DNA of 64,000 nucleotides from Streptococcus ruminantium (lineage in GTDB: Bacteria; Bacillota; Bacilli; Lactobacillales; Streptococcaceae), in assembly GCF_003609975.1 (NCBI RefSeq), contig NZ_AP018400.1:1996501-2060500 (forward strand), given 5' to 3'. Positions 1 to 64,000 of the stretch are shown one piece after another (position 1 is the first letter of the stretch; each line of letters opens with the position of its first letter). The position numbers and the translations under genes are program-made. The notes beneath the pieces were generated by a model. The model ran no database searches, was not told the DNA's origin, and saw nothing but the letters and a program-made list of their open reading frames with translations.

Positions 1-62
1 TCATAAGTAAAATGCTTGTCCAACACTGCCTCTAGCACATCTAAAAAGCCATGTTTTGCCAT
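1..62 (-). CDS. DUF3013-like protein, N-terminal 20 residues (partial)
   Basis: Minus-strand ATG at 62 with a good ribosome site (AAGGGGAGATAAAC) just upstream; the frame stays open to the window edge and gives MAKHGFLDVLEAVLDKHFTY. The start resembles the streptococcal DUF3013 family (from memory), whose role is unknown. It starts 2 bases after the MazG-like gene stop, so the two are probably cotranscribed. Only 20 residues are visible. Confidence 0.6.
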   Translation of the reverse strand, partial: MAKHGFLDVLEAVLDKHFTY

Positions 63-64
63 GT

Positions 65-400
65 TTATCTCCCCTTTTCTATATATTCCAGCAAATTGGT
101 TTCGTGACCATATTTGACAGAAGCGCATTTGTCTTTCTCTATAATCGCCTCGGTTAAATCTAACTGATTGACAGCTGCGATAGCTACTGCGTAGTGAATG
201 ACATCGGCCAATTCTTCAGCTAGGCGACTCGATAAATCTTCCTCCTCGCTTACCATCTTACGGCCAGCACGCTTATTGAGCAGCTCTGCTACTTCACCCA
301 CTTCTTCCACTAATTTCATAAATAGGCTTTGTTCGGAAATTCCCATCTCATAATTGTCACGCAAGTATTCTTCCAAAACAGATACCGTCACTTGAACCAT
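65..400 (-). CDS. MazG-like nucleotide pyrophosphohydrolase family protein
   Basis: 111 residues, all-alpha, with the MazG/dUTPase-superfamily metal-binding signature: EExxE at residues 32-36 and a second acidic ExxD at 63-66 (EELAD). Members of this family hydrolyse non-canonical or excess nucleoside triphosphates to monophosphates; the substrate here cannot be told from sequence. The start at 400 follows AGGAGAAG. It is divergent from rarA, sharing a short intergenic region with a palindromic -10, and is followed within 2 bases by the DUF3013-like gene. Length is that of a stand-alone MazG-like domain, not of two-domain MazG. Confidence 0.75.
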   Translation of the reverse strand: MVQVTVSVLEEYLRDNYEMGISEQSLFMKLVEEVGEVAELLNKRAGRKMVSEEEDLSSRLAEELADVIHYAVAIAAVNQLDLTEAIIEKDKCASVKYGHETNLLEYIEKGR

Positions 401-430
401 CTTCTCCTATCCCCAACTCCTGAATTTGTA

Positions 431-445
431 GTATAATGATTATAC
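431..445. promoter_or_regulatory. Palindromic -10 region between divergent mazG-like and rarA genes
   Basis: GTATAATGATTATAC is an inverted repeat with a one-base centre, giving a TATAAT on each strand. It lies 25 bases before rarA and 31 before the MazG-like gene, so it can serve as a bidirectional -10. No convincing -35 is visible on the plus strand. Confidence 0.5.
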
Positions 446-469
446 CATAAAAGCACAGAAAGGAAGCCT

Positions 470-1744
470 ATGCCAGCCAATCTCGCCCTTCGCATGCGCC
501 CTAAATCTATTGATGATGTCATCGGTCAAGAACATCTGGTCGGTCCCGGAAAAATCATCCGTCGCATGATAGATGCCAACATGCTGTCATCCATGATTCT
601 CTACGGTCCTCCAGGCATTGGCAAAACCTCAATTGCCTCGGCGATTGCAGGCACAACAAAATACGCCTTTCGGACATTCAATGCCACGACGGATAACCAA
701 AAACGCCTACAGGAAATCGCTGAAGAAGCCAAATTTTCAGGTGGTCTTGTCTTACTTCTGGACGAAATCCATCGCCTCAACAAGACCAAGCAAGATTTTC
801 TTTTACCTCTCTTGGAAAATGGAAATATCATTATGATTGGAGCCACGACAGAAAATCCCTTCTTTGCCATTCTACCTGCCATTCGTAGTCGCGTACAGAT
901 TTTCGAGTTACAGCCCTTGGATACCAGTCATATTCGACAAGCCTTGGAAACAGCTTTGCTAGATACAGAGAGAGGCTTCGCCTTCCCCGTCACCATTGAA
1001 CCAGAAGCTCTAGATTTCCTAGCCAATGCCACCAATGGTGATTTGCGTGCTGCCTACAATTCACTGGAATTAGCCGTTCTATCCACAAAAGAAACAAATG
1101 GCAACCGCCATATTGACCTTGACGCTGTGGAAAATAGCCTACAAAAATCCTATATCAGTATGGATAAGAGTGGGGATGCTCACTATGACATCCTATCCGC
1201 CCTACAAAAATCAATTCGAGGTAGCGATGTCAATGCCAGCCTCCACTATGCTGCCCGCTTGATTGAGGCTGGAGACCTGCCTAGTTTGGCTCGCCGCTTG
1301 ACCGTCATTGCCTATGAAGACATCGGTTTAGCCAACCCAGAAGCGCAGCTCCACACGGTAACAGCCCTTGAAGCAGCACAAAAAATCGGTTTCCCAGAAG
1401 CACGGATTTTGATTGCCAACATTGTCATCGACCTTGCCCTGTCTCCCAAGTCAAATTCCGCCTATCTGGCTATGGATGCAGCTCTAGCTGATTTGCAAAA
1501 AAAGGGACATTTACCAATCCCAAACCACTTGCGGGATGGACACTACGCTGGTAGCAAAGAGTTAGGCAATGCGATTGGCTACCGCTACCCTCATTCCTAT
1601 CCGGAAAAATGGGTCAACCAACAATACCTACCTGATAAGTTACTGACTGCAAACTACTTCACTGCCAACGATACTGGAAAATATGAGCGCGCTTTAGGCA
1701 TGACCCAAGAAAAAATAAAAAATTTGAAAAAAATAAAATCGTAA
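470..1744 (+). CDS. rarA: Replication-associated recombination protein RarA (MgsA/YrvN)
   Basis: 424 residues, the usual length of RarA. AAA+ ATPase: Walker A GPPGIGKT at 46-53, Walker B LLLDEIH around 95-101, sensor-1 region GATTENP near 124-130, then an arginine-finger-type IRSR. The C-terminal half is the RarA tetramerisation/clamp-loader-like region. RarA acts at stalled or damaged replication forks. Start chosen at the ATG preceded by AAAGGAAG. The gene is followed by 6S RNA, the same neighbourhood seen for yrvN in Bacillus. Confidence 0.93.
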   Translation: MPANLALRMRPKSIDDVIGQEHLVGPGKIIRRMIDANMLSSMILYGPPGIGKTSIASAIAGTTKYAFRTFNATTDNQKRLQEIAEEAKFSGGLVLLLDEIHRLNKTKQDFLLPLLENGNIIMIGATTENPFFAILPAIRSRVQIFELQPLDTSHIRQALETALLDTERGFAFPVTIEPEALDFLANATNGDLRAAYNSLELAVLSTKETNGNRHIDLDAVENSLQKSYISMDKSGDAHYDILSALQKSIRGSDVNASLHYAARLIEAGDLPSLARRLTVIAYEDIGLANPEAQLHTVTALEAAQKIGFPEARILIANIVIDLALSPKSNSAYLAMDAALADLQKKGHLPIPNHLRDGHYAGSKELGNAIGYRYPHSYPEKWVNQQYLPDKLLTANYFTANDTGKYERALGMTQEKIKNLKKIKS

Positions 1745-1775
1745 ATCCCTTGATAGAACAGGGATTTAGATTCTC
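1743..1775 (+). terminator. Probable rarA terminator
   Basis: AAATCCCT at 1743-1750 pairs with AGGGATTT at 1760-1767, followed by a T-rich stretch (CTCTTTTG). It lies directly on the rarA stop codon and before the 6S promoter. Confidence 0.6.
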
Positions 1776-1813
1776 TTTTGTTGACATCGCTTACATTTTT
1801 TTGATTTTTCCTC

Positions 1814-1841
1814 TTGATTTTTCCAAAAAATGTGGTAATAT
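1814..1841 (+). promoter_or_regulatory. Promoter of 6S RNA / tRNA-Lys
   Basis: TTGATT at 1814-1819, 16-base spacer, extended -10 TGG-TAATAT with the hexamer at 1836-1841. This would start transcription near 1848, just before the 6S RNA closing stem. Confidence 0.6.
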
Positions 1842-1847
1842 TAAGTT

Positions 1848-2047
1848 AGAAATAAGAACTGCTGTGGTATACGAATTCATACCTATGTGTTGACCGACTA
1901 TTTTTGTATTACTAGGGAGACAAAGATCTTCTGACAGTATGCAAGCTGGCACACCCAGAAGCAACTAAGTCCGAAACGTGTCACCCACCTGCTTTTAGCG
2001 TGCGGGATCAATACAATTCATGGATAACCGGTACCAATACAGCATTT
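1848..2047 (+). ncRNA. ssrS: 6S RNA
   Basis: A roughly 200-nt non-coding stretch with its own promoter. The ends form a closing stem: GCTGT-GGTA near 1860 pairs with TACC-(AAT)-ACAGC near 2031-2043. The large interior is purine/pyrimidine imbalanced, as in the 6S open-promoter-like bubble. It lies directly downstream of rarA and upstream of a tRNA, matching the conserved 6S/yrvN neighbourhood in Firmicutes. 6S RNA binds the housekeeping RNA polymerase holoenzyme. The ends are estimates; no covariance model was run. Confidence 0.75.
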
Positions 2048-2058
2048 TTATTTTCTAT

Positions 2059-2131
2059 CCTTCCTTAGCTCAGCTGGCAGAGCAGCGGACTCTTAATCCG
2101 TGGGTCGTAGGTTCGATCCCTACAGGGAGGA
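2059..2131 (+). tRNA. tRNA-Lys (CTT)
   Basis: 73-nt cloverleaf: acceptor CCTTCCT/AGGGAGG, anticodon stem GCGGA/TCCGT with loop CTCTTAA (anticodon CTT), T-stem GTAGG/CCTAC with loop TTCGATC, discriminator A. CCA is not encoded. It lies about 12 bases after the 6S RNA, so the two may share a transcript. Confidence 0.95.
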
Positions 2132-2147
2132 TTGGTTGATATGTGGG

Positions 2148-2180
2148 AAAGTCTTGTTTTACAAGGCTTTTTCTCATTTT
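2148..2180 (+). terminator. Terminator after tRNA-Lys
   Basis: AAAGTCTTG (2148-2156) pairs with CAAGGCTTT (2162-2170), then TTCTCATTTT. It ends the 6S/tRNA transcript. Confidence 0.75.
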
Positions 2181-2522
2181 ATGATAGATTTTGATCCAGA
2201 TATGGTCGAAAATCTTTTCTTTTAGTCCTAACTTTCTATGTTTTGAGCTCTCTACCTATTCTCATCTTCTCTTTCAACGATGACCAAAAATCTTTTTAAA
2301 GCCGTTTTTATCGTTTTGATTTTGTCTGCCTTATCGCAAAATTTCCTTTCAATTTTTTGGAGTTCCCTATATGACTTATCATTGTCTATCTATCATGTAA
2401 TTCTTTTGTGTTTTTGTTCTGTATCCTATTGTCAAACCTCCCCTCGTAAGCTATCCTATACGTAGAACGCGTTTTCATTCTAGGTACCTGGATAAAATAC
2501 CATTTTAGTTAAAGAGGTTAAT
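2181..2522 (+). other. AT-rich intergenic region before the repeat-protein gene
   Basis: No supported gene. A 61-codon hydrophobic frame (2280-2465) lacks a ribosome site and recognisable family. Close to the next gene, GATAAAATACC near 2490 could be a -10, and AAAGAGG lies 7 bases before the ATG at 2523. Confidence 0.4.
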
Positions 2523-3125
2523 ATGTTTACTATTACTAACAAAAAGTTTTCTGCCCGTATTCTAGCAATGACAGGCGCTCTACTTCTTACCATTTTAGCT
2601 CCATCTGCTAGTGCCGAAGAAAATTATAACGGAGACACTCGCCTAGCTGGCTATCTCTACTCCCGTGGTTTGACTAACAATGACTATGGAAATGAAGAAA
2701 AGCATGACTATAACGGAGACACTCGCCTAGCTGGCTATCTCTACTCCCGTGGTTTGACTAACAATGACTACGGAAATGAAGAAAAGCATGACTACAACGG
2801 AGACACTCGTCTAGCTGGTTACCTTTACTCTCGTGGTTTGACTAACAATGACTATGGAAATGAAGAAAAGCATGACTACAACGGAGACACTCGTCTAGCT
2901 GGCTATCTCTACTCCCGTGGTTTGACTAACAATGACTATGGAAATGAAGAAAAGCATGACTACAACGGAGACACTCGTCTAGCTGGCTATCTCTACTCCC
3001 GTGGTTTGACTAACAATGACTATGGAAATGAAGAAAAGCATGACTATAACGGAGACACTCGCCTAGCTGGCTATCTATACTCTCGTGGTTTGACTAACAA
3101 CAACTACGAATACGGAGACAAATAG
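2523..3125 (+). CDS. Secreted protein of six 28-residue tandem repeats, unknown function
   Basis: 200 residues. Residues 1-31 are a signal peptide with a positive start, hydrophobic core LLLTILAP and an AxA-type cleavage site (SASA before EEN). From residue 35 there are five full copies plus one shortened copy of a 28-residue unit whose core is NGDTRLAGYLYSRGLTNN, ending in the acidic/basic linker YGNEEKHD. The units are almost identical even at DNA level (84-base period), so copy number probably varies between strains. No cysteine, LPXTG anchor or TM segment; it should be released or held by wall affinity. The regular core-plus-charged-linker pattern is also what a multi-copy peptide precursor would look like. 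I do not recognise the repeat. Confidence 0.7.
   Translation: MFTITNKKFSARILAMTGALLLTILAPSASAEENYNGDTRLAGYLYSRGLTNNDYGNEEKHDYNGDTRLAGYLYSRGLTNNDYGNEEKHDYNGDTRLAGYLYSRGLTNNDYGNEEKHDYNGDTRLAGYLYSRGLTNNDYGNEEKHDYNGDTRLAGYLYSRGLTNNDYGNEEKHDYNGDTRLAGYLYSRGLTNNNYEYGDK
2625..3125 (+). repeat. 84-bp coding tandem repeat, 6 copies
   Basis: Units start at 2625, 2709, 2793, 2877, 2961 and 3045 (the last is 78 bases plus the stop). Differences between units are nearly all silent third-base changes, showing recent duplication or gene conversion. Confidence 0.9.
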
Positions 3126-3179
3126 GACTATAGCGGACACACTTGCTTAGCTAGTTGCCTTTGTTAGTGTGGTCTTGAT
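3126..3179 (+). pseudogene. Decayed seventh repeat unit after the stop codon
   Basis: Directly after the stop codon, GACTATAGCGGACACACTTG and the following bases align with the repeat start GACTATAACGGAGACACTCG and continue to match through the GCTAG/GCTGG and GTGG positions. The present stop therefore lies inside an older, longer array, and the last unit has decayed. Confidence 0.7.
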
Positions 3180-3736
3180 CTATCATCGCCACAAATATAA
3201 ACTTATCCATAATAAATAGGAATTCCCTCAAATTTATCAATGATTTTTAGAGTCATTATTCACGTTTTCTACACCTTTTCTGAACTACATAAGATGTGAA
3301 ATGCTTTTGAGATAAAACCATAACAACTCTATTACATTATGGAGTCAGAGAAAAACTAGTTGATAAATGAAACACAGAAACATGTTGACTTGATGCATTT
3401 CAAGAATCCAACATTTTCTGTGTTTTTCATTCTCTTTCAAACCAAGAAGAGATAAAATGACAGTGTAAACATATAGCGAAGCCTATTCCCATGCACATAA
3501 AACAGGATTGGATAGACTCATAAGCTTATCTTCCTACCCCTTATTCCCCAAGCCTTTTTCATAACGTGACCAGCCACTGTTATCCTTTATTCAAGCAGGC
3601 GCAAATCATTTTTTCATCTGGCTTAATTTGACAAATTGCGTTATAATGAAAGGTAGATTCATTTTTACTATCAACTGTTTTTAATAAAAATGAACAAACG
3701 ACTCGGTAAGTACATTTTATACATGAGGAGAAATCC
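3180..3736 (+). other. Long intergenic region before the peptide-island operon
   Basis: No supported gene. It contains the hairpin repeat at 3371-3425. A TATAAT at 3642-3647 has only a poor -35 (a TTGACA at 3628 is too close), so the operon promoter is uncertain. Otherwise nothing recognised. Confidence 0.4.
3371..3425 (+). repeat. Hairpin repeat, copy 1
   Basis: AACACAGAAA at 3371 pairs with TTTCTGTGTT near 3414-3424; the inner bases TTGACTTGATG and TTCAAGAATCCAA also pair in part. A near-identical copy lies at 8021-8076. The two copies flank the operon at 3737-7996. Confidence 0.75.
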
Positions 3737-4192
3737 GTGAATCACTCACAAATCAGAGAAGAACTAGAAGCAGGACGCTCAGTGATTTATGTAACACAGG
3801 GCATCAGCATGCGTCCGCTCTTGTATGATAAACGCCATAAAAAAGCCACACAAATCCGTTTAGAACCCCTCCCAGATCACTCATTAAAAATAGGGGACAT
3901 CCCAATCTTCCAAAAAAAGTCAAACGGTCAACTTGTCCTCCACCGCATCATCCATCAGGATGAGCAGTATTACTACACACGGGGAGATAACTGCCTGCAC
4001 GGGGAGACAGTAGCAAGAGAGCAGGTTTTTGGTTATGTGACCAAAATCTATCGGAAAGGGAAGTGGTTCTCTACAGACCACAAAGGCTATAGGATCTATG
4101 TATCCATCTGGCTACATAGCCTCTGGCTTCGCAAACCCTTCATGTTGCTCCGTCAACAGCTATCACGACTAAAAAGAAAGATTCAAGGGTAA
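3737..4192 (+). CDS. S24/S26-family serine peptidase-like protein
   Basis: 151 residues from a GTG start preceded by GAGGAGAAATCC. It has the signal-peptidase-I fold signature GISMRP (Ser24), then VLHRII with a conserved His, and TRGDN around residue 90. This Ser/His/Asp pattern is that of the S26B (SEC11-like) subgroup rather than the Ser/Lys LepB type. No clear N-terminal membrane anchor; a hydrophobic stretch (YVSIWLHSLW) lies near the C-terminus. Proteins of this kind recur in RiPP gene clusters, often beside PqqD, HPr-kinase-like and nucleotidyltransferase genes. Its likely role here is leader removal or maturation (inference). Its stop overlaps the ABC gene start by one base. Confidence 0.7.
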   Translation: MNHSQIREELEAGRSVIYVTQGISMRPLLYDKRHKKATQIRLEPLPDHSLKIGDIPIFQKKSNGQLVLHRIIHQDEQYYYTRGDNCLHGETVAREQVFGYVTKIYRKGKWFSTDHKGYRIYVSIWLHSLWLRKPFMLLRQQLSRLKRKIQG

Positions 4193-5895
4193 TGAAAGAA
4201 CTACACCACCCACCCATAAAAGATGTTTTTACATGGCTATTTTCTATATTGCCAGTTTCCAAGAAACTGCAAATCGCTTTTCTCTGCCTCTTGGAGCTGA
4301 TTTCCTCTATTTTTTCCGTACTCTTTGTCTTGTATTTTCGCAATATCATTGATGCGGCAGTTGCAAAAAATAGTAACGAACTTTGGTTTTCAGCCTTCAT
4401 GCTCTTATTTATTATAGCAGTGCAAATACTAGCTCACGCATTTCAACGTTATTGGGGGGAAGCAACGAGAGCTGACATTGAAAATCACTTTAAGACTTAT
4501 CTGCTAACAACACTTTTTCAAAGGGAATATCAATCCATTTCCCAAATTCATACGGGCGAATGGCAGACTCGCTTGACTTCTGATACAGGGATTATCTCAC
4601 GAGGAATGGCAACCGTCTTGCCAGGACTGGTCGGTATGGTGAGTCGGCTTGTTGCGATTCTACTAATGCTCAGCCATATTCAACCCCAATTTTTATGGCT
4701 CATCTTTCCAATGGGACTCATCTATCTCTTGATTGGTCTTGGAATGAAGCTAAAACTACGTCGCCTTTATCGCAATATTCAAGAAAAAACGAGCCAATTA
4801 CAGGTTTTCTACAAGGATTATCTCAGCAGTCTCTTAGTGATAAAGACCTTTTCTATTGAAAAAAAGGTTGAAGAGCAAGCTCATGACTACCTAGAACAGC
4901 ATAAAAAAGCCAGACTGGAGCAGACTACTTTTTCAAATATCAATATCACAGCCCTCAGTCTAGTCTTGCAGACAGCCTATATCTTATCAGCCATCTATTG
5001 TGCCTATGGTATCTATACAGGCGCAATCTCCTACGGAGCCTTTGTAGCCATTACACGCTTGGTTGCTCAAGTCAGCCAACCCTTTTCGACTGCAACCAGC
5101 TACATTCCAAGTTTTTACTCAACCTTGGTGAGCTGCGAACGATTGATGGAGGTTAGCCAGATGAATGCTGTACGAGGAGAAGCTAAGTCCTATTCAGAAA
5201 TCGAGGAAGTCTACGAAAAACTTGATGCCATTGTCTTTGAGGAGGCTAGTTTTTCCTACACAGGACGCAATCTCTTTGCCAATCTCCAGCTAGACATTCA
5301 AAAAGGGGACTACATCGCCTTTTCTGGCCCTTCTGGCTGTGGCAAAAGCACCTTGACCAAGCTGATTCTTTCCATCTACGATCTACAAGCAGGGCAGCGC
5401 TTCTTGCGCTTGACAGACGGAAAAACCATCCCATTAGATGCTCGTTTTCATCGCCTATTTGCCTATGTGCCACAGGTTAAGCATTTAATGGTTGGAACAA
5501 TTCGTCAGGTCGTCACCTTTTCAGAAAACCTGTCTGCGGATGAGGAGCGATTACTGTGGCAAGCACTTGAGTTGGCCTGCGCACGAGAATTGGTTGAAAA
5601 TCTTTCACAGGGCTTAGATTTTGTCTTGGGCGAAGACGGCTCAGGCTTGTCTGAAGGACAGTTGCAACGTTTATCCATTGCACGCGCCATCTATTCTCAA
5701 TCACCTATTCTAGTGCTAGATGAATCCACCAGTGCCTTAGATGAGGAGACAGAAAAAGCTATTTTAGAAAATCTCAAGGCAATGACAGATAGGACAATGA
5801 TTATTGTAACCCATAGACCAGCAGCCTTAGGCATCTGCAACAAACAACTCCATTTTTCCGAGTCAGGAGTGGAGTTAAAATACCGAATGAATTAG
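4192..5895 (+). CDS. ABC transporter, fused membrane and ATPase domains
   Basis: 567 residues: an N-terminal six-helix exporter-type membrane domain (about 25-320) and a C-terminal ATPase with Walker A GPSGCGKST, signature LSEGQ (the second G of the usual LSGGQ is E) and Walker B ILVLDEST. There is no N-terminal C39 peptidase domain. It is translationally coupled to the S26-like gene and followed by the nucleotidyltransferase, so it is the probable exporter of the peptides encoded at 10.9-11.6 kb (inference). Confidence 0.8.
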   Translation: MKELHHPPIKDVFTWLFSILPVSKKLQIAFLCLLELISSIFSVLFVLYFRNIIDAAVAKNSNELWFSAFMLLFIIAVQILAHAFQRYWGEATRADIENHFKTYLLTTLFQREYQSISQIHTGEWQTRLTSDTGIISRGMATVLPGLVGMVSRLVAILLMLSHIQPQFLWLIFPMGLIYLLIGLGMKLKLRRLYRNIQEKTSQLQVFYKDYLSSLLVIKTFSIEKKVEEQAHDYLEQHKKARLEQTTFSNINITALSLVLQTAYILSAIYCAYGIYTGAISYGAFVAITRLVAQVSQPFSTATSYIPSFYSTLVSCERLMEVSQMNAVRGEAKSYSEIEEVYEKLDAIVFEEASFSYTGRNLFANLQLDIQKGDYIAFSGPSGCGKSTLTKLILSIYDLQAGQRFLRLTDGKTIPLDARFHRLFAYVPQVKHLMVGTIRQVVTFSENLSADEERLLWQALELACARELVENLSQGLDFVLGEDGSGLSEGQLQRLSIARAIYSQSPILVLDESTSALDEETEKAILENLKAMTDRTMIIVTHRPAALGICNKQLHFSESGVELKYRMN

Positions 5896-5905
5896 AAAGA
5901 AACGT

Positions 5906-7027
5906 ATGTTTTCACAAACACAAGAAGATTTACTCTATTTATTGGCACATTACCTTCAAAAAAAGCCAATCTGTCAGGAGAAAATAGCTCAGATGAACTT
6001 GGAAAAACTTTACAGTTTCTCCAAATTTCACAGCTTGTCCGCTATGGTAGCCATGATATTAGAAGATTCTATTGATCTGCCTCAAGATTTTCAGGAATCC
6101 AAAAATCAAGCTATCCGCCGAGAATTATTATTTGATCATGAACGCCAAAAGATTACCAGATGGTTGTCCCAGGAAGGTATTTGGTACATGGAACTAAAAG
6201 GGATTCACCTAAAGAAATACTATCCTAAGCTGGGGATGCGGGTCATGTCGGATAATGATATTCTCTTTGATGAAACTTTTGAAAAAGAAGTCAGAGAATT
6301 TTTCAAAAAAGAAGGCTACGAATTTATCTATGAAATCAACGTTGATGCCTATATGAAAAAACCAATCTTTCATTTTGAAATGCATCGAACACTAATCGAT
6401 CCACTCATTTCATCACTAGATAAGATCGGAAAAAATTACTATAAAGACATCAAGGAGCGCCTCATTCAAGATCAGGACAATCCTTTCGCTTATCGTTTCT
6501 GTTTGGAAGATTTTTATCTCTACCAACTGATTCATGACTACAAGCACTATTCGGAATCGGGTACCGGTATCCGCAGCCTGGTAGACCTTTTCTTACTCCT
6601 AGAAGCTGAACAAAACAAGATGGATTGGACATATATCCGTCAGGAACTGGAAAAAATTGGCTTGACAAACTTTGAAGAGCAACATAGGTCCTTAGCCTTT
6701 AAGCTATTTGGTTCAGAGGCAGTTCCCTTAAAAGATTTGACAGAGGAAGAAATGAGAGTCCTTTCCTATATGCTCTCATCAGGAACCTATGGCTTAAAGG
6801 ATAACCAGATTATCAACCAATTGGAAAACCATAGTGGCAATTCACTTACCTATTGGAAAGAACAATTCTTTCCACCAGTGGAGCGACTGCGCTTGGTATT
6901 TCCTATCCTACAAAAACATCCCTATCTTCTTCCTTTTATCTATATCTATCGTTGGGTTCCAACCAAGAAAAGGTTGCAAAAATTTTCAAGTATAGTTCGT
7001 ATTATGTCGAGGAAAAAAGAGAAATAA
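5906..7027 (+). CDS. Nucleotidyltransferase family protein (PF14907-like)
   Basis: 373 residues. The central motif YMELKGIHLKKYYP followed by R-x-MSDNDILF matches the family pattern KG-x-x-L-x-x-x-YP...R-x-x-x-DxDxL; the SDND acidic pair would bind metal. This family occurs in lasso peptide and other RiPP clusters, and in capsule loci, where it is thought to transfer a nucleotidyl group, though few are characterised. It follows the ABC gene by 10 bases in one operon. Substrate unknown; modification of the peptide products is an inference from context. Confidence 0.65.
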   Translation: MFSQTQEDLLYLLAHYLQKKPICQEKIAQMNLEKLYSFSKFHSLSAMVAMILEDSIDLPQDFQESKNQAIRRELLFDHERQKITRWLSQEGIWYMELKGIHLKKYYPKLGMRVMSDNDILFDETFEKEVREFFKKEGYEFIYEINVDAYMKKPIFHFEMHRTLIDPLISSLDKIGKNYYKDIKERLIQDQDNPFAYRFCLEDFYLYQLIHDYKHYSESGTGIRSLVDLFLLLEAEQNKMDWTYIRQELEKIGLTNFEEQHRSLAFKLFGSEAVPLKDLTEEEMRVLSYMLSSGTYGLKDNQIINQLENHSGNSLTYWKEQFFPPVERLRLVFPILQKHPYLLPFIYIYRWVPTKKRLQKFSSIVRIMSRKKEK

Positions 7028-7048
7028 CACAGTATAGAAAGAGATGTA

Positions 7049-7996
7049 ATGAAAAAATATTTTTGCTTTACCAATATGCAGGTTATGATCGCTCTGATGA
7101 AGTATAAAAAAGAGGAACCCATGGCCCTCTTTCTCAATCGGAATGTTCGCGGCTATCAAGAACTCGCAGAAAGGATTAACATCCTCTTTCCAGATATTTG
7201 GGTCAAGATCCTGACAGCAGATGTCGTCCAAGCAGAAATGTATTTTGACTGGCTAGAAGATGAAGACCAAATCTACCTCTTTAACGATGCCGATCAGATT
7301 GGTCAAGCCTTTCGAGATAAGCGCTATCCCTACCATCTGATAGAAGACGGTTTAAATTTTCATTATCACCATGCACAGTTGAAAAATCTGACAGATAAGG
7401 ACCCTGTCAACGGATTGTACGGTTCCAGTCCCGTCTGTCTAGATATTGAGATCAATGACCTCAGCAAAATCAAAGACAATACCTATTATGCCCAGTTTCT
7501 GGATAAATTTATCGAAGTTCCTCGTCAAGCTTTATTTGAAAGCCAAGAGGAGGCGCACTTACAAAAGCTTTTTGAACTCTATCAGTTAGAAAATCTAGAG
7601 CTTACCTCGCCATCCTATTTGATACTGACCCAGCCTTTAGCGGAGGACTTTTGGAAGAGTTTTAGAAAGGCAGACAAGAGTCCAGACTACGTAAAGCAGT
7701 ATTATTTTTATTTTAAAATAGCGCAAGAGGCGCAAGAAGCTGGTTACCATGTCTACCTCAAGCCACACCCAAGGGATGACCTTGATTACACAGAAATCCC
7801 GGGTGTTACAGTGCTACCAAGGTATACACCGATGGAAATGCTAGACCTACACCTCTCAAGCTCCTTTGATGTAGTGGCGACACTTATGTCTTCTTGTGTC
7901 GATGGCTTGACAAAGGTCAAAGAAAAAAGAGTAATCTACACAGAAGAAAAGGCAAAACAAGATGCGGCTGGACAAAAGACAGCTTCCACTGTATAA
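7049..7996 (+). CDS. Polysialyltransferase-like glycosyltransferase (PF07388-like)
   Basis: 315 residues. The C-terminal half has the pattern seen in the alpha-2,8-polysialyltransferase/GT52-type superfamily: GYHVYLKPHPRDD near residues 231-243, then PGVTVLPRYTPMEMLDL, and an SS/DVVATLMSS stretch near the donor site. It is last in the plus-strand operon, 21 bases after the nucleotidyltransferase. It could transfer a sugar onto the island's peptides or onto a surface glycan; the donor cannot be told. A hairpin repeat follows 24 bases after the stop. Confidence 0.55.
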   Translation: MKKYFCFTNMQVMIALMKYKKEEPMALFLNRNVRGYQELAERINILFPDIWVKILTADVVQAEMYFDWLEDEDQIYLFNDADQIGQAFRDKRYPYHLIEDGLNFHYHHAQLKNLTDKDPVNGLYGSSPVCLDIEINDLSKIKDNTYYAQFLDKFIEVPRQALFESQEEAHLQKLFELYQLENLELTSPSYLILTQPLAEDFWKSFRKADKSPDYVKQYYFYFKIAQEAQEAGYHVYLKPHPRDDLDYTEIPGVTVLPRYTPMEMLDLHLSSSFDVVATLMSSCVDGLTKVKEKRVIYTEEKAKQDAAGQKTASTV

Positions 7997-8020
7997 AGTA
8001 TCCGCCTAAACAAAATCAAA

Positions 8021-8076
8021 AACACAGAAAATATTGACTTGATGTATTCAAGAATTCAATATTTTCTGTGTTTTTT
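8021..8076 (+). repeat. Hairpin repeat, copy 2 (also possible terminator)
   Basis: AACACAGAAAATATTGA pairs with TTCAATATTTTCTGTGTT, followed by a run of T. It is nearly the same sequence as 3371-3425, in the same orientation. It can terminate the plus-strand operon; together the two copies bracket that operon. Confidence 0.8.
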
Positions 8077-8168
8077 AGCTCACTTTGCAATGGAAGTTTA
8101 TCAAACCAAGTCTACGCTTGACTTTCAAAGAATAACGTTGAAAAGCAGTCCAAGACCCAATCCGAGGC

Positions 8169-8447
8169 TTAATTTGAGTAATTCTCAAGCAAGCCAATCT
8201 CATCCAACTCCTGCAAAAGTTTCCCCAAGTCCTCGGCTGCTTCTTGAGGGCTGACGGTATATTCTTTGCAGAGAATACCTACCAACTCCTCTTTGCTGAT
8301 GTCAGACTGAAGCTTCTCTAAAATAAAATGAGTAGTCGCATTGTAACGGATCATGCCATTAAATGTTTCTGCTAAGTCTCCCATGGTGATACCGATATAT
8401 TCATCATCACGGTCATGATGTAGTAGGATTCCTTCTTTTAGTTTCAT
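8169..8447 (-). CDS. PqqD-like peptide chaperone (RiPP recognition element)
   Basis: 92 residues with the PqqD-fold pattern: an N-terminal beta region (EYIGITMGDLAETFNGMIRYN), then NATTHFILEKLQ and helices ending LLQELDEIGLLE. PqqD domains bind the leader peptides of RiPP precursors, including lasso precursors whose leaders carry YxxPxL-type motifs. The four peptides at 10.9-11.6 kb carry YKKPEF, a fair match to such a motif. Start preceded by AGGAGAAACAG. It is the last gene of a three-gene minus-strand operon. Confidence 0.75.
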   Translation of the reverse strand: MKLKEGILLHHDRDDEYIGITMGDLAETFNGMIRYNATTHFILEKLQSDISKEELVGILCKEYTVSPQEAAEDLGKLLQELDEIGLLENYSN

Positions 8448-8482
8448 CTGTTTCTCCTATGGTAATAAGTTCGTTGATAATG

Positions 8483-9247
8483 TTATGATTTCATCTGCTG
8501 GTAAATCAAATCAACAGCCTCTGTTGAAATGGTACAAGTCAGTTGATAGATGGGTAGCTGACTCACCTTCTGCAACAAAGATAAGGTCTTTTGCAGTTGC
8601 GTGACCGACTGTAGAGGACGGTAAGTTTGAGTTAGGAGTCGATCAAAAGCGGCTGTTTCTGATAATTGTTCGACCACATTCTCCGATCCTTGCTTTAGAA
8701 AACAGATCGACTGCAAGGGAGCACAGCCATTGTAAGATCGCCTATGCTTTCCGTCCCAAGGTGTACCGTAAATCCGGATGTGATCGTCAGTAATGAACAA
8801 CAAAGGCTTGTCATCATTCAAGATACGTGCCCTATCACCAAAGACCTGAAGCCAGAGTTGGCTGTGAGTAGATTTTCCTGTCCCACTTGGTGCCGTAAAT
8901 AGGTAGGCTTTGTCATCTACCACCACTGTTGAACCATGGACGAGCAGTCGATTATGGGCGGGTAACTCTTCACAAATCAAGCGATAGAGGGCGATTTGTT
9001 CCAAATAGTTTCCCGAAAAATGCCGCGCCTCCTCACCACCTTTCATCCGCTCAAAATCAATATCCTTTTGTTGCACTTCGATGGTAAGGTCGGGTTCGTC
9101 ATCTGTCAGATAATCTTTGCAAAATGTCCGTGTCGAAGCAAAGCGACAGATTACCCGAATCACCAACTCTGCTAGACGAATAGTAAATATTTCCACTTTC
9201 TCTTCCTTTTCTTGTTCATCACTGTAAGGATCTGTCAGATAGGCCAA
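8483..9247 (-). CDS. HPr kinase-like protein (RiPP-cluster kinase family)
   Basis: 254 residues. The P-loop APSGTGKSTHS lies near residues 118-128, the HprK-type NDDKPLL near 158, and YGTPWDGKHRR follows. This set is shared with HPr kinase C-domains and with precursor kinases of paeninodin-type lasso clusters, which phosphorylate the precursor C-terminus. No DRTR-type HprK N-domain is present, so it is not the cell's HPr kinase. The only usable start is TTG at 9247 after AGGA; no in-frame ATG lies upstream before a stop at about 9306. The product could act on peptides such as the second and third in the array, which end in Ser and Thr (inference). Confidence 0.72.
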   Translation of the reverse strand: MAYLTDPYSDEQEKEEKVEIFTIRLAELVIRVICRFASTRTFCKDYLTDDEPDLTIEVQQKDIDFERMKGGEEARHFSGNYLEQIALYRLICEELPAHNRLLVHGSTVVVDDKAYLFTAPSGTGKSTHSQLWLQVFGDRARILNDDKPLLFITDDHIRIYGTPWDGKHRRSYNGCAPLQSICFLKQGSENVVEQLSETAAFDRLLTQTYRPLQSVTQLQKTLSLLQKVSQLPIYQLTCTISTEAVDLIYQQMKS

Positions 9248-9304
9248 TCCTGTCTTTAACGAAATAAATCCGAATATATCAGGAACGCTACTTCTGAGCT
9301 GTCG

Positions 9305-10495
9305 TTAACTGATTTGAACGATTTTCATGGTATCTAGATAGGCAACAAAATCAAACAAGTCTTGTCTTCCCCATTCTTCTTCAATTCCAAAAGCTTGGCT
9401 ATAGGCTTTGATAACCTCTTGGATGGAGCCTTTTTCGTGGATGAGGGTCCAAAGTAAGTAGCTAGTATCGTTTAATTCAATGTAGCCAGGAACCTTTTCT
9501 TTGATTTCATCCAAAGGGATAGCAATATAGGCTTCCTTCACCTGATTGGTGATAAAGGTGCCTAAAATTCGGATAGTGTCATAATCTTGTGGTCGAATCT
9601 CCACAGCTTGAATCGCCTTTACATAGTGGATGGAACCGAGTTCTGGGGATACTTTATCATGCTTGAAAAAGAAAGGGGGGATATTCTTCCACTCTGTCTT
9701 GTAAAAAGCAGGCTCATCCTTACTCAAAACCCCAGCATTATGGAGAATCTTATAGTCATTCCATTCGTTTGCAGGACGAACAGGCCACGAAAAGTTCAAC
9801 TCAGTAGAGGTGTGTACAGTGATACCGTATTTTGGAGCCATCCAGGCTAAGCACCACATATCTGTCAGCCATTTTCCATACCTATCTAGCTTTTCTTCTT
9901 CCTCTAAAGGCAATTGGAGCTTCTCCATCGTCAACAGAAAATCGTAAATCCGCTCACATTGGACATACATTTCGTGAAAAAAAGCTGCTGTCGGCTGAGC
10001 AAGCAGCCACTGAGCACCAGCAGGACTGGTTTCTGTCCATTCTAGCTCTTCGTCTGTTACATTCAAAATGGTCTGTAATCCCTGTAGGTAGAAAGGATGT
10101 TTTGAGCGCAAGAAACTTGCCTTGACAGTGGGGCTATGAGCTCCGTACCACTGGTGAGCACTCACCGGAATCTTATCAAAATCGACCATCTCCCTAAAGA
10201 TAATATCTGTATCAATATAGAAGAAAGTCTCTTTTTCCATGTGGGGATATTTTTTCAAAAATTGATACCAGAGGTAGGGGCGAATCGAGGTTGGGTATTG
10301 ATGGTTGGGACGATCATCCTCAAAGTAATGGTAAGTAATGCCGTACTTTTCTTGGAGGTAGGGTCCCATGTCCTTGTCTTCACCGTACAGTAAAAAGATG
10401 ACATCGTAGGAACCATGGGTCTGAAGATTGGTCAGTAGTACCTCACTCTCCCAACGGTAGCGGAGATTTGCCCGTGTGCAGGTGATAAAATACAT
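9305..10495 (-). CDS. Glycosyltransferase-like protein with C-terminal PqqD-like domain
   Basis: 396 residues. The N-terminal 290 or so look like a GT-A glycosyltransferase: YFITCTRANLRYRWESEVL at the nucleotide-binding edge, the metal-binding FYIDTDIIF around residue 90, then an acceptor-side region rich in aromatic residues. Residues about 315-395 (PGYIELNDTSYLLWTLI ... LFDFVAYLDTMKIV) repeat the PqqD pattern of the neighbouring small gene. A glycosyltransferase joined to a leader-binding domain points to glycosylation of the leader-bearing peptides encoded divergently 385 bases away. It heads the minus-strand operon; the start is preceded by GAAAGAGAG. Confidence 0.6.
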   Translation of the reverse strand: MYFITCTRANLRYRWESEVLLTNLQTHGSYDVIFLLYGEDKDMGPYLQEKYGITYHYFEDDRPNHQYPTSIRPYLWYQFLKKYPHMEKETFFYIDTDIIFREMVDFDKIPVSAHQWYGAHSPTVKASFLRSKHPFYLQGLQTILNVTDEELEWTETSPAGAQWLLAQPTAAFFHEMYVQCERIYDFLLTMEKLQLPLEEEEKLDRYGKWLTDMWCLAWMAPKYGITVHTSTELNFSWPVRPANEWNDYKILHNAGVLSKDEPAFYKTEWKNIPPFFFKHDKVSPELGSIHYVKAIQAVEIRPQDYDTIRILGTFITNQVKEAYIAIPLDEIKEKVPGYIELNDTSYLLWTLIHEKGSIQEVIKAYSQAFGIEEEWGRQDLFDFVAYLDTMKIVQIS

Positions 10496-10606
10496 CGTTT
10501 TCTCTCTTTCTAGTCAGCTTGACTTCCATTATATAAAAAAATGTACCTAAATTCAAGCTAGATAGAGACAGAGAGCTACTTTTTTACTAATTTAGCCCAG
10601 TATCTA
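10496..10606. other. Divergent intergenic region between glycosyltransferase and peptide array
   Basis: AT-rich spacer holding the upstream region of the minus-strand operon and leading to the array promoter at 10607. No further feature recognised. Confidence 0.4.
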
Positions 10607-10635
10607 TTGACAAGATAGGGTTTCTGTGATAGAAT
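10607..10635 (+). promoter_or_regulatory. Promoter of the peptide array
   Basis: TTGACA at 10607-10612, spacer of exactly 17, TAGAAT at 10630-10635. It reads into the decayed copy and then the first intact peptide gene. Confidence 0.7.
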
Positions 10636-10654
10636 CGCTACAGATTATTATGAG

Positions 10655-10770
10655 GAAGTAGTACGTCAAGAGAGTACAGGAAGTCTGAGTTTAAGAGGGT
10701 TATTTCGGGGAGTAAAGGATGCAATTCCTACTTCTTTAATGAACTTAAAACTCCAGCACTTCCAGCCAAA
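10655..10770 (+). pseudogene. Decayed copy of the island peptide gene
   Basis: GTACAGGAAGTCTGAGTTTA, then AGAGGGTTATTT, GATGCAATTCCTACTTCTTT and ACTCCAGCACTTCCAGCC align in order with the intact genes (ATACAAAAAGCCTGAGTTTA, ACGGTTGTTTTT, GACGTGATTACAACTTC, ACTCCAGCACCTCC). The start codon is lost and the frame broken. Its promoter is still the best in the array. Confidence 0.65.
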
Positions 10771-10879
10771 AAACATCACCATTGCAGTGTAGACGTACGT
10801 TACTAGCCCAAGGAGTTTATTAGCTCCCCCTTGAAAAGTAGGGAGAGATGATAAAAAACACTATCGGAAAGGAGCTATC

Positions 10880-10996
10880 ATGGTAAAAGAATACAAAAAG
10901 CCTGAGTTTAAGACGGTTGTTTTTGAAGCAGAAGACGTGATTACAACTTCAAACGGCGTTGCAACTCCAGCACCTCCAACAGAAGACATAGATTAG
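10880..10996 (+). CDS. Island peptide 1 (38 aa), putative RiPP precursor
   Basis: ATG after AAAGGAGCTATC. Residues 1-26 are nearly identical in all four peptides: YKKPEF at 5-10, TVVFEAEDVI, TTS at 22-24. The tail after Gly26 differs: VATPAPPTEDID. A conserved acidic leader with a Y-x-x-P-x-F motif, a break at TTS(N)G and a variable tail is the layout of a RiPP precursor, and a PqqD-like protein is encoded nearby. The tail lacks Cys, so no lanthionine or sactionine ring is possible. Too short for automatic gene calling at usual cut-offs. Confidence 0.75.
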   Translation: MVKEYKKPEFKTVVFEAEDVITTSNGVATPAPPTEDID

Positions 10997-11026
10997 TTTG
11001 AAGAGTTTATAAGAAAGGAGACCAGC

Positions 11027-11152
11027 ATGGTAAAAGAATACAAAAAACCTGAGTTTAAGACGGTTGTTTTTGAAGCAGAGGATGTCATTACTACGTCTAA
11101 CGGTACTGAAACGCCAGCACCGCCAGCAGAGGAAGAGCGTATCCCTTCCTAG
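11027..11152 (+). CDS. Island peptide 2 (41 aa), putative RiPP precursor
   Basis: ATG after AAAGGAGACCAGC, 30 bases downstream of peptide 1. The leader is identical to peptide 1 through the TTSNG break; the tail is TETPAPPAEEERIPS, ending in Ser. A C-terminal Ser is the residue phosphorylated in paeninodin-type lasso precursors (family knowledge), and the HPr-kinase-like gene of this island could act on it (inference). Confidence 0.75.
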   Translation: MVKEYKKPEFKTVVFEAEDVITTSNGTETPAPPAEEERIPS

Positions 11153-11248
11153 GATCTGTTCGACGGTACTATTAGGTTGATAAATATAGTAGTTCACACT
11201 GCTAGAGGATATGACAATATCACGAAACACTACAGAAAGGCGACCAGC

Positions 11249-11368
11249 ATGGTAAAAGCATATAAAAAACCTGAGTTTAAAACGGTTGTTTTTGAGACAG
11301 AAGATGTGATTACGACTTCTGGCGCTGAAACACCAGAACCACTAGAAACAACACCGATGCCAACCTAG
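11249..11368 (+). CDS. Island peptide 3 (39 aa), putative RiPP precursor
   Basis: The true start is the ATG at 11249; a longer in-frame start at 11177 would add residues unlike the other copies. The ribosome site is AAAGGCG. Leader MVKAYKKPEF, then TVVFETEDVITTSG; tail AETPEPLETTPMPT. It has its own upstream block (TTCACA near 11191, weak -10) homologous to that of peptide 4, so the duplicated unit includes promoter plus gene. Confidence 0.72.
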   Translation: MVKAYKKPEFKTVVFETEDVITTSGAETPEPLETTPMPT

Positions 11369-11411
11369 GTGACGCAGTTGGTGGGTACTATTAGTTTGAT
11401 AAACATAGTAG

Positions 11412-11440
11412 TTTACATCGCTAGAGTATTATGATATAAT
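11412..11440 (+). promoter_or_regulatory. Promoter of island peptide 4
   Basis: TTTACA at 11412-11417, 17-base spacer, perfect TATAAT at 11435-11440. The upstream 60 bases (GGTACTATTAG-TTGATAAA...) repeat the block before peptide 3. Confidence 0.75.
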
Positions 11441-11471
11441 GCTGTAAGACATTAAGGAAAGGAGACCCACC

Positions 11472-11609
11472 ATGGTAAAGGAATACAAAAAACCTGAGTT
11501 TAAGACAGTTGCCTTCATGTCAGAAGATGTGATTACTACGTCTGGCGGTCTGGCAACTCCAGAACCACCAGTACCACCAGAATCAGATGCTACAAAAGAC
11601 TATGTCTAA
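11472..11609 (+). CDS. Island peptide 4 (45 aa), putative RiPP precursor
   Basis: ATG after AAAGGAGACCCACC. The leader YKKPEFKTV is retained, followed by AFMSEDVITTSGG; the tail LATPEPPVPPESDATKDYV is the longest and most Pro-rich. It is the last gene of the array, followed by a terminator. The most diverged copy with the best individual promoter. Confidence 0.75.
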   Translation: MVKEYKKPEFKTVAFMSEDVITTSGGLATPEPPVPPESDATKDYV

Positions 11610-11697
11610 AATAGTACATTCAGCAGAGATAACAAAATAAGAGTATCTCAACCTTATTATACAAAACATTCAAAAACAAAACATTCTTAACGAAAGT

Positions 11698-11723
11698 GCG
11701 TTCCCAAAACGGGACGCTCTTTT
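11698..11723 (+). terminator. Terminator of the peptide array
   Basis: GCGTTCC (11698-11704) pairs with GGGACGC (11711-11717) around CAAAAC, then TCTTTTTT. Strong factor-independent form. Confidence 0.8.
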
Positions 11724-11860
11724 TTATGACCTTAAAGAGAGGAAAAGTAGTCAAGCAACCGTGGTATAAAACTTGGGAGAATAGTAGGCCGCCCAGCTCC
11801 CACCTCCAGAGTAGTTTGAGGAACCATCATACTAAAAGAAAAAGACCAACCTTGAGCTGA

Positions 11861-11906
11861 ACTGCACCCCAAAAGTTAGAGAATACATCTAACGCTTGGG
11901 GGCAGT
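11861..11906. repeat. Palindrome resembling abutted IS ends
   Basis: ACTGCACCCCAAAAGTTAGA at 11861-11880 and TCTAACGCTTGGGGGCAGT at 11888-11906 are imperfect inverted repeats separated by 7 bases. The arm resembles IS3-group terminal repeats (CTGCxCCCCAA..GTTAGA, from memory). It may be a deletion scar or very small MITE. Confidence 0.45.
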
Positions 11907-12011
11907 ACAAGGAGAAAGTCAGTCCCTTTCATTGTTCCAACTTGGTCTATTGCTACAGTCCATACCTCACGATAGTAGAGTCAGTACTTTCTCACTCACC
12001 GCTTCAGGATT

Positions 12012-13223
12012 TTAAACAACCTCTCCCGTTGCTGTTTCAGAAATCGCCGTAGGATTCGAGGATGTTTTTTCTGTATCAGCTACCATAACACTACTGGGCG
12101 CTTCAGAAATGCTAGTCTGCTTCTGCTTTGGCTTTTCAAGCGGTACAAAAGAGATGACTTTCTCTGCACCACTACCATGTAGTCCAAGACCGACTTCCTT
12201 AGAACCATCCTCTCGTTCTATCACCTGCATGCCTTCGGCTTCAAACCTTCCATCAATCTGAATATCATCAAGATGGGCAGTCGTCTCAGCATCATACGCC
12301 TTAACTGTGATTCCTGTATAATTTGATAAATTGGAATTGTCTGTCTTACTATTCTGAGCAACATACAAGATACCATTATGTTCTACTGCTCCCTGTAGCA
12401 GGCCGATATAATTTAGCTCATCCCGCAGCAGAAATTCCTGTCTACCAGTAGTCAAGTCATGTTTAAATACGATGATATTCGCCCCCTTTTCACGCTCAAT
12501 GGCTGCTGTAGCATGCTTATCAAGACCGACCAGATACAGGATATTGCCATTTGTTGTTGACCGAGCTATCCCACCAATATCAATCCGAGTATTATTATCC
12601 CTCGCATACTGTGCAACCATATCAAGCTGAACAGTGGATACCGCATTTGTATCCGTATTCCAAACATACAGTTTGGTGCCACCTGATGTGATATATTTGA
12701 GATTGCCTAGAGCAAGGATGTCATTGTTATGACCAGTTGCTTTCTTGTAGATTCTATCTATTATTTTTCCTTTCGTATCAAATACAGTAACAGGAGAAGC
12801 TGCATTATCTTGCAATGAATAAAATTTTCCATCTTCGTAAAAAAATGACTGGAATTTTGTATTCCCAAAATCTACCACTTGATTCAACACCACTTGTTGA
12901 CCGCTAGATACCGTACGACCATTTAGAACCTTGCCATTGATCATAACAGGGTTTACAGTTCTTGCTTTTCTACTGTCTGCGGCAACTAGCGAGGAAGGAA
13001 TGGCGAGCATGGATATACATTTTGATGTAAGAAAGATTTTCGTGTTTTTTACAGCAGAATCAGGCTTGTCAATTTTAGAAGTGGTGGAATCAATCTTATC
13101 AGCAAGCAGATTTCCTGATTCACTGCCACTTGGATCATTACATCCTGTTAGGACTGTACAAGCAATGACACAAGCAAGGCAAATCTTCCCCACTTTACGG
13201 TAATTACATTTAAATTTTTTCAT
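12012..13223 (-). CDS. Secreted lipoprotein, beta-propeller-like, unknown function
   Basis: 403 residues from the ATG at 13223, chosen because AAAGGACACAGT precedes it; the ATG 15 bases further up has no ribosome site. The lipobox VLTGC near residue 28 implies a signal-peptidase-II lipoprotein. Residues 100-350 contain repeated short beta strands with VFDTKGKII, KLYVWNTDTN, VFKHDLTTGRQEFLLRD and VKAYDAETT motifs, suggesting a propeller like quinoprotein or SMP-30-type folds. The tail after 355 is Ser/Thr/Glu-rich and low complexity. It is convergent to the peptide array; a role in binding or immunity for the peptides is conceivable but unproven. Confidence 0.6.
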   Translation of the reverse strand: MKKFKCNYRKVGKICLACVIACTVLTGCNDPSGSESGNLLADKIDSTTSKIDKPDSAVKNTKIFLTSKCISMLAIPSSLVAADSRKARTVNPVMINGKVLNGRTVSSGQQVVLNQVVDFGNTKFQSFFYEDGKFYSLQDNAASPVTVFDTKGKIIDRIYKKATGHNNDILALGNLKYITSGGTKLYVWNTDTNAVSTVQLDMVAQYARDNNTRIDIGGIARSTTNGNILYLVGLDKHATAAIEREKGANIIVFKHDLTTGRQEFLLRDELNYIGLLQGAVEHNGILYVAQNSKTDNSNLSNYTGITVKAYDAETTAHLDDIQIDGRFEAEGMQVIEREDGSKEVGLGLHGSGAEKVISFVPLEKPKQKQTSISEAPSSVMVADTEKTSSNPTAISETATGEVV

Positions 13224-13928
13224 ACTGTGTCCTTTCACTAAATATTCTCAATAAAAACAGATAAGCTACTTCCTTCGTCCTCGCATTCTTTTCCTCATGC
13301 TGCAAAAACGAAGAAGTAGCAAAGAAGTATTTGCTTATAAAACCAAAATAAAAGCCACCATCTGCTCGGACGAGACAGATAATGGCATTCCTGTTGTCAA
13401 AAAAGACGACTTGAACTCACAAATCGTCTCACGCAGCAAATTATTCTAAAATACACTCCTATACACTATTCGTCATCAGTTGGAAACTTTTCATTCTTTT
13501 GCATGACGAAAAAACTTACTTCATCCACTCGTCTGTTACTCATGCTCATGTCGTCGCACCACTAGACAGATGGATATACACGTCACCCTCGCTCTCTACT
13601 TGACTCTCTGTAAATCCAGATACTTTCGGATCTACTCGGAAGCTCGTATGACTTACTAGCTTAGTTTTCACTCAGCTCTCACACCTCGTTTACTAACTAA
13701 CCCAAGCATACACTACCAACAAGGGACGTTTGGTGGGGTTCGCACCTTGAAATGGAAAAGACTTGTTTTTTATCCGACAATCCTATATAATGGTATTGGT
13801 TGTTTATGTGGATTGTTGGAGAGTTCTCTCTCCCTTTTCACCTTTTTTAATGTATAGAAGCTATTTAATAATCTGCGGTCTAGCTTTAATAGCTAGAATC
13901 ATGCAAGCAAGAGATTGCCTTTGATTGC
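13224..13928. other. Intergenic region without clear genes
   Basis: Contains an imperfect hairpin (GCTACTTCCTTCGT at 13265 versus ACGAAGAAGTAGC at 13307), a sigma-A promoter at 13763-13791, and shortly after it a hairpin GGAGAG/CTCTCC near 13817-13832 followed by T-rich sequence. The last two could make a short RNA of about 60 nt. Nothing else recognised. Confidence 0.4.
13763..13791 (+). promoter_or_regulatory. Sigma-A type promoter before XRE gene region
   Basis: TTGTTT at 13763-13768, 17-base spacer, TATAAT at 13786-13791. It could drive a short RNA or the 81-codon frame and the XRE gene downstream. Confidence 0.5.
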
Positions 13929-14174
13929 ATGGTTGTAGCCATTAAAAAGTTTTCTATCTGTGGTAAAGTTGGTAGTGTCTTCAACAGTATCCTATCCTTT
14001 ATGAAAAATGTTCCCATGGTAGACTTACACAAAGTTAGAGACTCCTTGCTACGAACTGATATTGGATACTCAGCCGAGGACTACGAGAAACATAAAGACA
14101 GCGTTCCTTACAGTAATCCTGACCGTATATTTTTACTACCGATTGTCTTACATACTACCCAGATTGATTCTTGA
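13929..14174 (+). CDS. Hypothetical 81-residue protein, doubtful
   Basis: Open frame of 81 codons between the promoter at 13763 and the XRE gene. The composition is protein-like (charged middle section DYEKHKDS, hydrophobic LLPIVL near the end), but there is no convincing ribosome site and I recognise no family. It may be a gene fragment. Confidence 0.3.
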   Translation: MVVAIKKFSICGKVGSVFNSILSFMKNVPMVDLHKVRDSLLRTDIGYSAEDYEKHKDSVPYSNPDRIFLLPIVLHTTQIDS

Positions 14175-14254
14175 TAAATCAGATTATATAATCAATTGAT
14201 TACGTTATCAACCATTTTTTCAAAAAAATAATAAATCATTCGGAAAGGCTTATT

Positions 14255-14554
14255 ATGTTTACAAGTCGCCTAAAACAATTACGAAAAGAAGCGGGCTTAA
14301 CTCAAAGAAACATAGCTGATGTTTTCCACACGAGTCCTCAAAGCTATGCTCAATGGGAGAAAGGGTTAAGAAGTCCTTCTAAGAAGAGCATTGAGAAGCT
14401 TGCTGATTTTTTTAAGGTCTCCACAGACTATCTACTAGGTAATTCTGATATTAAAAAGCCAACCGAAAAATCCGAAATTGAATTATTGATTGAACAGCTC
14501 AGTGATGAACAGAAAAAGGAAACGCTACAGTTTATTAGAAACATTCTTCAGTGA
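14255..14554 (+). CDS. XRE-family transcriptional regulator
   Basis: 99 residues; Cro/CI-type helix-turn-helix over residues 5-59 (RLKQLRKEAGLTQRNIAD ... YAQWEKGLRSPS ... FKVSTDYLLG), then a charged helix. Start after GGAAAGGC. Small regulators of this form are common in phage remnants and accessory islands. Targets unknown; it is the last plus-strand gene before the conserved nrd block. Confidence 0.85.
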   Translation: MFTSRLKQLRKEAGLTQRNIADVFHTSPQSYAQWEKGLRSPSKKSIEKLADFFKVSTDYLLGNSDIKKPTEKSEIELLIEQLSDEQKKETLQFIRNILQ

Positions 14555-14689
14555 TTATTTTCCTCTAGTTTATGGATAGAGGTTTTTCCTTTGTCCAGCA
14601 GGCAAGGTCTGCTTGATTTTCCCTATATTTTCACAGTTTTTACTACAAAAAAGCCGCTAGAACCATGTTCTAACGCCCTTCGTATTTTG

Positions 14690-14716
14690 AGACAGCCCAC
14701 TGGGCTGTTTTTTTCA
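14690..14716. terminator. Terminator between XRE gene and nrdG
   Basis: ACAGCCCACTGGGCTGT followed by seven T on the plus strand; it separates the convergent XRE and nrdG genes. Confidence 0.7.
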
Positions 14717-14736
14717 TCTAACTGCTAATGAGAATC

Positions 14737-15294
14737 CTACTTTTTTAGTTTATCCCAGAGGATAACCCTATTGTCCTTTAGGGATGTTTGGACATCAATA
14801 ATGCGCTGGTTGGAGGAGCCGCGAAATTGCAGCATAAGATTGCGCTTGGTACGATCGTAGCGCCCATCCACTAAAATATCCAAATAAGATAGCAATTCCA
14901 ACTTATCTGGAGTTTCTAGCATCAACTCTTCCCATGTGTAGCCTGTCCAGGACCAGATATCCTTGGTAGGTAGTTCTTGCCGAATCCGTTTCACCAAGGG
15001 CAAGACGGTGCCTGTATTGAGAAAAGGCTCACCCCCTAGAAGAGTCAAGCCCTGCACATAGGGTTGAGATAAATCATCTAGGATACGGTCTTCTAGCTCC
15101 TTGGTGTAAGGAATACCTGCTTTAAAGGACCAGGTTGCTACATTATAGCAACCTTCACAATGGAAGAGACAGCCACTCACATAGAGGGAGCAACGCACAC
15201 CTTCACCGTCCACAAAGTTAAATGCTTTGTAGTCAATAATCCGCCCTTGACTAAGCTCCTCGCTCTTCCACTCCTGTGGTTTGGGATTGTTCAT
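14737..15294 (-). CDS. nrdG: Anaerobic ribonucleotide reductase activating protein
   Basis: 185 residues. Radical SAM signature CLFHCEGC with Cys42, Cys46 and Cys49 for the 4Fe-4S cluster, then LLGGEPF for SAM binding. NrdG generates the glycyl radical on NrdD using S-adenosylmethionine. It sits with nrdD, the 50-residue small gene, an oxidoreductase and a GNAT gene on the same strand, as in other streptococci, though here 260 bases from the GNAT gene. The start ATG at 15294 lacks a strong ribosome site. Confidence 0.93.
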   Translation of the reverse strand: MNNPKPQEWKSEELSQGRIIDYKAFNFVDGEGVRCSLYVSGCLFHCEGCYNVATWSFKAGIPYTKELEDRILDDLSQPYVQGLTLLGGEPFLNTGTVLPLVKRIRQELPTKDIWSWTGYTWEELMLETPDKLELLSYLDILVDGRYDRTKRNLMLQFRGSSNQRIIDVQTSLKDNRVILWDKLKK

Positions 15295-15554
15295 GTTTTG
15301 CTACTAAGAGCGACTAGAAAGTGGCACAGCACTGTAGATTTTATCTTTTTCTACATTCTGAGCTTCCTTCTCAAGTTCAATTAAACTTAGTCACTCCATT
15401 CCTTTCTACTTCTGGTTTACGGGAAAACTGCTTGATGATGTAACGGACAGGAAAAGACTTTTTTCTAAGCCGCATTTTCTTCAACAACTTCGGTCAGCCT
15501 TCTTCTATCTTGAGCCCGCCAACTGCTAAATCTTCTACGATACATCAAGTCCGT

Positions 15555-16070
15555 CTAGAGCTCAACCCAATAGCGCTCGATCCCTTCGCGGCAATCGTCC
15601 AAAACACCTCCACAGGCCAATATCGTCCGCCGGCTGGCTTCGTTTTTTTCCGAACAGGTCACTAAAACCTTAGAAATATGTTTGGAAGCTGCCTCCTGCA
15701 AGCCGAGTCGCAACTGTTCTTTGGCATAGCCTTTTTGGCGCTGACTCGGACGGATAGAGTAACCGATGTGTCCTCCCTTGTTGAGCAAAAAGTCATTGAG
15801 CCTTAGTCGAAGGTGAAGAAAGCCAATAGCCCGACCAGTCGCATCAAAGGAAACGTATTGAATACAGGGGACAAAACCATCTGGTAGATTCAAACCTAGT
15901 TCATAATCCTGATTTCTCTCCAACCAGTCTAAAAAATCCAAATCTTTAGAGTAAAATCCCCCATCCATGGCACTTCCTTCACGCTCAAACTCCGCAAGCA
16001 TGTCCAGAATGGTATCCTTATCCTGTTGATTTGGTCGTCTGAGTTGTAACTTTTTCTGGTAAGTAGACAT
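15555..16070 (-). CDS. GNAT family N-acetyltransferase
   Basis: 171 residues with the acetyl-CoA loop pattern R-P-S-Q-R-Q-K-G-Y-A near residue 108-117 and VTCSEKNEASRRTILACGG in the C-terminal half. Start at 16070 after AAGAGGAG; it overlaps the oxidoreductase gene by 53 bases in another frame, implying translational coupling. Substrate unknown; the gene regularly travels with nrdD/nrdG in streptococci. Confidence 0.82.
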   Translation of the reverse strand: MSTYQKKLQLRRPNQQDKDTILDMLAEFEREGSAMDGGFYSKDLDFLDWLERNQDYELGLNLPDGFVPCIQYVSFDATGRAIGFLHLRLRLNDFLLNKGGHIGYSIRPSQRQKGYAKEQLRLGLQEAASKHISKVLVTCSEKNEASRRTILACGGVLDDCREGIERYWVEL

Positions 16071-16983
16071 CTAATTCTCCTCTTGAACTCCTTGAATGGA
16101 GTATCTGATGGCACAGCCAGTGACTGAGCAAACTCGACTTCGGATCAACGGGATTTACCTTAGTCTCTAGAGACTCCAAAAACTGATGGATGATGGTTTC
16201 AAAGCCCCTTTTATACAGCGTATTCTCCCAAGCTCCGAAACCATCTTGCACTTCTTTATCTGCGGTGAATATCCGCATATCTTCCAGATTTTTCAACTGA
16301 TAGGTAGCCTGCGGGGTCTGGACTTCCATTATTTCACGCCTGCTGCCTGATTGCAAGTTCATGGCAGCCACCGCAGAAGTATTTCCTGCTCGCAAAGTGA
16401 CACTGACCTGACTCAGGAGTCCCTCTTCGAGATGATAGGAGAAGGTCGCAGCCTCTAACTGACTATCTAACAGATAGAGAGCTGTATCCAAGGGATGAAG
16501 AAAGAGATCAAATAGCTTGAATTGCAATTCTCCCGGACTATTCACGTCATTTTTCTCGACAAGAATCCTGCGCTTATCCGACTGCTCCTTTAGTTGTTGA
16601 ACTTTTGGAGCAAAGCGACGATTGAATCCTGCCATAAGAAAGACTCCTCTGGCCTGCGCTAACTGATATAGGGCTAGAGTTTGCTCGTAGTCTTCGGACA
16701 GGGGTTTATCCATGTAGACTGGAATTCCTTGTTCTAAAAATAGTTTTGCCAGTTCCACATGAGCTTGTGTTGCAACATGAATCATGACCCCATCCAGTGG
16801 AACTTTCGCCAATTCCTGCACAGAATCATAAATGTGGCTATTCACCATACCATCCGCAATCTGGCTCAAGGTCTCCTTATTTCTAGTAAAAAGGTGCCAT
16901 TCAATCGTTGAAAATTGTTTTAAACAGGGCAAATAAGCTTTTTGGAAAATACTTCCCAAACCGACCAAGCCAATCTTTAACAT
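16018..16983 (-). CDS. Gfo/Idh/MocA family oxidoreductase
   Basis: 321 residues. The N-terminal Rossmann fold starts LKIGLVGLGSIFQKAYLP (GxGxxx dinucleotide loop at about 7-13). The EKPLSED-type motif appears as MDKPLSEDYEQ (Lys near 93) and the C-terminal GFO_IDH_MocA domain follows. It reduces or oxidises a sugar- or inositol-like substrate with NAD(P); the substrate cannot be told. It lies between the 50-residue gene and the GNAT gene. Confidence 0.85.
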   Translation of the reverse strand: MLKIGLVGLGSIFQKAYLPCLKQFSTIEWHLFTRNKETLSQIADGMVNSHIYDSVQELAKVPLDGVMIHVATQAHVELAKLFLEQGIPVYMDKPLSEDYEQTLALYQLAQARGVFLMAGFNRRFAPKVQQLKEQSDKRRILVEKNDVNSPGELQFKLFDLFLHPLDTALYLLDSQLEAATFSYHLEEGLLSQVSVTLRAGNTSAVAAMNLQSGSRREIMEVQTPQATYQLKNLEDMRIFTADKEVQDGFGAWENTLYKRGFETIIHQFLESLETKVNPVDPKSSLLSHWLCHQILHSRSSRGELDVYLPEKVTTQTTKSTG

Positions 16984-16985
16984 GT

Positions 16986-17138
16986 TTATCTCCTCGTCAA
17001 GCCATTCTCCGTTTTTTTCTGCGCTTGCTTCAGCAGAGCCTGCACACGGGCTTTTTTATCATTCTTTACAGTGGAATGCTTCTCATGGTAGCGTTCTACC
17101 AAGGCCTTCCCTTTATCATCCAATTGATATTTTCCCAT
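16986..17138 (-). CDS. Small nrdD-operon protein (50 aa)
   Basis: ATG at 17138 after AAGGAGAATATA. The product starts MGKYQLDDKGKALVERYHEK and ends LLKQAQKKTENGLTRR: very basic, helical, no membrane segment. The stop lies 2 bases before the oxidoreductase start, so the genes are coupled. A small gene of this type sits between nrdD and the oxidoreductase gene in other streptococci; its function is unknown to me. Confidence 0.85.
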   Translation of the reverse strand: MGKYQLDDKGKALVERYHEKHSTVKNDKKARVQALLKQAQKKTENGLTRR

Positions 17139-17438
17139 TATATTCTCCTTTTTTTCTATTCATTTCTATTTGTTAGTCAGTTTTCTTTTTACTCAAAAAG
17201 TCGGAAAGACTGGCGAGAAAGCATATAAGAGTCAGGTTAAAAAATTGTAGGCACACACCAATGTCCTTTTACTTTTGAGTATTGACTCAAAACCGTTGTA
17301 AGCAGACAAGGCTCTTCCAAACTCTTGATTACTTTGAAGGTTCCCTCATTCACCCGAATGGTAAAAGATAAACTGTAACGATAACAAACTTCCACAGTTG
17401 CTCAACACTGTGGAAGCACTTGTCGATTTGATTGTTGA
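17139..17438 (-). terminator. Intergenic region with hairpin after nrdD
   Basis: 300 bases between nrdD and the small gene. CTTCCACAGT (17389-17398) and ACTGTGGAAG (17407-17416) form a perfect 10-bp stem, with TTTGTTAT following on the minus strand. This is a likely terminator or attenuator controlling read-through from nrdD. Nothing else recognised. Confidence 0.6.
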
Positions 17439-19610
17439 TTATAAGCTAGATCCGTTCATGTGCTTAACGCGTGCCGAAATCTCTTTGTGACGGCCTTTCA
17501 CCATTGGTCTAGCTTGTGGATTACCCAAGTAACCACAGGTACGCTTGACAACGTCTACTAGCTTGGGATCGCTATTGCTGCAATTTGGGCACTTAAAACC
17601 ACGCTCTGTCGGCTCAAAGTCTCCCTCAAAATCACAGGCATAGCAATGATCAATCGGAGTATTGGTTCCCAAATAACCGACACGGTCATAGGCATAATCC
17701 CAAACCGCCTCCAAGGCCTTGGGATTTTGCTGGAGGACAGGGTATTCGCAGTAATGGATAAAGCCACCACTGGCTCCTGCTTCTGGGTAAATTTTTTCAA
17801 AGTCTAGTTTTTCAAAAGGTGTTGGATTTTTCCGTACATCATAGTGGAAACTGTTAGTATAGTATTCTTTATCAGTAATATCCTTGACAAGACCGAATTT
17901 TTCTGTGTCCATGCGGCAGAAGCGGTCTGTCAGGCTTTCAGACGGTGTCGAATAAACAGAGAAGTGATAGCCATATTCATCAGACCAGGCACCTGTCAAT
18001 TCTTTCATTTTTTTGATGATACGAACGGTGAATTCTTTAGCTTCTGAATTGTTCTCCCATTCTCCACCGTAGAAAACCGTTGCGACTTCATAAAGGCCGA
18101 TATACCCCAAGGAAACTGTTGCCCGGCGATTTTTAAAGACTGCATCAACTGCATCCGTCTTTGCCAAGCGTTTTCCAAATGCGCCGTACTGGTAGAGAAT
18201 AGGAGCATTGGCAGGAATCGCTTCCTTGACTCGTTCGACCCGATAGACCAGAGCATCTTTGGCAATTGTCATCCGCTCCGCAAAGATTTCCCAGAACTTG
18301 TCCATATCTCCTGCTGATTCCATGGCAATCCGTGGCAGGTTGACGGTTACAACACCCAGATTCATCCGACCAGAAGTCACATCCTGACCATGTTCATCCT
18401 TCCATCCCTGTAGGAAAGAGCGACAGCCCATAGGTACTTTGAAGGAGCCTGTCAACTCGACAATCTTGTCGTAGGATAGCATATCAGGATACATCCGCTT
18501 GGTCGCACACTCAATAGCCAATTGCTTGATGTCATAGTTTGGCGAATCTGGCTCCAGATTGAGTCCTCGCTTAACCGTAAAGATCAATTTTGGGAAAATA
18601 GCTGTCCGTCCTTCACGCCCCAGTCCCTTGATACGGATATTGAGAATAGCCTTTTGAATCTCTCGCTCAAACCAAGATGTTCCCAAACCAAAACCAAGCG
18701 AGGTAAATGGAGTTTGTCCATTGGAAGTGAAAAGAGTATTGATTTCATATTCCAAGGACTGCATGGCATCATAAATATCCTTTTGAGTTTTGGCACAAGC
18801 ATACTCTTCCTGCTTCTCAGGTAGAACCCAATCCTTGGCATCCTTTAAATGCTTCTGGTAATTGAGTTCGGCATAGGGGGCTAGAACTTCGTCTATGCGG
18901 TCTGCCGAACATCCTCCATACTGACTGGAAGCAACATTGGCAATGATTTGCGAAATCTGAGCTGTTGCTGTCTGAATGGACTTGGGACTTTCTACATCTG
19001 CATTCCCTATCTTAAAACCTTGAGCTAACATGCCCTTAAAATCAATCAAGCAACAGTTTGTCATAGGTGTGTAAGGGCTATAATCTAAATCGTGATAATG
19101 GATATCTCCTTTTTGATGAGCATTGGCTACATGGGCTGGTAAAAGTTTTAACCCAATCGATTTGCCAACAATCCCGGCTGTCAGGTCACGTTGAGTGTTA
19201 AAAACGTTAGCATCTTTATTGGCATTTTCATTGACAACCGACTGATCCTTACTCAACAATTTGTGAATCTCAAAGTTAATGTCCGTCGCTTGGTGACGGC
19301 GAAAATCGCGCTGGGTTCTGTACTGGATATAGCGTTCTGCCAGTTCATACAGATGAGCCTTGAGTAATTCCTGCTCCACGACTGTCTGAATTTCGTAAAT
19401 CTGAACATCCTTTTCAAAACGACGGACAATCTCTGCCAAAGACGCCTCCAACACAACCTTCAAACCGGCTTCTGAAACCGGATGTTCCAATTCTTGATTG
19501 GCCCGCTGAAGAGCAGAAAAAATCTTATTCTGATCAAAGGATACCATCCGACCATCACGCTTCAACACTGCTAATTCTACACTTTGTAAGACATTTTCTC
19601 GCACGTTCAT
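17439..19610 (-). CDS. nrdD: Anaerobic ribonucleoside-triphosphate reductase
   Basis: 723 residues, family length. An N-terminal ATP-cone allosteric domain (about 10-100) is followed by the class III catalytic domain. Near the C-terminus are a zinc site (Cys656, Cys659, Cys674, Cys677 by count) and the glycyl-radical motif RTCGYLG with Gly693. It reduces NTPs to dNTPs under anaerobiosis after activation by NrdG. Two NrdR-like boxes lie 54-110 bases upstream of the start. Confidence 0.96.
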   Translation of the reverse strand: MNVRENVLQSVELAVLKRDGRMVSFDQNKIFSALQRANQELEHPVSEAGLKVVLEASLAEIVRRFEKDVQIYEIQTVVEQELLKAHLYELAERYIQYRTQRDFRRHQATDINFEIHKLLSKDQSVVNENANKDANVFNTQRDLTAGIVGKSIGLKLLPAHVANAHQKGDIHYHDLDYSPYTPMTNCCLIDFKGMLAQGFKIGNADVESPKSIQTATAQISQIIANVASSQYGGCSADRIDEVLAPYAELNYQKHLKDAKDWVLPEKQEEYACAKTQKDIYDAMQSLEYEINTLFTSNGQTPFTSLGFGLGTSWFEREIQKAILNIRIKGLGREGRTAIFPKLIFTVKRGLNLEPDSPNYDIKQLAIECATKRMYPDMLSYDKIVELTGSFKVPMGCRSFLQGWKDEHGQDVTSGRMNLGVVTVNLPRIAMESAGDMDKFWEIFAERMTIAKDALVYRVERVKEAIPANAPILYQYGAFGKRLAKTDAVDAVFKNRRATVSLGYIGLYEVATVFYGGEWENNSEAKEFTVRIIKKMKELTGAWSDEYGYHFSVYSTPSESLTDRFCRMDTEKFGLVKDITDKEYYTNSFHYDVRKNPTPFEKLDFEKIYPEAGASGGFIHYCEYPVLQQNPKALEAVWDYAYDRVGYLGTNTPIDHCYACDFEGDFEPTERGFKCPNCSNSDPKLVDVVKRTCGYLGNPQARPMVKGRHKEISARVKHMNGSSL

Positions 19611-19663
19611 TTGACTACCTCCAAAAGTTTTACTTCTTATAGTCTAGCACTTCACAAAACAAA

Positions 19664-19720
19664 AATCAATATCTTGTGTCAAAAAACTTAAAATTCTTCC
19701 AAAAACACAAGATATAGTTT
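19664..19720 (-). promoter_or_regulatory. Pair of NrdR-box-like sites upstream of nrdD
   Basis: AATCAATATCTTGTGT (19664-19679; other strand ACACAAGATATTGATT) and ACACAAGATATAGTTT (19705-19720). Both resemble the NrdR consensus ACACWATATMTWGTGT. Centres are 41 bases apart, about four helical turns. NrdR represses ribonucleotide reductase genes in response to ATP/dATP. Confidence 0.7.
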
Positions 19721-19742
19721 ATTTTCCTGAAAGTAACTGAAA

Positions 19743-19768
19743 ACAAGAGCCTGTCTAGACTCTTGTTT
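19743..19768 (-). terminator. Terminator of the ABC transporter cluster
   Basis: AACAAGAG and CTCTTGTT separated by CCTGTCTAGA; on the minus strand the stem ends in GTTTTC. It follows the ABC ATPase gene stop. Confidence 0.6.
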
Positions 19769-19827
19769 ATTCTCCTATGAGTATATAGATTGATAACGGG
19801 AGACGGATATGATAGGGGCGGTCAGAC

Positions 19828-20475
19828 TTACGAATTAGAGGTTTCTAACTGCAAACCGCAGGCATGGATTTTATAGACTTTATCACACATTGTATCAATA
19901 TCTTCTCGATTATGACTTGCAATGATAATCGTGGTTCCCTGCTTAGCCAATTCAAAGAACAAATTTCTCATATTTAGTATGGATTCTTCGTCTAGTGCAT
20001 TCATAGGCTCATCCAACAATAAAATTTTTGGTTTTTCCATGATAGCTTGTGCAATCCCCATCTTTTTCTTCATCCCTAGCGAGAAGTGTTTGACCTTCTT
20101 ATCCCGATATTCAGAGAGACCAACCGTTTCGAGAGTTTGCTCAATGACCTCATTAGAACATTTTTTGTTAATACTTAATAACAACCGCAAGTTATCATAT
20201 GCAGTCAGGTTAGCTAAAAAAGAAGGTTCTTCAATCAGGACACCCATATCTGAGGCAAAACTGCTGGAATTGGCTATTTCCTTACCATCTATCCAGATTT
20301 CACCTCGCTTAGGCTTTATAAGACCTGCTAGCAACTTAAAGAACACTGACTTGCCTGAACCATTCTTTCCGACAATACCAATGATTTCTCCTGCTTTAAA
20401 AGAAACCGTAATGGCATCAAATATCTGTTGATGACCAAAGCTAAAAGAAACATCTTTTATTTCTATTGGATTCAT
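19828..20475 (-). CDS. ABC transporter ATP-binding protein
   Basis: 215 residues: Walker A GKNGSGKS near 36-43, signature FSLGMKKKMGIAQ near 129, Walker B ILLLDEP, H-loop IIIASHN. This short single-domain ATPase is of the type found in ABC-2 export and self-protection systems. Its start overlaps the preceding permease gene by 4 bases, so it is the last gene of a coupled four-gene unit. Confidence 0.88.
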   Translation of the reverse strand: MNPIEIKDVSFSFGHQQIFDAITVSFKAGEIIGIVGKNGSGKSVFFKLLAGLIKPKRGEIWIDGKEIANSSSFASDMGVLIEEPSFLANLTAYDNLRLLLSINKKCSNEVIEQTLETVGLSEYRDKKVKHFSLGMKKKMGIAQAIMEKPKILLLDEPMNALDEESILNMRNLFFELAKQGTTIIIASHNREDIDTMCDKVYKIHACGLQLETSNS

Positions 20476-21101
20476 ATTCTGACGACTCCCTTTCTCTGTA
20501 TATGTATAAAAATAAGCACGAGATAGATACTTCCCGAAACAAAGCTAAATCCTAGACTAGTCACCGTATCTGCTATGCTTGATTGAAAACTGATAATACC
20601 CATATAGCAAATCGTCAAAACTGCTGCGGTATGTGTATGACCGATCCATCTATCAAGGAAAAAATACAAGCCACTTAATTGTAAGGTTAAGCATTCAACG
20701 GTCAGATACTCAACAAACACTTCAGCAAATGATGACCTTCCCGAAATGAAATAAAAAATCCCTAAGTAAGCTCCCCAATAAATAAGGCTGGCTAAGAAAA
20801 TAAAACCAGAAATAGAAATAATATGACGGTACTTGTTCTTACTTCTAATGAAAACTAGTGAAAAATATTGATCCGTCATATCAATACGGTAAACAAAGGC
20901 ACACAAAAAATAGACATACGGAAATAGATATTTGCCGATAGTATAAAAAGTACGGTACCCCATAAGATGGTAATTCAGTACACTGATTTCAAAGTCAGTG
21001 TCCAGTAGATATTTACCAGAAACATGTACCAAAACAAACAGGAAAAGCGTCAAAAGAAGACGGCGATAATTAACATATTTTTTTACTAAAATAGACGACA
21101 T
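20472..21101 (-). CDS. Membrane protein of the ABC cluster (permease subunit 3)
   Basis: 209 residues with about six hydrophobic segments (LLLTLFLFVLVHVSG, FPYVYFLCAFVY, IISISGFIFLASLIYWGAYLG and others). No named family recognised. It sits between another membrane gene (9 bases) and the ATPase gene (4-base overlap), so it is likely a transporter subunit. Confidence 0.65.
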   Translation of the reverse strand: MSSILVKKYVNYRRLLLTLFLFVLVHVSGKYLLDTDFEISVLNYHLMGYRTFYTIGKYLFPYVYFLCAFVYRIDMTDQYFSLVFIRSKNKYRHIISISGFIFLASLIYWGAYLGIFYFISGRSSFAEVFVEYLTVECLTLQLSGLYFFLDRWIGHTHTAAVLTICYMGIISFQSSIADTVTSLGFSFVSGSIYLVLIFIHIQRKGVVRI

Positions 21102-21110
21102 TATTTCTCC

Positions 21111-21872
21111 TTAATAGAATTGTTTTCTCAGGTACATCTTGCTATTTATAAAGAAAAGTAGTCCGTTTACCAAAAGCCAGTAGCATATATGAGAGACAGT
21201 GTCAGCTATGTTTGCCACTCGATAGTGCTGAATCGGCAACAAAGGTACAACATAACTCATCTTGTAAACAAATGACTGGAAAAAAATAAAGGCAAGGAGC
21301 AGTAAAAAAGATAGTTTTTCTGAAAAAATAAGCCGGAAAAATGTATAGCTATTTGTCAGAAATAAAAGATAAAAAGCAAAATAGATGGTTGTAAAAAAGA
21401 CCTGATGCAATAGCTCTATATCCATAGATGGCGAACTGTCGAAGATAGCACGATAGATAGAGACATTCTCCGGAGTCCAGGATAGCGAAAAGGTAGAACT
21501 TGATACACTGATTGCGGCTGCGATAGTTGCCAGCAACAATAGAAAGCTACCTAAGAATGCAAACTGAACCTGCCACTCTATCGCCATAAGCTGCTTGCGG
21601 CTGTCCAAGCGAATGATGACCAGACTATTTGAAAAAAACGTAGCTGAAATGAAATAAATTCCCGATAGATACAACAAGGGAAGTCCAACAACGGACGAAT
21701 ACAAATCACTTTGCAAATAGAGTTGCCACAGCCAAAAATTACCGCTCCCCTTGCTCAAGCTACTATACTGCAAAAAAGAAAGGGTAGTCAGTAATACAAA
21801 AAGAAAGACGTAAAACAAGTATTTCTTCCTATGCGACTTTACAAAACAATCAAGCATCTCCATATCCATCAA
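21111..21872 (-). CDS. Membrane protein of the ABC cluster (permease subunit 2)
   Basis: 253 residues with about six transmembrane helices and a starting stretch YLFYVFLFVLLTTLSFLQ. Overlaps the preceding gene by 23 bases, showing translational coupling. No sequence family recognised; architecture fits an ABC-2 type permease. Confidence 0.65.
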   Translation of the reverse strand: MMDMEMLDCFVKSHRKKYLFYVFLFVLLTTLSFLQYSSLSKGSGNFWLWQLYLQSDLYSSVVGLPLLYLSGIYFISATFFSNSLVIIRLDSRKQLMAIEWQVQFAFLGSFLLLLATIAAAISVSSSTFSLSWTPENVSIYRAIFDSSPSMDIELLHQVFFTTIYFAFYLLFLTNSYTFFRLIFSEKLSFLLLLAFIFFQSFVYKMSYVVPLLPIQHYRVANIADTVSHICYWLLVNGLLFFINSKMYLRKQFY

Positions 21873-22629
21873 GTATCAGCTCCTTTTGTATTTTATAAAT
21901 TCCTAACACTACCGTCAAAAATAGAATACAGCCTAATTGGCCATATACAAATAGCTCATTTGATGCTGAATTGGCTGTCAAGTCAAAAGTATTGACTGGC
22001 TCCAAAACATCTAATCCTACAAATGGAAAAACAAATGATGGAAGGTAGTAAACCAAGAATGGGGCAACTAAGGCTGTCACCTTGTTAGGCAAGTAAATGG
22101 TTGATACAAAGCTAAGATTTGCATAGATGAAGGCAAAAAAGGTGCTATGAATAATGGTTATCATCACATACCATAATTGGTTTTCCTGAAAGATAAACGA
22201 CCAAGCTCCCTTAATATCTCCTAGATATATAGGAGCTCCTATCGGAAAGAGAAACTGGTTTATAACCAACAGGAGCAACAAGGGAAGAAATAAAGATAGA
22301 GACGCTACGCAACCGATCGCAAAGAACTTTGTAAAGAAATAGTTCTTCACAGTCGTTCGTGATAGCACTGCGTAAATCATGTTGTGTTCGGTATCTTCTA
22401 TATAGGAATGTGAAAAAGGAAAAGACACCAAAATCGGTATAAGGATTGGTAAAATCGCTCCTCCTCCTAGAGAAAAGGCATACAGAAAAAAGGATAGCCC
22501 TCCAATACCTTGAATAGAAGACCAGCCATTCACAACGCCGACTATCAGAGCTATAAAAGTCAAGGAACAGCTAATCAAAAACAACCTTGACTTCAGCCCT
22601 CTTCGTAACTCTGCTAAAAAATAGGACAT
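21850..22629 (-). CDS. Membrane protein of the ABC cluster (permease subunit 1)
   Basis: 259 residues; a polar start (YFLAELRRGLKSRLF) followed by six helices, the usual ABC-2 permease layout. GAAGGGG precedes the ATG. First gene after the disrupted secreted-protein gene 138 bases upstream; all point the same way, so the transporter could export that product or protect against it. Confidence 0.68.
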   Translation of the reverse strand: MSYFLAELRRGLKSRLFLISCSLTFIALIVGVVNGWSSIQGIGGLSFFLYAFSLGGGAILPILIPILVSFPFSHSYIEDTEHNMIYAVLSRTTVKNYFFTKFFAIGCVASLSLFLPLLLLLVINQFLFPIGAPIYLGDIKGAWSFIFQENQLWYVMITIIHSTFFAFIYANLSFVSTIYLPNKVTALVAPFLVYYLPSFVFPFVGLDVLEPVNTFDLTANSASNELFVYGQLGCILFLTVVLGIYKIQKELILDGYGDA

Positions 22630-22767
22630 AAGGGTACCCCTTCTATCATTATCTTATTTTCTCATTTATTTTGATTTTCATCAGGTGTTAACGAATAGGG
22701 GAAAGAGTCTCCTCATCCCCCTAATATAATTGCCATCGCACTTAAAAAGTTACCATATCACGCTATT

Positions 22768-23173
22768 TTACCACTCATCTGAACTCCAAGATCCCTGAGC
22801 CTGAACTCTCACTACTGTGGTAAGAGGAGTAGCCAAAGCTAGAGTAGTCGTACTCCCCGCATAGGCATCTCCACCACCATTGTACCGTAGTATGATGCGA
22901 CTGCCCGAGGACATCTGTAGACTAGGAGTAATATCTCCACCAGTTCTAGTCAATCGGATAGAGGTCGTCATTCGTTTATTTCCACCTATCGCATAGTTTC
23001 GGTTGACACCATTTGAAGAGTTTTCTTTGTAGACTCTACCAGTTGTGATTGCTCCAAATCTAGGAATCGTGACATCATAGTCTGCTATGTCCCGACCTGA
23101 GACATGACTAATCATCAAGCCAATACCCATAACCACTAACAAAGCTAGACAACTTCCCGATTACCCTTTTCAT
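22768..23173 (-). pseudogene. Small secreted protein gene, probably frameshifted in its signal peptide
   Basis: From ATG 23173 the frame reads MKRVIGKLS and then runs to an early stop; one base removed near 23144 would join it to ALLVVMGIGLMISHVSG and the rest of a 124-codon frame, giving a normal signal peptide. The mature part (about 105 residues) is Gly/Thr/Ser-rich with beta-like segments (TSIRLTRTGGDITPSLQ, SRIILRYNGGG) and ends QGSWSSDEW; no Cys. As it stands only a TTG start at 23142 without ribosome site could be used. Layout (small exported protein plus ABC set) resembles bacteriocin/immunity loci, but no family was recognised. Confidence 0.5.
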
Positions 23174-23208
23174 ACAAAATCATACGAAGCAATCATTCAA
23201 TTATCTAA

Positions 23209-23237
23209 ACAATATCATTTTTAGAAAACGGTGTCAA
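23209..23237 (-). promoter_or_regulatory. Promoter of the secreted-protein/ABC operon
   Basis: On the minus strand TTGACA (23237-23232), 17-base spacer, TATTGT (23214-23209). Predicted start near 23202, 29 bases before the ATG at 23173. Confidence 0.65.
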
Positions 23238-23302
23238 ACAATAGTTCAAAAAAGTAACCAAAAATTCATATTCCATGCATAGTACACCTCCCTTCCTAAA
23301 AA

Positions 23303-23460
23303 GAGCTTGGGACAAAAAGATTTTCAATTTTGAAAATCTCAATTATCAAGTCCTTTAGATTTATAATTGAACAAAAAAAGCAAACAAACCAAGATTCTGA
23401 TTGTCAGAATATTGGTTTGTTCGCTTTTTATATATGAGATTGGACTATTGTCCCAACCTC
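23303..23460 (+). mobile_element. 158-bp MITE-like element, copy A
   Basis: Ends GAGCTTGGGACAA and TTGTCCCAACCTC are inverted repeats. Inside are a palindrome GATTTTCAATTTTGAAAATC and a long hairpin CAAACCAAGATTCTGA/TCAGAATATTGGTTTG. An inverted copy of the same length lies at 30633-30790. It has no coding capacity. Here it follows mutS (minus strand) and may also terminate transcription. Confidence 0.8.
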
Positions 23461-23469
23461 TGATAGGTA

Positions 23470-26010
23470 CTACAACTGTTTCTTCAACTCTGCCACTGCC
23501 ACCATGACTTCCATCGGTGTCATATTGTAGATGTCTAAGTTTGCCAGTTCATCTAGGACTGGGTGAGAAAGAGTTTCTGCGAATACAGCAGGCTGTTCAT
23601 GCTCCGGCTCGCTCACCAGACTGACCTGACTAGATTGAGCAGACGGTGCATGGCTTTCCAATTCTCGCAAAATGCTATCTGCTCGCTGCAAAAGCTCCTC
23701 TGGCATGCCCGCAATCCTAGCTACATGAATCCCATAGGACTTATCAGCTGGACCAGCAGCAATCTTGTGGAGGAAGGTCACTTGCCCATCTTTTTCCAAG
23801 GTTGAAACATGGACATTTTCTAGGTGAGAAAGCGTCTGATTAAGCTCGGTCAACTCGTGGTAGTGAGTAGCAAAAAGGGTTTTAGCGCCTATCTTATCGT
23901 GAATGAACTCAATAATTGACTGAGCCAAGGCCATACCATCATAAGTAGCCGTTCCCCGTCCCAATTCATCAAAAAGAATAAGGGAGCGCTCCGTGGCCAA
24001 ACGAACAGCCTTGTTGGCCTCCATCATTTCCACCATAAAAGTTGATTGACCACTAACCAAATCATCCGCTGCCCCAATCCGAGTGAAAATCGCATCGAAA
24101 ATTGGTAGTTCTGCTTGATCCGCAGGCACGTACGCCCCCATCTGAGCCATGATGACAATCATTGCCAACTGCCGCATGTAAGTTGACTTTCCACTCATGT
24201 TTGGACCTGTAATCAACTGCATGTGTGTTGTTGTATCCAAGTGAATAGAATTTGGAATATAGGTCTGCTTACCCATAACCTTCTCAACAACCGCATGACG
24301 ACCACGATCAATCATCAATTCTCGCTTCTGCGTAAACTGTGGACAGACCAAATATTGTTGCTCAGCAAGAACCGCAAACGCTTGAAGAACATCAATGGTT
24401 GCGATGGTTCGAGCCAATTTTTGCAAGCGACCGATGTACTTTTCCACCTCTTGGCGGATGCGCGTGAAAATCTCATATTCCAAATTGGCAGACCTATCAC
24501 GCGCTTCCAGCATCTGACCTTCAATTTTAGCCAACTCCTCTGTTCCATACCGTTCGGAATTTTTCAAGGTCGCCTTACGAAAGAAATGAGCAGGCACATT
24601 GCCCAAGTTAGAATTAGTCACATGAAAATAGTAACCATCTTTTTTGTTGTAATCAATCTTGAGATTATTGATTCCTGATGCTTGCCGCTCCTTGGCCTCA
24701 ATCTCTGCAATCCAGCCTGCCCCCTCACGCATCACCAAGCGATACTGATCCAAAGTCTCATCAAAGCCTGTCTTGATAATATTTCCATCCGTAATAGCCC
24801 CCTGAGCTTCTGGGTCAATAGCAGAGCTAATGAGAGCGTGGAGTTCTGGGATCGGGTCTAGCCCAGCCACCAAACTGGCTAAGGTAGGCTCGGCCATCTG
24901 TTGTAAAATATTTTTGATAGCTGGCACCTTTCCCAGGGTCTGAGCAAGTTGTAACAAATCCTTGGGCAAGGTCTTACCAAACGACACCCGACTGGCCAGA
25001 CGTTCAATATCATAGACCCCCTTCAAGGCCTCAATCAAATCACTACGCTCAAAGAAATAATCCAGAAAAATCTGCACAACAGCCTGACGATTTTCAATCC
25101 TTTTTTGATCTATCAAAGGACGATTGATCCATGTCCGCAACAACCGCATCCCCATAGCCGTCTTCGTCTCATCCATCAACCAGTACAAACTACCATGTTT
25201 CTTTCCTGTCCGACTATTTTCCAGCAAATCAAGACTGGATTTTGTTGCATAATCCATCTGCAAATAGTCTTTGATTTCATAATGAACTACCTTTTGCAGG
25301 TGAACCAAGTCACGCTTTTGAGTCTGATGGATATAGCTGAGCAATTTTCTAGCTGCTGCCTGCTCCAAGTCTGTCAATGACGAATCAATCAAATGAATAT
25401 CGTCAGACAACTCATTTTCAAAAGACAAGAGCAGATTCATCTGATTGGCAAGAACTTGCTCCTCTTCTTCCGAAAGAGCATAGCCAATCACTAGTTCACG
25501 CGCCCGCAGGTTACGGATTTCGCCACAAAGGCTGGAAAAATCCTCCAAACTCGTCACAAAAAATTGTCCTGTCGCTACATCCATGTAAGAAAGTGCAAAG
25601 TAAATCCCTTCCCGATCAATCGCCACCAAAAAGTTACTATCGGCACCCATCTTGGAAGAGTCTGTCACCGTACCTGGAGTAATAACCTGAACCACTTCGC
25701 GTTTTACCACACCGACTGCCTGCTTGGGATCTTCCATCTGCTCCGCAATAGCAACCTTATGCCCCAATTCGACCAAAGTATCAATGTACTGCTGGGCTGC
25801 ATGGTAGGGAACCCCAGCCATAGGGATGGGGTTTTCTGCGTTCTTATTCCGACTGGTCAAAGATAGTTCTAAAATCTGGGCGGCCTCCACCGCATCTTCA
25901 TAAAATAACTCGTAAAAATCTCCCATACGGAAAAGCAAAAAAGCATCTGGATATTGAGACTTAATATCCAAATACTGTTGCATTCCTGGAGAAATTTTTT
26001 CCACTGCCAT
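23470..26010 (-). CDS. mutS: DNA mismatch repair protein MutS
   Basis: 846 residues, normal for MutS. Mismatch-reading motif GDFYELF (Phe32, Glu34), clamp and lever region, then ATPase with Walker [11 protein letters not shown] near 608-617, Walker [12 protein letters not shown] and the ATHYHEL signature. C-terminal dimerisation region present. MutS binds mispairs and recruits MutL. It follows argR by 12 bases, the conserved streptococcal order. Confidence 0.97.
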
Positions 26011-26022
26011 TGTTTCTCCTCT

Positions 26023-26466
26023 CTATTCCAAATAGTAATTTATCTCTGCCTCAACCTGCTGGGCTGCTAACTCATCACGACAAATCACCAAGAGTGTGTT
26101 AGCTCCTGCCAATGTCCCCAGAATGGTTTCTGGCTTTTCTGCATCAATAATATTGGCCATTAAAGCTGCTTCCCCCAGCTCAGAATGTAGGACAAGAATA
26201 AAACTAGCCCTGTTCACCTTGTATGCGTACTGTGCCAATAATTGGATAAAATTTACTCGCTCTTCCTCAGCTGCCAAAGAATAAAATGAACGCCCATTCT
26301 CATGAATTTTTATCACTCCCAACTCCCGTAAATCACGCGACAAAGTTGTTTGAGTTACCACTACACCTTGAGCTTCTAAAATCTGTTGAATGTCCATTTG
26401 ACGTCCTATCTTTTCTTGACGAATCATCGACTTGATTAGTTCATGTCGCTCTGCTTTATTCATCAT
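26023..26466 (-). CDS. argR: Arginine repressor-family regulator ArgR/AhrC
   Basis: 147 residues: winged helix with TQTTLSRDLRELGVIK at about 38-53, and C-terminal oligomerisation/arginine-binding domain with LGTLAGANTLLVICRD. Streptococci carry several paralogues (ArgR, AhrC, ArgR2); the one linked to argS-mutS is conserved. Start after GAGGTACA. Divergent from argS. Confidence 0.9.
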   Translation of the reverse strand: MMNKAERHELIKSMIRQEKIGRQMDIQQILEAQGVVVTQTTLSRDLRELGVIKIHENGRSFYSLAAEEERVNFIQLLAQYAYKVNRASFILVLHSELGEAALMANIIDAEKPETILGTLAGANTLLVICRDELAAQQVEAEINYYLE

Positions 26467-26552
26467 TGTACCTCAGAATGTATATTTATAGAGATATTAT
26501 AACATTTTTCACTGCTATTAGCCTAGAAATATGATAAAATATAGTCAAGTGC

Positions 26553-26618
26553 AATTACTTTCAGACACGAAACCGAGCATGGCATCCAAGTCAGGGGTGA
26601 CGAGGTGCTAAAGTAATT
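26553..26618 (+). promoter_or_regulatory. Structured 5' leader of argS
   Basis: AATTACTTT (26553-26561) and AAAGTAATT (26610-26618) form a perfect 9-bp closing stem around 48 bases; inside, AGCA/TGCT and CATCC/GGGTG can pair, leaving the internal loop ACGAGG. It lies between a TAAAAT/TATGAT -10 near 26530 and the argS ribosome site. No T-box GGTGGNACCGCG sequence is present. Class unknown. Confidence 0.5.
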
Positions 26619-26659
26619 TCAAAAGACTATAGTTTCAATACCTTTGGAGGAAATCCTAT

Positions 26660-28348
26660 ATGAACCAAAAACAGATAATCGCCGAAAGACTGGCAGCTGT
26701 GCTTCCAAGTTTGGAAGTTGAGGCTGTCTATGCCTTGCTAGAAAAACCAAAATCGTCCGAAATGGGTGACATCGCATTCCCCGCTTTCTCACTCGCTAAG
26801 GTAGAACGCAAGTCCCCACAAGCCATTGCAGCCAGTATCGTAGAAACACTCGATACTACCGGCTTTGAAAATGTCGTAGCAACTGGACCTTACGTAAATT
26901 TCTTCTTGGACAAGGCAGGTGTCTCACATAAAGTGCTGACTGATGTCATCTCCGAAAAAGAGCACTACGGTCAACTAAATATCGGTCAAGGAAAAAATGT
27001 GACGGTTGATATGTCTAGTCCAAACATTGCTAAGCCATTTTCAGTAGGACATTTGCGTTCGACAGTTATCGGTGATGCTCTCGCTAATATCCATGAAAAA
27101 CTCGGCTATAAGCCAATCCGTATCAACCACTTGGGTGACTGGGGCAAACAATTTGGTATGCTAATCGTAGCCTATAAACTATGGGGGGATAAAGCGGCTG
27201 TTGAAGCAGACCCAATCTCTGAACTTCTCAAACTCTACGTCCGTATCAATGCCGAAGCAGAAGAAAAACCTGAACTTGATGATGAGGCTCGCCAATGGTT
27301 CAAGAAATTGGAAGACGGAGATCCAGAAGCACAAGAACTATGGCAATGGTTCCGTGACGAAAGTTTGGTCGAATTTAACCGTATTTACGATAAGCTCGGT
27401 GTAACATTCGACAGTTTTAATGGTGAAGCCTTCTACAACGACAAGATGGATGAGGGGATTCAAATCCTCGAAGACAAGGCGCTCTTGCAAGAATCAAAAG
27501 GTGCAAAAATTGTAGATCTTGAAAGCTACAATCTTCCACCAGCCCTCATCATGAAAACAGATGGTGCAACCCTCTACATCACGCGCGACATTGCAACAGC
27601 TATGTACCGTAAGCGCACCTACGACTTTGTAAAAAGTATCTATGTCGTTGGTCAAGAACAAATCAACCACTTCAAGCAACTCAAAGCCGTACTGAAAGAA
27701 ATGGGCTTTGACTGGAGTGACGATATGACCCATATCACCTTCGGACTTGTCACCAAGGATAAGAAGAAATTATCAACTCGTAAAGGAAATATTATCCTTC
27801 TTGAACCAACTCTTGATGAAGCAATTTCACGCGCTCTCGCACAGATCGAGTCTAAGAATCCTAATCTCGAAAATAAGGAAAAAGTGGCCCATGCAGTCGG
27901 TGTTGGTGCTGTCAAATTCTACGATCTGAAAACAGACCGCGACAACGGCTACGACTTTGATTTGGAAGCAATGGTTTCTTTTGAAGGAGAAACAGGTCCT
28001 TATGTGCAGTATGCCTATGCCCGCATTCAGTCTATCTTGCGCAAAGCAAACTTTGCACCTGAAGCAGACAATGACTACAAATTAGCTGATACAGAAAGCT
28101 GGGAAATCATCAAACATATCCAAAACTTCTCAAATGTTGTAGAACGTGCCGGTGACAAATTTGACCCATCACTGATAGCTAAATATACTATCAATCTAGC
28201 TCAGGCCTTCAACAAATACTACGCCCACACTCGCATTTTAGACGAAAGCCCAGAACGTGACAGTCGATTGGCTCTTGCTTACGCTACAGGTGTAGTCCTC
28301 AAAGAAGCTCTCCGCCTTCTCGGTGTTAAAGCTCCAGAAAAAATGTAA
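26660..28348 (+). CDS. argS: Arginyl-tRNA synthetase
   Basis: 562 residues. N-terminal Add-1 domain, class I signature [15 protein letters not shown] (HIGH-like) near 116-130, KLSTRKGN in place of KMSKS near 373, and the all-alpha anticodon-binding domain (TYNLAQ-like, [17 protein letters not shown]). It charges tRNA-Arg. Start after TTTGGAGGAAATCCTAT. Confidence 0.97.
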
Positions 28349-28708
28349 CCACCTCCAGTAAGTGAGACACAAGAGAAACCTCCGTATAGTTCTACCCCAC
28401 TAGAATGTATACAGAGGTTTTTTCTGGTGTTCAAAACATATCTATCGAAAGTAGCAAGATAAAAACCATCAGTCTACTCGCCAATAACAAGATCAAAAGC
28501 AGTAATAACCGAAGCAAAACACAATGGAAATAGGCCCAAACAAAGAAGCCTGTACCTTTAGTCCCTGTAAGGAAACAGCTGTATAAAGCAAGAAAGAACC
28601 TAATTGATAGGAAACTGGTGAACAGAATATTCTAAAAAATGAACTCCTATTACGAATAAGTATGTAAGAGGAATTGTATTCCCTCTACACTTTTTCAAAG
28701 GAGAAACT
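28349..28708. other. Intergenic region after argS
   Basis: Contains a long terminator hairpin: AAACCTCCGTATAGTTCTA (about 28377-28395) against TAGAATGTATACAGAGGTTT, then T residues, ending near 28424. The remaining 280 bases lead to the CHAP gene; no clear promoter hexamers and no gene seen. Confidence 0.65.
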
Positions 28709-29668
28709 ATGAATAGTAGATTATTCACAAGTTCAAAAACGAAAAGAATGACTTATTGTCTCATGACAACCGCCTTTATCACAAGCCTTAGCTTTCAAGC
28801 TCCGCAGCAGGTTTTTGCCAATGCCAGAGGAGACGACTATCCCTATACTGCTATTGATGCAGTAGATCCTTGGAGATTGTACACACGACAATGCACTTCT
28901 TTTGCAGCATTCAGGCTGAGCACCGTCAACAATTTTACCCTGCCACCAGCTTACGGAAATGCTGATACATGGGGCCATCGTGCCAGACAAGAAGGATATA
29001 CCGTAGATATGAATCCAGCAGTGGGCTCCATTGCTTGGTTTGAGATACCTATGCATGTAGCCTGGGTTTCTGCTGTAAATGGTGATTCTGTAGAGATTGA
29101 AGAATACAACTATGGTGCACGCTATACCTACGGGCGACGAACAATCCCAAAACACAGTGCCAGTGGCTATATTCATTTCAAAGATCTAGAGAGCGCAAAC
29201 TCCAGTACTATCTCCACACTTCCTACAGCGACAACATTGGCATCCAGTGGTACCTATACCTTTACCGATCAAGTAGCCATCAAATCCCAAGCTAGTTCTG
29301 CTAGTTCTACTATTGATTACTATTTTGCAGGAGAAACTGTCCGTTATGATCAGGTCATCGAAGCCGAGGGCCAACAATGGATTAGTTATATCAGTTATTC
29401 TGGTGCTCGACGCTATATTGCCATTGAGACAGTAACAAATACTCTCACTCAACAAGCCACAGTCTATTCTAGTCTCCCTCCATCAGGTATCTACACCATA
29501 AAGACACACTCTAGTGTCCGCAACAATCCAAGTCTATCCAGTCCTGAGGTTGCACATTATGATACCGGTGCGAGTGTCTACTACGATAAAGTCGTTACCG
29601 CCGAAGGCCGACAATGGATTAGTTATATTAGCTATTCTGGTATCCGTCGCTATATCGCTATTTCTTGA
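28709..29668 (+). CDS. Secreted CHAP-domain peptidoglycan hydrolase with two SH3b domains
   Basis: 319 residues. Signal peptide 1-39 (cleavage after VFANA). CHAP amidase/endopeptidase domain about 45-160 with Cys62 in RQCTSFAAF and His116 in PMHVAWV, plus EEYNYG supplying the third residue near 132-134. Two bacterial SH3 domains follow (about 181-246 and 262-319), each with the same WISYISYSG core, for wall binding. Domain order resembles phage-type lysins and streptococcal wall hydrolases. Start after AAAGGAGAAACT. Confidence 0.85.
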   Translation: MNSRLFTSSKTKRMTYCLMTTAFITSLSFQAPQQVFANARGDDYPYTAIDAVDPWRLYTRQCTSFAAFRLSTVNNFTLPPAYGNADTWGHRARQEGYTVDMNPAVGSIAWFEIPMHVAWVSAVNGDSVEIEEYNYGARYTYGRRTIPKHSASGYIHFKDLESANSSTISTLPTATTLASSGTYTFTDQVAIKSQASSASSTIDYYFAGETVRYDQVIEAEGQQWISYISYSGARRYIAIETVTNTLTQQATVYSSLPPSGIYTIKTHSSVRNNPSLSSPEVAHYDTGASVYYDKVVTAEGRQWISYISYSGIRRYIAIS

Positions 29669-29716
29669 CTATGCAAAAGATGCACAATCTCAGGCGATTA
29701 TGCATCTTTCATTTTT

Positions 29717-30235
29717 CTAAATATCTGTTGAATGGTTGGTTTCGCTCAACTCTTGCTTCGGTTTACGCAAGTGGAAGAAGATTGTCACACCAAAATAGAT
29801 AAGAAAAAGAACAATATTGACTACATAGAAAGCCAAAGTTTGAATCTCTACTATTTGGCGAGTCGTCAAATCTGTATAAATCTGAGTTAGTCCTTTGCTG
29901 CCAACGAAAGAGTAGGTATGCAACAAGAGAGTTCCAATGAGATAACCCAGATAAGTGCAGGAAGCCTGCCTATTCTTCCCAAGGAAAAGGAGAACAACTA
30001 CAGCAACCAAAGTCAGTAAAAGAACCACTGCAAAAGCTTTATTGATAAGGTTCGTCTGGAAAGAGATAGACTCTCTCATAAATGTAAACATGGCTTCATC
30101 AATTCCCTCTAAATTCTGGAATAATTGACGCATAACTGTTTCATCATATTTGGAGAAGAAGACATTAAAAATACGCAACAAGCTAGCAATGGACGATAAT
30201 ATAACAACAATATATAAATGTACTGTTTTTTTCAT
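29717..30235 (-). CDS. Membrane protein, unknown function
   Basis: 172 residues from the ATG at 30235, chosen for AAGGAGGTTGTTT directly upstream; an upstream in-frame start adds 16 residues without a ribosome site. Four hydrophobic segments: near 5-25, 70-95, 105-130 and 140-165. It starts KKTVHLYIVVILSSIASLL. No family recognised. Convergent with the CHAP gene and divergent from a small membrane gene. Confidence 0.6.
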   Translation of the reverse strand: MKKTVHLYIVVILSSIASLLRIFNVFFSKYDETVMRQLFQNLEGIDEAMFTFMRESISFQTNLINKAFAVVLLLTLVAVVVLLFLGKNRQASCTYLGYLIGTLLLHTYSFVGSKGLTQIYTDLTTRQIVEIQTLAFYVVNIVLFLIYFGVTIFFHLRKPKQELSETNHSTDI

Positions 30236-30332
30236 AAACAACCTCCTTGCGTATATTCTACGATTCCTTACAAGTTTTGTCAACGCACTCTCCTAAAGAT
30301 ATGGTATACTAAAAGAAAAGGAGGTGCTGATT

Positions 30333-30518
30333 ATGAAGAAACTTCCCACTTCTATTGGGATAATTATTTTCCTTTCTACTCTGTTGGTTAACTGGTTTTT
30401 CCCAAATCTTGCAAGGATACTGAATATCTTTCTAATCTGGGCGATTCTGATTTGCCTTTGCTATACTCTTTATTATTGGTTTCGTTATTGGAGCTATGTC
30501 CGTCAACAGAAAAGGTAA
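30333..30518 (+). CDS. Small membrane protein (61 aa), unknown function
   Basis: ATG at 30333 follows AAAAGGAGGTGCTGATT, an excellent ribosome site; a GTG 9 bases up lies inside that site and is rejected. The product has two hydrophobic helices (SIGIIIFLSTLLVNWFF and ILNIFLIWAILICLCY) and a basic tail. -10 TATACT lies at about 30305. No family recognised. Confidence 0.65.
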   Translation: MKKLPTSIGIIIFLSTLLVNWFFPNLARILNIFLIWAILICLCYTLYYWFRYWSYVRQQKR

Positions 30519-30632
30519 AATACAGGCAGAGAGTGGTTTGATAAATTTTGAAAATCTAGTGTTTTCTGCCCGTTCAAATTTGTATTCCTCTTTGAATCCA
30601 GACTTGGCTATCTCAATAAAGTGTCGCAAAAA
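30519..30632. other. Short non-coding spacer before the MITE copy
   Basis: No gene seen between the small membrane protein gene and the 158-bp element. Confidence 0.4.
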
Positions 30633-30790
30633 GAGGTTGGGACAATAGTCCAATTTCATATATAAAAAGCGAACAAAATCAGTTTTCTGACAATCAGAAT
30701 CTTGGTTTGTTCGCCTTTTTTGTTCAATTATAGATCTAAAGGACTTGATAATTGAGATTTTCAAAATTGAAAATCTTTTTGTCCCAAGCT
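30633..30790 (-). mobile_element. 158-bp MITE-like element, copy B (inverted)
   Basis: Reverse complement of the element at 23303-23460, same length, with ends GAGGTTGGGACAA and TTGTCCCAAGCTC. The internal hairpin is partly decayed (AAATCAGTTTTCTGA in place of the matching arm). Both copies are preceded by five A residues. Confidence 0.8.
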
Positions 30791-30820
30791 CCTTTTGGTT
30801 AGCTGTTAAAGAAACTTCCC

Positions 30821-32329
30821 TTATTCTTGGCTATTTACATTGACCCGGCGGTAGGTCTCCGTCAGATCTCGTAATTCTGCTTCAATGGTTGGTGTTAGCT
30901 GATCTGCTGTCATCCGCCATGTCCAGTTGCCGCCAACCGTATTTGGCAAGTTCATTCGAGCCGAACCATCTAAGCCCAATAGATCCTGCATAGTGACTAC
31001 TGCCATAAATGCTGGCGAGCCAAAGAGGAGACGGAAAAGAGCATGGTTAATTGTTTCCTCTTCGCGACGGTTGCTGTACTTGTCTAGGAATGCACGCGAC
31101 CCAGCACTTGTTTCATTTTCATACCATCCAAGAATGGTGTCATTATCATGTGTACCTGTATAGGCTACAACATTGTTGGGATGGTTATGGGGCATTTCGA
31201 TACTATCACCATTTGGATCAAAGGCGAATTGAAGAACTTTCATCCCTGGAAATCCAGTAGTATCACGTAATTGAATCACTTTATCAGTCACTGAACCAAG
31301 ATCTTCCGCGATAATATTCAAATCTCCCAATTCACGTTTAATAGTATCAAAAAGTTCAAAACCAGGTGCCTCCACACGACGACCATTGACTGCTGTTTCC
31401 TCACCTGCTGGAATTTCCCAGAATGAAGCAAAGCCGATAAAGTGATCGATGCGAACCATATCATAAATCTTGAATGATTCACGCAAACGGGCTACCCACC
31501 ATGTAAAACCATCATTTTTCATCGCCTCCCAGTCATAAATAGGGTTCCCCCAAAGTTGACCGATTTCTGAAAAAGCATCTGGTGGACACCCTGCAACCAC
31601 ACTGGGCTTGCCTTCTTCATCCGTCTTGAAGAAATGAGGATTAGCCCACATGTCCGCAGAATCTGCCGCAATATAAATCGGCATATCGCCAACAAGCTCA
31701 ATCCCTTTGGCATTGGCATAAGCCTTTAAAGCACGCCATTGGGTAAAGAATAGATACTGGCTGATGCGATGGTAATCAATCTGGTCTGCAAGTAGCTGAC
31801 GATAGTATTCTAAGGTATCATGATAGCGCAAACGAGCTCCTTGATCCTCCCAATCTGTCCAAGGTTTTAAATCAAAATGCTCCTTGATCGCCATGTACTC
31901 AGCAAAGGTATGAATCCAAAAATCATTCTCCCCTAGAAATGTCCAATAATCCTCTGGCAAACCCTGAGCTTGCATATTTGCAACAACTTTCTCCAATAAA
32001 GGACGTCGAGCATGAAAAATTGCTGCATAATCTACTTCAGATGGATTCTGACCAAAATCGATCCCCTGCAAGTCTTCCGCTTTTAGCCAGCCTTTGTCAA
32101 TCAACAGATCAAAATCAATGAAATGAGTATTCCCCGCAAAAGCTGAAAAGGATTGATAGGGAGAATCTCCATAACTGGTCGTTCCCAGTGGCAGAATCTG
32201 CCAGTAGCGTTGCTTCGTCCGAACCAGAAAATCAACAAACTCATAGGCCGCTTGTCCCATGGAACCAATTCCATATTTTCCTGGTAGAGATGAGATGTGC
32301 ATGAGCACACCACTTTGTCTTGTTTTCAT
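30821..32329 (-). CDS. malQ: 4-alpha-glucanotransferase (amylomaltase)
   Basis: 502 residues, GH77. N-terminal RQSGVLMHISSLPGKYGIGS; catalytic region with VRIDHFIGF (nucleophile Asp), AEDLG (acid/base Glu) and TGTHDNDT. It disproportionates maltodextrins in the cytoplasm. Divergent from malX, with an identical 13-bp operator in front of each gene, so it is co-regulated by MalR. Some streptococci call it malM. Confidence 0.95.
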   Translation of the reverse strand: MKTRQSGVLMHISSLPGKYGIGSMGQAAYEFVDFLVRTKQRYWQILPLGTTSYGDSPYQSFSAFAGNTHFIDFDLLIDKGWLKAEDLQGIDFGQNPSEVDYAAIFHARRPLLEKVVANMQAQGLPEDYWTFLGENDFWIHTFAEYMAIKEHFDLKPWTDWEDQGARLRYHDTLEYYRQLLADQIDYHRISQYLFFTQWRALKAYANAKGIELVGDMPIYIAADSADMWANPHFFKTDEEGKPSVVAGCPPDAFSEIGQLWGNPIYDWEAMKNDGFTWWVARLRESFKIYDMVRIDHFIGFASFWEIPAGEETAVNGRRVEAPGFELFDTIKRELGDLNIIAEDLGSVTDKVIQLRDTTGFPGMKVLQFAFDPNGDSIEMPHNHPNNVVAYTGTHDNDTILGWYENETSAGSRAFLDKYSNRREEETINHALFRLLFGSPAFMAVVTMQDLLGLDGSARMNLPNTVGGNWTWRMTADQLTPTIEAELRDLTETYRRVNVNSQE

Positions 32330-32358
32330 AAGCTCTCCTTATCTAATTGCTTACATAA

Positions 32359-32371
32359 CGCAAACGTTTTC
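32359..32371 (-). promoter_or_regulatory. MalR/CcpA-type operator of malQ
   Basis: GAAAACGTTTGCG on the minus strand: a near-palindrome centred on CG, typical of LacI-family operators such as MalR or cre sites. Identical to the site at 32585-32597. Confidence 0.7.
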
Positions 32372-32377
32372 TTCCTC

Positions 32378-32406
32378 ATTATATACTGAAAACGGTAACA
32401 AATCAA
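32378..32406 (-). promoter_or_regulatory. malQ promoter
   Basis: Minus strand: TTGATT (32406-32401), 17-base spacer, TATAAT (32383-32378). The operator GAAAACGTTTGCG lies just downstream, positioned to block elongation or open-complex formation. Confidence 0.75.
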
Positions 32407-32542
32407 GAGGCTTTCCAGTTATTATTCCAATATTCAGCAATTTTCATAAATTTTTAGTTTCCTATACTTTGTTTACACATTGTAAAAATCTTCCTCTACT
32501 TTTTAAACTTAAAAATTTTTTAAAATTTTTTTATAAAAACCC

Positions 32543-32571
32543 TTGCAAACGCATTCATTATGTTGTATAAT
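32543..32571 (+). promoter_or_regulatory. malX promoter with overlapping operator
   Basis: TTGCAA (32543-32548), 17-base spacer, TATAAT (32566-32571). The -35 is part of TTGCAAACGCATTC, a second LacI-type site. The 280-base intergenic region is otherwise AT-rich without genes. Confidence 0.75.
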
Positions 32572-32584
32572 GAAATCAGCTTAA

Positions 32585-32597
32585 GAAAACGTTTGCG
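32585..32597 (+). promoter_or_regulatory. MalR/CcpA-type operator of malX
   Basis: GAAAACGTTTGCG directly downstream of the malX -10, the same 13 bases and same orientation relative to its gene as the malQ site. Confidence 0.75.
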
Positions 32598-32642
32598 CAA
32601 AGCATACGTCACAAAATATTATTTATCTTCGGAGGGAAGAAA

Positions 32643-33902
32643 ATGAAACACAAACTTCTTAAGAGCGTTGCTCTTCTTGCTGCATCAACTGCTGTTTTGG
32701 CTGCTTGCTCAAACTCAGGCTCATCAACAAAGACGTCTAAGCCTGCAGAAGGCAGCAAAGAATTGACAATTTATGTTGATAAAGGCTATGAGAAATATGT
32801 CAACGAAGTCAAAGCTAACTTTGAAAAAGAAAATGGCGTAACCATCAAAGTTAAAACAGGCGATGCCTTGGCTGGTTTGGACAATTTGTCATTAGACAAC
32901 CAATCAGGATCAGCTCCAGACGTTATGATGGCACCATACGACCGCGTAGGTAGCCTTGGATCTGAAGGTCAACTTTCAGAATTGAAACTTGCAAGCGATA
33001 GTAAAGCAGATGACACAACAACTGCTCTTGTAACAAATGGCGGTAAAGTTTACGGTTCACCAGCAGTTATCGAAACACTTGTTCTTTACTACAACAAAAA
33101 CTTGTTGAAAGAAGCACCTAAGACATTCGCAGAACTTGAAACACTTGCCAAAGATAGCAAATATGCTTTCGAAGGTGAAGCTGGTAAAACAACTGCCTTC
33201 CTTGCTGACTGGATAAACTTCTACTACACTTACGGTCTTCTCTCAGGTCACGGTGGCTATGTATTCGGTGAAAACGGTACCAATCCAAAAGACATCGGTC
33301 TTGACAACGAAGGCGCTGTTAAAGCAATTGAGTATGCTAAAACTTGGTATGAGAAATGGCCTAAAGGTCTCCAAGATGGTACTGCTGCAAGCAACTTGAT
33401 TAACACTCAATTTACAGACGGTAAGGCTGCGGCTATCATCGAAGGTCCTTGGAAAGCTGCCGCTTACAAAGAAGCTGGTTTGAACTATGGTGTTGCAACA
33501 ATTCCAACACTTGCAGATGGCAAGAAATACTCAGCATTTGGTGGTGGTAAAGCATGGGTTGTTCCTACAGGTTCTAAAAACAAAGAAACTGCACAAAAAT
33601 TTGTTGACTTCTTGAGTTCTACAGACCAACAAAAAGCACTTTATGATGCTACAAACGAAGTGCCTGCTAATACTGAAGCTCGTAAATACGCTGTGGGTAA
33701 AAATGATGAGTTGACAACTGCGGTTATCAATCAGTTTGACTCAGCTCAACCAATGCCAAACATCTCTCAAATGAGTACTGTTTGGGAACCAGCAGGTAAC
33801 ATGCTCTTTGAAGCTGCAAGTGGTGCAAAAGATGCTAAAACTGCAGCAACAGATGCTGTTAAATTGATTAAAGATACAATCACTCAAAAATACGGCAACT
33901 AG
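32643..33902 (+). CDS. malX: Maltodextrin-binding lipoprotein MalX
   Basis: 419 residues, lipobox VLAAC with Cys22, then a Ser/Thr linker and a type I solute-binding domain (KELTIYVDKGYEKYVNEV ... GGGKAWVVPTGSKNKETAQKFVDFL). It captures maltodextrins outside the membrane for MalF/MalG; the ATPase is normally the shared MsmK encoded elsewhere and is not in this window. Ribosome site GGAGGGAAGAAA. Confidence 0.95.
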   Translation: MKHKLLKSVALLAASTAVLAACSNSGSSTKTSKPAEGSKELTIYVDKGYEKYVNEVKANFEKENGVTIKVKTGDALAGLDNLSLDNQSGSAPDVMMAPYDRVGSLGSEGQLSELKLASDSKADDTTTALVTNGGKVYGSPAVIETLVLYYNKNLLKEAPKTFAELETLAKDSKYAFEGEAGKTTAFLADWINFYYTYGLLSGHGGYVFGENGTNPKDIGLDNEGAVKAIEYAKTWYEKWPKGLQDGTAASNLINTQFTDGKAAAIIEGPWKAAAYKEAGLNYGVATIPTLADGKKYSAFGGGKAWVVPTGSKNKETAQKFVDFLSSTDQQKALYDATNEVPANTEARKYAVGKNDELTTAVINQFDSAQPMPNISQMSTVWEPAGNMLFEAASGAKDAKTAATDAVKLIKDTITQKYGN

Positions 33903-33910
33903 TCAGGTTT

Positions 33911-33944
33911 AAAGTTGGACTGGGAAGAACTCCCAGTCTACTTT
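33911..33944 (+). terminator. Hairpin after malX
   Basis: AAAGTTGGACTGGGA pairs with TCCCAGTCTACTTT around AGAAC, with only a weak T stretch after it. Likely partial terminator giving more malX than malFG transcript. Confidence 0.6.
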
Positions 33945-34064
33945 ATTACTCAATGAAAAAAGTTGAAAATATATGGTTTATTGGAACAGTTCTCTACACT
34001 CATCAATTCAAAAGACCATCTTTAACATCAACAAAGCCAAAAAACAATGAAGGAGACTATGACT

Positions 34065-35354
34065 ATGAAACAAAATCCAGGTAAAGCACTCCTTTTGTCC
34101 CTGATCCCAGGTCTGGGACAAATCTATAATAAGCAAAAAGCTAAAGGTTGCATATTTTTAGGAGTTTCTCTTGCCTTCCTTGTTTATTTTATTGCTATTG
34201 CCGCCGGTGAATTAGGAAACTTAATCACACTCGGTAGTCAATCTGGGCAAGATAACTCGCTCTTTATGCTGATTCGTGGTTCTTTCCACCTAATCATCAC
34301 AGTTATCTATCTTGCTTTTTACGCACTCAACTTAAAAGATGCCTTCGATACTGCTAAACGCTGGAACTCTGGCATGCCAGTTGCAACTACTCTGAATGAA
34401 ATGGTTAAAGGAATTTATGAGAATGGTTTCCCATATCTCTTAATTATCCCATCTTATATTGCAATGACCTTTGCCATCATTTTCCCTGTTGTAGTTACCC
34501 TATTTATCGCTTTTACCAACTATGATTTCCAACACTTGCCTCCGGGTTCACTCTTGGACTGGATAGGATTCACTAACTTTTCAAATATCTGGAAACTTAG
34601 TACCTTCCGTGCAGCATTTGGTTCTGTCTTAGGTTGGACAATTATCTGGGCTCTTTGTGCTTCTACAGCACAGATTGTTATCGGTATCCTGACAGCTATT
34701 ATTGCTAACCAACCATTTATCAAGGGGAAACGTATCTTCGGTGTCATCTTCTTGCTTCCTTGGGCAGTACCTGCTTTTGTGACCATCCTGACGTTCAGCA
34801 ATATGTTCAACGATAGTGTGGGGGCTATCAATACACAGGTATTACCATTCTTGAGCAAATTCTTGCCATTCATTGATAACTTCTTAATCCCTTGGAAAAC
34901 AGATCCCTTCTGGACTAAAGTTGCCCTCATCATGATACAGTCTTGGCTCGGATTCCCTTATATCTATGTATTGACACTAGGTATTTTGCAATCTATTCCA
35001 AACGACCTATACGAGGCAGCTTACATTGATGGTGCTAGCGCTATTCAAAAATTCTGGAACATCACCTTCCCAATGATTTTAGCTGTGGCAGCTCCTACTC
35101 TTATCAGCCAGTACACTTTCAACTTCAATAACTTCTCTATCATCTATCTGTTCAACAATGGTGGTCCAGGTAGTGTCGGTGGCGGTGCAGGCTCAACAGA
35201 CATCTTGATTTCATGGATTTACAAATTGACAACTGGTACCGCTCCGCAGTACTCTATGGCCGCAGCGGTAACCTTGATTATCTCCATGATTGTCATCAGC
35301 ATTTCCATGATCGCCTTCAAGAAACTAAACGCTTTTGAAATGGAGGATGTGTAA
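34065..35354 (+). CDS. malF: Maltodextrin ABC transporter permease MalF (MalC)
   Basis: 429 residues from the ATG at 34065, which lies 9 bases after AAGGAG; earlier in-frame ATGs at 34047 and 34059 include or crowd that site. N-terminal extension with three helices ([13 protein letters not shown]...), then the permease core with the EAA loop [15 protein letters not shown] near 320. Pairs with MalG to carry maltodextrins across the membrane. Confidence 0.92.
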
Positions 35355-35355
35355 G

Positions 35356-36198
35356 ATGAAACTATCTGTAAAATTTAAACGCAGACTCAATCATACTTTA
35401 ACCTATCTCTATCTAATCGCTTTGTCTGTTATCATCATCTATCCTCTTTTGATTACCATCATGTCCGCCTTCAAGTCCGGAAACGTAGTGGCATTTAAAT
35501 TGGATAGTAGTATTAACTTTACACTAGATAACTTTAGCAAACTCTTTAGCGAAACTCTTTATGGAACCTGGTATTTCAACACTCTAATTGTTGCGTTCTT
35601 GACAATGATTATCCAAACTAGCATCGTTGTTCTGGCTGGGTATGCCTATAGCCGCTATAACTTCATCGCTCGCAAGCAAAGTTTGGTCTTCTTCTTGATC
35701 ATTCAAATGGTGCCAACAATGGCGGCCCTCACAGCCTTCTTCGTCATGGCTCTTATGCTCAATGCGCTTAACCAAAGCTGGTTCCTCATCTTCTTATATG
35801 TTGGTGGCGGTATTCCAATGAATGCTTGGCTTATGAAAGGCTATTTTGACACGGTTCCAATCTCACTTGATGAGTCTGCAAAACTTGATGGTGCTGGTCA
35901 CTTCAGACGGTTCTGGCAAATTGTTCTTCCACTCGTTCGCCCTATGATTGCTGTACAAGCTCTCTGGGCCTTCATGGGACCTTTTGGAGATTACATCTTA
36001 TCCAAATTCTTGCTTCGTGAAAAAGAATTCTATACTGTAGCTGTTGGTCTTCAAACCTTCATCAGTGATGTGAAGAATATGAAAATTGCTTACTTTGCAG
36101 CAGGTGCTATTCTCATCGCCCTTCCAATCAGTATTCTATTCTTCTTCCTACAAAAGAACTTTGTATCTGGTTTAACAAGCGGTGGCGACAAGGGGTAA
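35356..36198 (+). CDS. malG: Maltodextrin ABC transporter permease MalG (MalD)
   Basis: 280 residues. Start at 35356 because GGAGG lies 9 bases upstream inside the malF end; a longer frame begins at 35335 without such a site. Six helices and the EAA loop [16 protein letters not shown] near 180. The gene begins immediately after the malF stop (TAAG-ATG). Confidence 0.93.
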
Positions 36199-36260
36199 AT
36201 CCCTGTCCCACCTTTTCCCTTTTTGGGGCAGAACATTGATATTTATGAAAGGACCAACGA

Positions 36261-37043
36261 ATGCTTCCCTACCCATTTTCTTATTTTTCTAGTATTTTCT
36301 CACCGAGAGATATGTTTGCCAACCGCAGATTGATGAAACTTTGGCAGCGACTATTTACAACGCTTTTTCTGGTTGCGCTCCTGGTGATTCCTAGTTCTTT
36401 GCAAACCGTTAGTCTGAAAACCTATCCTTTGGAAAATTTTGTAGAAGGCATCTATCATCCATTGACGGATCAAGTGATGGAAGATCTGCGCCAACATGCA
36501 ACAATCGAAAACAACCAATTATCCTATACTGGAAATGCAAATTGGGAACAAGTTACCTTTGGCGACACCCCTAGCTCCAGCTCAAATTTTTCTTATCAGT
36601 TCGCAAAGCAATTTCTCGTCATCAGAAAGGGAACGGACATCCTAAGCAAACTGACCTATGATGGCATAACAGCCGCTGATTTTTCTAGTAAAGAAAGACT
36701 GACAACGGCTATTTCTAAAAGTTGGTACCAAGCCAATCGAGCAATCGTAAGTTTAAGTATTACCTTTGTTTCAACCATCATTTTAGCCAGCAACCTGCTC
36801 TTCATTTTATTGGGAGCAAGCTTCTTTCTCTTTCTTACCAAGAAATCACGCTTCTTCCATTTTAAAACATTCGCAGAATGTTATAATTTTTCTCTCAACT
36901 GCTTAGGTCTGCCAACTATCATTGCTTGTCTGATTGGACTTTTTGGTCAGCCTGTGACGACCCTTCTAACCATACAAAATATCCTATTTGTGCTATGCTT
37001 GTTATGGGTGTTTTTCAAAACGAAATTCAGAGATAAAATCTAG
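36261..37043 (+). CDS. malA: DUF1189 membrane protein MalA
   Basis: 260 residues: one helix near 30-45, an extracytoplasmic domain (about 50-165) and three C-terminal helices (SLSITFVSTIILASNLLFILL onward). Matches the DUF1189/YvdJ type protein found between malD and malR in pneumococcus-type mal operons. Role in maltodextrin use is unclear. Ribosome site GAAAGGA. Confidence 0.85.
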   Translation: MLPYPFSYFSSIFSPRDMFANRRLMKLWQRLFTTLFLVALLVIPSSLQTVSLKTYPLENFVEGIYHPLTDQVMEDLRQHATIENNQLSYTGNANWEQVTFGDTPSSSSNFSYQFAKQFLVIRKGTDILSKLTYDGITAADFSSKERLTTAISKSWYQANRAIVSLSITFVSTIILASNLLFILLGASFFLFLTKKSRFFHFKTFAECYNFSLNCLGLPTIIACLIGLFGQPVTTLLTIQNILFVLCLLWVFFKTKFRDKI

Positions 37044-37052
37044 GAGGTCTAT

Positions 37053-38036
37053 ATGCGTGCTACTATCAAAGATGTAGCTAAATTAGCTGGTGTCTCACCA
37101 TCTACAGTTACTCGTGTTATTCAAAATAGCTCTGCCATTAGCCAAAAGACAAAAGACCTAGTCCGAAAAGCTATGGTGGATCTCAATTATCATCCCAACC
37201 TCAATGCTCGTAGTCTAGTCAGCAGCTATACGCAAGTAATTGGACTAGTATTACCAGATGATTCGGATGTTTTCTATCAAAACCCCTTCTTTCCCACTGC
37301 TTTGAGAGGAATCTCACAGGTAGCTGCCGATCATAATTATGCTATCCAAATCTCTACGGGTAAGAATGAAGAGCAGCGCCTTGAAGCCATTTCTCAAATG
37401 GTCTATGGCAAGAGAGTAGACGGTCTCATCTTCCTTTACTCTAAGCCTGATGATCCTCTGGTTCAATTAGCCATTCAGCATAAATTCCCCTTCCTCATTC
37501 TAGGTAAGGCAGACTCTCCATTCATATCCCTAGTCGACAACGATAATATTCAGGCTGGATTTGAAGCAACTAACTACTTCATCAATAAAGGCTACACGAA
37601 TATTGCCTTTGTAGCTGGTAACAAGGAGCTCGTCGTATCACAAGACCGTTATACAGGCTACAAAAATGCTCTCAAGTCTCATCATATTCCTCTAGATGAA
37701 AACAAGGTCAAATTTGTTTCAGGCTTCCTTTTAGAAGATAGTTCCTATAAAATTTCCAAGAAGTTACTCAAGCAAAACTTAGATGCTATCGTTACAACCG
37801 ATACGATGGTGGCTGAAGGCATTGTCAAATATCTCAATGAAGTGGACATCAAATTACCAATTATTTCCTTTGACTCTGTTAAACCAAAACTCAATATTGA
37901 AGCCTATGTTGATGTTCATGCCATCAAGCTAGGACGTGTAGCCTTTAATACCTTGCATCAGATTATCAATGACAACAAGCAGGATAAACAAGTCTGCTAT
38001 CGACGTGTCATTCCACACACTATTATTGAACTTTAA
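37053..38036 (+). CDS. malR: LacI-family maltose operon repressor MalR
   Basis: 327 residues. N-terminal LacI helix-turn-helix TIKDVAKLAGVSPSTVTRVI (4-23) and hinge region, then a periplasmic-binding-type sensor domain. Expected to bind the GAAAACGTTTGCG sites before malX and malQ and to release on maltose/maltotriose. Last gene of the malX operon, 9 bases after malA, with AGGAGGTCTAT. Confidence 0.92.
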   Translation: MRATIKDVAKLAGVSPSTVTRVIQNSSAISQKTKDLVRKAMVDLNYHPNLNARSLVSSYTQVIGLVLPDDSDVFYQNPFFPTALRGISQVAADHNYAIQISTGKNEEQRLEAISQMVYGKRVDGLIFLYSKPDDPLVQLAIQHKFPFLILGKADSPFISLVDNDNIQAGFEATNYFINKGYTNIAFVAGNKELVVSQDRYTGYKNALKSHHIPLDENKVKFVSGFLLEDSSYKISKKLLKQNLDAIVTTDTMVAEGIVKYLNEVDIKLPIISFDSVKPKLNIEAYVDVHAIKLGRVAFNTLHQIINDNKQDKQVCYRRVIPHTIIEL

Positions 38037-38069
38037 TGCTCAAAAACACCAAACTCGTACGAACTCAAA

Positions 38070-38084
38070 TTGTTCATTGAACAA
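38070..38084. promoter_or_regulatory. Inverted repeat upstream of pullulanase gene
   Basis: TTGTTCATTGAACAA, 7-base arms around one base, in the 212-base gap between malR and the pullulanase gene. No LacI-type site is seen there. Function unknown. Confidence 0.35.
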
Positions 38085-38248
38085 CCTGTGACTTAAAATC
38101 TATTCGTATCGTAAAAATGAAGATAACATTTTACTACTGCCAGATCTAGGTATAGACTAAACACTTCGTATGAGCTTGGTTCACTCACCTGCAAGAGCAA
38201 ACCAAGTATAAGTTTCATGTATAACCTTAGAAAGGAGCCATTTGACTA

Positions 38249-40297
38249 ATGGCATTACGACAATTCCAAGCATTTCTTGATGATGTAGCGACTATTCGTT
38301 TGGTTATGGAAAAACGATTTGATTCTGAAAATATGAACTTCTCACTCGAATCGAGCGATGCTACCTCTCAACTGTTTATCCACTCTTGTCTGGAAGTTGA
38401 CAACCTCATCATTTATTATTTAACCAGCCTACATGCTCTGACACTCGATACAGACTACACCGTCTACGATCAGGATCGTAATAAGGTTGAATTGGGGTAC
38501 GGTCACATCGTCCGCTCTGCTATTTTCGAGCAAACCTACACCTACAATGGAAAAGACTTGGGGGCTACATACAGACCGCAAGCTACAATTTTCAAGCTCT
38601 GGGCTCCGATTTCCAAACAAGTCTTCTTGATTCTTGAAGATCAACCCTACGCGATGACAAAAGGGACAAAAGGTGTCTGGGAAGTAACGGTTGAAGGGGA
38701 TTTAGATGGCTCTAGTTACCACTATCTTCATAAGGTAAACGGAGAATGGATTTCTGTCCACGATCCCTATGCCCTATCCTCCAAGACCAATTCAGGCGAC
38801 AGCTACGTAATCAATCTCGAAAAACTCCATCTCGTTCGCCGAGCAAAAACACAATATCCTATTTCTCAGGCTATCGTGTATGAAATGAGCGTGCGAGACT
38901 TCTCTTGGCAAAAAGAAGCCGGCTTTAAGCATCGGGGGCAATTCCTAGGCTTGACAGAATCTCCAGTTATGGATGGTATGAAGTTGGGGATGGATTACAT
39001 CAAAGATCTAGGTGTCACACATATTCAGCTACTACCCGTTTATGATTTTGGCAGTGTTGATGAAAACAAGCCGCAAGCAGTTTATAATTGGGGTTACGAT
39101 CCTATGCAGTACAATCTGCCAGAAGGCTCTTATTCTAGCCAGCCAAATGATCCTTATGCTCGCATTTTAGAATTGCAAGAAACTATCCAAGCCTATCATG
39201 ATGCAAATATTTCAGTCATCATGGATGTAGTGTACAACCATGTTTACCATGCTGAGAAGTACTCCTTCGAACTTATTGTTCCTGGTTACTTTTATCGTTA
39301 TGACGACCATGGCATGCGAACAGATGGCACCTTCTGTGGCAATGATGTAGCCAGTGAGCGCAGTATGGTTCGCAACTACATCAAACAATCTCTTTGCCAA
39401 TGGTTAGAACTCTATGGATTTGACGGCTTCCGTTTTGACTTGATGGGTATTTTGGACATCGAGACAATCAATCAAATCCAAGCAGAATTATCTGCTATCC
39501 ATCCAAATGTTTACCTCTACGGTGAAGGATGGAAAATGGCAACTGGGCTAGAGTTTGAAAAGTTGGCACATCAGTATAATGCCGAACAGTTACCACAGAT
39601 CAGTTTCTTCAATGACGACTACCGAGATACTTTCAAAAAGATACTGCTCAATCCAACTCGTTTAGTTGATAAGCAATTGCATGAAAAAGTACAGCACCTT
39701 TTGACCGGTAGCCGCCTCACTCACTTCTTGACTCCTCAACAGTCGCTCAATTACATTGAATGTCATGATAATGCTACTGCTTTTGATTACTTCCATATCG
39801 AAAATTCAAATTGGACACCTCAACAGCAAAAACGTGCTGCCAGCTTCGGCTTGCAATTGATTTTAATTTCTCAAGGGATGGCTTTCATTCACAGTGGACA
39901 AGAATTTTTCCGTACCAAGAATGAAATTGATAACACCTATAACACTCCTGACAGTATCAATCGCCTAGATTGGACTCGCGCTGTTTACTACAAGGAGCAT
40001 ATCACATTCCTTCAAGAATTGATTACCTTCCGTAAAAATAATCCTATCCTTAGTCAAGATAGCTATGAAGGCATCCAGAAGACTTGTGATTTCTACTGGT
40101 TGACAGAGTATGTTCTCCGTTATCAGGTTCAATCAACTGATAAGACCATCCAGTTTATCATCAATTTTGCTGATAGTGACTTTATCTACAAACGCGAAGA
40201 AGACAAAGTAGTTCTCCACAATTACCCTCCGATTGAAAAACACGAAGAGCAGGAAATCATCATTGCTGGACAAAGTATTTGTATCCTTGAGGGATAA
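38249..40297 (+). CDS. pulA: Type I pullulanase (GH13), cytoplasmic
   Basis: 682 residues without signal peptide, so intracellular. Domains: N-terminal beta domain, CBM48 (about 105-190), GH13 barrel with the type I pullulanase motif YNWGYDP near 278-284, nucleophile region FDGFRFDLMG near 392-401, acid YGEGW near 423-427 and ECHDNAT. It debranches alpha-1,6 links in imported maltodextrins or stored glycogen, feeding MalQ. Start after AAAGGAGCC. Not the surface amylopullulanase of S. suis, which is larger and anchored. Confidence 0.9.
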   Translation: MALRQFQAFLDDVATIRLVMEKRFDSENMNFSLESSDATSQLFIHSCLEVDNLIIYYLTSLHALTLDTDYTVYDQDRNKVELGYGHIVRSAIFEQTYTYNGKDLGATYRPQATIFKLWAPISKQVFLILEDQPYAMTKGTKGVWEVTVEGDLDGSSYHYLHKVNGEWISVHDPYALSSKTNSGDSYVINLEKLHLVRRAKTQYPISQAIVYEMSVRDFSWQKEAGFKHRGQFLGLTESPVMDGMKLGMDYIKDLGVTHIQLLPVYDFGSVDENKPQAVYNWGYDPMQYNLPEGSYSSQPNDPYARILELQETIQAYHDANISVIMDVVYNHVYHAEKYSFELIVPGYFYRYDDHGMRTDGTFCGNDVASERSMVRNYIKQSLCQWLELYGFDGFRFDLMGILDIETINQIQAELSAIHPNVYLYGEGWKMATGLEFEKLAHQYNAEQLPQISFFNDDYRDTFKKILLNPTRLVDKQLHEKVQHLLTGSRLTHFLTPQQSLNYIECHDNATAFDYFHIENSNWTPQQQKRAASFGLQLILISQGMAFIHSGQEFFRTKNEIDNTYNTPDSINRLDWTRAVYYKEHITFLQELITFRKNNPILSQDSYEGIQKTCDFYWLTEYVLRYQVQSTDKTIQFIINFADSDFIYKREEDKVVLHNYPPIEKHEEQEIIIAGQSICILEG

Positions 40298-40379
40298 AAT
40301 AGGACCTGAGACGGATGTATCCTGCATCAAATTGAGTTATACTATGCTCAATCCTAAATATTTTTCATAATCTCCTTGA

Positions 40380-40409
40380 ACTCATCGGTCCACTGGCCGG
40401 TGAGTTTTT
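40380..40409 (+). terminator. Terminator after pullulanase gene
   Basis: ACTCATCGG pairs with CCGGTGAGT, followed by TTTTTG. Strong form. Confidence 0.8.
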
Positions 40410-40434
40410 GCATTACAAAAGAAGACAAATCAAA

Positions 40435-40522
40435 ATGAACCCAGTGTTTTTGATTTCCCCTGTATATTCTAGTGGTTCGTTTCACTAGTTACTACAGAGA
40501 GACCTCAAGCAACTGGGTTCAT
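40435..40522. repeat. Nested inverted repeat between pullulanase and nrdI genes
   Basis: ATGAACCCAGT (40435-40445) and ACTGGGTTCAT (40512-40522) are perfect 11-base inverted repeats; inside lies CTAGTG-(8)-CACTAG. On the minus strand TTTTG follows the outer stem, so it may terminate nrdI, but its size and nesting also fit a small inserted element. Confidence 0.5.
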
Positions 40523-40526
40523 CTTC

Positions 40527-40985
40527 TTATTTTTTCATCAAATCTATAATTTTTCGACCGATACGTTCAAGATCATCCTGCATTCCACGCAGTTCAAAGG
40601 TATCAATAACTGGAAAACCAAAACGTTGCGAATACTGTTTTGCTGTCAGACAGTATTGGTGGTTAAAGTTTTTGTTCCCTGATCCAACCACTCCTAGACA
40701 CCAGTCAACATTATCTTCAATAGCGATAAAATCACCCAAGGGATTCGTTAAAATTTCCACATCACCGTTGTCTACCCCATTTCCTCCCTCTAAATAGGTC
40801 GGTAAAAAGGCAACAAAGGGGGCATCTAAGCCATAGAAGGGAATGTCTTGCTTCACCAGATCCTTGACATGAATCAACTCAATCTCCCAATCTGTTTGAA
40901 ACAGAAAGAAGGACTTCAAGCGTTTGACAAAACTTTCTGTATTGCCACTCAAGCTGATATAGACTAGATAAATTTTTTTCTTCAT
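40527..40985 (-). CDS. nrdI: Flavodoxin-like NrdI, class Ib ribonucleotide reductase maturase
   Basis: 152 residues from the ATG at 40985 (AGAGGAAACGT upstream); a longer frame to 41012 has no ribosome site. FMN-binding start VYISLSGNTESFVKRL, then FLPTYLEGGNG and GVVGSGNKNFNHQYC, the NrdI signature. It supplies oxidant for the Mn cofactor of NrdF. Here it stands alone, without nrdE/nrdF in the window. Two NrdR boxes precede it. Confidence 0.9.
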   Translation of the reverse strand: MKKKIYLVYISLSGNTESFVKRLKSFFLFQTDWEIELIHVKDLVKQDIPFYGLDAPFVAFLPTYLEGGNGVDNGDVEILTNPLGDFIAIEDNVDWCLGVVGSGNKNFNHQYCLTAKQYSQRFGFPVIDTFELRGMQDDLERIGRKIIDLMKK

Positions 40986-41008
40986 ACGTTTCCTCTTTAT
41001 CATAAAAA

Positions 41009-41056
41009 ACACTACATATAGAATGTAAATACTATTTTACTCCTACATGTAGTGTT
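41009..41056 (-). promoter_or_regulatory. Pair of NrdR boxes upstream of nrdI
   Basis: ACACTACATATAGAAT (41009-41024) and TCCTACATGTAGTGTT (41041-41056) each match half or more of the NrdR palindrome; centres are 32 bases apart, three helical turns, the classic spacing. Supports co-regulation of nrdI with the nrdD operon. Confidence 0.75.
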
Positions 41057-41062
41057 TGTCAA

Positions 41063-42007
41063 TTAGTCACCTTCCACAAAGCGCCCAATAATATTAACAT
41101 TATCAGCTACCGAGACAAAGGCAGACTTGTCCGCTTTTTTCATGATGTGCTTAAATTCATTAAATTCCGCACGAGTAATAATGGTAATCAGAACAGTCTT
41201 TTGTTCATGATTGTAAGCACCCTCTGCCCCATTGATAATCGTTACACCGCGATGAAGCTTCTTGTGAATCATCTTAATGACGCGTTCTGGATAACTGGTA
41301 ATAATCATAGCCTGCATTCGCTTTTGTTTAACAAAGATGGCATCCGTCATCCGACTAGATATAAAGAGGGCTACCATCGAATACAGAGCATATCGCCAAC
41401 CAAACATCATCCCAGCAACTAAAAGAATCATGATATTTACAATCAGAGAGATTGATCCTACCTGACGACCAGTCTTCTTCCGAATGAGGATAGACACAAT
41501 ATCCGTACCACCACTGGAAACATTATTCCTAAAAGCAAATCCTATACCTGTACCTAGCATCAACCCTCCGAAAATAGCATTTACCAGTGGATCTGTTGTC
41601 AGTGTTACGGGGGGCATAAATTGGATAAAGAGCGAGCTAAATGATACTGTGATAAAAGTAAAAATCGTAAATTTATAACCAATCTTGTACCAGGCTAAAA
41701 CCAGCAAGGGGATATTGAAAGCATAATAAACCAGGGCAATCGGTACATCCAAGCCAGCATAAGAGTCAGCCAAAGCCGATACAATCTGAGCCAAACCTGT
41801 GACACCTGACGAATAGACATTCCCAGGTCGAAAAAAGAAATTCACAGCGATACTAGATAGGAGTCCATAGATGATGGACCCCGACATTCGTTCAGCATAT
41901 TTTTCTTGAGAAATTCCTGAAATAATGGACCAAAACTTATTTTTTCTGGCCTTTCTTAAAAAACAAACACGTTGCTTTCTGAAAAATTTATTCATATTCA
42001 TGTTCAA
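41063..42007 (-). CDS. YitT family membrane protein (DUF161/DUF2179)
   Basis: 314 residues. Five or six helices in the first two thirds ([20 protein letters not shown]..., [19 protein letters not shown]) and a C-terminal soluble DUF2179 domain ([32 protein letters not shown]). Function of the family is unsettled. Its start overlaps the aspS stop by 20 bases, so it is translationally coupled to aspS. Confidence 0.88.
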
Positions 42008-43739
42008 TGCTTAAAGCCAATTCTTCTAATTGAGCACCTATGACGGTACTTGGAGCTTGGGTCATTGGATCGGAAGCCTTATTGTTCTTCGGAAAGGCAA
42101 TCACTTCACGAATATTATCTTCACCTGCTAGCAGCATGACAAAACGATCCAAACCAAGAGCTAAACCACCATGTGGTGGGAAGCCATACTCCATTGCTTC
42201 CAATAAGAAGCCAAACTGTTCATACGCATCCTCGATTGAGAAGCCAAGCGCTTTAAACATGCGTTCCTGCATTTCCTTTTGGTTGATACGGAGACTACCA
42301 CCACCTAATTCATAGCCATTTAATACAATATCGTAGGCAACTGCACGCACCTGTGCTAAATCGCCATTCAAATGATGAACCGTATCTTCTGTTGGCAATG
42401 TGAATGGATGATGGGCACTCATGTAGCGTTCCTCTTCTTCTGACCACTCAAACATCGGCCAATCAACAATCCAAAGGAAGTTGAACTTGTTTTCATCAAG
42501 CAGTCCCTGCTCCTTAGCCAGACGGCTACGCAAAGCACCCAAGGTATTATTGGCGATTTCCAATTCATCCGCTACAAAGAGCACCAAATCCTTGTCTTCC
42601 AACTGTAAACTTTCTGTCAAGTTATCTGCAACACCTGTCAAGAACTTGGCAACTGGTCCGACCAGTTCTCCCTTGTCAACCTTGATCCAAGCAAGTCCCT
42701 TAGCACCAAATTGCTTAGCGTAATCCGTCAGCTTATCAATATCCTTACGAGAGTGGCTATCTGCAGCTCCTTTGACAACGATAGCCTTAACAACAGGCGC
42801 TTCCGAGAAGACTTTAAAGTCAACTTCCTTGACAGTTTCTGTCAAGTCTTGTAAAAGCATATCAAACCGAGTATCCGGCTTGTCTGAACCATAAAAGTTC
42901 ATGGCATCATCATAGGTCATACGAGGAAAAGGGAGGTTCAACTCAATACCTTTAGTATCCTTCAAAACCTTGGCAATCAACCCTTCTACAATATCTTGTA
43001 TCTCCCCTTCATTCAGGAAAGAGGTTTCCAGATCGACCTGTGTAAACTCAGGTTGACGATCCCCACGCAAGTCCTCATCACGGAAGCACTTAACGATTTG
43101 GTAATAACGATCAAAACCAGCATTCATCAAGAGTTGCTTGGTAATCTGCGGACTCTGTGGAAGGGCATAGAAATGCCCCTTGGACACTCGAGATGGCACC
43201 AAATAATCACGCGCTCCCTCTGGCGTTGATTTAGTTAACATCGGTGTTTCCACATCAATAAATTCCAATTCATCCAGATAGTTACGGATACTATGAGTCA
43301 CTGCTGCTCGCAATTTAAGATTATTCAACATCTCTGGTCGACGGAGATCCAAGTAGCGGTACCGCAATCGAGTATCGTCACTAACTTCAATGCCATCTTT
43401 AATTTCAAATGGAGTCGTTTTTGCAGCATTTAAAACGGTCAGATTGGTCACCTGCAATTCGACAGCTCCCGTTGGAATAGCAGCGTTCGCCTGCTCCCTC
43501 TCTACAACGATACCCGTCACTTCAATGACAAACTCACTACGGAGCCCCTCTGCGCACGCCATCAAATCGGCATCAACCGACTCAGGATTGATGACAAGCT
43601 GCATGATTCCTTCGCGATCACGCAAGTCAATAAAAATCAAACCACCCAAGTCACGACGACGACCAACCCAGCCTTTCAAGGTAATTTCTTGTCCGACATG
43701 CTCCTTACGAACACGACCAGCATACATAGAACGTTTCAT
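41988..43739 (-). CDS. aspS: Aspartyl-tRNA synthetase
   Basis: 583 residues, bacterial type: N-terminal OB fold ([20 protein letters not shown]), class II motif 2 region [16 protein letters not shown] near 217-232, the GAD insertion domain in the middle, and motif 3 GLALGLDRF near the end. It charges tRNA-Asp. Its 3' end contains the start of the YitT gene. Confidence 0.97.
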
Positions 43740-43831
43740 TTTCTTCCTCTTTTACTGATTTTATACCATTCATTCTACCATAAAACAGCTGATTTTTGGG
43801 GGAATTTAACAATAAAATTGAAAAACCAGCT

Positions 43832-44284
43832 TTAGGAAGCTGGTTTAGTATAAAGCATATCCAAATGAGGAATTCCATCCTCCAGATATACTTCAGAAAC
43901 TGGTTTAAATCCAAGTGATTGGTAGAATTTTTCTAAATACGCCTGTGCACCAATCTTAATCTTCTCTTCTTTCCATTCCTTGGTGATGTATTGAATGGCA
44001 CATTCCATCATGGGTCTACCTAGTCCTCGCCCACGATGACTTGACCTGATAACGACACGGCCAATGGAAGCTTCCTCATAGCTCTGTCCGGATGGTAATA
44101 GCCGCAAATAGCCCACTAACTCATCACCATCCATTCCTAAAAGATGAAGACAAGCTGGATCTTTTCCATCCAATTCTGGGTAGGGACAAGCTTGTTCCAC
44201 AACAAATACATCTGTCCGGAGTGTCAACAAGCTGTAAAGTTCCTGTAAACTTAGTTGATCAAATTCTTTTATTTTCCACTGCAT
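43832..44284 (-). CDS. GNAT family acetyltransferase (ElaA-like)
   Basis: 150 residues. ElaA-type start (WKIKEFDQLSLQELYSLLTLRTDVFVVEQ) and acetyl-CoA loop RSSHRGRGLGRPMM near 84-97. Start set at the ATG at 44284; a GTG two codons earlier is possible. Substrate unknown. Three bases... short spacing after AGAGGTG makes the start a little uncertain. Confidence 0.83.
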   Translation of the reverse strand: MQWKIKEFDQLSLQELYSLLTLRTDVFVVEQACPYPELDGKDPACLHLLGMDGDELVGYLRLLPSGQSYEEASIGRVVIRSSHRGRGLGRPMMECAIQYITKEWKEEKIKIGAQAYLEKFYQSLGFKPVSEVYLEDGIPHLDMLYTKPAS

Positions 44285-44292
44285 AGGCACCT

Positions 44293-45204
44293 CTAAGGCA
44301 ATATATTACCTGCACTTCTATAAATCTCATACCATTCTGGACGAGTCAGCTCAATCTGCTTTGCTTGCGCAATCTTTGTTAGACGCTCTGGATTCATAGA
44401 GCCAACAATTGTCTGAATCTTAGCTGGATGACGTAAAATCCAAGCTACCACAATTGTTTCATGTGAAACATGGTAGCGCTCTGCTATTTTTCTAATCGTC
44501 TGATTTAATGCAACATAGTCCGGATGGTTATCAAAAACTCCCTGTTGCAAGTCAATCAAAAACGGAGACCAAGCCTGAATCGTAATTTTTTTGAGCTGAC
44601 AGTAATCAATAAGACCTCCATCTCGCATAGTTGCTGCATCATCTTTCATGTTAACATGAAATCCTGCATCAATCAGTGGAGTGTGTGCCGGTGACAACTG
44701 CAACTGGTTGACTGCGAGCGGCTGTTCCAAATAAGACTGGAGCAATTCCATTTGATAAATATTTTGATTGCTGACTCCAAAATGATGAACCTTCCCCTCT
44801 TTTTTCAGATTATAAAAGGCTTCCGCTACTTCCTCAGCCTCCATCAAGGCATCTGGTCTATGCAAGGCTAAAACATCCAAATAATCTGTATTTAAGCGCC
44901 TAAGAATCCCATCTACCGACTCCAAAATGTAGTCCTTAGAAAAGTCAAAATACCCCTTCCGAATACCACACTTAGACTGGAGAAAAATATCCTCACGCCT
45001 GATCCCCACCATTTTAGCCGCTTGAGCAAAACGAACCTCAGATTCTCCACCACCATAAATATCTGCATGGTCAAAAAAGTTAATCCCTTGACCAACTGCC
45101 GTCTCCAATACTCTAGCTGCTTCTTGCTCGCTCAGACTAGCCATACGCATACAGCCCAGAGCAATACGTGGCACCTCTATGCCTGTCTTTCCTAATTGTT
45201 GCAT
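44293..45204 (-). CDS. Aldo/keto reductase
   Basis: 303 residues, AKR barrel: N-terminal LGKTGIEVPRIALGCMRM, catalytic FFDHADIYGGGESE with the Asp/Tyr pair, DVLALHRPDALM (His), and VSHETIVVAWILRHP with the cofactor-binding GSMNPERL. Most like YdhF/AKR11-type oxidoreductases using NADPH. Substrate unknown. Start after AAAGGAGTTGACTAG; 8 bases before the GNAT gene. Confidence 0.88.
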   Translation of the reverse strand: MQQLGKTGIEVPRIALGCMRMASLSEQEAARVLETAVGQGINFFDHADIYGGGESEVRFAQAAKMVGIRREDIFLQSKCGIRKGYFDFSKDYILESVDGILRRLNTDYLDVLALHRPDALMEAEEVAEAFYNLKKEGKVHHFGVSNQNIYQMELLQSYLEQPLAVNQLQLSPAHTPLIDAGFHVNMKDDAATMRDGGLIDYCQLKKITIQAWSPFLIDLQQGVFDNHPDYVALNQTIRKIAERYHVSHETIVVAWILRHPAKIQTIVGSMNPERLTKIAQAKQIELTRPEWYEIYRSAGNILP

Positions 45205-45250
45205 CTAGTCAACTCCTTTGTAAACGCTTTTCTTATCCTATTATAACAGA

Positions 45251-45274
45251 AAAACCCAGTTCTCACTGAGTTTT
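45251..45274 (-). terminator. Terminator of the GH3/GT2 operon
   Basis: On the minus strand AAAACTCAGTGAGAACTGGG followed by TTTTTCTG: AACTCAGT/ACTGGGTT stem and T run. It overlaps the end of the GT2 gene. Confidence 0.75.
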
Positions 45275-46286
45275 AATTAAAACCATAAATTCTTTTGGCA
45301 ATCTTATAAACAGCATTAGAAATTTTTCGACCAGGATAACCGTACAAGTTAGTCAGTTGTCCTAACAATCCATTACGGACAATTTTGAACAAAGCTGGAT
45401 TGTGATCTCGTATATAGTGCCAAAGTTCCTGTTTTTTCATCATGTGTTCAGCAGTTCCTGCACGATTGAGAAGGGCGCATGAAATAATGGTTGTAATCTC
45501 CACATGATTGAGCAAATAACTCCGTAAATCGGGATTTATAATCTCCTCCAAATTTAGATTATCTACCAAAATACGATTGACCTTAAGCTGCTGGTCAATC
45601 CTCTTAATCATGACAGATTCATTGACGGACTGATCATCTCGACCGATAAAGTAGCGATAAAAATCTACTGGTAAGTAATACATCCTCTCCACAGCCTGTA
45701 AAGGTGTAAAAACAAAAATATTATCTACATAGAAGGTGTGTTCTGGCAAGACCAGACCAACTTCGCGTAGTAATTCTGTCCGATAAATCAGGGAATGCAT
45801 CATGATGTATTGCCCCTTAGAAAAGGCTCCTACATCTTCCCAGCCAAAAATACGATTTTCAGGTAAAACTGTCCGATAGGACATGGACTTTTTCCGAGAT
45901 TGCTCCTCTTTTTCGTAAACAAAATTGGAGATAAAGGCATCAACAGGAGTTCCTTGATCCTCCAAAGCCTGCAAACTTTCTAAAATTTTCAAATAGGCTC
46001 TAGTATCTACCCAGTCATCTGAGTCCACTACCTTAAAATACCTACCACTAGCCTCTCGAATTCCTCTATTGACTGCTCCACCATGCCCCTTATTTTCTTG
46101 GTAAATAGCACGAACATTTGGAAATTGAGCCGCCAACTCTTCTGCAATTTCTTGGGTTCGGTCAGTTGAACCATCATTGATAATCAAAATTTCAACCTTG
46201 TCTCCACCAATCACAAGGGACTGGACACAGTAATGAAGGTAGGCTTCCGAATTGTAACTCGGAATAGCAATGCTTAGTAAGGTCAT
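45273..46286 (-). CDS. Family 2 glycosyltransferase
   Basis: 337 residues from the ATG at 46286, which follows GGAGAGAAAG; the longer frame to 46307 starts before that site. GT-A fold: TLLSIAIPSYNSEAYLHYC, LIINDGSTDRTQE, KVVDSDDWVD (metal-binding). C-terminal part about 230-337 of unknown role. It follows the GH3 gene by 44 bases and shares a locus with a GtrA protein, which together suggest polyprenyl-linked glycosylation of wall polymers (inference). Confidence 0.85.
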   Translation of the reverse strand: MTLLSIAIPSYNSEAYLHYCVQSLVIGGDKVEILIINDGSTDRTQEIAEELAAQFPNVRAIYQENKGHGGAVNRGIREASGRYFKVVDSDDWVDTRAYLKILESLQALEDQGTPVDAFISNFVYEKEEQSRKKSMSYRTVLPENRIFGWEDVGAFSKGQYIMMHSLIYRTELLREVGLVLPEHTFYVDNIFVFTPLQAVERMYYLPVDFYRYFIGRDDQSVNESVMIKRIDQQLKVNRILVDNLNLEEIINPDLRSYLLNHVEITTIISCALLNRAGTAEHMMKKQELWHYIRDHNPALFKIVRNGLLGQLTNLYGYPGRKISNAVYKIAKRIYGFN

Positions 46287-46330
46287 CTTTCTCTCCATTT
46301 GACACAATTTGTTACTATTCTATCATATTT

Positions 46331-48730
46331 TTAAGAAAGTTGCTTTTGGTATTTTATTTTTGTTCGGTAAGCTCTCCATAATTGCACAAGTCCTTTGAAA
46401 AAATGTCCATTTGCTATCATCAAAATTCCCTCTACCATAGCCCGATCCAGCAAATCTCCGGTCATCTTAGCCATGGCTCTAAACGGCATATTGTAAAGGA
46501 AGAGTAAATTGAGATCTGGAGTTCCTTTTCGTTCTGCCTTTTTGAGCAAACCTGCTAACACCTTGTGAACAAATCGCGCCAAAACACTCTTGGCAAATTG
46601 AAGCTTCAACACAGGATCATTCATACCTAGTTCTTGACCAACCTGCCACAATTCTTCCGGAACTGGACGACCAAGTAATTGGGAAAACTCCCGATTGGAC
46701 ACTGCTTCAACCTGCACTGCCAAATAGGAAGGAAGCTGCTCAGAGATGGGAAAATTCTCACTCGTTCCTTCCTGTATGATTTCACCAACAATCCGAATAT
46801 CACTGCTACTCGCTCCGATATATAACAGGTAACTGCCACCTTCCACTTCAAACTGACCTGTCTGACGATTGAAATAACGGAAAGTATAGGTATCAAATGG
46901 AATAAAAATACGCTTGGATTCTCCTGCTTTTAGATAGACCTTGTTAAAGCCTTTCAATTCCTTGGTCGGACGATATATTTGACTGTCTTCTTTTCCTACA
47001 TAAAGCTGAACAACCTCTGCACCGGCTACTGATCCGATATTGGTTACTGTTATAGCTGCTCCTGCTTCGGATACTTCTAATTGATCATACGCAAAACTTG
47101 TATAGGACATGCCATACCCAAACGGATACTTGACAGGTTTGTCAACACTTGTAAAGTAGCGATAACCAACATAAAGAGCCTCTTTATAAAGAGCAAATTC
47201 TCCTTCTGCTGGGTAATTTGCCGATGATGGAATATCCGTCAAGCCAACAGGATACGTTTCACTCAATTTCCCACTTGGGTTGACACGACCTGTCAAGGCA
47301 TCGAGCATAGCAGTTGCACCGGCCTCACCTGATAAATATCCATGAAGAATTCCGTGAACATTCCGATCCCAGCTCATATCTACAACAGATCCTGCGGATA
47401 AAACAACAACAATCTTTTTGCCAGTCTGTACTAACACTTCTAATAGATCTAATTGATTTTTTGGAAGACTCAAATGACGACGATCCAAACCCTCACTCTC
47501 ACTCATCTCATCAAGTCCCATGTAGTACAAGATTACTTCCGCCTTCTGAGCTAGCTTAACAGCATTGTCAAGCAAGTCCTTATCTTCCTTGTCTACTCGC
47601 TGATAACCTTGTTCGTACCCAATGATGGTTAAAGGATAATCCTTAACACAATCTACTGTTTTTTCCAGTTGTCTAGTATTGATAAGAGAAGAACCGGCTC
47701 CTTGGTAGCGTGGATTTTTAGCAAAATCACCAATAAGTGCAATGTTTATATCGCTGGATAGAGGCAAAATATCATCCTGATTCTTCAACAGTACAATGCT
47801 TTCTGATGCAGCTTTACGAGCTAACTCATGCTGTCTAGCATAGTCTACAGATTGTCGCTCAGTCTTAGCCAAGTCCAATACAAGGCTGAGCAATTCATCT
47901 ACACGCTCATCCAATACTTTTTCTGATAAACGTCCTGACTTGACAGCATCAATAATCTCTTTTTGTCCAACTTTCTTGGTACCAGGCATTTCCAGATGAC
48001 TCCCATTTTCAACACCTAGTACATGGTCATTTGAGCCACCCCAATCCGATACAACAAAGCCTGTAAAGCCCCATTCATCACGAAGAATATCGATCAATAG
48101 TCGCTTATCCTCATTCGCATAAATACCATTTATTTTGTTATAAGCCGACATAAGAGCCTGAGGCTTTCCTTCTCGCACAGCTATTTCAAATCCAGTCAGG
48201 TAGATTTCTCGCAAAGTACGTTCGTCCACTACTGAGTCGGAAGCCATACGACGTAGTTCCTGACTATTTACAGCAAAGTGCTTTGGTGTTGCTGCAACTC
48301 CTTGGGATTGGATTCCACGAATCATTGCAGCCGCCAACTTCCCTGTCTGATAGGGATCTTCTGAATAATACTCAAAATTTCGGCCACATAAGGGACTGCG
48401 TTTGATATTAAGCCCTGGTCCCAAAATAACATTGACCCCTAAACTGTTAGCCTCTGCACCAAGACCTTGCCCAACTTGCTCGACTAAGTCCACATCCCAC
48501 GAATTTGCCAAAGTAGCAGCTGTCGGAAAACAAGTAGCTGGAATAGAGGCATTGAGACCTAAGTGATCCCCTTCGCCTTCTTGTTTTCGGATGCCATGTG
48601 GTCCGTCAGATAAAAAAATAGACGGAATACCTTTTTCGGGATAGTCCTGCGTTTCCCAGACAGACTTTCCTGACATAAGAGCTGCCTTTTCTTCTAGCGA
48701 TAATGTTTGAATAAGATCTGCGTACTTCAT
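46331..48730 (-). CDS. Beta-glucosidase-type glycoside hydrolase, family 3
   Basis: 799 residues from the ATG at 48730 (AAGGAGAATAGC). No signal peptide: cytoplasmic. Usual order: GH3 N-domain first (FLSDGPHGIRKQ, GRNFEYYSEDPYQTG, KHFAVNSQE, nucleophile Asp in FVVSDWGGSNDH near 230), C-domain, then a fibronectin-III-like domain. An extra C-terminal segment of about 100 residues (from AVQVEAVSNREF) is found in many Firmicute members. Its promoter has the LytTR-type repeats. Confidence 0.9.
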   Translation of the reverse strand: MKYADLIQTLSLEEKAALMSGKSVWETQDYPEKGIPSIFLSDGPHGIRKQEGEGDHLGLNASIPATCFPTAATLANSWDVDLVEQVGQGLGAEANSLGVNVILGPGLNIKRSPLCGRNFEYYSEDPYQTGKLAAAMIRGIQSQGVAATPKHFAVNSQELRRMASDSVVDERTLREIYLTGFEIAVREGKPQALMSAYNKINGIYANEDKRLLIDILRDEWGFTGFVVSDWGGSNDHVLGVENGSHLEMPGTKKVGQKEIIDAVKSGRLSEKVLDERVDELLSLVLDLAKTERQSVDYARQHELARKAASESIVLLKNQDDILPLSSDINIALIGDFAKNPRYQGAGSSLINTRQLEKTVDCVKDYPLTIIGYEQGYQRVDKEDKDLLDNAVKLAQKAEVILYYMGLDEMSESEGLDRRHLSLPKNQLDLLEVLVQTGKKIVVVLSAGSVVDMSWDRNVHGILHGYLSGEAGATAMLDALTGRVNPSGKLSETYPVGLTDIPSSANYPAEGEFALYKEALYVGYRYFTSVDKPVKYPFGYGMSYTSFAYDQLEVSEAGAAITVTNIGSVAGAEVVQLYVGKEDSQIYRPTKELKGFNKVYLKAGESKRIFIPFDTYTFRYFNRQTGQFEVEGGSYLLYIGASSSDIRIVGEIIQEGTSENFPISEQLPSYLAVQVEAVSNREFSQLLGRPVPEELWQVGQELGMNDPVLKLQFAKSVLARFVHKVLAGLLKKAERKGTPDLNLLFLYNMPFRAMAKMTGDLLDRAMVEGILMIANGHFFKGLVQLWRAYRTKIKYQKQLS

Positions 48731-48751
48731 GCTATTCTCCTTATCTTCTAT

Positions 48752-48780
48752 CATCCCTATCTTAGCAAAGATAAGGGATG
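48752..48780. promoter_or_regulatory. Inverted repeat over the -10/start of the GH3 gene
   Basis: CATCCCTATCTT and AAGATAAGGGATG are near-perfect inverted repeats around AGCA, covering the -10 hexamer (48759-48764). It may be a repressor site or a leader hairpin in the mRNA. Confidence 0.5.
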
Positions 48781-48796
48781 ATTAAAACGCTTTCTT

Positions 48797-48827
48797 CATA
48801 ATCTGTACAATTTCAAGCATAATCTGT
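48797..48827 (-). promoter_or_regulatory. LytTR-type direct repeats and promoter of the GH3 (cytoplasmic) operon
   Basis: ACAGATTATG occurs twice on the minus strand (48827-48818 and 48806-48797), period 21 bases, i.e. two helical turns as bound by AgrA/ComE-like regulators. The -10 TAAGAT begins 42 bases after the first base of the proximal repeat. The same repeat, period and distance occur at 52.5 kb. AGAAAGCGTTTT after the repeat also resembles a cre site. Confidence 0.7.
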
Positions 48828-48979
48828 TCACCTCCAATGAAAATCCAAAATAAACAAGGAAATACAATTGATTACGGAACCTTTCATTTTTTAGAATAAG
48901 CTGAAGACTGCTTGAAAAGATTTTCGCAAAGTATCCAAAAAGTCTCCCTAAACTATCGCCTAGAGAGAAACTTTTCATC

Positions 48980-49459
48980 CTACTTCATGATTACAAACTT
49001 CATCATCGGATAGTTAACCGCTACCTGGACCAAGATATTGACCCAATTAGCCGCTATCTGTGCCCATCCCAAACTCAAGCCCCAAGATGTGAAGAGTTGA
49101 GTGGTATATGGTGGCAGAACAATAGACAAAATTCCTGCAATTAGAACAGTCAAGATATACCAATGGAGAGTTTTAGAAATATCATTTTCTGCTCCAAATA
49201 CCAACTGCCTTTGAACAATATAGTTGACAACTTGTGCTACTGCATAGGCTAAAAGGAAGGATAGAAAACCATTCAAACCACCATTTTCTATGGAATAATG
49301 AAAGATAAACCAGTGGAAAGGTTGACTTGACAGGACTGTAAAGAAATAATTGGTTGACAGCCAAAGAACACAAAAGTTTGTAATCGTCGCAATATTTGAT
49401 AGGACATTAAACTTGATAAACTCCCACAAATCTGGGTGTTTGGCAATCCATTCTTTCAT
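48980..49459 (-). CDS. GtrA family membrane protein
   Basis: 159 residues, four helices (NVLSNIATITNFCVLWLSTNYFF; FLSFLLAYAVAQVVNYIVQRQLVF; ILTVLIAGILSIVLPPY; AANWVNILVQVAVNYPMMKF). The NYIVQRQLVF motif is typical of GtrA, implicated in flipping polyprenyl-phosphate sugars. 37 bases after the membrane GH3 gene with AAGGAGGTTGT. Confidence 0.85.
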   Translation of the reverse strand: MKEWIAKHPDLWEFIKFNVLSNIATITNFCVLWLSTNYFFTVLSSQPFHWFIFHYSIENGGLNGFLSFLLAYAVAQVVNYIVQRQLVFGAENDISKTLHWYILTVLIAGILSIVLPPYTTQLFTSWGLSLGWAQIAANWVNILVQVAVNYPMMKFVIMK

Positions 49460-49496
49460 ACAACCTCCTTGAAAGCAAGAGGGAAGTTCCCCCTTG

Positions 49497-52406
49497 CTAG
49501 GCTACTTCCTTCTCTTCTTTTTTCTTATTTGTTAACTTGTACATGCCTAATGCAGTCAGACTGACAAGAATAACATTACCAGCTACAAGAGAAATTAACC
49601 ACAGTTTCACTTTTGGTTTATAAATATCAAAGGCTGCTGAGTGGGCAACTGTGTAGAGGATATTTTTTGAAGCTCTACGCAAGGCAGCTACTCCTTCCTT
49701 TGTACCGGTTGAAGCGACCGTTGGAGCATCTCCAAGCGTTGACAACATGAGATCTCCACCGTTACGAATAGCCTGATCTGGGTTCATGTAACCATGTCCA
49801 TCATAGTCAGTAATCACCATTCCTCGGAACCCCCATTCGTCGCGCAGAACTGTACTTAGAAGATCCTTATTTCCTCCCGCCCAAAGAGTACCAATACGGT
49901 TGAAGGATGACATAATCGCTGTTGCTCCACCTTCTTTAACTGGAATTTCAAAAGCTTTTAGATAAATTTCACGGATCGCTTGCTCATTGGACCAAGTAGC
50001 TACCCCTTCGCGGTTATCTTCTTGATCATTGAGTGCAAAGTGCTTGGTGAAAGTATATACTCCATTTTCAAGCGCTTTAGCAACAAGAGAACTTGCCATT
50101 TTACCTGAAATCAGTGGGTCTTCTGAATAGTATTCAAAGTTACGTCCTGAGAATGGTGAACGGTGAATATTCACTGCCGGTGCGTATAGACCGACAATAC
50201 CATGCGCCAATGCTTCCTTAGCAAAAGCATCTCCCATTTTCTTCGCTAGATCTGTGTTCCAGGTAGATGCAACCACAACTTCTGAGTTATACTGAATCCC
50301 CTTGATCCCTTGGAAGATACCATTTATACCCGCAGGGCCATCTAAATCAACTACCGCTGGTTTATCAACTGACTTAATCGCTCGAGTAGCATAGCCTCCA
50401 AAACCGATTAGGCTAGCCATTTCATCAACAGACATTTGAGCAACCAATTTTTCCCAACGCTCATCATCATAATCTGCCTTAATGAGATCTACCAAGCGAA
50501 GGCCATTATTTTCAGTCTCTACTTTTTCACTTGATGTTTCTGATTTTCCATCAAAACGGAAGTTTGTATTATCAATTTCCTTAGCAATTTGTTCACTTGC
50601 TTCCTTGTCCTTTGTGCGCTCTGTCTGCTCAGTACCACTCCAATCATGACGGCTAAGGTAGTTCACATCACCAACTGCGTATTCAAAAGCATTTGTTACT
50701 TCTGCCTTATCTGTTGAACGTTGCTTACGAACTTCTTTTTGAGACACTGTATATGTTTTAGAGTCTAAAACATCGTGAGCATTATTCATCAATTTAATTT
50801 CGTAGTTTCCAGCATCCAAAACATATGCCTTTTCCGTTTTATAGTCATAGGATGCCAAATCATCGCGGTTAAATGAAATCTTCAATTCTTGACTTGCTCC
50901 TGGTTCCAACTTGTCAGTCTTACCAAAACCTGCAAGAACAACATGAGATTTTTCGATACCACCAGCTACGTAAGGAGCTGTATAGTAAACCTGTGCTACT
51001 TCTTTACCAGCAACATCTCCGGTATTAGTAACCTTTACATTTACCTCAATTTGGTTACCATTTTCTTTCATGCTGGTAATATTTTGTGTGAATCTTGTAT
51101 AACTAAGACCATAACCAAATGGGTATTGAACCGTTTTATGATAAGCTTCCTCGTCAATTTTCCCTGTTGTATTGTCCACAAAACGTGTTTCATAGTAGCG
51201 GTAACCGAGGTAGATTCCCTCTTGGTAGTTGACAAATTTGTAATTGAATGTCTGTGGTTCCTTCGCTCCCCAAGGTGTTTTTTCATATGTGGTATTCGTA
51301 TATGAGAAGTCACCTGTGTTCCAATAAGTTGGATTTGTAGTCATGTCATAAGCGTAAGTATCCACCAAACGACCTGATGGGTTGACATCACCTGCAAGAA
51401 TTTTAGCAACGCCATTAAGACCTGTTGAGCCTGGACCACCAATCCAAAGTGCTGCATCAACACCCGTGTCTTTCAAGAAGCCCAACTCCATTGCATTGGA
51501 GGAATTGACCAACACAACAACCTTATCAAAATTAGCCGTTACCGTCTTTAGCATAGCTTTTTCAACATTCTGAAGTTCAAGATAATGCTTATCCTTGTCT
51601 CCTTGTTGGTAGTTAGCCATATTTTGCGGAAGATCAGCGCCCTCACCACCATTACGTGAAATAACAACTAAGGCCGTGTCGGAGAACTTTTTAGCATTTT
51701 TCAATAATGTATCTGAATACTTGTCCTGAGTCGGCTCATAAATATTATAGTCCCCGCCATTCAGTGAAAAGATATTCCCACCTTCTTTTTTAGGAAGATG
51801 CCCCTTGTAAAATTCTGTCAACTCAGCATTCACTTCAAAACCTGCATCTTCAAGACTTTGTTGCAAGTTTATATTTTTTGACTCATCTGCCGCACCCGAA
51901 CCAGAGCCACCATAGGTCACAGCTACAGAAGAAATCCCAAAAATATTAACTTTTGATGACTTTTTGAATGGTAAGGTTTTATTCTTGTTTTCAAGAAGTA
52001 CCGTTCCCTCTTCCTGAATTTCTGTTACCAAATCTTTAGAGACGGTTTCTGCCTCCACAATTTTTGCTTGATCTGCGTAAGATGGAGCAAAGTAGGTATC
52101 AATGACATTGACAAACATATTGACTGCGTAGTTAGCACCAATAATGATAACACCTAGGAGGGCAAGCAACGTAGTGAAAATTTTGCTTTTCTTACTTGTG
52201 AAAACCTTGTTCTGCACTCCACGATAAATAGTGTAACCAAATAAAGCAACTACTGCTAAACCTGCACAAAGCAAAGTTGTTTTTACAACCATAGCTGCAT
52301 CCCAAGCCTGATAGGAACGAGCATAATCTTCTGCAAATACAGTTACTCCAGCATTACCTGCTAAAGTAGCTAGACCTGCTAAACTAACTTTTTTCAAAGT
52401 CCTCAT
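49497..52406 (-). CDS. Membrane-anchored, circularly permuted GH3 glycosidase
   Basis: 969 residues. N-terminus with helices near 42-62 and 79-98, then a GH3 C-domain (GSGSGAADESKNINLQQSLEDAG is its start) and Fn3-like domain, and only after residue 670 the catalytic barrel (PAVVDLDGPAG, GRNFEYYSEDPLISG, KHFALNDQED, nucleophile Asp in MVITDYDGHG). A last helix near 937-957 and a charged tail close it. Barrel and C-domain are therefore swapped relative to the neighbouring GH3, as in some Ruminococcus/Bifidobacterium-type enzymes. Both ends membrane-bound with the enzyme between; expected outside the cell. Start after TAGGAGGAAGTTCT. Confidence 0.87.
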   Translation of the reverse strand: MRTLKKVSLAGLATLAGNAGVTVFAEDYARSYQAWDAAMVVKTTLLCAGLAVVALFGYTIYRGVQNKVFTSKKSKIFTTLLALLGVIIIGANYAVNMFVNVIDTYFAPSYADQAKIVEAETVSKDLVTEIQEEGTVLLENKNKTLPFKKSSKVNIFGISSVAVTYGGSGSGAADESKNINLQQSLEDAGFEVNAELTEFYKGHLPKKEGGNIFSLNGGDYNIYEPTQDKYSDTLLKNAKKFSDTALVVISRNGGEGADLPQNMANYQQGDKDKHYLELQNVEKAMLKTVTANFDKVVVLVNSSNAMELGFLKDTGVDAALWIGGPGSTGLNGVAKILAGDVNPSGRLVDTYAYDMTTNPTYWNTGDFSYTNTTYEKTPWGAKEPQTFNYKFVNYQEGIYLGYRYYETRFVDNTTGKIDEEAYHKTVQYPFGYGLSYTRFTQNITSMKENGNQIEVNVKVTNTGDVAGKEVAQVYYTAPYVAGGIEKSHVVLAGFGKTDKLEPGASQELKISFNRDDLASYDYKTEKAYVLDAGNYEIKLMNNAHDVLDSKTYTVSQKEVRKQRSTDKAEVTNAFEYAVGDVNYLSRHDWSGTEQTERTKDKEASEQIAKEIDNTNFRFDGKSETSSEKVETENNGLRLVDLIKADYDDERWEKLVAQMSVDEMASLIGFGGYATRAIKSVDKPAVVDLDGPAGINGIFQGIKGIQYNSEVVVASTWNTDLAKKMGDAFAKEALAHGIVGLYAPAVNIHRSPFSGRNFEYYSEDPLISGKMASSLVAKALENGVYTFTKHFALNDQEDNREGVATWSNEQAIREIYLKAFEIPVKEGGATAIMSSFNRIGTLWAGGNKDLLSTVLRDEWGFRGMVITDYDGHGYMNPDQAIRNGGDLMLSTLGDAPTVASTGTKEGVAALRRASKNILYTVAHSAAFDIYKPKVKLWLISLVAGNVILVSLTALGMYKLTNKKKEEKEVA

Positions 52407-52501
52407 AGAACTTCCTCCTAAATGTTCCAGCTTTTATGTAAGCCTTTTCTTTTTCTTGAATATACTATATCAACTAACTCATCTAATGAAAACCCTTTCT
52501 T

Positions 52502-52532
52502 GATAATCTGTCGTTTTTGCTTCATAATTTGC
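52502..52532 (-). promoter_or_regulatory. LytTR-type direct repeats and promoter of the membrane GH3 operon
   Basis: Minus strand: GCAAATTATG (52532-52523) and ACAGATTATC (52511-52502), period 21. TATAGT (52469-52464) begins 42 bases after the first base of the proximal repeat. The flank AAGAAAGSGTTTT is shared with 48.8 kb. Confidence 0.7.
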
Positions 52533-52591
52533 ACTTGCAATCTTTAGGCATATTTGATAAGTCTATTATTCTACAAAATATAAAATTTTGA

Positions 52592-52620
52592 TTGAATATT
52601 TACAATAAAAGTGATACTAT
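52592..52620 (+). promoter_or_regulatory. Promoter of the LytTR two-component operon
   Basis: TTGAAT (52592-52597), 17-base spacer, TACTAT (52615-52620). It gives a leader of about 165 nt that contains a 30-odd codon open frame (IL-EYKDLVQLLHPDF..., stop at 52740) without a good start codon; no other gene in this gap. Confidence 0.55.
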
Positions 52621-52793
52621 TATCCCAAAATAGGGGGTGGATACTAGAGTATAAAGACTTGGTTCAACTACTTCATCCAGATTTTTCTAAGAAAAAGATA
52701 CAAGATGCTTCTATCTCTCTTAGGAAATTAGGGCACAGCTAACAACTCTCCCTCAAACGAAGCATTCATCACCTAATTTTAAGGAGAAGTCTC

Positions 52794-53507
52794 ATGAAAA
52801 TCGCTATTGTGGAAGATCAAAAAGCTGAACAAGAAAGACTATCAAGTTACATCAAAACCTATTGTCAACAAGCTGGAATAGCTGTCGAGATCGACTGTTT
52901 TAATGACGGTCTCCATATTACTAGTGACTATCAAAAACAATTTGATCTTATTTATCTGGATGTCGAAATGGAGGTTATGGATGGTATGACCACCGCCCAA
53001 AAAATTCGCTCACTAGATAAGGATGTCCTATTGGTCTTTGTCACTAACCATTCCCATGTCGCCATTCAAGGTTACTCTGTTGAAGCCATTGATTTCCTTC
53101 TAAAACCACTCAATTCCTTTGTGTTTGAGGAACATTTCAAAAAAATTCTCAGAAAATTACTTGCTGCTCAGGAAAAACAAAGCTTGTATATAAAGAGCAA
53201 ACAATCCACTTTGAAGCTATGTCAGGAAGACATTATCTACCTTGAAAGTCAGGGTCACCAAGTTCATATCCATACAATAGACGGTGAAACAACTATCACT
53301 CACAACACACTCAAAAATTTAGAAGCCTTGCTGGATAGAAAACTCTTTGTACGAACACACTCAGCTTATATCATCAATCTCTCTCAAGTTCAAAAAGTAG
53401 AAGGAAACCTAGTCTATGTAAAAGGTATCGTTCTACCAATTAGTCGACCAAGGAAAAAGGAGTTTATGGCCGCCCTCACACATTTTATAGGAGATAGTCT
53501 GTTATGA
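52794..53507 (+). CDS. LytTR-family response regulator
   Basis: 237 residues: receiver domain with phospho-acceptor Asp56 in LIYLDVEM, Lys in DFLLKPLNS, and a LytTR DNA-binding domain from about 130 (IIYLESQGHQVHIHTIDGE ... VRTHSAYIINLSQV). Same class as AgrA, ComE, BlpR. These bind direct repeats of about 9 bases with 12-base gaps, which matches the 21-base period found before both GH3 operons. Ribosome site AAGGAGAAGTCTC. Confidence 0.92.
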   Translation: MKIAIVEDQKAEQERLSSYIKTYCQQAGIAVEIDCFNDGLHITSDYQKQFDLIYLDVEMEVMDGMTTAQKIRSLDKDVLLVFVTNHSHVAIQGYSVEAIDFLLKPLNSFVFEEHFKKILRKLLAAQEKQSLYIKSKQSTLKLCQEDIIYLESQGHQVHIHTIDGETTITHNTLKNLEALLDRKLFVRTHSAYIINLSQVQKVEGNLVYVKGIVLPISRPRKKEFMAALTHFIGDSLL

Positions 53508-54814
53508 TTGTCAGTTTCCCGGATATTCCTCGTGTCTACACTGCCATGACAGAAAGTTCAGCTTGTTTATTGGTGTGTTTTTATATCATATCACACGGAA
53601 ATTGGTTGCGGTATAGTCTGCGAATTACCATCATTTTTCTCGTCCAAATTTTGCTTCAGACTCTGGCTAGCACACTTCCCCTGCTCCTTTGGCCCTTAGG
53701 AATGGGAGTCAACATCACTTGGATGTTTATATCTGTTCAATGGCTAGGAGTTATCCACAAGAAAACCACTCTCTATTTGACAGCAAAAGCCTTTATTGCT
53801 GCAGAATTAGTAGCCTCAATCACTTGGCATCTCTACTGTTTAATAATTTATCAACAACCTATGGATAACTTGTGGACACAAGGGGTATTCCTGTTGATAA
53901 GTTCATTGGCTGCTTATTTTCTTATCTACCTCCAAGATAAAAAAATTCACTTGGAAGAACTGGAGAAAATCATCGAACAGCGAGATGTCACTGTTGCAGT
54001 TTTTACAACCTTATCCATCTTTGTTCTCAGTAATATTGGTTTCATCCTATCTGGCACACGTCAATTTCAAGATTCGACTAATATTTTTATCCTCCGAACA
54101 ACTGTTAATCTCTCTGGCCTCCTGCTCCTTTTCACTCAAGAATCCCAACAATATGACCGCTACCTGCGACAAGAATTGACTTCAATCAATAATATTTTTC
54201 AACTTCAATATAAGCAATATCAAGCCTATCGTGAAAATAGTGAACTCCTTGACCGTAAGGTCCATGATTTGAAGCATCAACTGGCCATCATTCAGCAAGA
54301 AGCAGATAAAAATAAGAAGGACCAATATTTACGGGAAATGAGCGAAGTTATTCAGACACTTGAAGCTAAAATTGAAACCGGCAATCCCGTCCTAGATACC
54401 ATTCTCAGCCAAAAAAACCATTATTGTCTACAAAACGGCATTAACTTTACCTGTATCGTCCAAGGAGAACTACTCCACTTCATGGATGTCATGGATATTT
54501 CAGCTCTCTTTGGAAATGCCATCGACAATGCTATTGAAGCTGTGGAAAAAATCAATCATTCTGAGCAACGCCTAATTACCTTAAAAGTAGCTAGCCATGA
54601 GCAATTTCTCATCATCCGCTTAGACAACTATGATACCTCCTCGCTAGACTTATCCACAGGTCAACTCCCAGAAACCTCAAAATCCAATAAAGATTATCAC
54701 GGATTTGGTCTGAAAAGCATGGAATATGTAACCAATAAATATGGAGGAAATCTGACACTCAATAAGGAAGATAACTGGGTACAGCTAAAAATTATCCTCC
54801 CTCTATATCCATAG
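53504..54814 (+). CDS. GHKL sensor histidine kinase (AgrC/ComD-like)
   Basis: 436 residues. About six helices in the first 210 residues, coiled linker, phospho-acceptor region DRKVHDLKHQLAII near 250-262, and a GHKL ATPase with GNAIDNAIEAV and HGFGLKSM. Start overlaps the regulator stop by 4 bases. Members usually sense a peptide; no obvious cognate peptide gene with signal or GG leader was seen beside it. Confidence 0.9.
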   Translation: MIVSFPDIPRVYTAMTESSACLLVCFYIISHGNWLRYSLRITIIFLVQILLQTLASTLPLLLWPLGMGVNITWMFISVQWLGVIHKKTTLYLTAKAFIAAELVASITWHLYCLIIYQQPMDNLWTQGVFLLISSLAAYFLIYLQDKKIHLEELEKIIEQRDVTVAVFTTLSIFVLSNIGFILSGTRQFQDSTNIFILRTTVNLSGLLLLFTQESQQYDRYLRQELTSINNIFQLQYKQYQAYRENSELLDRKVHDLKHQLAIIQQEADKNKKDQYLREMSEVIQTLEAKIETGNPVLDTILSQKNHYCLQNGINFTCIVQGELLHFMDVMDISALFGNAIDNAIEAVEKINHSEQRLITLKVASHEQFLIIRLDNYDTSSLDLSTGQLPETSKSNKDYHGFGLKSMEYVTNKYGGNLTLNKEDNWVQLKIILPLYP

Positions 54815-54842
54815 AAAAATCCCACTTGTCTTGGGATTTTTT
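54815..54842 (+). terminator. Terminator of the two-component operon
   Basis: AAAAATCCCA / TTGGGATTTTTT hairpin with T run directly after the kinase stop. Confidence 0.85.
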
Positions 54843-54930
54843 CATGTCTATAAAAGAATGTAGAGACCCATCAACATTTATACCTCTTTCCCAAAAACTC
54901 CCAGTAGCACCTTCGATAACCTGGTGCAGC

Positions 54931-54966
54931 TTAAAAAAAGATCCTATCCAAAACAGATAGAATCTT
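54931..54966 (-). terminator. Terminator of the flavoprotein gene
   Basis: Minus strand AGATTCTATC-TGTTTTG-GATAGGATCT followed by seven T. Strong factor-independent terminator. Confidence 0.85.
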
Positions 54967-54996
54967 ATCCTTCATGAAACTTCCAAAAAAGGATGA

Positions 54997-56514
54997 TTAT
55001 TTTTTCGCAAAGCTTGCTGCTTGCTCACCAGCCTGACGACCAAATACGATGATGTCCGCCACTGCATTACCACCGATACGGTTTTGACCATGAACTCCGC
55101 CAGTTACTTCACCAGCAGCATACAAGCCAGTGATTGTTGAACCATCTGTCTTCAATACTTCAGTATTTGTATTGATCTTCACACCACCCATCGTATGGTG
55201 AACACCCGGAGCAACTTTAATAGCATGGTAAGAACCTGTGTTCAAAGCATGGTCCATACCTGATTTACGCCCAAAGGCCTCATCATTTTTATCTGCAACA
55301 GCCTTGTTCCATGTATCAAGTGTTTTTTGGAGAGCATCGGAAGAAACACCAATTTCTTTAGCCAAATCTGCAATGGTTGCACCAGTCTTCACAAGACCTT
55401 TTGCTTCATACTGAGCAATAGCCTTCACACGATCTTTCAGCGCACTATCAAAAACAACGTAGGCATAGTTTGGTTCCAAAGCATTGATAGCTGCTGAAAC
55501 TTTATCCCGTGTTTCCATTTCGTTGAAGAAACGCTCACCTTTAGAATTTACAAGAATCGCACCCTCACCACGGACTGCTTCCGTAATCAAGTAAGAAGTT
55601 TCTTGTTCGACAGTTGGGTGAATTTGGATTTGATCCATATCTACAGTCGCACCACCCTCTGATTCAGCAAGTGCGATACCATCACCAGTTGAACCTTCTT
55701 GGTTTGTCGTCACATAACCTTTAAGAGCTGGTTTGAATTTAGAAACCATATCCAAATCTGCACCGAAACCACCTGTAGCCAAGACAACTGCTTTGGCAGA
55801 AACTTTCTTAGTTTCGCCGGCAATCTTCACTTCAACACCTGTTACAGCACCGTCTTTATCTTGTAGTTTTGTAACGTCTGCATTCACAAAAATCGGAACT
55901 TTCCGTTCAACAAGATTACGATAAAGGCCATTGACCAAGTACCCTCCAACAGCTGAACCATCCGCTGGGCGGTGAGTACGTTTTTCACTCATACCACCAG
56001 TGGTAGTAAGGTTGCTAAGGGTAATCCCCATACCATCTAACCAGTCAATCGCAGGAGCCGAATGATCTACAAGGTAACGAAGTAATTCAGGATTATTTGT
56101 TCCCTTACCACCCTTGAGTGTCTCTTCATAGAATTTATCATTTGTATCCTTAATACCCTCTGCTTCTTGAAATTTCGTCTGAGAAGCATTCATCCCAGCC
56201 GATGATTTGGCAGTGTTTCCGCCAACAATAGGCATTTTTTCCAATACGACAACATTGGCGCCAGCATCTTTAGCTGAAATTGCAGCAGACATCCCCGCAC
56301 CACCAGAACCAATGACGATAACATCATAGCTATCTTTCAGCTCAGATGGATCAGTATATACTTTTTCAGATGCACCCGATACAGCCTCTTCTTTTGAGGA
56401 AGATGTTGTTGCAGACGAAGATGTCTTAGCCTTCTCTGACTTTCCTCCACATGCTACTAAAAACACTACAGCAAGTAGACTCATCAATAAGCCTAACCAA
56501 GCCTTCTTTTTCAT
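54997..56514 (-). CDS. Lipid-anchored FAD flavoprotein, flavocytochrome c/fumarate reductase type
   Basis: 505 residues. Lipoprotein signal with Cys22 (FLVACGG), Ser/Thr linker to about 60, then FAD-binding VIVIGSGGAGMSAAISAKDA, and the fumarate-reductase/succinate-dehydrogenase flavoprotein capping domain with MGGVKINTNTEVL and GLYAAGEVTGGVHGQNRIGG. Related extracytoplasmic reductases use fumarate, urocanate or acrylate derivatives and take electrons from a flavin shuttle; many carry a covalent-FMN domain, absent here. Single-gene unit with own promoter and terminator. Confidence 0.85.
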   Translation of the reverse strand: MKKKAWLGLLMSLLAVVFLVACGGKSEKAKTSSSATTSSSKEEAVSGASEKVYTDPSELKDSYDVIVIGSGGAGMSAAISAKDAGANVVVLEKMPIVGGNTAKSSAGMNASQTKFQEAEGIKDTNDKFYEETLKGGKGTNNPELLRYLVDHSAPAIDWLDGMGITLSNLTTTGGMSEKRTHRPADGSAVGGYLVNGLYRNLVERKVPIFVNADVTKLQDKDGAVTGVEVKIAGETKKVSAKAVVLATGGFGADLDMVSKFKPALKGYVTTNQEGSTGDGIALAESEGGATVDMDQIQIHPTVEQETSYLITEAVRGEGAILVNSKGERFFNEMETRDKVSAAINALEPNYAYVVFDSALKDRVKAIAQYEAKGLVKTGATIADLAKEIGVSSDALQKTLDTWNKAVADKNDEAFGRKSGMDHALNTGSYHAIKVAPGVHHTMGGVKINTNTEVLKTDGSTITGLYAAGEVTGGVHGQNRIGGNAVADIIVFGRQAGEQAASFAKK

Positions 56515-56545
56515 GGTAAACCTCCAATTTTTATCTTACTCTAGT

Positions 56546-56574
56546 ATTATACAAGATTGTGAAATGTTTTTCAA
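56546..56574 (-). promoter_or_regulatory. Promoter of the flavoprotein gene
   Basis: Minus strand: TTGAAA (56574-56569), 17-base spacer, TATAAT (56551-56546), 32 bases before the ATG. Confidence 0.75.
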
Positions 56575-56842
56575 TGTATTTTGAAAGTTTTTTCACAAAC
56601 TTGCATCATTAAAGTATGTCCCTGTTAAATATCTGTGCACATTTAGAAGCATGGAGTTGATGTTTTGTCTACTTCTGCTTGATATTATAATCTGAAGCAT
56701 AAACATAAGGGCGGAATGATTCTAAGAGTAAACAATTTTCTCTACAACACAAAACTAAAAAGTCAGAATCCCACTAAAGTGCGAGTTTCTAACTTTTTTT
56801 GTGAAACCTTTGGGATTAAAATAACCACCCAAATGGCATCTA
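56575..56842. other. Intergenic region with shared terminator hairpin
   Basis: AAAAAGTCAGAATCCCAC (about 56756-56773) pairs imperfectly with GTGCGAGTTTCTAACTTTTT (56779-56799), giving T runs on both strands. It would end the small peptide/regulator transcript. No other gene. Confidence 0.6.
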
Positions 56843-56938
56843 TCATTTTCCAACAACTGGTGGAATCAAGAGGACTGCAAATAATAAGGAACTGGTACAT
56901 AGTAATCCCGCAATAAACCAATATCTTAATCTTTTCAT
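56843..56938 (-). CDS. 31-residue hydrophobic peptide, candidate RRNPP signalling pro-peptide
   Basis: ATG at 56938 overlaps the regulator stop (ATGA) with AGGAGAATTGAA as ribosome site. The product is MKRLRYWFIAGLLCTSSLLF followed by AVLLIPPVVGK: basic start, one hydrophobic export segment and a short C-terminal tail. PlcR/PapR, NprR/NprX, TprA/PhrA and Rgg/SHP pairs share exactly this layout: a small exported peptide gene next to an XRE/TPR regulator, the mature peptide being the last 5-10 residues. The sequence itself matches no peptide I know. Confidence 0.7.
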   Translation of the reverse strand: MKRLRYWFIAGLLCTSSLLFAVLLIPPVVGK

Positions 56939-57789
56939 TTCAATTCTCCTTTAATCTGTTCTCGCATTGATTCAGCTGCAATTCTTACCAAATCATCATT
57001 TTCAATCTGATAAACAGCAATCGCTTGTTCTAACACAGATAGAGCTTCTCTTGGTAAACCCTTAGCATAAAGAATATTAGCTCTTAAAAGCAAAGTATGG
57101 CCTAACAAATATAAACTGTGATGTTCTCTCTGTAAGTTCAAACTTTGATTTCCATGAATTAAAGCCTCATCATACCTTTCAGCTAGGACAAGAGTTCTGG
57201 AAAATCCATAAAGAAAATGGAGCTGCTGCTGAATTTCAAATGCTTGACGATAATGAGGCAAGATGCTTTCAGAAATGGAAATAGCCTCTTCAAATTTCCC
57301 TATTTCTGAATACAAAGTTCCCAACATCGTTCCAGCACGTAGACGCAAAACCTCATCCTCTGCTTCATGAAACAGAGTAAAAAACTCTTCAATGGCTTCC
57401 TGAACATCTCCCTGCTTTCCATAATAAATCATGGCTTGCATGTATTTGAAATATTCCCGTTCCTGACGCGTAACCTGATTCTTATTTGTAACTTTAATAA
57501 TGTAGGCTAGTGTATCATAGTCTCTTTTGTACAAGAGATTTCGGATTTCAGCAGTGTAAAAGCGATTGCTCCCTTCCATATTTTCCTGAAAAAACTCCTG
57601 AACGTAGTAGGGATCAATTTTTAACTTTTTAACCAAAGCATCAAATAGTTCGACTGATGTACTAACTTCTGCTTTTTCAATTTTACTGATGAGAGCTTGG
57701 GTACAAATACCCTCTGATAATTTTTTTTGGGTCCAACCCTTTTCTTTTCGTTTATTTTGAATTAAACGAGCAATCTTTTCTCTCATCAT
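56935..57789 (-). CDS. XRE/TPR transcriptional regulator, RRNPP type
   Basis: 284 residues. Helix-turn-helix at 5-60 (IARLIQNKRKEKGWTQKKLSEGICTQALISKIE), then an all-helical repeat domain (about 75-280) of TPR type as in PlcR, Rgg and TprA. Such proteins bind an imported short peptide in the TPR groove. The small ORF overlapping its stop codon is the natural partner. An ABC exporter gene lies upstream on the same strand. Start ATG-ATG at 57789; the second is equally possible. Confidence 0.82.
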   Translation of the reverse strand: MMREKIARLIQNKRKEKGWTQKKLSEGICTQALISKIEKAEVSTSVELFDALVKKLKIDPYYVQEFFQENMEGSNRFYTAEIRNLLYKRDYDTLAYIIKVTNKNQVTRQEREYFKYMQAMIYYGKQGDVQEAIEEFFTLFHEAEDEVLRLRAGTMLGTLYSEIGKFEEAISISESILPHYRQAFEIQQQLHFLYGFSRTLVLAERYDEALIHGNQSLNLQREHHSLYLLGHTLLLRANILYAKGLPREALSVLEQAIAVYQIENDDLVRIAAESMREQIKGELK

Positions 57790-57899
57790 CTCTACCTGTC
57801 TTGCTGTTATTTATTTCATTATAACACGAATCTGGGCGAAAAGATTTTGTATCATCTATTTGATTGCTCTTCCATTCGTTATTTTATTCAGAATTAAAT

Positions 57900-59501
57900 T
57901 TATACTTTAGTCATTGACTCGATAACCACTTGTCCATTTCTTAATTCCCAGACTTGATTGTAAAGCATCTTATCCGATTCACTATAATGATGTGCAATTT
58001 CAATAAGTGTAATATCCATTTCCAATAGCATTTTTCGGATATGCTCAGCAATCTTCTTATCCAAAGAAGCAGAAAATTCATCCACCAAAAGGATATTGTA
58101 CTGTCTTATCAAAACTCTAGCGATAGCTAGCCTTGCTCGCTCACCTCCTGACAACTCTTCCCCGTTATTGCCAACTGAAAAATCCAAACCTCGTTTCATT
58201 ACAAGCTCACCTAGGCCAACTCGTTTCAAAGCACTGATAAGCTCATCTTCTAGAAATTCTTCCCCAAGCGTCACATTAAAGCGTAGTGTATCATCAAATA
58301 GTACAATCTCTTGTGGGATATAGCCAATCGTCGCATATAAGTCGTCTTGAGAAAACTCACCTAATACACAATTGTCTAAACGAATTGTTCCGCTGATAGG
58401 ATCTATCTCTCTAAAAATAGTTTCAAAAAGGCTAGATTTCCCCGCACCAGACTCCCCCATTAAAAGGATCTTATCATTTTTCTTAACCTTAGCATTTAGT
58501 GTGTATAAAGGTTGTTCATGTCCAATCGCGCTATTTTCAAAAGAGAACTGATTAACTGCCCTCTTCTTGCCTGTTGAACGAGGAGGTAAGCTGTTCTTCT
58601 CTAAATATCTTTCTACCTTATGTTTGATGGGCTTTGCAGCATTGATATTATTCCAGTAGTTAAGGGCATTTTCTAAAGGACTTAGGACTCTATCACTTGC
58701 TAAAAAGACAGCAACAAGTCCACCGACACTAACTTTACCCTCGACCGCCAACCATCCTCCCAAGGCAAATGGTAGTAAACCTGCAACTCCTCCAGCAACC
58801 CCTAATACCAGATTGATCCAATTACGAATAAGTCCCAATCTATAGCAACTCTGCTCAGCCTTATTTAAGGATTTTATAAAACGCTCTAGAAAATAAGAAC
58901 TTCTTTGATAATGTTTAATAGTTGAGATAGCTCGCAAATTTTCATTCACTTCCCTGATAAAATTCTCATTGGCTTCACTTGAGACTTCACTTGATTTTTT
59001 GATCATTTTAGAAAAAAACTGAGGAAGAACTATCGGAAGAAAAGAAAATCCGATAAATATGGAGGATACCTGCCAACTAATTGTAAAAATATAAATTGCA
59101 GAAACCGCAGAAAACCAGATACAATAGATTAGTTTGATCCAAGAGTCTAAATAATCACTTTGCAAGGTAGCAATATCATGATACAGCATGTTTTGGATTG
59201 TTTCAGTTACCTGACGGCTTGTAAAAGTTCGCTTAAAAACTGCCAACTTTACTTTTTCAGAGAAATAAATGAGTGCCTTATCGTTAAAAACTTGCCATAA
59301 ACAATATGTTCCTTTCAATAAGATATAACCTGACATACCATATAGGCAGACCTTAAGCAATCCCTGTAAGTCCCCACTTTGAATATTTTCTATGATGCCG
59401 CTTACCATAACAGGTATGACGAGAGTGTCTAAACCCGTTAATAGAGCAAAAAACAAAGCTGCACCAATATATCTATTGTTGAAATACTGTGTTAATCTCA
59501 T
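57900..59501 (-). CDS. ABC exporter, fused membrane and ATPase domains
   Basis: 533 residues: six-helix exporter domain (about 10-300), ATPase with Walker A GESGAGKSS, signature LSGGERARLAIARVL, Walker B ILLVDEFSASLD. No peptidase domain. Type found with lanthipeptide and other small-peptide loci. Start overlaps the preceding frame by 4 bases, so it was part of an operon with it. A diverged relative of the 4.2-5.9 kb transporter only at domain level. Confidence 0.82.
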   Translation of the reverse strand: MRLTQYFNNRYIGAALFFALLTGLDTLVIPVMVSGIIENIQSGDLQGLLKVCLYGMSGYILLKGTYCLWQVFNDKALIYFSEKVKLAVFKRTFTSRQVTETIQNMLYHDIATLQSDYLDSWIKLIYCIWFSAVSAIYIFTISWQVSSIFIGFSFLPIVLPQFFSKMIKKSSEVSSEANENFIREVNENLRAISTIKHYQRSSYFLERFIKSLNKAEQSCYRLGLIRNWINLVLGVAGGVAGLLPFALGGWLAVEGKVSVGGLVAVFLASDRVLSPLENALNYWNNINAAKPIKHKVERYLEKNSLPPRSTGKKRAVNQFSFENSAIGHEQPLYTLNAKVKKNDKILLMGESGAGKSSLFETIFREIDPISGTIRLDNCVLGEFSQDDLYATIGYIPQEIVLFDDTLRFNVTLGEEFLEDELISALKRVGLGELVMKRGLDFSVGNNGEELSGGERARLAIARVLIRQYNILLVDEFSASLDKKIAEHIRKMLLEMDITLIEIAHHYSESDKMLYNQVWELRNGQVVIESMTKV

Positions 59502-59893
59502 GATAACTCCTTATCTAAAGTGAAAAAATAGCTTGGGACAATGATGTTTTCTGTTTTGAATACATGGTATCTTTTCAAAACAAGAAGGATCCCTGAAGTA
59601 CCAGTAGTTAAATCAGCTAACCACGAACAAAGAAGAAAGCTTACATCCACCCTACTTACAATGAATACTTTTGAGTCCTTAATCCCCATCAATTTTATCC
59701 ATTTGATAAGTATGGATTGTATGTTTATAACTACTACTGTTACATAATCCTCCGCGGAAAATAAGCAAATTTGCACCAGCTTCCTTTCGAGACAATTTTT
59801 AAATTGTGCAATACTGACATATCGGATTCCTATTTCTTCTGGCTTTTTAGGATGATTCAATATTATATCTTTTCTTATTTTATGTAAACACAT
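59498..59893 (-). pseudogene. Degenerate open frame, possible lanthionine synthetase C-terminal remnant
   Basis: 131-codon frame coupled (ATGA) to the ABC exporter. Residues about 88-110, SWLADLTTGTSGILLVLKRY, resemble the last LanC-like motif of class III lanthionine synthetases (D-x-x-x-G-x-x-G-I-L-L-x-L). The first 60 residues look unrelated and no start with ribosome site is convincing, so I treat it as a truncated, rearranged remnant. This identification rests on one short motif. Confidence 0.35.
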
Positions 59894-60022
59894 TTTATAA
59901 CAAATTCCACCTTTTTTATTTAAATATAATTATTTTGATATTTTTTAGCAAAAAACATTGCATCCATTCCTCTTCAAACTTACAAAATGTGTTATAACAT
60001 ATTGCAATCTCAACCATAGTAA
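59894..60022. other. AT-rich spacer of the eroded island
   Basis: Part of the gap between the degenerate frame and rpsD; no gene seen before the integrase remnant. Confidence 0.4.
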
Positions 60023-60244
60023 GCACTCAAAAATACCAAATCAATATGCCACAATATCGGATTCCACGGTTTCCGCCATACCCACGCCAGTTTACTCCTT
60101 AACTCTGGCATACCTTACAAGGAACTTCAGCATAGGCTAGGCCATTCGACCTTATCCATGACCATGGATATTTATAGTCACCTCTCAAAAGAGAACGCAA
60201 AAAAAGCCGTCTCGCTTTACAAAACAGCACTCAAAGCCCTCTAG
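60023..60244 (+). pseudogene. C-terminal remnant of a tyrosine integrase
   Basis: The plus-strand frame ending at the TAG at 60242 reads GFHGFRHTHASLLLNSG, then IPYKELQHRLGHSTLSM and TMDIYSHLSKENAKKA. These are box II of phage/ICE integrases: catalytic HGFR and GH pairs, and the nucleophile Tyr in DIYSHL. The frame is closed by a stop just before 60023, so the catalytic first half is missing. It lies 95 bases from the rpsD 3' end, a likely former attachment region. Confidence 0.8.
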
Positions 60245-60339
60245 GGGGGAGCAAAAAGGTAAGCAAACCCAGAAATCAACCATTTAAGACAAAGCAAAAA
60301 GCCCACTGTTGTAGGCTTTCTACGATATAAAATCTTATC

Positions 60340-60951
60340 TTAAAGCATTTTGTTGTAGAATTCTACGACAAGAGCTTCGTTGATCTCTGGGTTGATTTCA
60401 TCACGTTCTGGCAAGCGAGTCAATGAACCTTCAAGTTTTTCAGCATCAAACGATACGAAAGCTGGACGACCAAGAGTTGCTTCAACAGCTTCAAGGATAG
60501 CTGGAACTTTGATTGATTTCTCACGAACTGAGATAGTTTGACCAACTTCTACACGGAATGATGGAATATCAACACGTTTACCATCAACAAGAATATGACC
60601 ATGGTTTACGAATTGACGAGCTTGACGACGAGTAGTTGCAAGACCAAGACGGTAAACTACATTGTCCAAACGACGCTCCAAAAGAAGCATAAAGTTGAAA
60701 CCAAGAGTACCTTGCTTGATTTTAGTAGCTTGTACGAACAAGTTACGGAACTGTTTCTCACCCAAACCGTAAGAAAAACGCAATTTTTGCTTTTCAGCTA
60801 ATTGCAAACCGTATTCTGACAACTTGCTACGGTTGTTTGGTCCATGTTGACCTGGTACGTAGTTACGACGTGCCAATTCTTTACCTGTACCTGTCAATGA
60901 CAAGCCAAGACGACGAGCTTGTTTCCAAGATGGTCCTGTATAACGTGACAT
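60340..60951 (-). CDS. rpsD: 30S ribosomal protein S4
   Basis: 203 residues, full length: [22 protein letters not shown] at the start, S4 RNA-binding domain [32 protein letters not shown] at about 92-123. A primary 16S rRNA binder. Ribosome site AGGAGGACATTATT. Monocistronic with a long leader. Confidence 0.97.
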
Positions 60952-61105
60952 AATAATGTCCTCCTAAAAATAATACTATTTGTAGGAAATAACGTCTTAG
61001 ACAAACCTAATTCGTGCAGCTTGCCTTCGCCCAAACAGCAAAGGTTACTGGTATTGCAGACAAGCTGTTGACGAGCTTTATTTTGTCCTGCTGCTATTTC
61101 ACACG
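60952..61105 (-). promoter_or_regulatory. Structured rpsD leader
   Basis: About 150 nt between the promoter and the start codon with self-complementary stretches (AACAGCTTGTCTGCA against GCAAGCTGCACG, and CAGTAACC/CTTTGCTGTTTG-type pairings). S4 represses its own mRNA through such leaders in Firmicutes; the structure class was not tested. Confidence 0.5.
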
Positions 61106-61111
61106 ACCTTT

Positions 61112-61140
61112 AGTATAACACAAAAAAAAGGCTCTGTAAA
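61112..61140 (-). promoter_or_regulatory. rpsD promoter
   Basis: Minus strand: TTTACA (61140-61135), 17-base spacer, TATACT (61117-61112). Confidence 0.8.
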
Positions 61141-61154
61141 GCCCTTTTCATTCT

Positions 61155-61406
61155 CTAATCCAAATAGTGAATTAAAATCTTCTCTGTTAAAATATCAGAG
61201 TAAGTATAAGATTCCACAAAAGTATTATTGGGATCTTCAAATTCAACGATAAAGAGTGACTGGTAAACCTCCACAATGCGCCCTTGTTTATTCTTTTCAC
61301 GTTTACGGCCATTCTCAAGCGTTAACTCTACAATTTGACCCTCATGATCCTTAATATCTTGCTTGATTTGCTTCATCTTAGCAACATCTGTAAATGCATC
61401 GCTCAT
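61155..61406 (-). CDS. veg: Veg family protein
   Basis: 83 residues: short helix then an SH3-like beta barrel (HEGQIVELTLENGRKREKNKQG, LFIVEFEDP). Veg of Bacillus stimulates biofilm formation; its exact role in streptococci is unclear. 4 bases after the dnaC stop, same strand. Confidence 0.87.
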   Translation of the reverse strand: MSDAFTDVAKMKQIKQDIKDHEGQIVELTLENGRKREKNKQGRIVEVYQSLFIVEFEDPNNTFVESYTYSDILTEKILIHYLD

Positions 61407-61409
61407 TCT

Positions 61410-62765
61410 CTATCCATCCTCTCTCTTGGAAATACTTGCAAATTTATTGTACTCTTTTTGGAACATGAGTTCCACGGTACCACGTGCACCCGAACGGTTT
61501 TTTTCAATAATGACTTCAACCGTATTATTCGGAATACCTCCGTTTTCCTGCTCTCCACGTTCATAATAGTCATCACGATAAAGAAATGCAACAATGTCTG
61601 CATCCTGCTCGATAGATCCCGACTCACGAATATCCGATAAGACAGGACGTTTATCCTGACGTTGCTCAACGCCACGAGAAAGCTGACTAAGAGCGATAAC
61701 AGGCACTTTCAATTCCTTAGCCAGAATTTTTAACTGACGGGAAATCTCTGAAACCTCTTGTTGACGATTTTCACGACCTGTCCCAGTAATCAGCTGAAGG
61801 TAGTCAATCAAAATTAAGCCAAGATTCCCAGTCTCCTGTGCTAATTTTCTAGAACGAGACCGAATTTCTGTAATTTTAATCCCCGGTGTATCATCAATAT
61901 AAATACTAGCTCTAGCTAAATTTGCCTGAGCCACCATATACTTATTCCATTCTTCCTGAGTCAAGTGTCCCGTACGAATGGACCGCGAATTGATAACTCC
62001 CTCCGATGCCAACATACGATCAACCAAACTTTCCGCACCCATCTCCAAAGAAAAGATAGCCACAGTCAACCCTAATTTTGTCCCAATATTCTGAGCAATA
62101 TTGAGGGCAAAAGCTGTCTTACCAACTGCAGGACGAGCTGCTAGAATGATCAACTCTTCCTCATGAAGCCCTGTTGTCATAGCATCTAAAGCCGGATAAC
62201 CTGTTGCAATACCTGTGATCTCAGAAGTCTGCTTAGCACGAGTTTCAAGGCTATCAAAATTCACGTTCAAAACGTCATCAATCCGCTTGAAACCGCTGCG
62301 ACTAGTACCCTCACTGACATCAATTAAGGCCTTTTCTGCATTAGCAATAATATCATCCGAACCATCTGCTCCTTCATAAGCCTGGTTCACCGCATCTGTC
62401 AAATGAGCAATCAACTTACGAAGGTTTGATTTTTCCGCAACAATCTTGGCATAAAATTCTGCATTGGCCGCAGTTGGCACAGAGCTAATAATCTCTGCCA
62501 AATAACTTAAGCCACCAATATTTTCCAAGTTACCATGATTCACTAAATAATTGCGCATGGTGGTTGCATCAATCGCCTCATTCTTATCAGAAAGTGCAAT
62601 CATAGCTTTAAAAATAAGCTTATGAGCATGCTTGAAAAAGTCTTCAGCCTCAATGTATTCACGGACAAAGACCAATTTACCTTCATCTAAGAAAATTGCA
62701 CCTAGAACCGACTGTTCAGCTAAAATATCCTGAGGTTGAACCCGTAACTCTTCTAACTCTGCCAA
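61410..62765 (-). CDS. dnaC: Replicative DNA helicase (DnaB-type)
   Basis: 451 residues: N-terminal primase-interacting domain (PQDILAEQSVLGAIFLDE), linker, RecA-like helicase domain with Walker A AARPAVGKTAFA near 204-215, Walker B LILIDYLQLI, and SLEMGAESL/ LSQLSRGVE motifs. Hexameric fork helicase, called DnaC in Bacillus and DnaB in most bacteria. Follows rplI by 29 bases. Confidence 0.96.
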   Translation of the reverse strand: MAELEELRVQPQDILAEQSVLGAIFLDEGKLVFVREYIEAEDFFKHAHKLIFKAMIALSDKNEAIDATTMRNYLVNHGNLENIGGLSYLAEIISSVPTAANAEFYAKIVAEKSNLRKLIAHLTDAVNQAYEGADGSDDIIANAEKALIDVSEGTSRSGFKRIDDVLNVNFDSLETRAKQTSEITGIATGYPALDAMTTGLHEEELIILAARPAVGKTAFALNIAQNIGTKLGLTVAIFSLEMGAESLVDRMLASEGVINSRSIRTGHLTQEEWNKYMVAQANLARASIYIDDTPGIKITEIRSRSRKLAQETGNLGLILIDYLQLITGTGRENRQQEVSEISRQLKILAKELKVPVIALSQLSRGVEQRQDKRPVLSDIRESGSIEQDADIVAFLYRDDYYERGEQENGGIPNNTVEVIIEKNRSGARGTVELMFQKEYNKFASISKREDG

Positions 62766-62794
62766 GACTTCTACCTCCTCACTGACTATTGGGC

Positions 62795-63247
62795 TTAAGC
62801 CTCTTTAATACTTAAATGAATAATGCCAATTACATCTTGGTAAATCTTAACTGGTACATCAATTAAACCAAGCGCACGAATCGGATGATCCAGTTGAATA
62901 TGTCGCTTATCTACTTTGATACCAAATTGTTTTTCTAACTCCTCGGCAATCTTCTTACTGGTGATAGAGCCAAAGGTACGACCATCTGGTCCAACTTTTT
63001 CGATAAATTTTACTAAAGTCGCTTCTTCAGCTAGTCTAGCCTTAATACTTTCTGCTTCAGCCATCATCTCCGCATGCGCCTTTTCCTTGGATTTTTCTTG
63101 ACCACGAAGAGCACTAATTGCCTGATTGGTCGCCTCTTTCGCCAAATTTTTCTTAATCAAGAAATTTTGGGCGTAACCAGTGGGAACTTCCTTGATTTCT
63201 CCCTTCTTTCCTTGACCTTTTACATCTGCTAAAAAGATTACTTTCAT
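62795..63247 (-). CDS. rplI: 50S ribosomal protein L9
   Basis: 150 residues, full length: [21 protein letters not shown], the L9 signature [13 protein letters not shown], long connecting helix and C-terminal domain. 10 bases after gdpP, in the conserved gdpP-rplI-dnaC order. Confidence 0.96.
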
Positions 63248-63257
63248 ATTCTATCCT

Positions 63258-64000
63258 CTAACTTTCCTTTACTTCTTCACGGATCTTATCCGTCAATTTT
63301 GCACAGACTTCTTCAAGTGTTTGATTGTAAACCTGAGCTGCTGCTAGGTTAAAATGACCTCCGCCGCCCATTTCTTCCATAATACGCTGAACATTAACCT
63401 TGCTATGGCTCCTTGCAGAAGTAGCTACATACCCTCTGATATTTTGCGTCACCACAAAAACTGCTTCAATCCCTGCCATATCCAAAATCGTGTTGGCTGC
63501 CTTACTCGGAATAATTGTATCATACTCCTTAGTTTTATCAGCACAAGCGATAACAATATGTGGCTCAACTTTTTGTCCACGCAAAATTAGCTCATTGATC
63601 TGACGATAATCATCAAAATCTGTTGCCGAAATTTGCTGAATCTCCAAACTATCACTACCATGTGTCCGCAGATAGCTAGCCACATCAAAAGTCCGACTCG
63701 TCACGCGAGATGTAAAGTTTTTGGTATCTAGCATAATTCCTGCCATCAGCAAACTGGACTGTATGCGATTTAATTTATGGTGCTTATCATTTTGGAATTG
63801 GATCAACTCTGTCACCAACTCACTAGCAGAACTAGCTCCACTTTCGATATAAGTTAATGCAGCATTATTTGGAAAATCTGCATCTCGACGATGGTGGTCT
63901 ACAACCACCACCTGTGTAAATTGCTCATAAAAATCCTTATCCAAGGTCAAACCAATTTTCGAATGGTCTACCATGATTAACAAGGACTGAAAGGTCACCA
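63258..64000 (-). CDS. gdpP: Cyclic-di-AMP phosphodiesterase GdpP, C-terminal part (partial)
   Basis: 247 codons run off the window end. DHH catalytic domain: IMVDHSKIG and VVVDHHRRDADFP supply the Asp/His metal ligands; SSASELVTELI follows; the DHHA1 domain ends with GGGGHFNLAAAQ. The PAS and degenerate GGDEF parts lie outside. It degrades c-di-AMP to pApA at the membrane. Family and the rplI-dnaC context make the call firm. Confidence 0.92.
   Translation of the reverse strand, partial: VTFQSLLIMVDHSKIGLTLDKDFYEQFTQVVVVDHHRRDADFPNNAALTYIESGASSASELVTELIQFQNDKHHKLNRIQSSLLMAGIMLDTKNFTSRVTSRTFDVASYLRTHGSDSLEIQQISATDFDDYRQINELILRGQKVEPHIVIACADKTKEYDTIIPSKAANTILDMAGIEAVFVVTQNIRGYVATSARSHSKVNVQRIMEEMGGGGHFNLAAAQVYNQTLEEVCAKLTDKIREEVKES

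Follow-up and report, generated by a model that had tools for sequence, protein, structure and literature searches.

A probable linear-peptide modification cassette with two added glycosyltransferases in Streptococcus ruminantium, a candidate for sialylated peptides

Organisation of the locus

The window that we analysed is a stretch of 64,000 nucleotides of Streptococcus ruminantium (NZ_AP018400.1). It holds the seven genes in question, all intact open reading frames with the boundaries originally predicted, beside an array of four short peptides. The features are, in window positions:

3737..4192 (+): S26/SipW-like leader peptidase, LppS-type; GTG start; TIGR02228 7.4e-7, under the cut-off
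4192..5895 (+): ABC exporter, MsbA/bacteriocin-exporter type, LppD-type; PF00664 4.6e-29, PF00005 4e-21
5906..7027 (+): nucleotidyltransferase-like protein, PF14907 (2.8e-37), LppN/PsmN-type
7049..7996 (+): GT52-type sialyltransferase-like protein; PF07922 1.2e-15, PF07388 9.8e-8
8169..8447 (-): stand-alone RRE, PqqD-like, LppB-type; PF05402 4.2e-11
8483..9247 (-): HprK-like peptide kinase, LppK-type, PF27840; from the domain of its relatives and its catalytic residues
9305..9577 (-): RRE fused to the glycosyltransferase C-terminus, residues about 307-396; PF05402 1.5e-6
9578..10495 (-): GT-A glycosyltransferase domain, GT8-like, phrog_4417, residues 1-306
10528..10556 (-): promoter-like site of the GT-HprK-PqqD operon; TTGAAT-17-TATAAT, 10/12
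10607..10635 (+): promoter-like site upstream of the array; TTGACA-17-TAGAAT, 11/12, TG before
10653..10760, end approximate (+): degenerate fifth precursor copy; from a repeat search (10653-10705) and reading of the sequence
10880..10996 (+): precursor peptide 1, 38 aa
11027..11152 (+): precursor peptide 2, 41 aa
11249..11368 (+): precursor peptide 3, 39 aa; extended in the ORF list to a TTG start at 11177
11412..11440 (+): promoter-like site before precursor 4; TTTACA-17-TATAAT, 11/12
11472..11609 (+): precursor peptide 4, 45 aa
11698..11717 (+): terminator-like hairpin after the array; 7 pairs, 5 GC, T tract

The original prediction had named an S26-like peptidase, an ABC transporter, a PF14907 protein, a PqqD-like RRE, an HPr-kinase-like protein and an RRE-bearing glycosyltransferase, and these identities were borne out by Pfam, NCBIfam and relatives. 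The S26-like and HprK-like proteins have no Pfam match, and their NCBIfam matches all lie under the cut-off; no C39 peptidase domain is among the Pfam matches of the ABC exporter. Co-located here is the gene set of the linear polyphosphorylated peptides (LPP), which were published in 2026 from Paenibacillus alginolyticus lppAKBSDN (PMC13381572): an SpI/S26 peptidase, a discrete RRE, an HprK-like kinase, an NTP transferase and an MsbA-like ABC transporter.

Precursor peptides

Over leader codons 1-24, the six pairs formed by the four peptides gave a pS of 0.51 and a pN of 0.05, a ratio of 0.10, which argues that the peptides are more than chance reading frames. The leader contains YxxPxF; the F to be compared with that of the published Px9Fx[T/A] lies at P+7, and the conserved end is EDVITTS. 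Genome-wide, this motif occurs four times in the forward search, in the four peptides themselves, and not at all in the reverse search or in a reversed-pattern control. The two top promoter-like sites of the region (11/12 each) lie upstream of the array and upstream of precursor 4, in a region whose 18 such sites are no excess over the shuffle mean of 19.4; terminator-like sites number 10, versus 6.9 in shuffles. No cell-wall anchor motif was seen by eye in the four peptides.

The original prediction tied the peptide family to these enzymes, and here the outcome was split. Peptides of the EDVITTS type do accompany the kinase cassette where both glycosyltransferases are missing, and were found by pattern in the fetched stretch of only 16 of the 78 other loci, with two more from a looser search. 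Because the peptide searches required YxxP, or the motif including the final Ser, conservation of these residues across loci is partly selected. In 26 of 80 loci, large proteins also grouped together loosely by similarity.

Core enzymes and the cyclase question

In the S26 peptidase, Ser24, His69 and Asp84 are identical in all 65 aligned sequences, the window included, and correspond to the catalytic S29/H68/D93 of LppS. The HprK-like protein has 3996 relatives at E 0.001, with PF27840 in all of the 120 listed, and its H104, K125, D145 and D146 are kept in 25 of 25 sequences. A profile of 16 RREs matches LppB 9x8z (0.0024) and lasso RREs. In LppB, D70 and N33 read the Tyr and Pro of the leader (PMC13381572); their equivalents in the window RRE are Asp73 and Asn36 (HMM alignment to 9x8z), and the RRE fused to the glycosyltransferase keeps the equivalent Asn and Asp.

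In Bacillus subtilis, the Paenibacillus LPP is linear, polyphosphorylated by its HprK-like kinase and cut by its S26-like peptidase; its NTP transferase appeared inactive. The published LPP type is marked by multiple phosphates on one Ser and by RRE-dependent cleavage; such cleavage and phosphorylation were shown in one relative (PMC13381572). The expectation of a linear, exported peptide with phosphate or sugar modifications is supported by this family match, and we are highly confident that the S. ruminantium cassette carries out the core LPP chemistry.

The predicted lack of a cyclising enzyme holds for the whole genome as far as PF13471 and PF00733 are concerned, the sole PF00733 match being GuaA. 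The transglutaminase-like B2 and Asn-synthetase-like C of paeninodin-type lasso clusters are thus absent from the genome, and we rejected a lasso peptide on these grounds; a cyclase elsewhere in the genome is rejected for these two families only. A RiPP that is cyclised or otherwise tailored by an unlinked enzyme is very improbable. The short and variable tails would suit it, and the search for Lan, YcaO and radical SAM enzymes covered the seven genes, whose Pfam scan showed none. Yet the complete genome encodes no cyclase of the two families above, Cys is absent from all four window tails, and PF13471 gave weak matches in 10 of 50 related genomes (of 80) and one that reached the cut-off, all of them partial.

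An RRE-fused, phage-related glycosyltransferase

Two glycosyltransferases had been proposed, one with its own PqqD-like domain. This was upheld by the PF05402 match and refined: the fused enzyme is GT8-like, judged by its structural model, and is related to phage proteins. Its glycosyltransferase domain has no Pfam GT family match at E 0.1, and in the model it has a GT-A fold with the DxD and the C-terminal His present. Sequence searches of solved structures (GT52 protein; profiles of the GT, kinase and GT52) returned nothing useful, and structure models, not sequence searches, gave useful structural matches for both glycosyltransferases. The structural comparison, a VIA re-examination of both models, started from the Foldseek ranking; its matches for the fusion mostly span residues 1-309, not the RRE.

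Phage proteins of phrog_4417 (Enterococcus phiFL, Lactobacillus iLp84 and others) align to residues 1-299 of the fusion, with 31-34% identity among the best 20 of 74 phage matches, and their genes adjoin virion structural genes in five of the seven phage loci read. The two phage proteins that were scanned match phrog_4417 alone, with no RRE seen, whereas the window enzyme has one. RRE-guided glycosylation of the peptides seems likely to us.

The GT52 protein and its candidate donor sugar

The other enzyme had been called polysialyltransferase-like. Its likeness to sialyltransferases stands, although a GT52 sialyltransferase is its best reading. The protein is predicted to adopt the bacterial sialyltransferase GT-B fold. 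The 23 best structural matches of the model are sialyl- and polysialyltransferases, the best of which we take to be GT80 and GT38 enzymes. No solved GT52 enzyme is named among its best 50 matches; a crystallised meningococcal GT52 enzyme exists, according to the accessible part of PMC4202792. The CST-I family PF06002 gave no match, yet no control matched either. Outside its own lineage, the nearest named relative comes from S. agalactiae and is a protein of capsular biosynthesis; the identity is only 30%.

In a plain LPP variant, the peptides would carry phosphate and perhaps hexoses, these added by the PF14907 protein and the RRE-bearing glycosyltransferase, and the GT52 protein would add another group or serve another acceptor; in our judgement this is rather unlikely. 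It would fit the modest Pfam matches of the GT52 protein, the lack of an RRE in it (Pfam scan) and a cytidylyltransferase whose nonulosonate may be other than sialic acid. Against this reading, the protein keeps the conserved D/E-D/E-G and HP motifs, which the available text of PMC2169525 gives as those of GT52 sialyltransferases, and its best structural matches all point the same way. Moreover, its gene lies 3' of S26-ABC-PF14907 in all three loci, and a CMP-sialate-type synthetase is encoded in all three genomes with the cassette, in S. merionis by a cytidylyltransferase gene inside the cassette itself.

The S. ruminantium genome has a neuBCDA operon. NeuB found no match in S. merionis, which would therefore need sialic acid uptake. 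For both the S. merionis cytidylyltransferase and the window NeuA, PseF is the best model, each below the cut-off, so the transferred sugar could be a different nonulosonate. In Cricetibacter, two more GT52 proteins are encoded within the organism's own sialate locus, and its donor genes thus have another use. Overall, we regard sialylation of the peptides as an even call.

Distribution

The kinase occurs in 3 of 247 Streptococcus genomes and the full-length glycosyltransferase-RRE fusion in 2 of 247, the third match to the fusion query being a stand-alone RRE only; we therefore rejected a wide occurrence of the cassette among streptococci. A search of the plasmid collection gave no close match, and a plasmid origin was also rejected.

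It is improbable that both glycosyltransferases act on capsule, wall or a surface protein and that the peptides are a co-located signal or bacteriocin. Published LPP clusters are often near capsule loci (PMC13381572), and GT52 sialyltransferases are known from capsule and LOS, with Cps8K and Lst named in the accessible text of PMC2169525. However, no capsule genes were recognised by eye among the ORFs of window positions 1-16000, one glycosyltransferase carries a leader-type RRE, and a Pasteurellaceae genome, like Streptococcus, has the cassette as one unit.

Proposed pathway

The cassette, small and mobile, appears to yield short secreted peptides bearing phosphate and sugars, the latter probably including sialic acid. 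The sequence data and models give the genes, the catalytic residues, the modelled folds, the conservation of the leader and the co-occurrence of donor genes; for S. ruminantium we infer every reaction, its order and its acceptor residues as follows. The stand-alone RRE would bind the YxxPxF leader and present the precursor, and the HprK-like kinase would phosphorylate the conserved Ser of ITTS, perhaps repeatedly. The PF14907 protein may decorate the Ser phosphate, as is thought for PsmN in pseudomycoidin. The S26 peptidase would cut near EDVI/TTS, and the ABC transporter would export a product of roughly 16-24 residues. In this lineage, the GT8-like enzyme would find the same leader through its own fused RRE and add a sugar to the tail, most likely on Thr within the fixed Thr-Pro. 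A sialic acid (a nonulosonate) would then be transferred by the GT52 enzyme from its CMP form, for which the genome has the neuBCDA operon and the S. merionis cassette a cytidylyltransferase of its own.

Thr-Pro as the glycosylation site is a candidate with chances equally for and against. The Thr-Pro count covers 11 tails and 22 control tails that are not independent (three genomes; paralogues), so its Fisher value should not be taken for a genuine probability. Two of the control tails are manual additions from the looser search, and the count leaves out one further precursor, which has no Thr-Pro. As a whole explanation, a RiPP cassette of LPP type extended by two steps of sugar transfer is marginally on the probable side. 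More tentative, and somewhat short of an even chance, is the full scheme of a sialylated RiPP: a mobile cassette whose phage-type glycosyltransferase, redirected through its fused RRE, primes Thr-Pro in a phosphopeptide and whose GT52 enzyme adds a sialic acid cap.

If this scheme is true, short peptides that display a sugar like the host's are released by bacteria of animal hosts, sialic acid being the sugar that coats animal cells. It would also connect the glycosylation of virion proteins with leader recognition in RiPPs and with the metabolism of sialic acid, and an RRE-steered, phage-related glycosyltransferase would show clearly how RiPP pathways gain new tailoring steps. Since it encodes enzymes of sugar transfer and, in one species, a CMP-sugar synthetase, the cassette is a concrete candidate for the missing LPP chemistry and offers a testable acceptor site.

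Comparison with known systems

The core looks like a recently described peptide type, and the sugar-adding part looks new. A narrow literature search, without subscription papers and preprints, found no RiPP described as sialylated among the papers listed. The leader motif strings are absent from the published text searched, a scope that excluded figures, supplements, subscription papers and preprints. The main text of PMC13381572 lacks the words Streptococc-, Clostridi-, Lachnospir- and Ruminococc-, and 'sialyl' is absent from the main texts of PMC7470986 and PMC12710340.

Glycosyltransferase-RRE fusions were noted earlier by RRE-Finder (PMC7470986, in the text available), and PF00535-RRE fusions have been described (PMC12710340, likewise). 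The window enzyme resembles both in joining a glycosyltransferase to an RRE; unlike them, it is GT8-like according to its model. The GT52 enzymes of capsule and LOS share the motifs and the modelled GT-B fold of the window protein, which differs in its RiPP operon and shares only ~30% identity with the nearest named relative outside the lineage. Paeninodin and pseudomycoidin clusters share the HprK-like kinase and nucleotidyltransferase with the window cassette, and in pseudomycoidin a Ser phosphate is followed by hexoses, whether PsmN adds them being left open (PMC9266682, accessible part). The window cassette differs from these clusters in that it has no B2 protease and no macrolactam cyclase, and has an S26 peptidase instead.

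With LPP the cassette shares five enzymes plus a precursor, no cyclase, a YxxP leader, variable C-termini, the S/H/D residues of the peptidase and the leader-reading Asn and Asp of the RRE. The window leader is YKKPEFKTVVFEAEDVITTS, whereas that of LPP is YxxPxVLxHQxIxFETxxS. Since the window peptides do not follow the published consensus (YxxPxVLxHQxIxFETxxS / Px9Fx[T/A]), we call the cassette LPP-type rather than a member of the published clade. Its array of four peptides and its two extra glycosyltransferases are further differences from the Paenibacillus system.

Layout of the island

The genome is complete (2.09 Mb), and the window covers its bases 1996501-2060500. The original observation of two convergent operons with an array of four peptides is borne out by the gene positions and by the conservation of the shared leader:

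3737-7996, + strand: operon of the S26 peptidase, the ABC exporter, the PF14907 protein and the GT52 sialyltransferase-like protein
8169-10495, - strand: operon of the PqqD-like RRE, the HprK-like kinase and the fusion of a glycosyltransferase (GT) with a C-terminal PqqD-like RRE
10880-11609: array of four peptide genes, directed away from the fusion

In the leader part of the four peptides pS was 0.51 and pN only 0.05, which indicates purifying selection. The EDVITTS motif at the end of the leader occurs four times in the whole genome, each time in this array. Promoter-like sites lie upstream of the array and of peptide 4, a terminator-like hairpin lies downstream, and a fifth, decayed precursor copy precedes the array.

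Near the island, positions 2523-3125 encode a protein built of six near-identical 28-residue repeats (YNGDTRLAGYLYSRGLTNNDYGNEEKHD) and apparently preceded by a signal peptide; its Pfam matches appear spurious. The sequence TGAACTGCACCCCAAAAGTTAG, at about 11858-11920, resembles the end of an IS3-family element; allowing up to four mismatches, the window contains it only once.

The absence of a cyclase, first claimed for the island, extends to the whole genome for PF13471 and PF00733. No protease matched PF13471, and the single weak PF00733 match is GMP synthase, not a cyclase. The only PqqD domains found in the genome are the two of the island. Among 50 of the at least 80 related genomes, PF13471 had matches in 10, one of them reaching the cut-off, and every match covers only part of the model.

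Related loci

A kinase-based scan of named genomes yielded at least 80 loci that were kept. Two of these belong to S. merionis and Cricetibacter. Judged by their titles, the other 78 are mostly labelled Clostridia, Lachnospiraceae, Oscillospiraceae or Ruminococcus, and a few come from elsewhere (e.g. Kandleria, an Alistipes MAG). Their usual gene order is kinase-RRE-S26-ABC-PF14907 in the same direction, with L030, L040, L051 and L052 among the exceptions; several show only part of the core set. EDVITTS-type peptides accompany these enzymes at some of the loci: a pattern search found 20 at 16 of the 78 loci, and less strict matching brought in two more. Many contigs are short, yet even so most loci had none in the stretch examined. 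Precursors of these latter loci may be located elsewhere or carry a different motif.

In a tree of 80 kinases, in which the bootstrap had not settled, the kinases of the three GT-bearing cassettes (window, S. merionis, Cricetibacter) formed one clade (100/100) among Clostridial kinases. Between S. merionis and Cricetibacter, cassette DNA shows 94% identity in the core (about 5.4 kb) and 86% on the fusion side (1.6 kb); the window cassette has 71-72% identity to each. Cricetibacter osteomyelitidis DSM 28404 has the whole cassette with six precursor genes. Its genome is labelled Pasteurellaceae, the genes flanking the cassette include those for an Fe-S_biosyn protein, a PBP1-type enzyme with a UB2H domain and ribosomal protein L13, and its GC content (0.36) is lower than that of the flanks (0.42). 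Hence, the likeness of the two cassettes would most simply be explained by transfer between phyla, which seems likely from these sequences.

A fourth cassette-bearing genome, also a Streptococcus, has a divergent LPP-like core cassette that lacks both GTs:

L094 (locus of this genome), 5553-10058 and 4892: divergent LPP-like cassette

Its kinase forms a long, distant branch in the same unsettled tree. No GT52 and no NeuB were found in this genome, and its PF02348 match (23 bits, within a 471-residue frame) is barely above the cut-off. The likely precursor is MKNTYTSPLVEVVTFDQNDIVVNLATSGETIGEVQLEGDAE, which has no Thr-Pro.

Glycosyltransferases, candidate acceptor site and possible donor sugar

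The unusual part of the cassette is the combination of an RRE-steered, phage-type glycosyltransferase with a sialyltransferase-like enzyme, which we infer would act on the same peptides. Phage relatives of the former include:

L105 (phage phiFL2B, GQ478085.1), 4001-4909: gp49, annotated 'major tail protein', matching phrog_4417

This family, gp49 included, is a putative glycosyltransferase; for gp48, encoded by the preceding gene, the PHROGs match is the major tail protein. The GenBank note for ORF095 of phage MT939241.1 (L115) points to a Streptococcus homologue, WP_155963153.1; this 'PqqD family peptide modification chaperone' is probably a record of the GT-RRE fusion.

A candidate acceptor site is Thr-Pro: the three GT-bearing loci together have 11 precursors, of which nine carry it at Ser+5 and one at Ser+4, and one lacks it. 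Of 22 tails from loci without the GTs, 6 have Thr-Pro anywhere, two of them at +4/+5. As paralogues are not independent, the Fisher value of 7e-6 is left out of account. The Thr codons of the window copies vary (ACT, ACG, ACA, ACT).

The window genome also has candidate donor sugar genes:

L107 (window genome), 11630-15678: neuBCDA operon, ordered neuB-neuC-neuD-neuA, near CRISPR-cas genes

No capsule genes were recognised in the 19.9 kb read there, five of whose proteins were run against Pfam. NeuB and NeuC exceed their NCBIfam cut-offs, and of 247 genomes of the genus, 12 encode a full-length NeuB, the window genome among them. In Cricetibacter, neuA and neuB, with neuC recognised by eye, lie close to two other GT52 genes. 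The S. merionis genome had no NeuB match; its sole PF02348 match is encoded between fusion and kinase. Since PseF is the best NCBIfam model, below cut-off, both for this protein and for NeuA of the window genome, the donor may be sialic acid or another nonulosonate. The co-occurrence of GT cassette and donor genes is suggestive, and a single cassette lineage lies behind it.

Comparison with linear polyphosphorylated peptides

The ordinary part of the cassette is a core of linear polyphosphorylated peptide (LPP) type, which supports and sharpens the earlier interpretation as a linear, modified peptide family. The LPP gene set of Popov et al. is the core set found here (PMC13381572). There, the kinase LppK phosphorylates Ser3 several times (up to four phosphates observed), the S26-like LppS has residues S29, H68 and D93, and in vitro LppS left the leader uncut without the RRE LppB (PMC13381572). 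The equivalent S24/H69/D84 are kept in all 65 S26 sequences of 130-175 residues. Likewise, the H-K-D-D residues, a motif named for lasso kinases in PMC9266682, are kept in all 25 kinases compared. A profile built from 16 RREs matches lasso RREs and LppB (9x8z, E 0.0024), aligning N33 and D70 of LppB, which hold the leader Pro and Tyr (PMC13381572), to Asn36 and Asp73. However, the precursors here depart from the published leader consensus, and we therefore file the cassette as an LPP-type variant rather than a member of the published clade.
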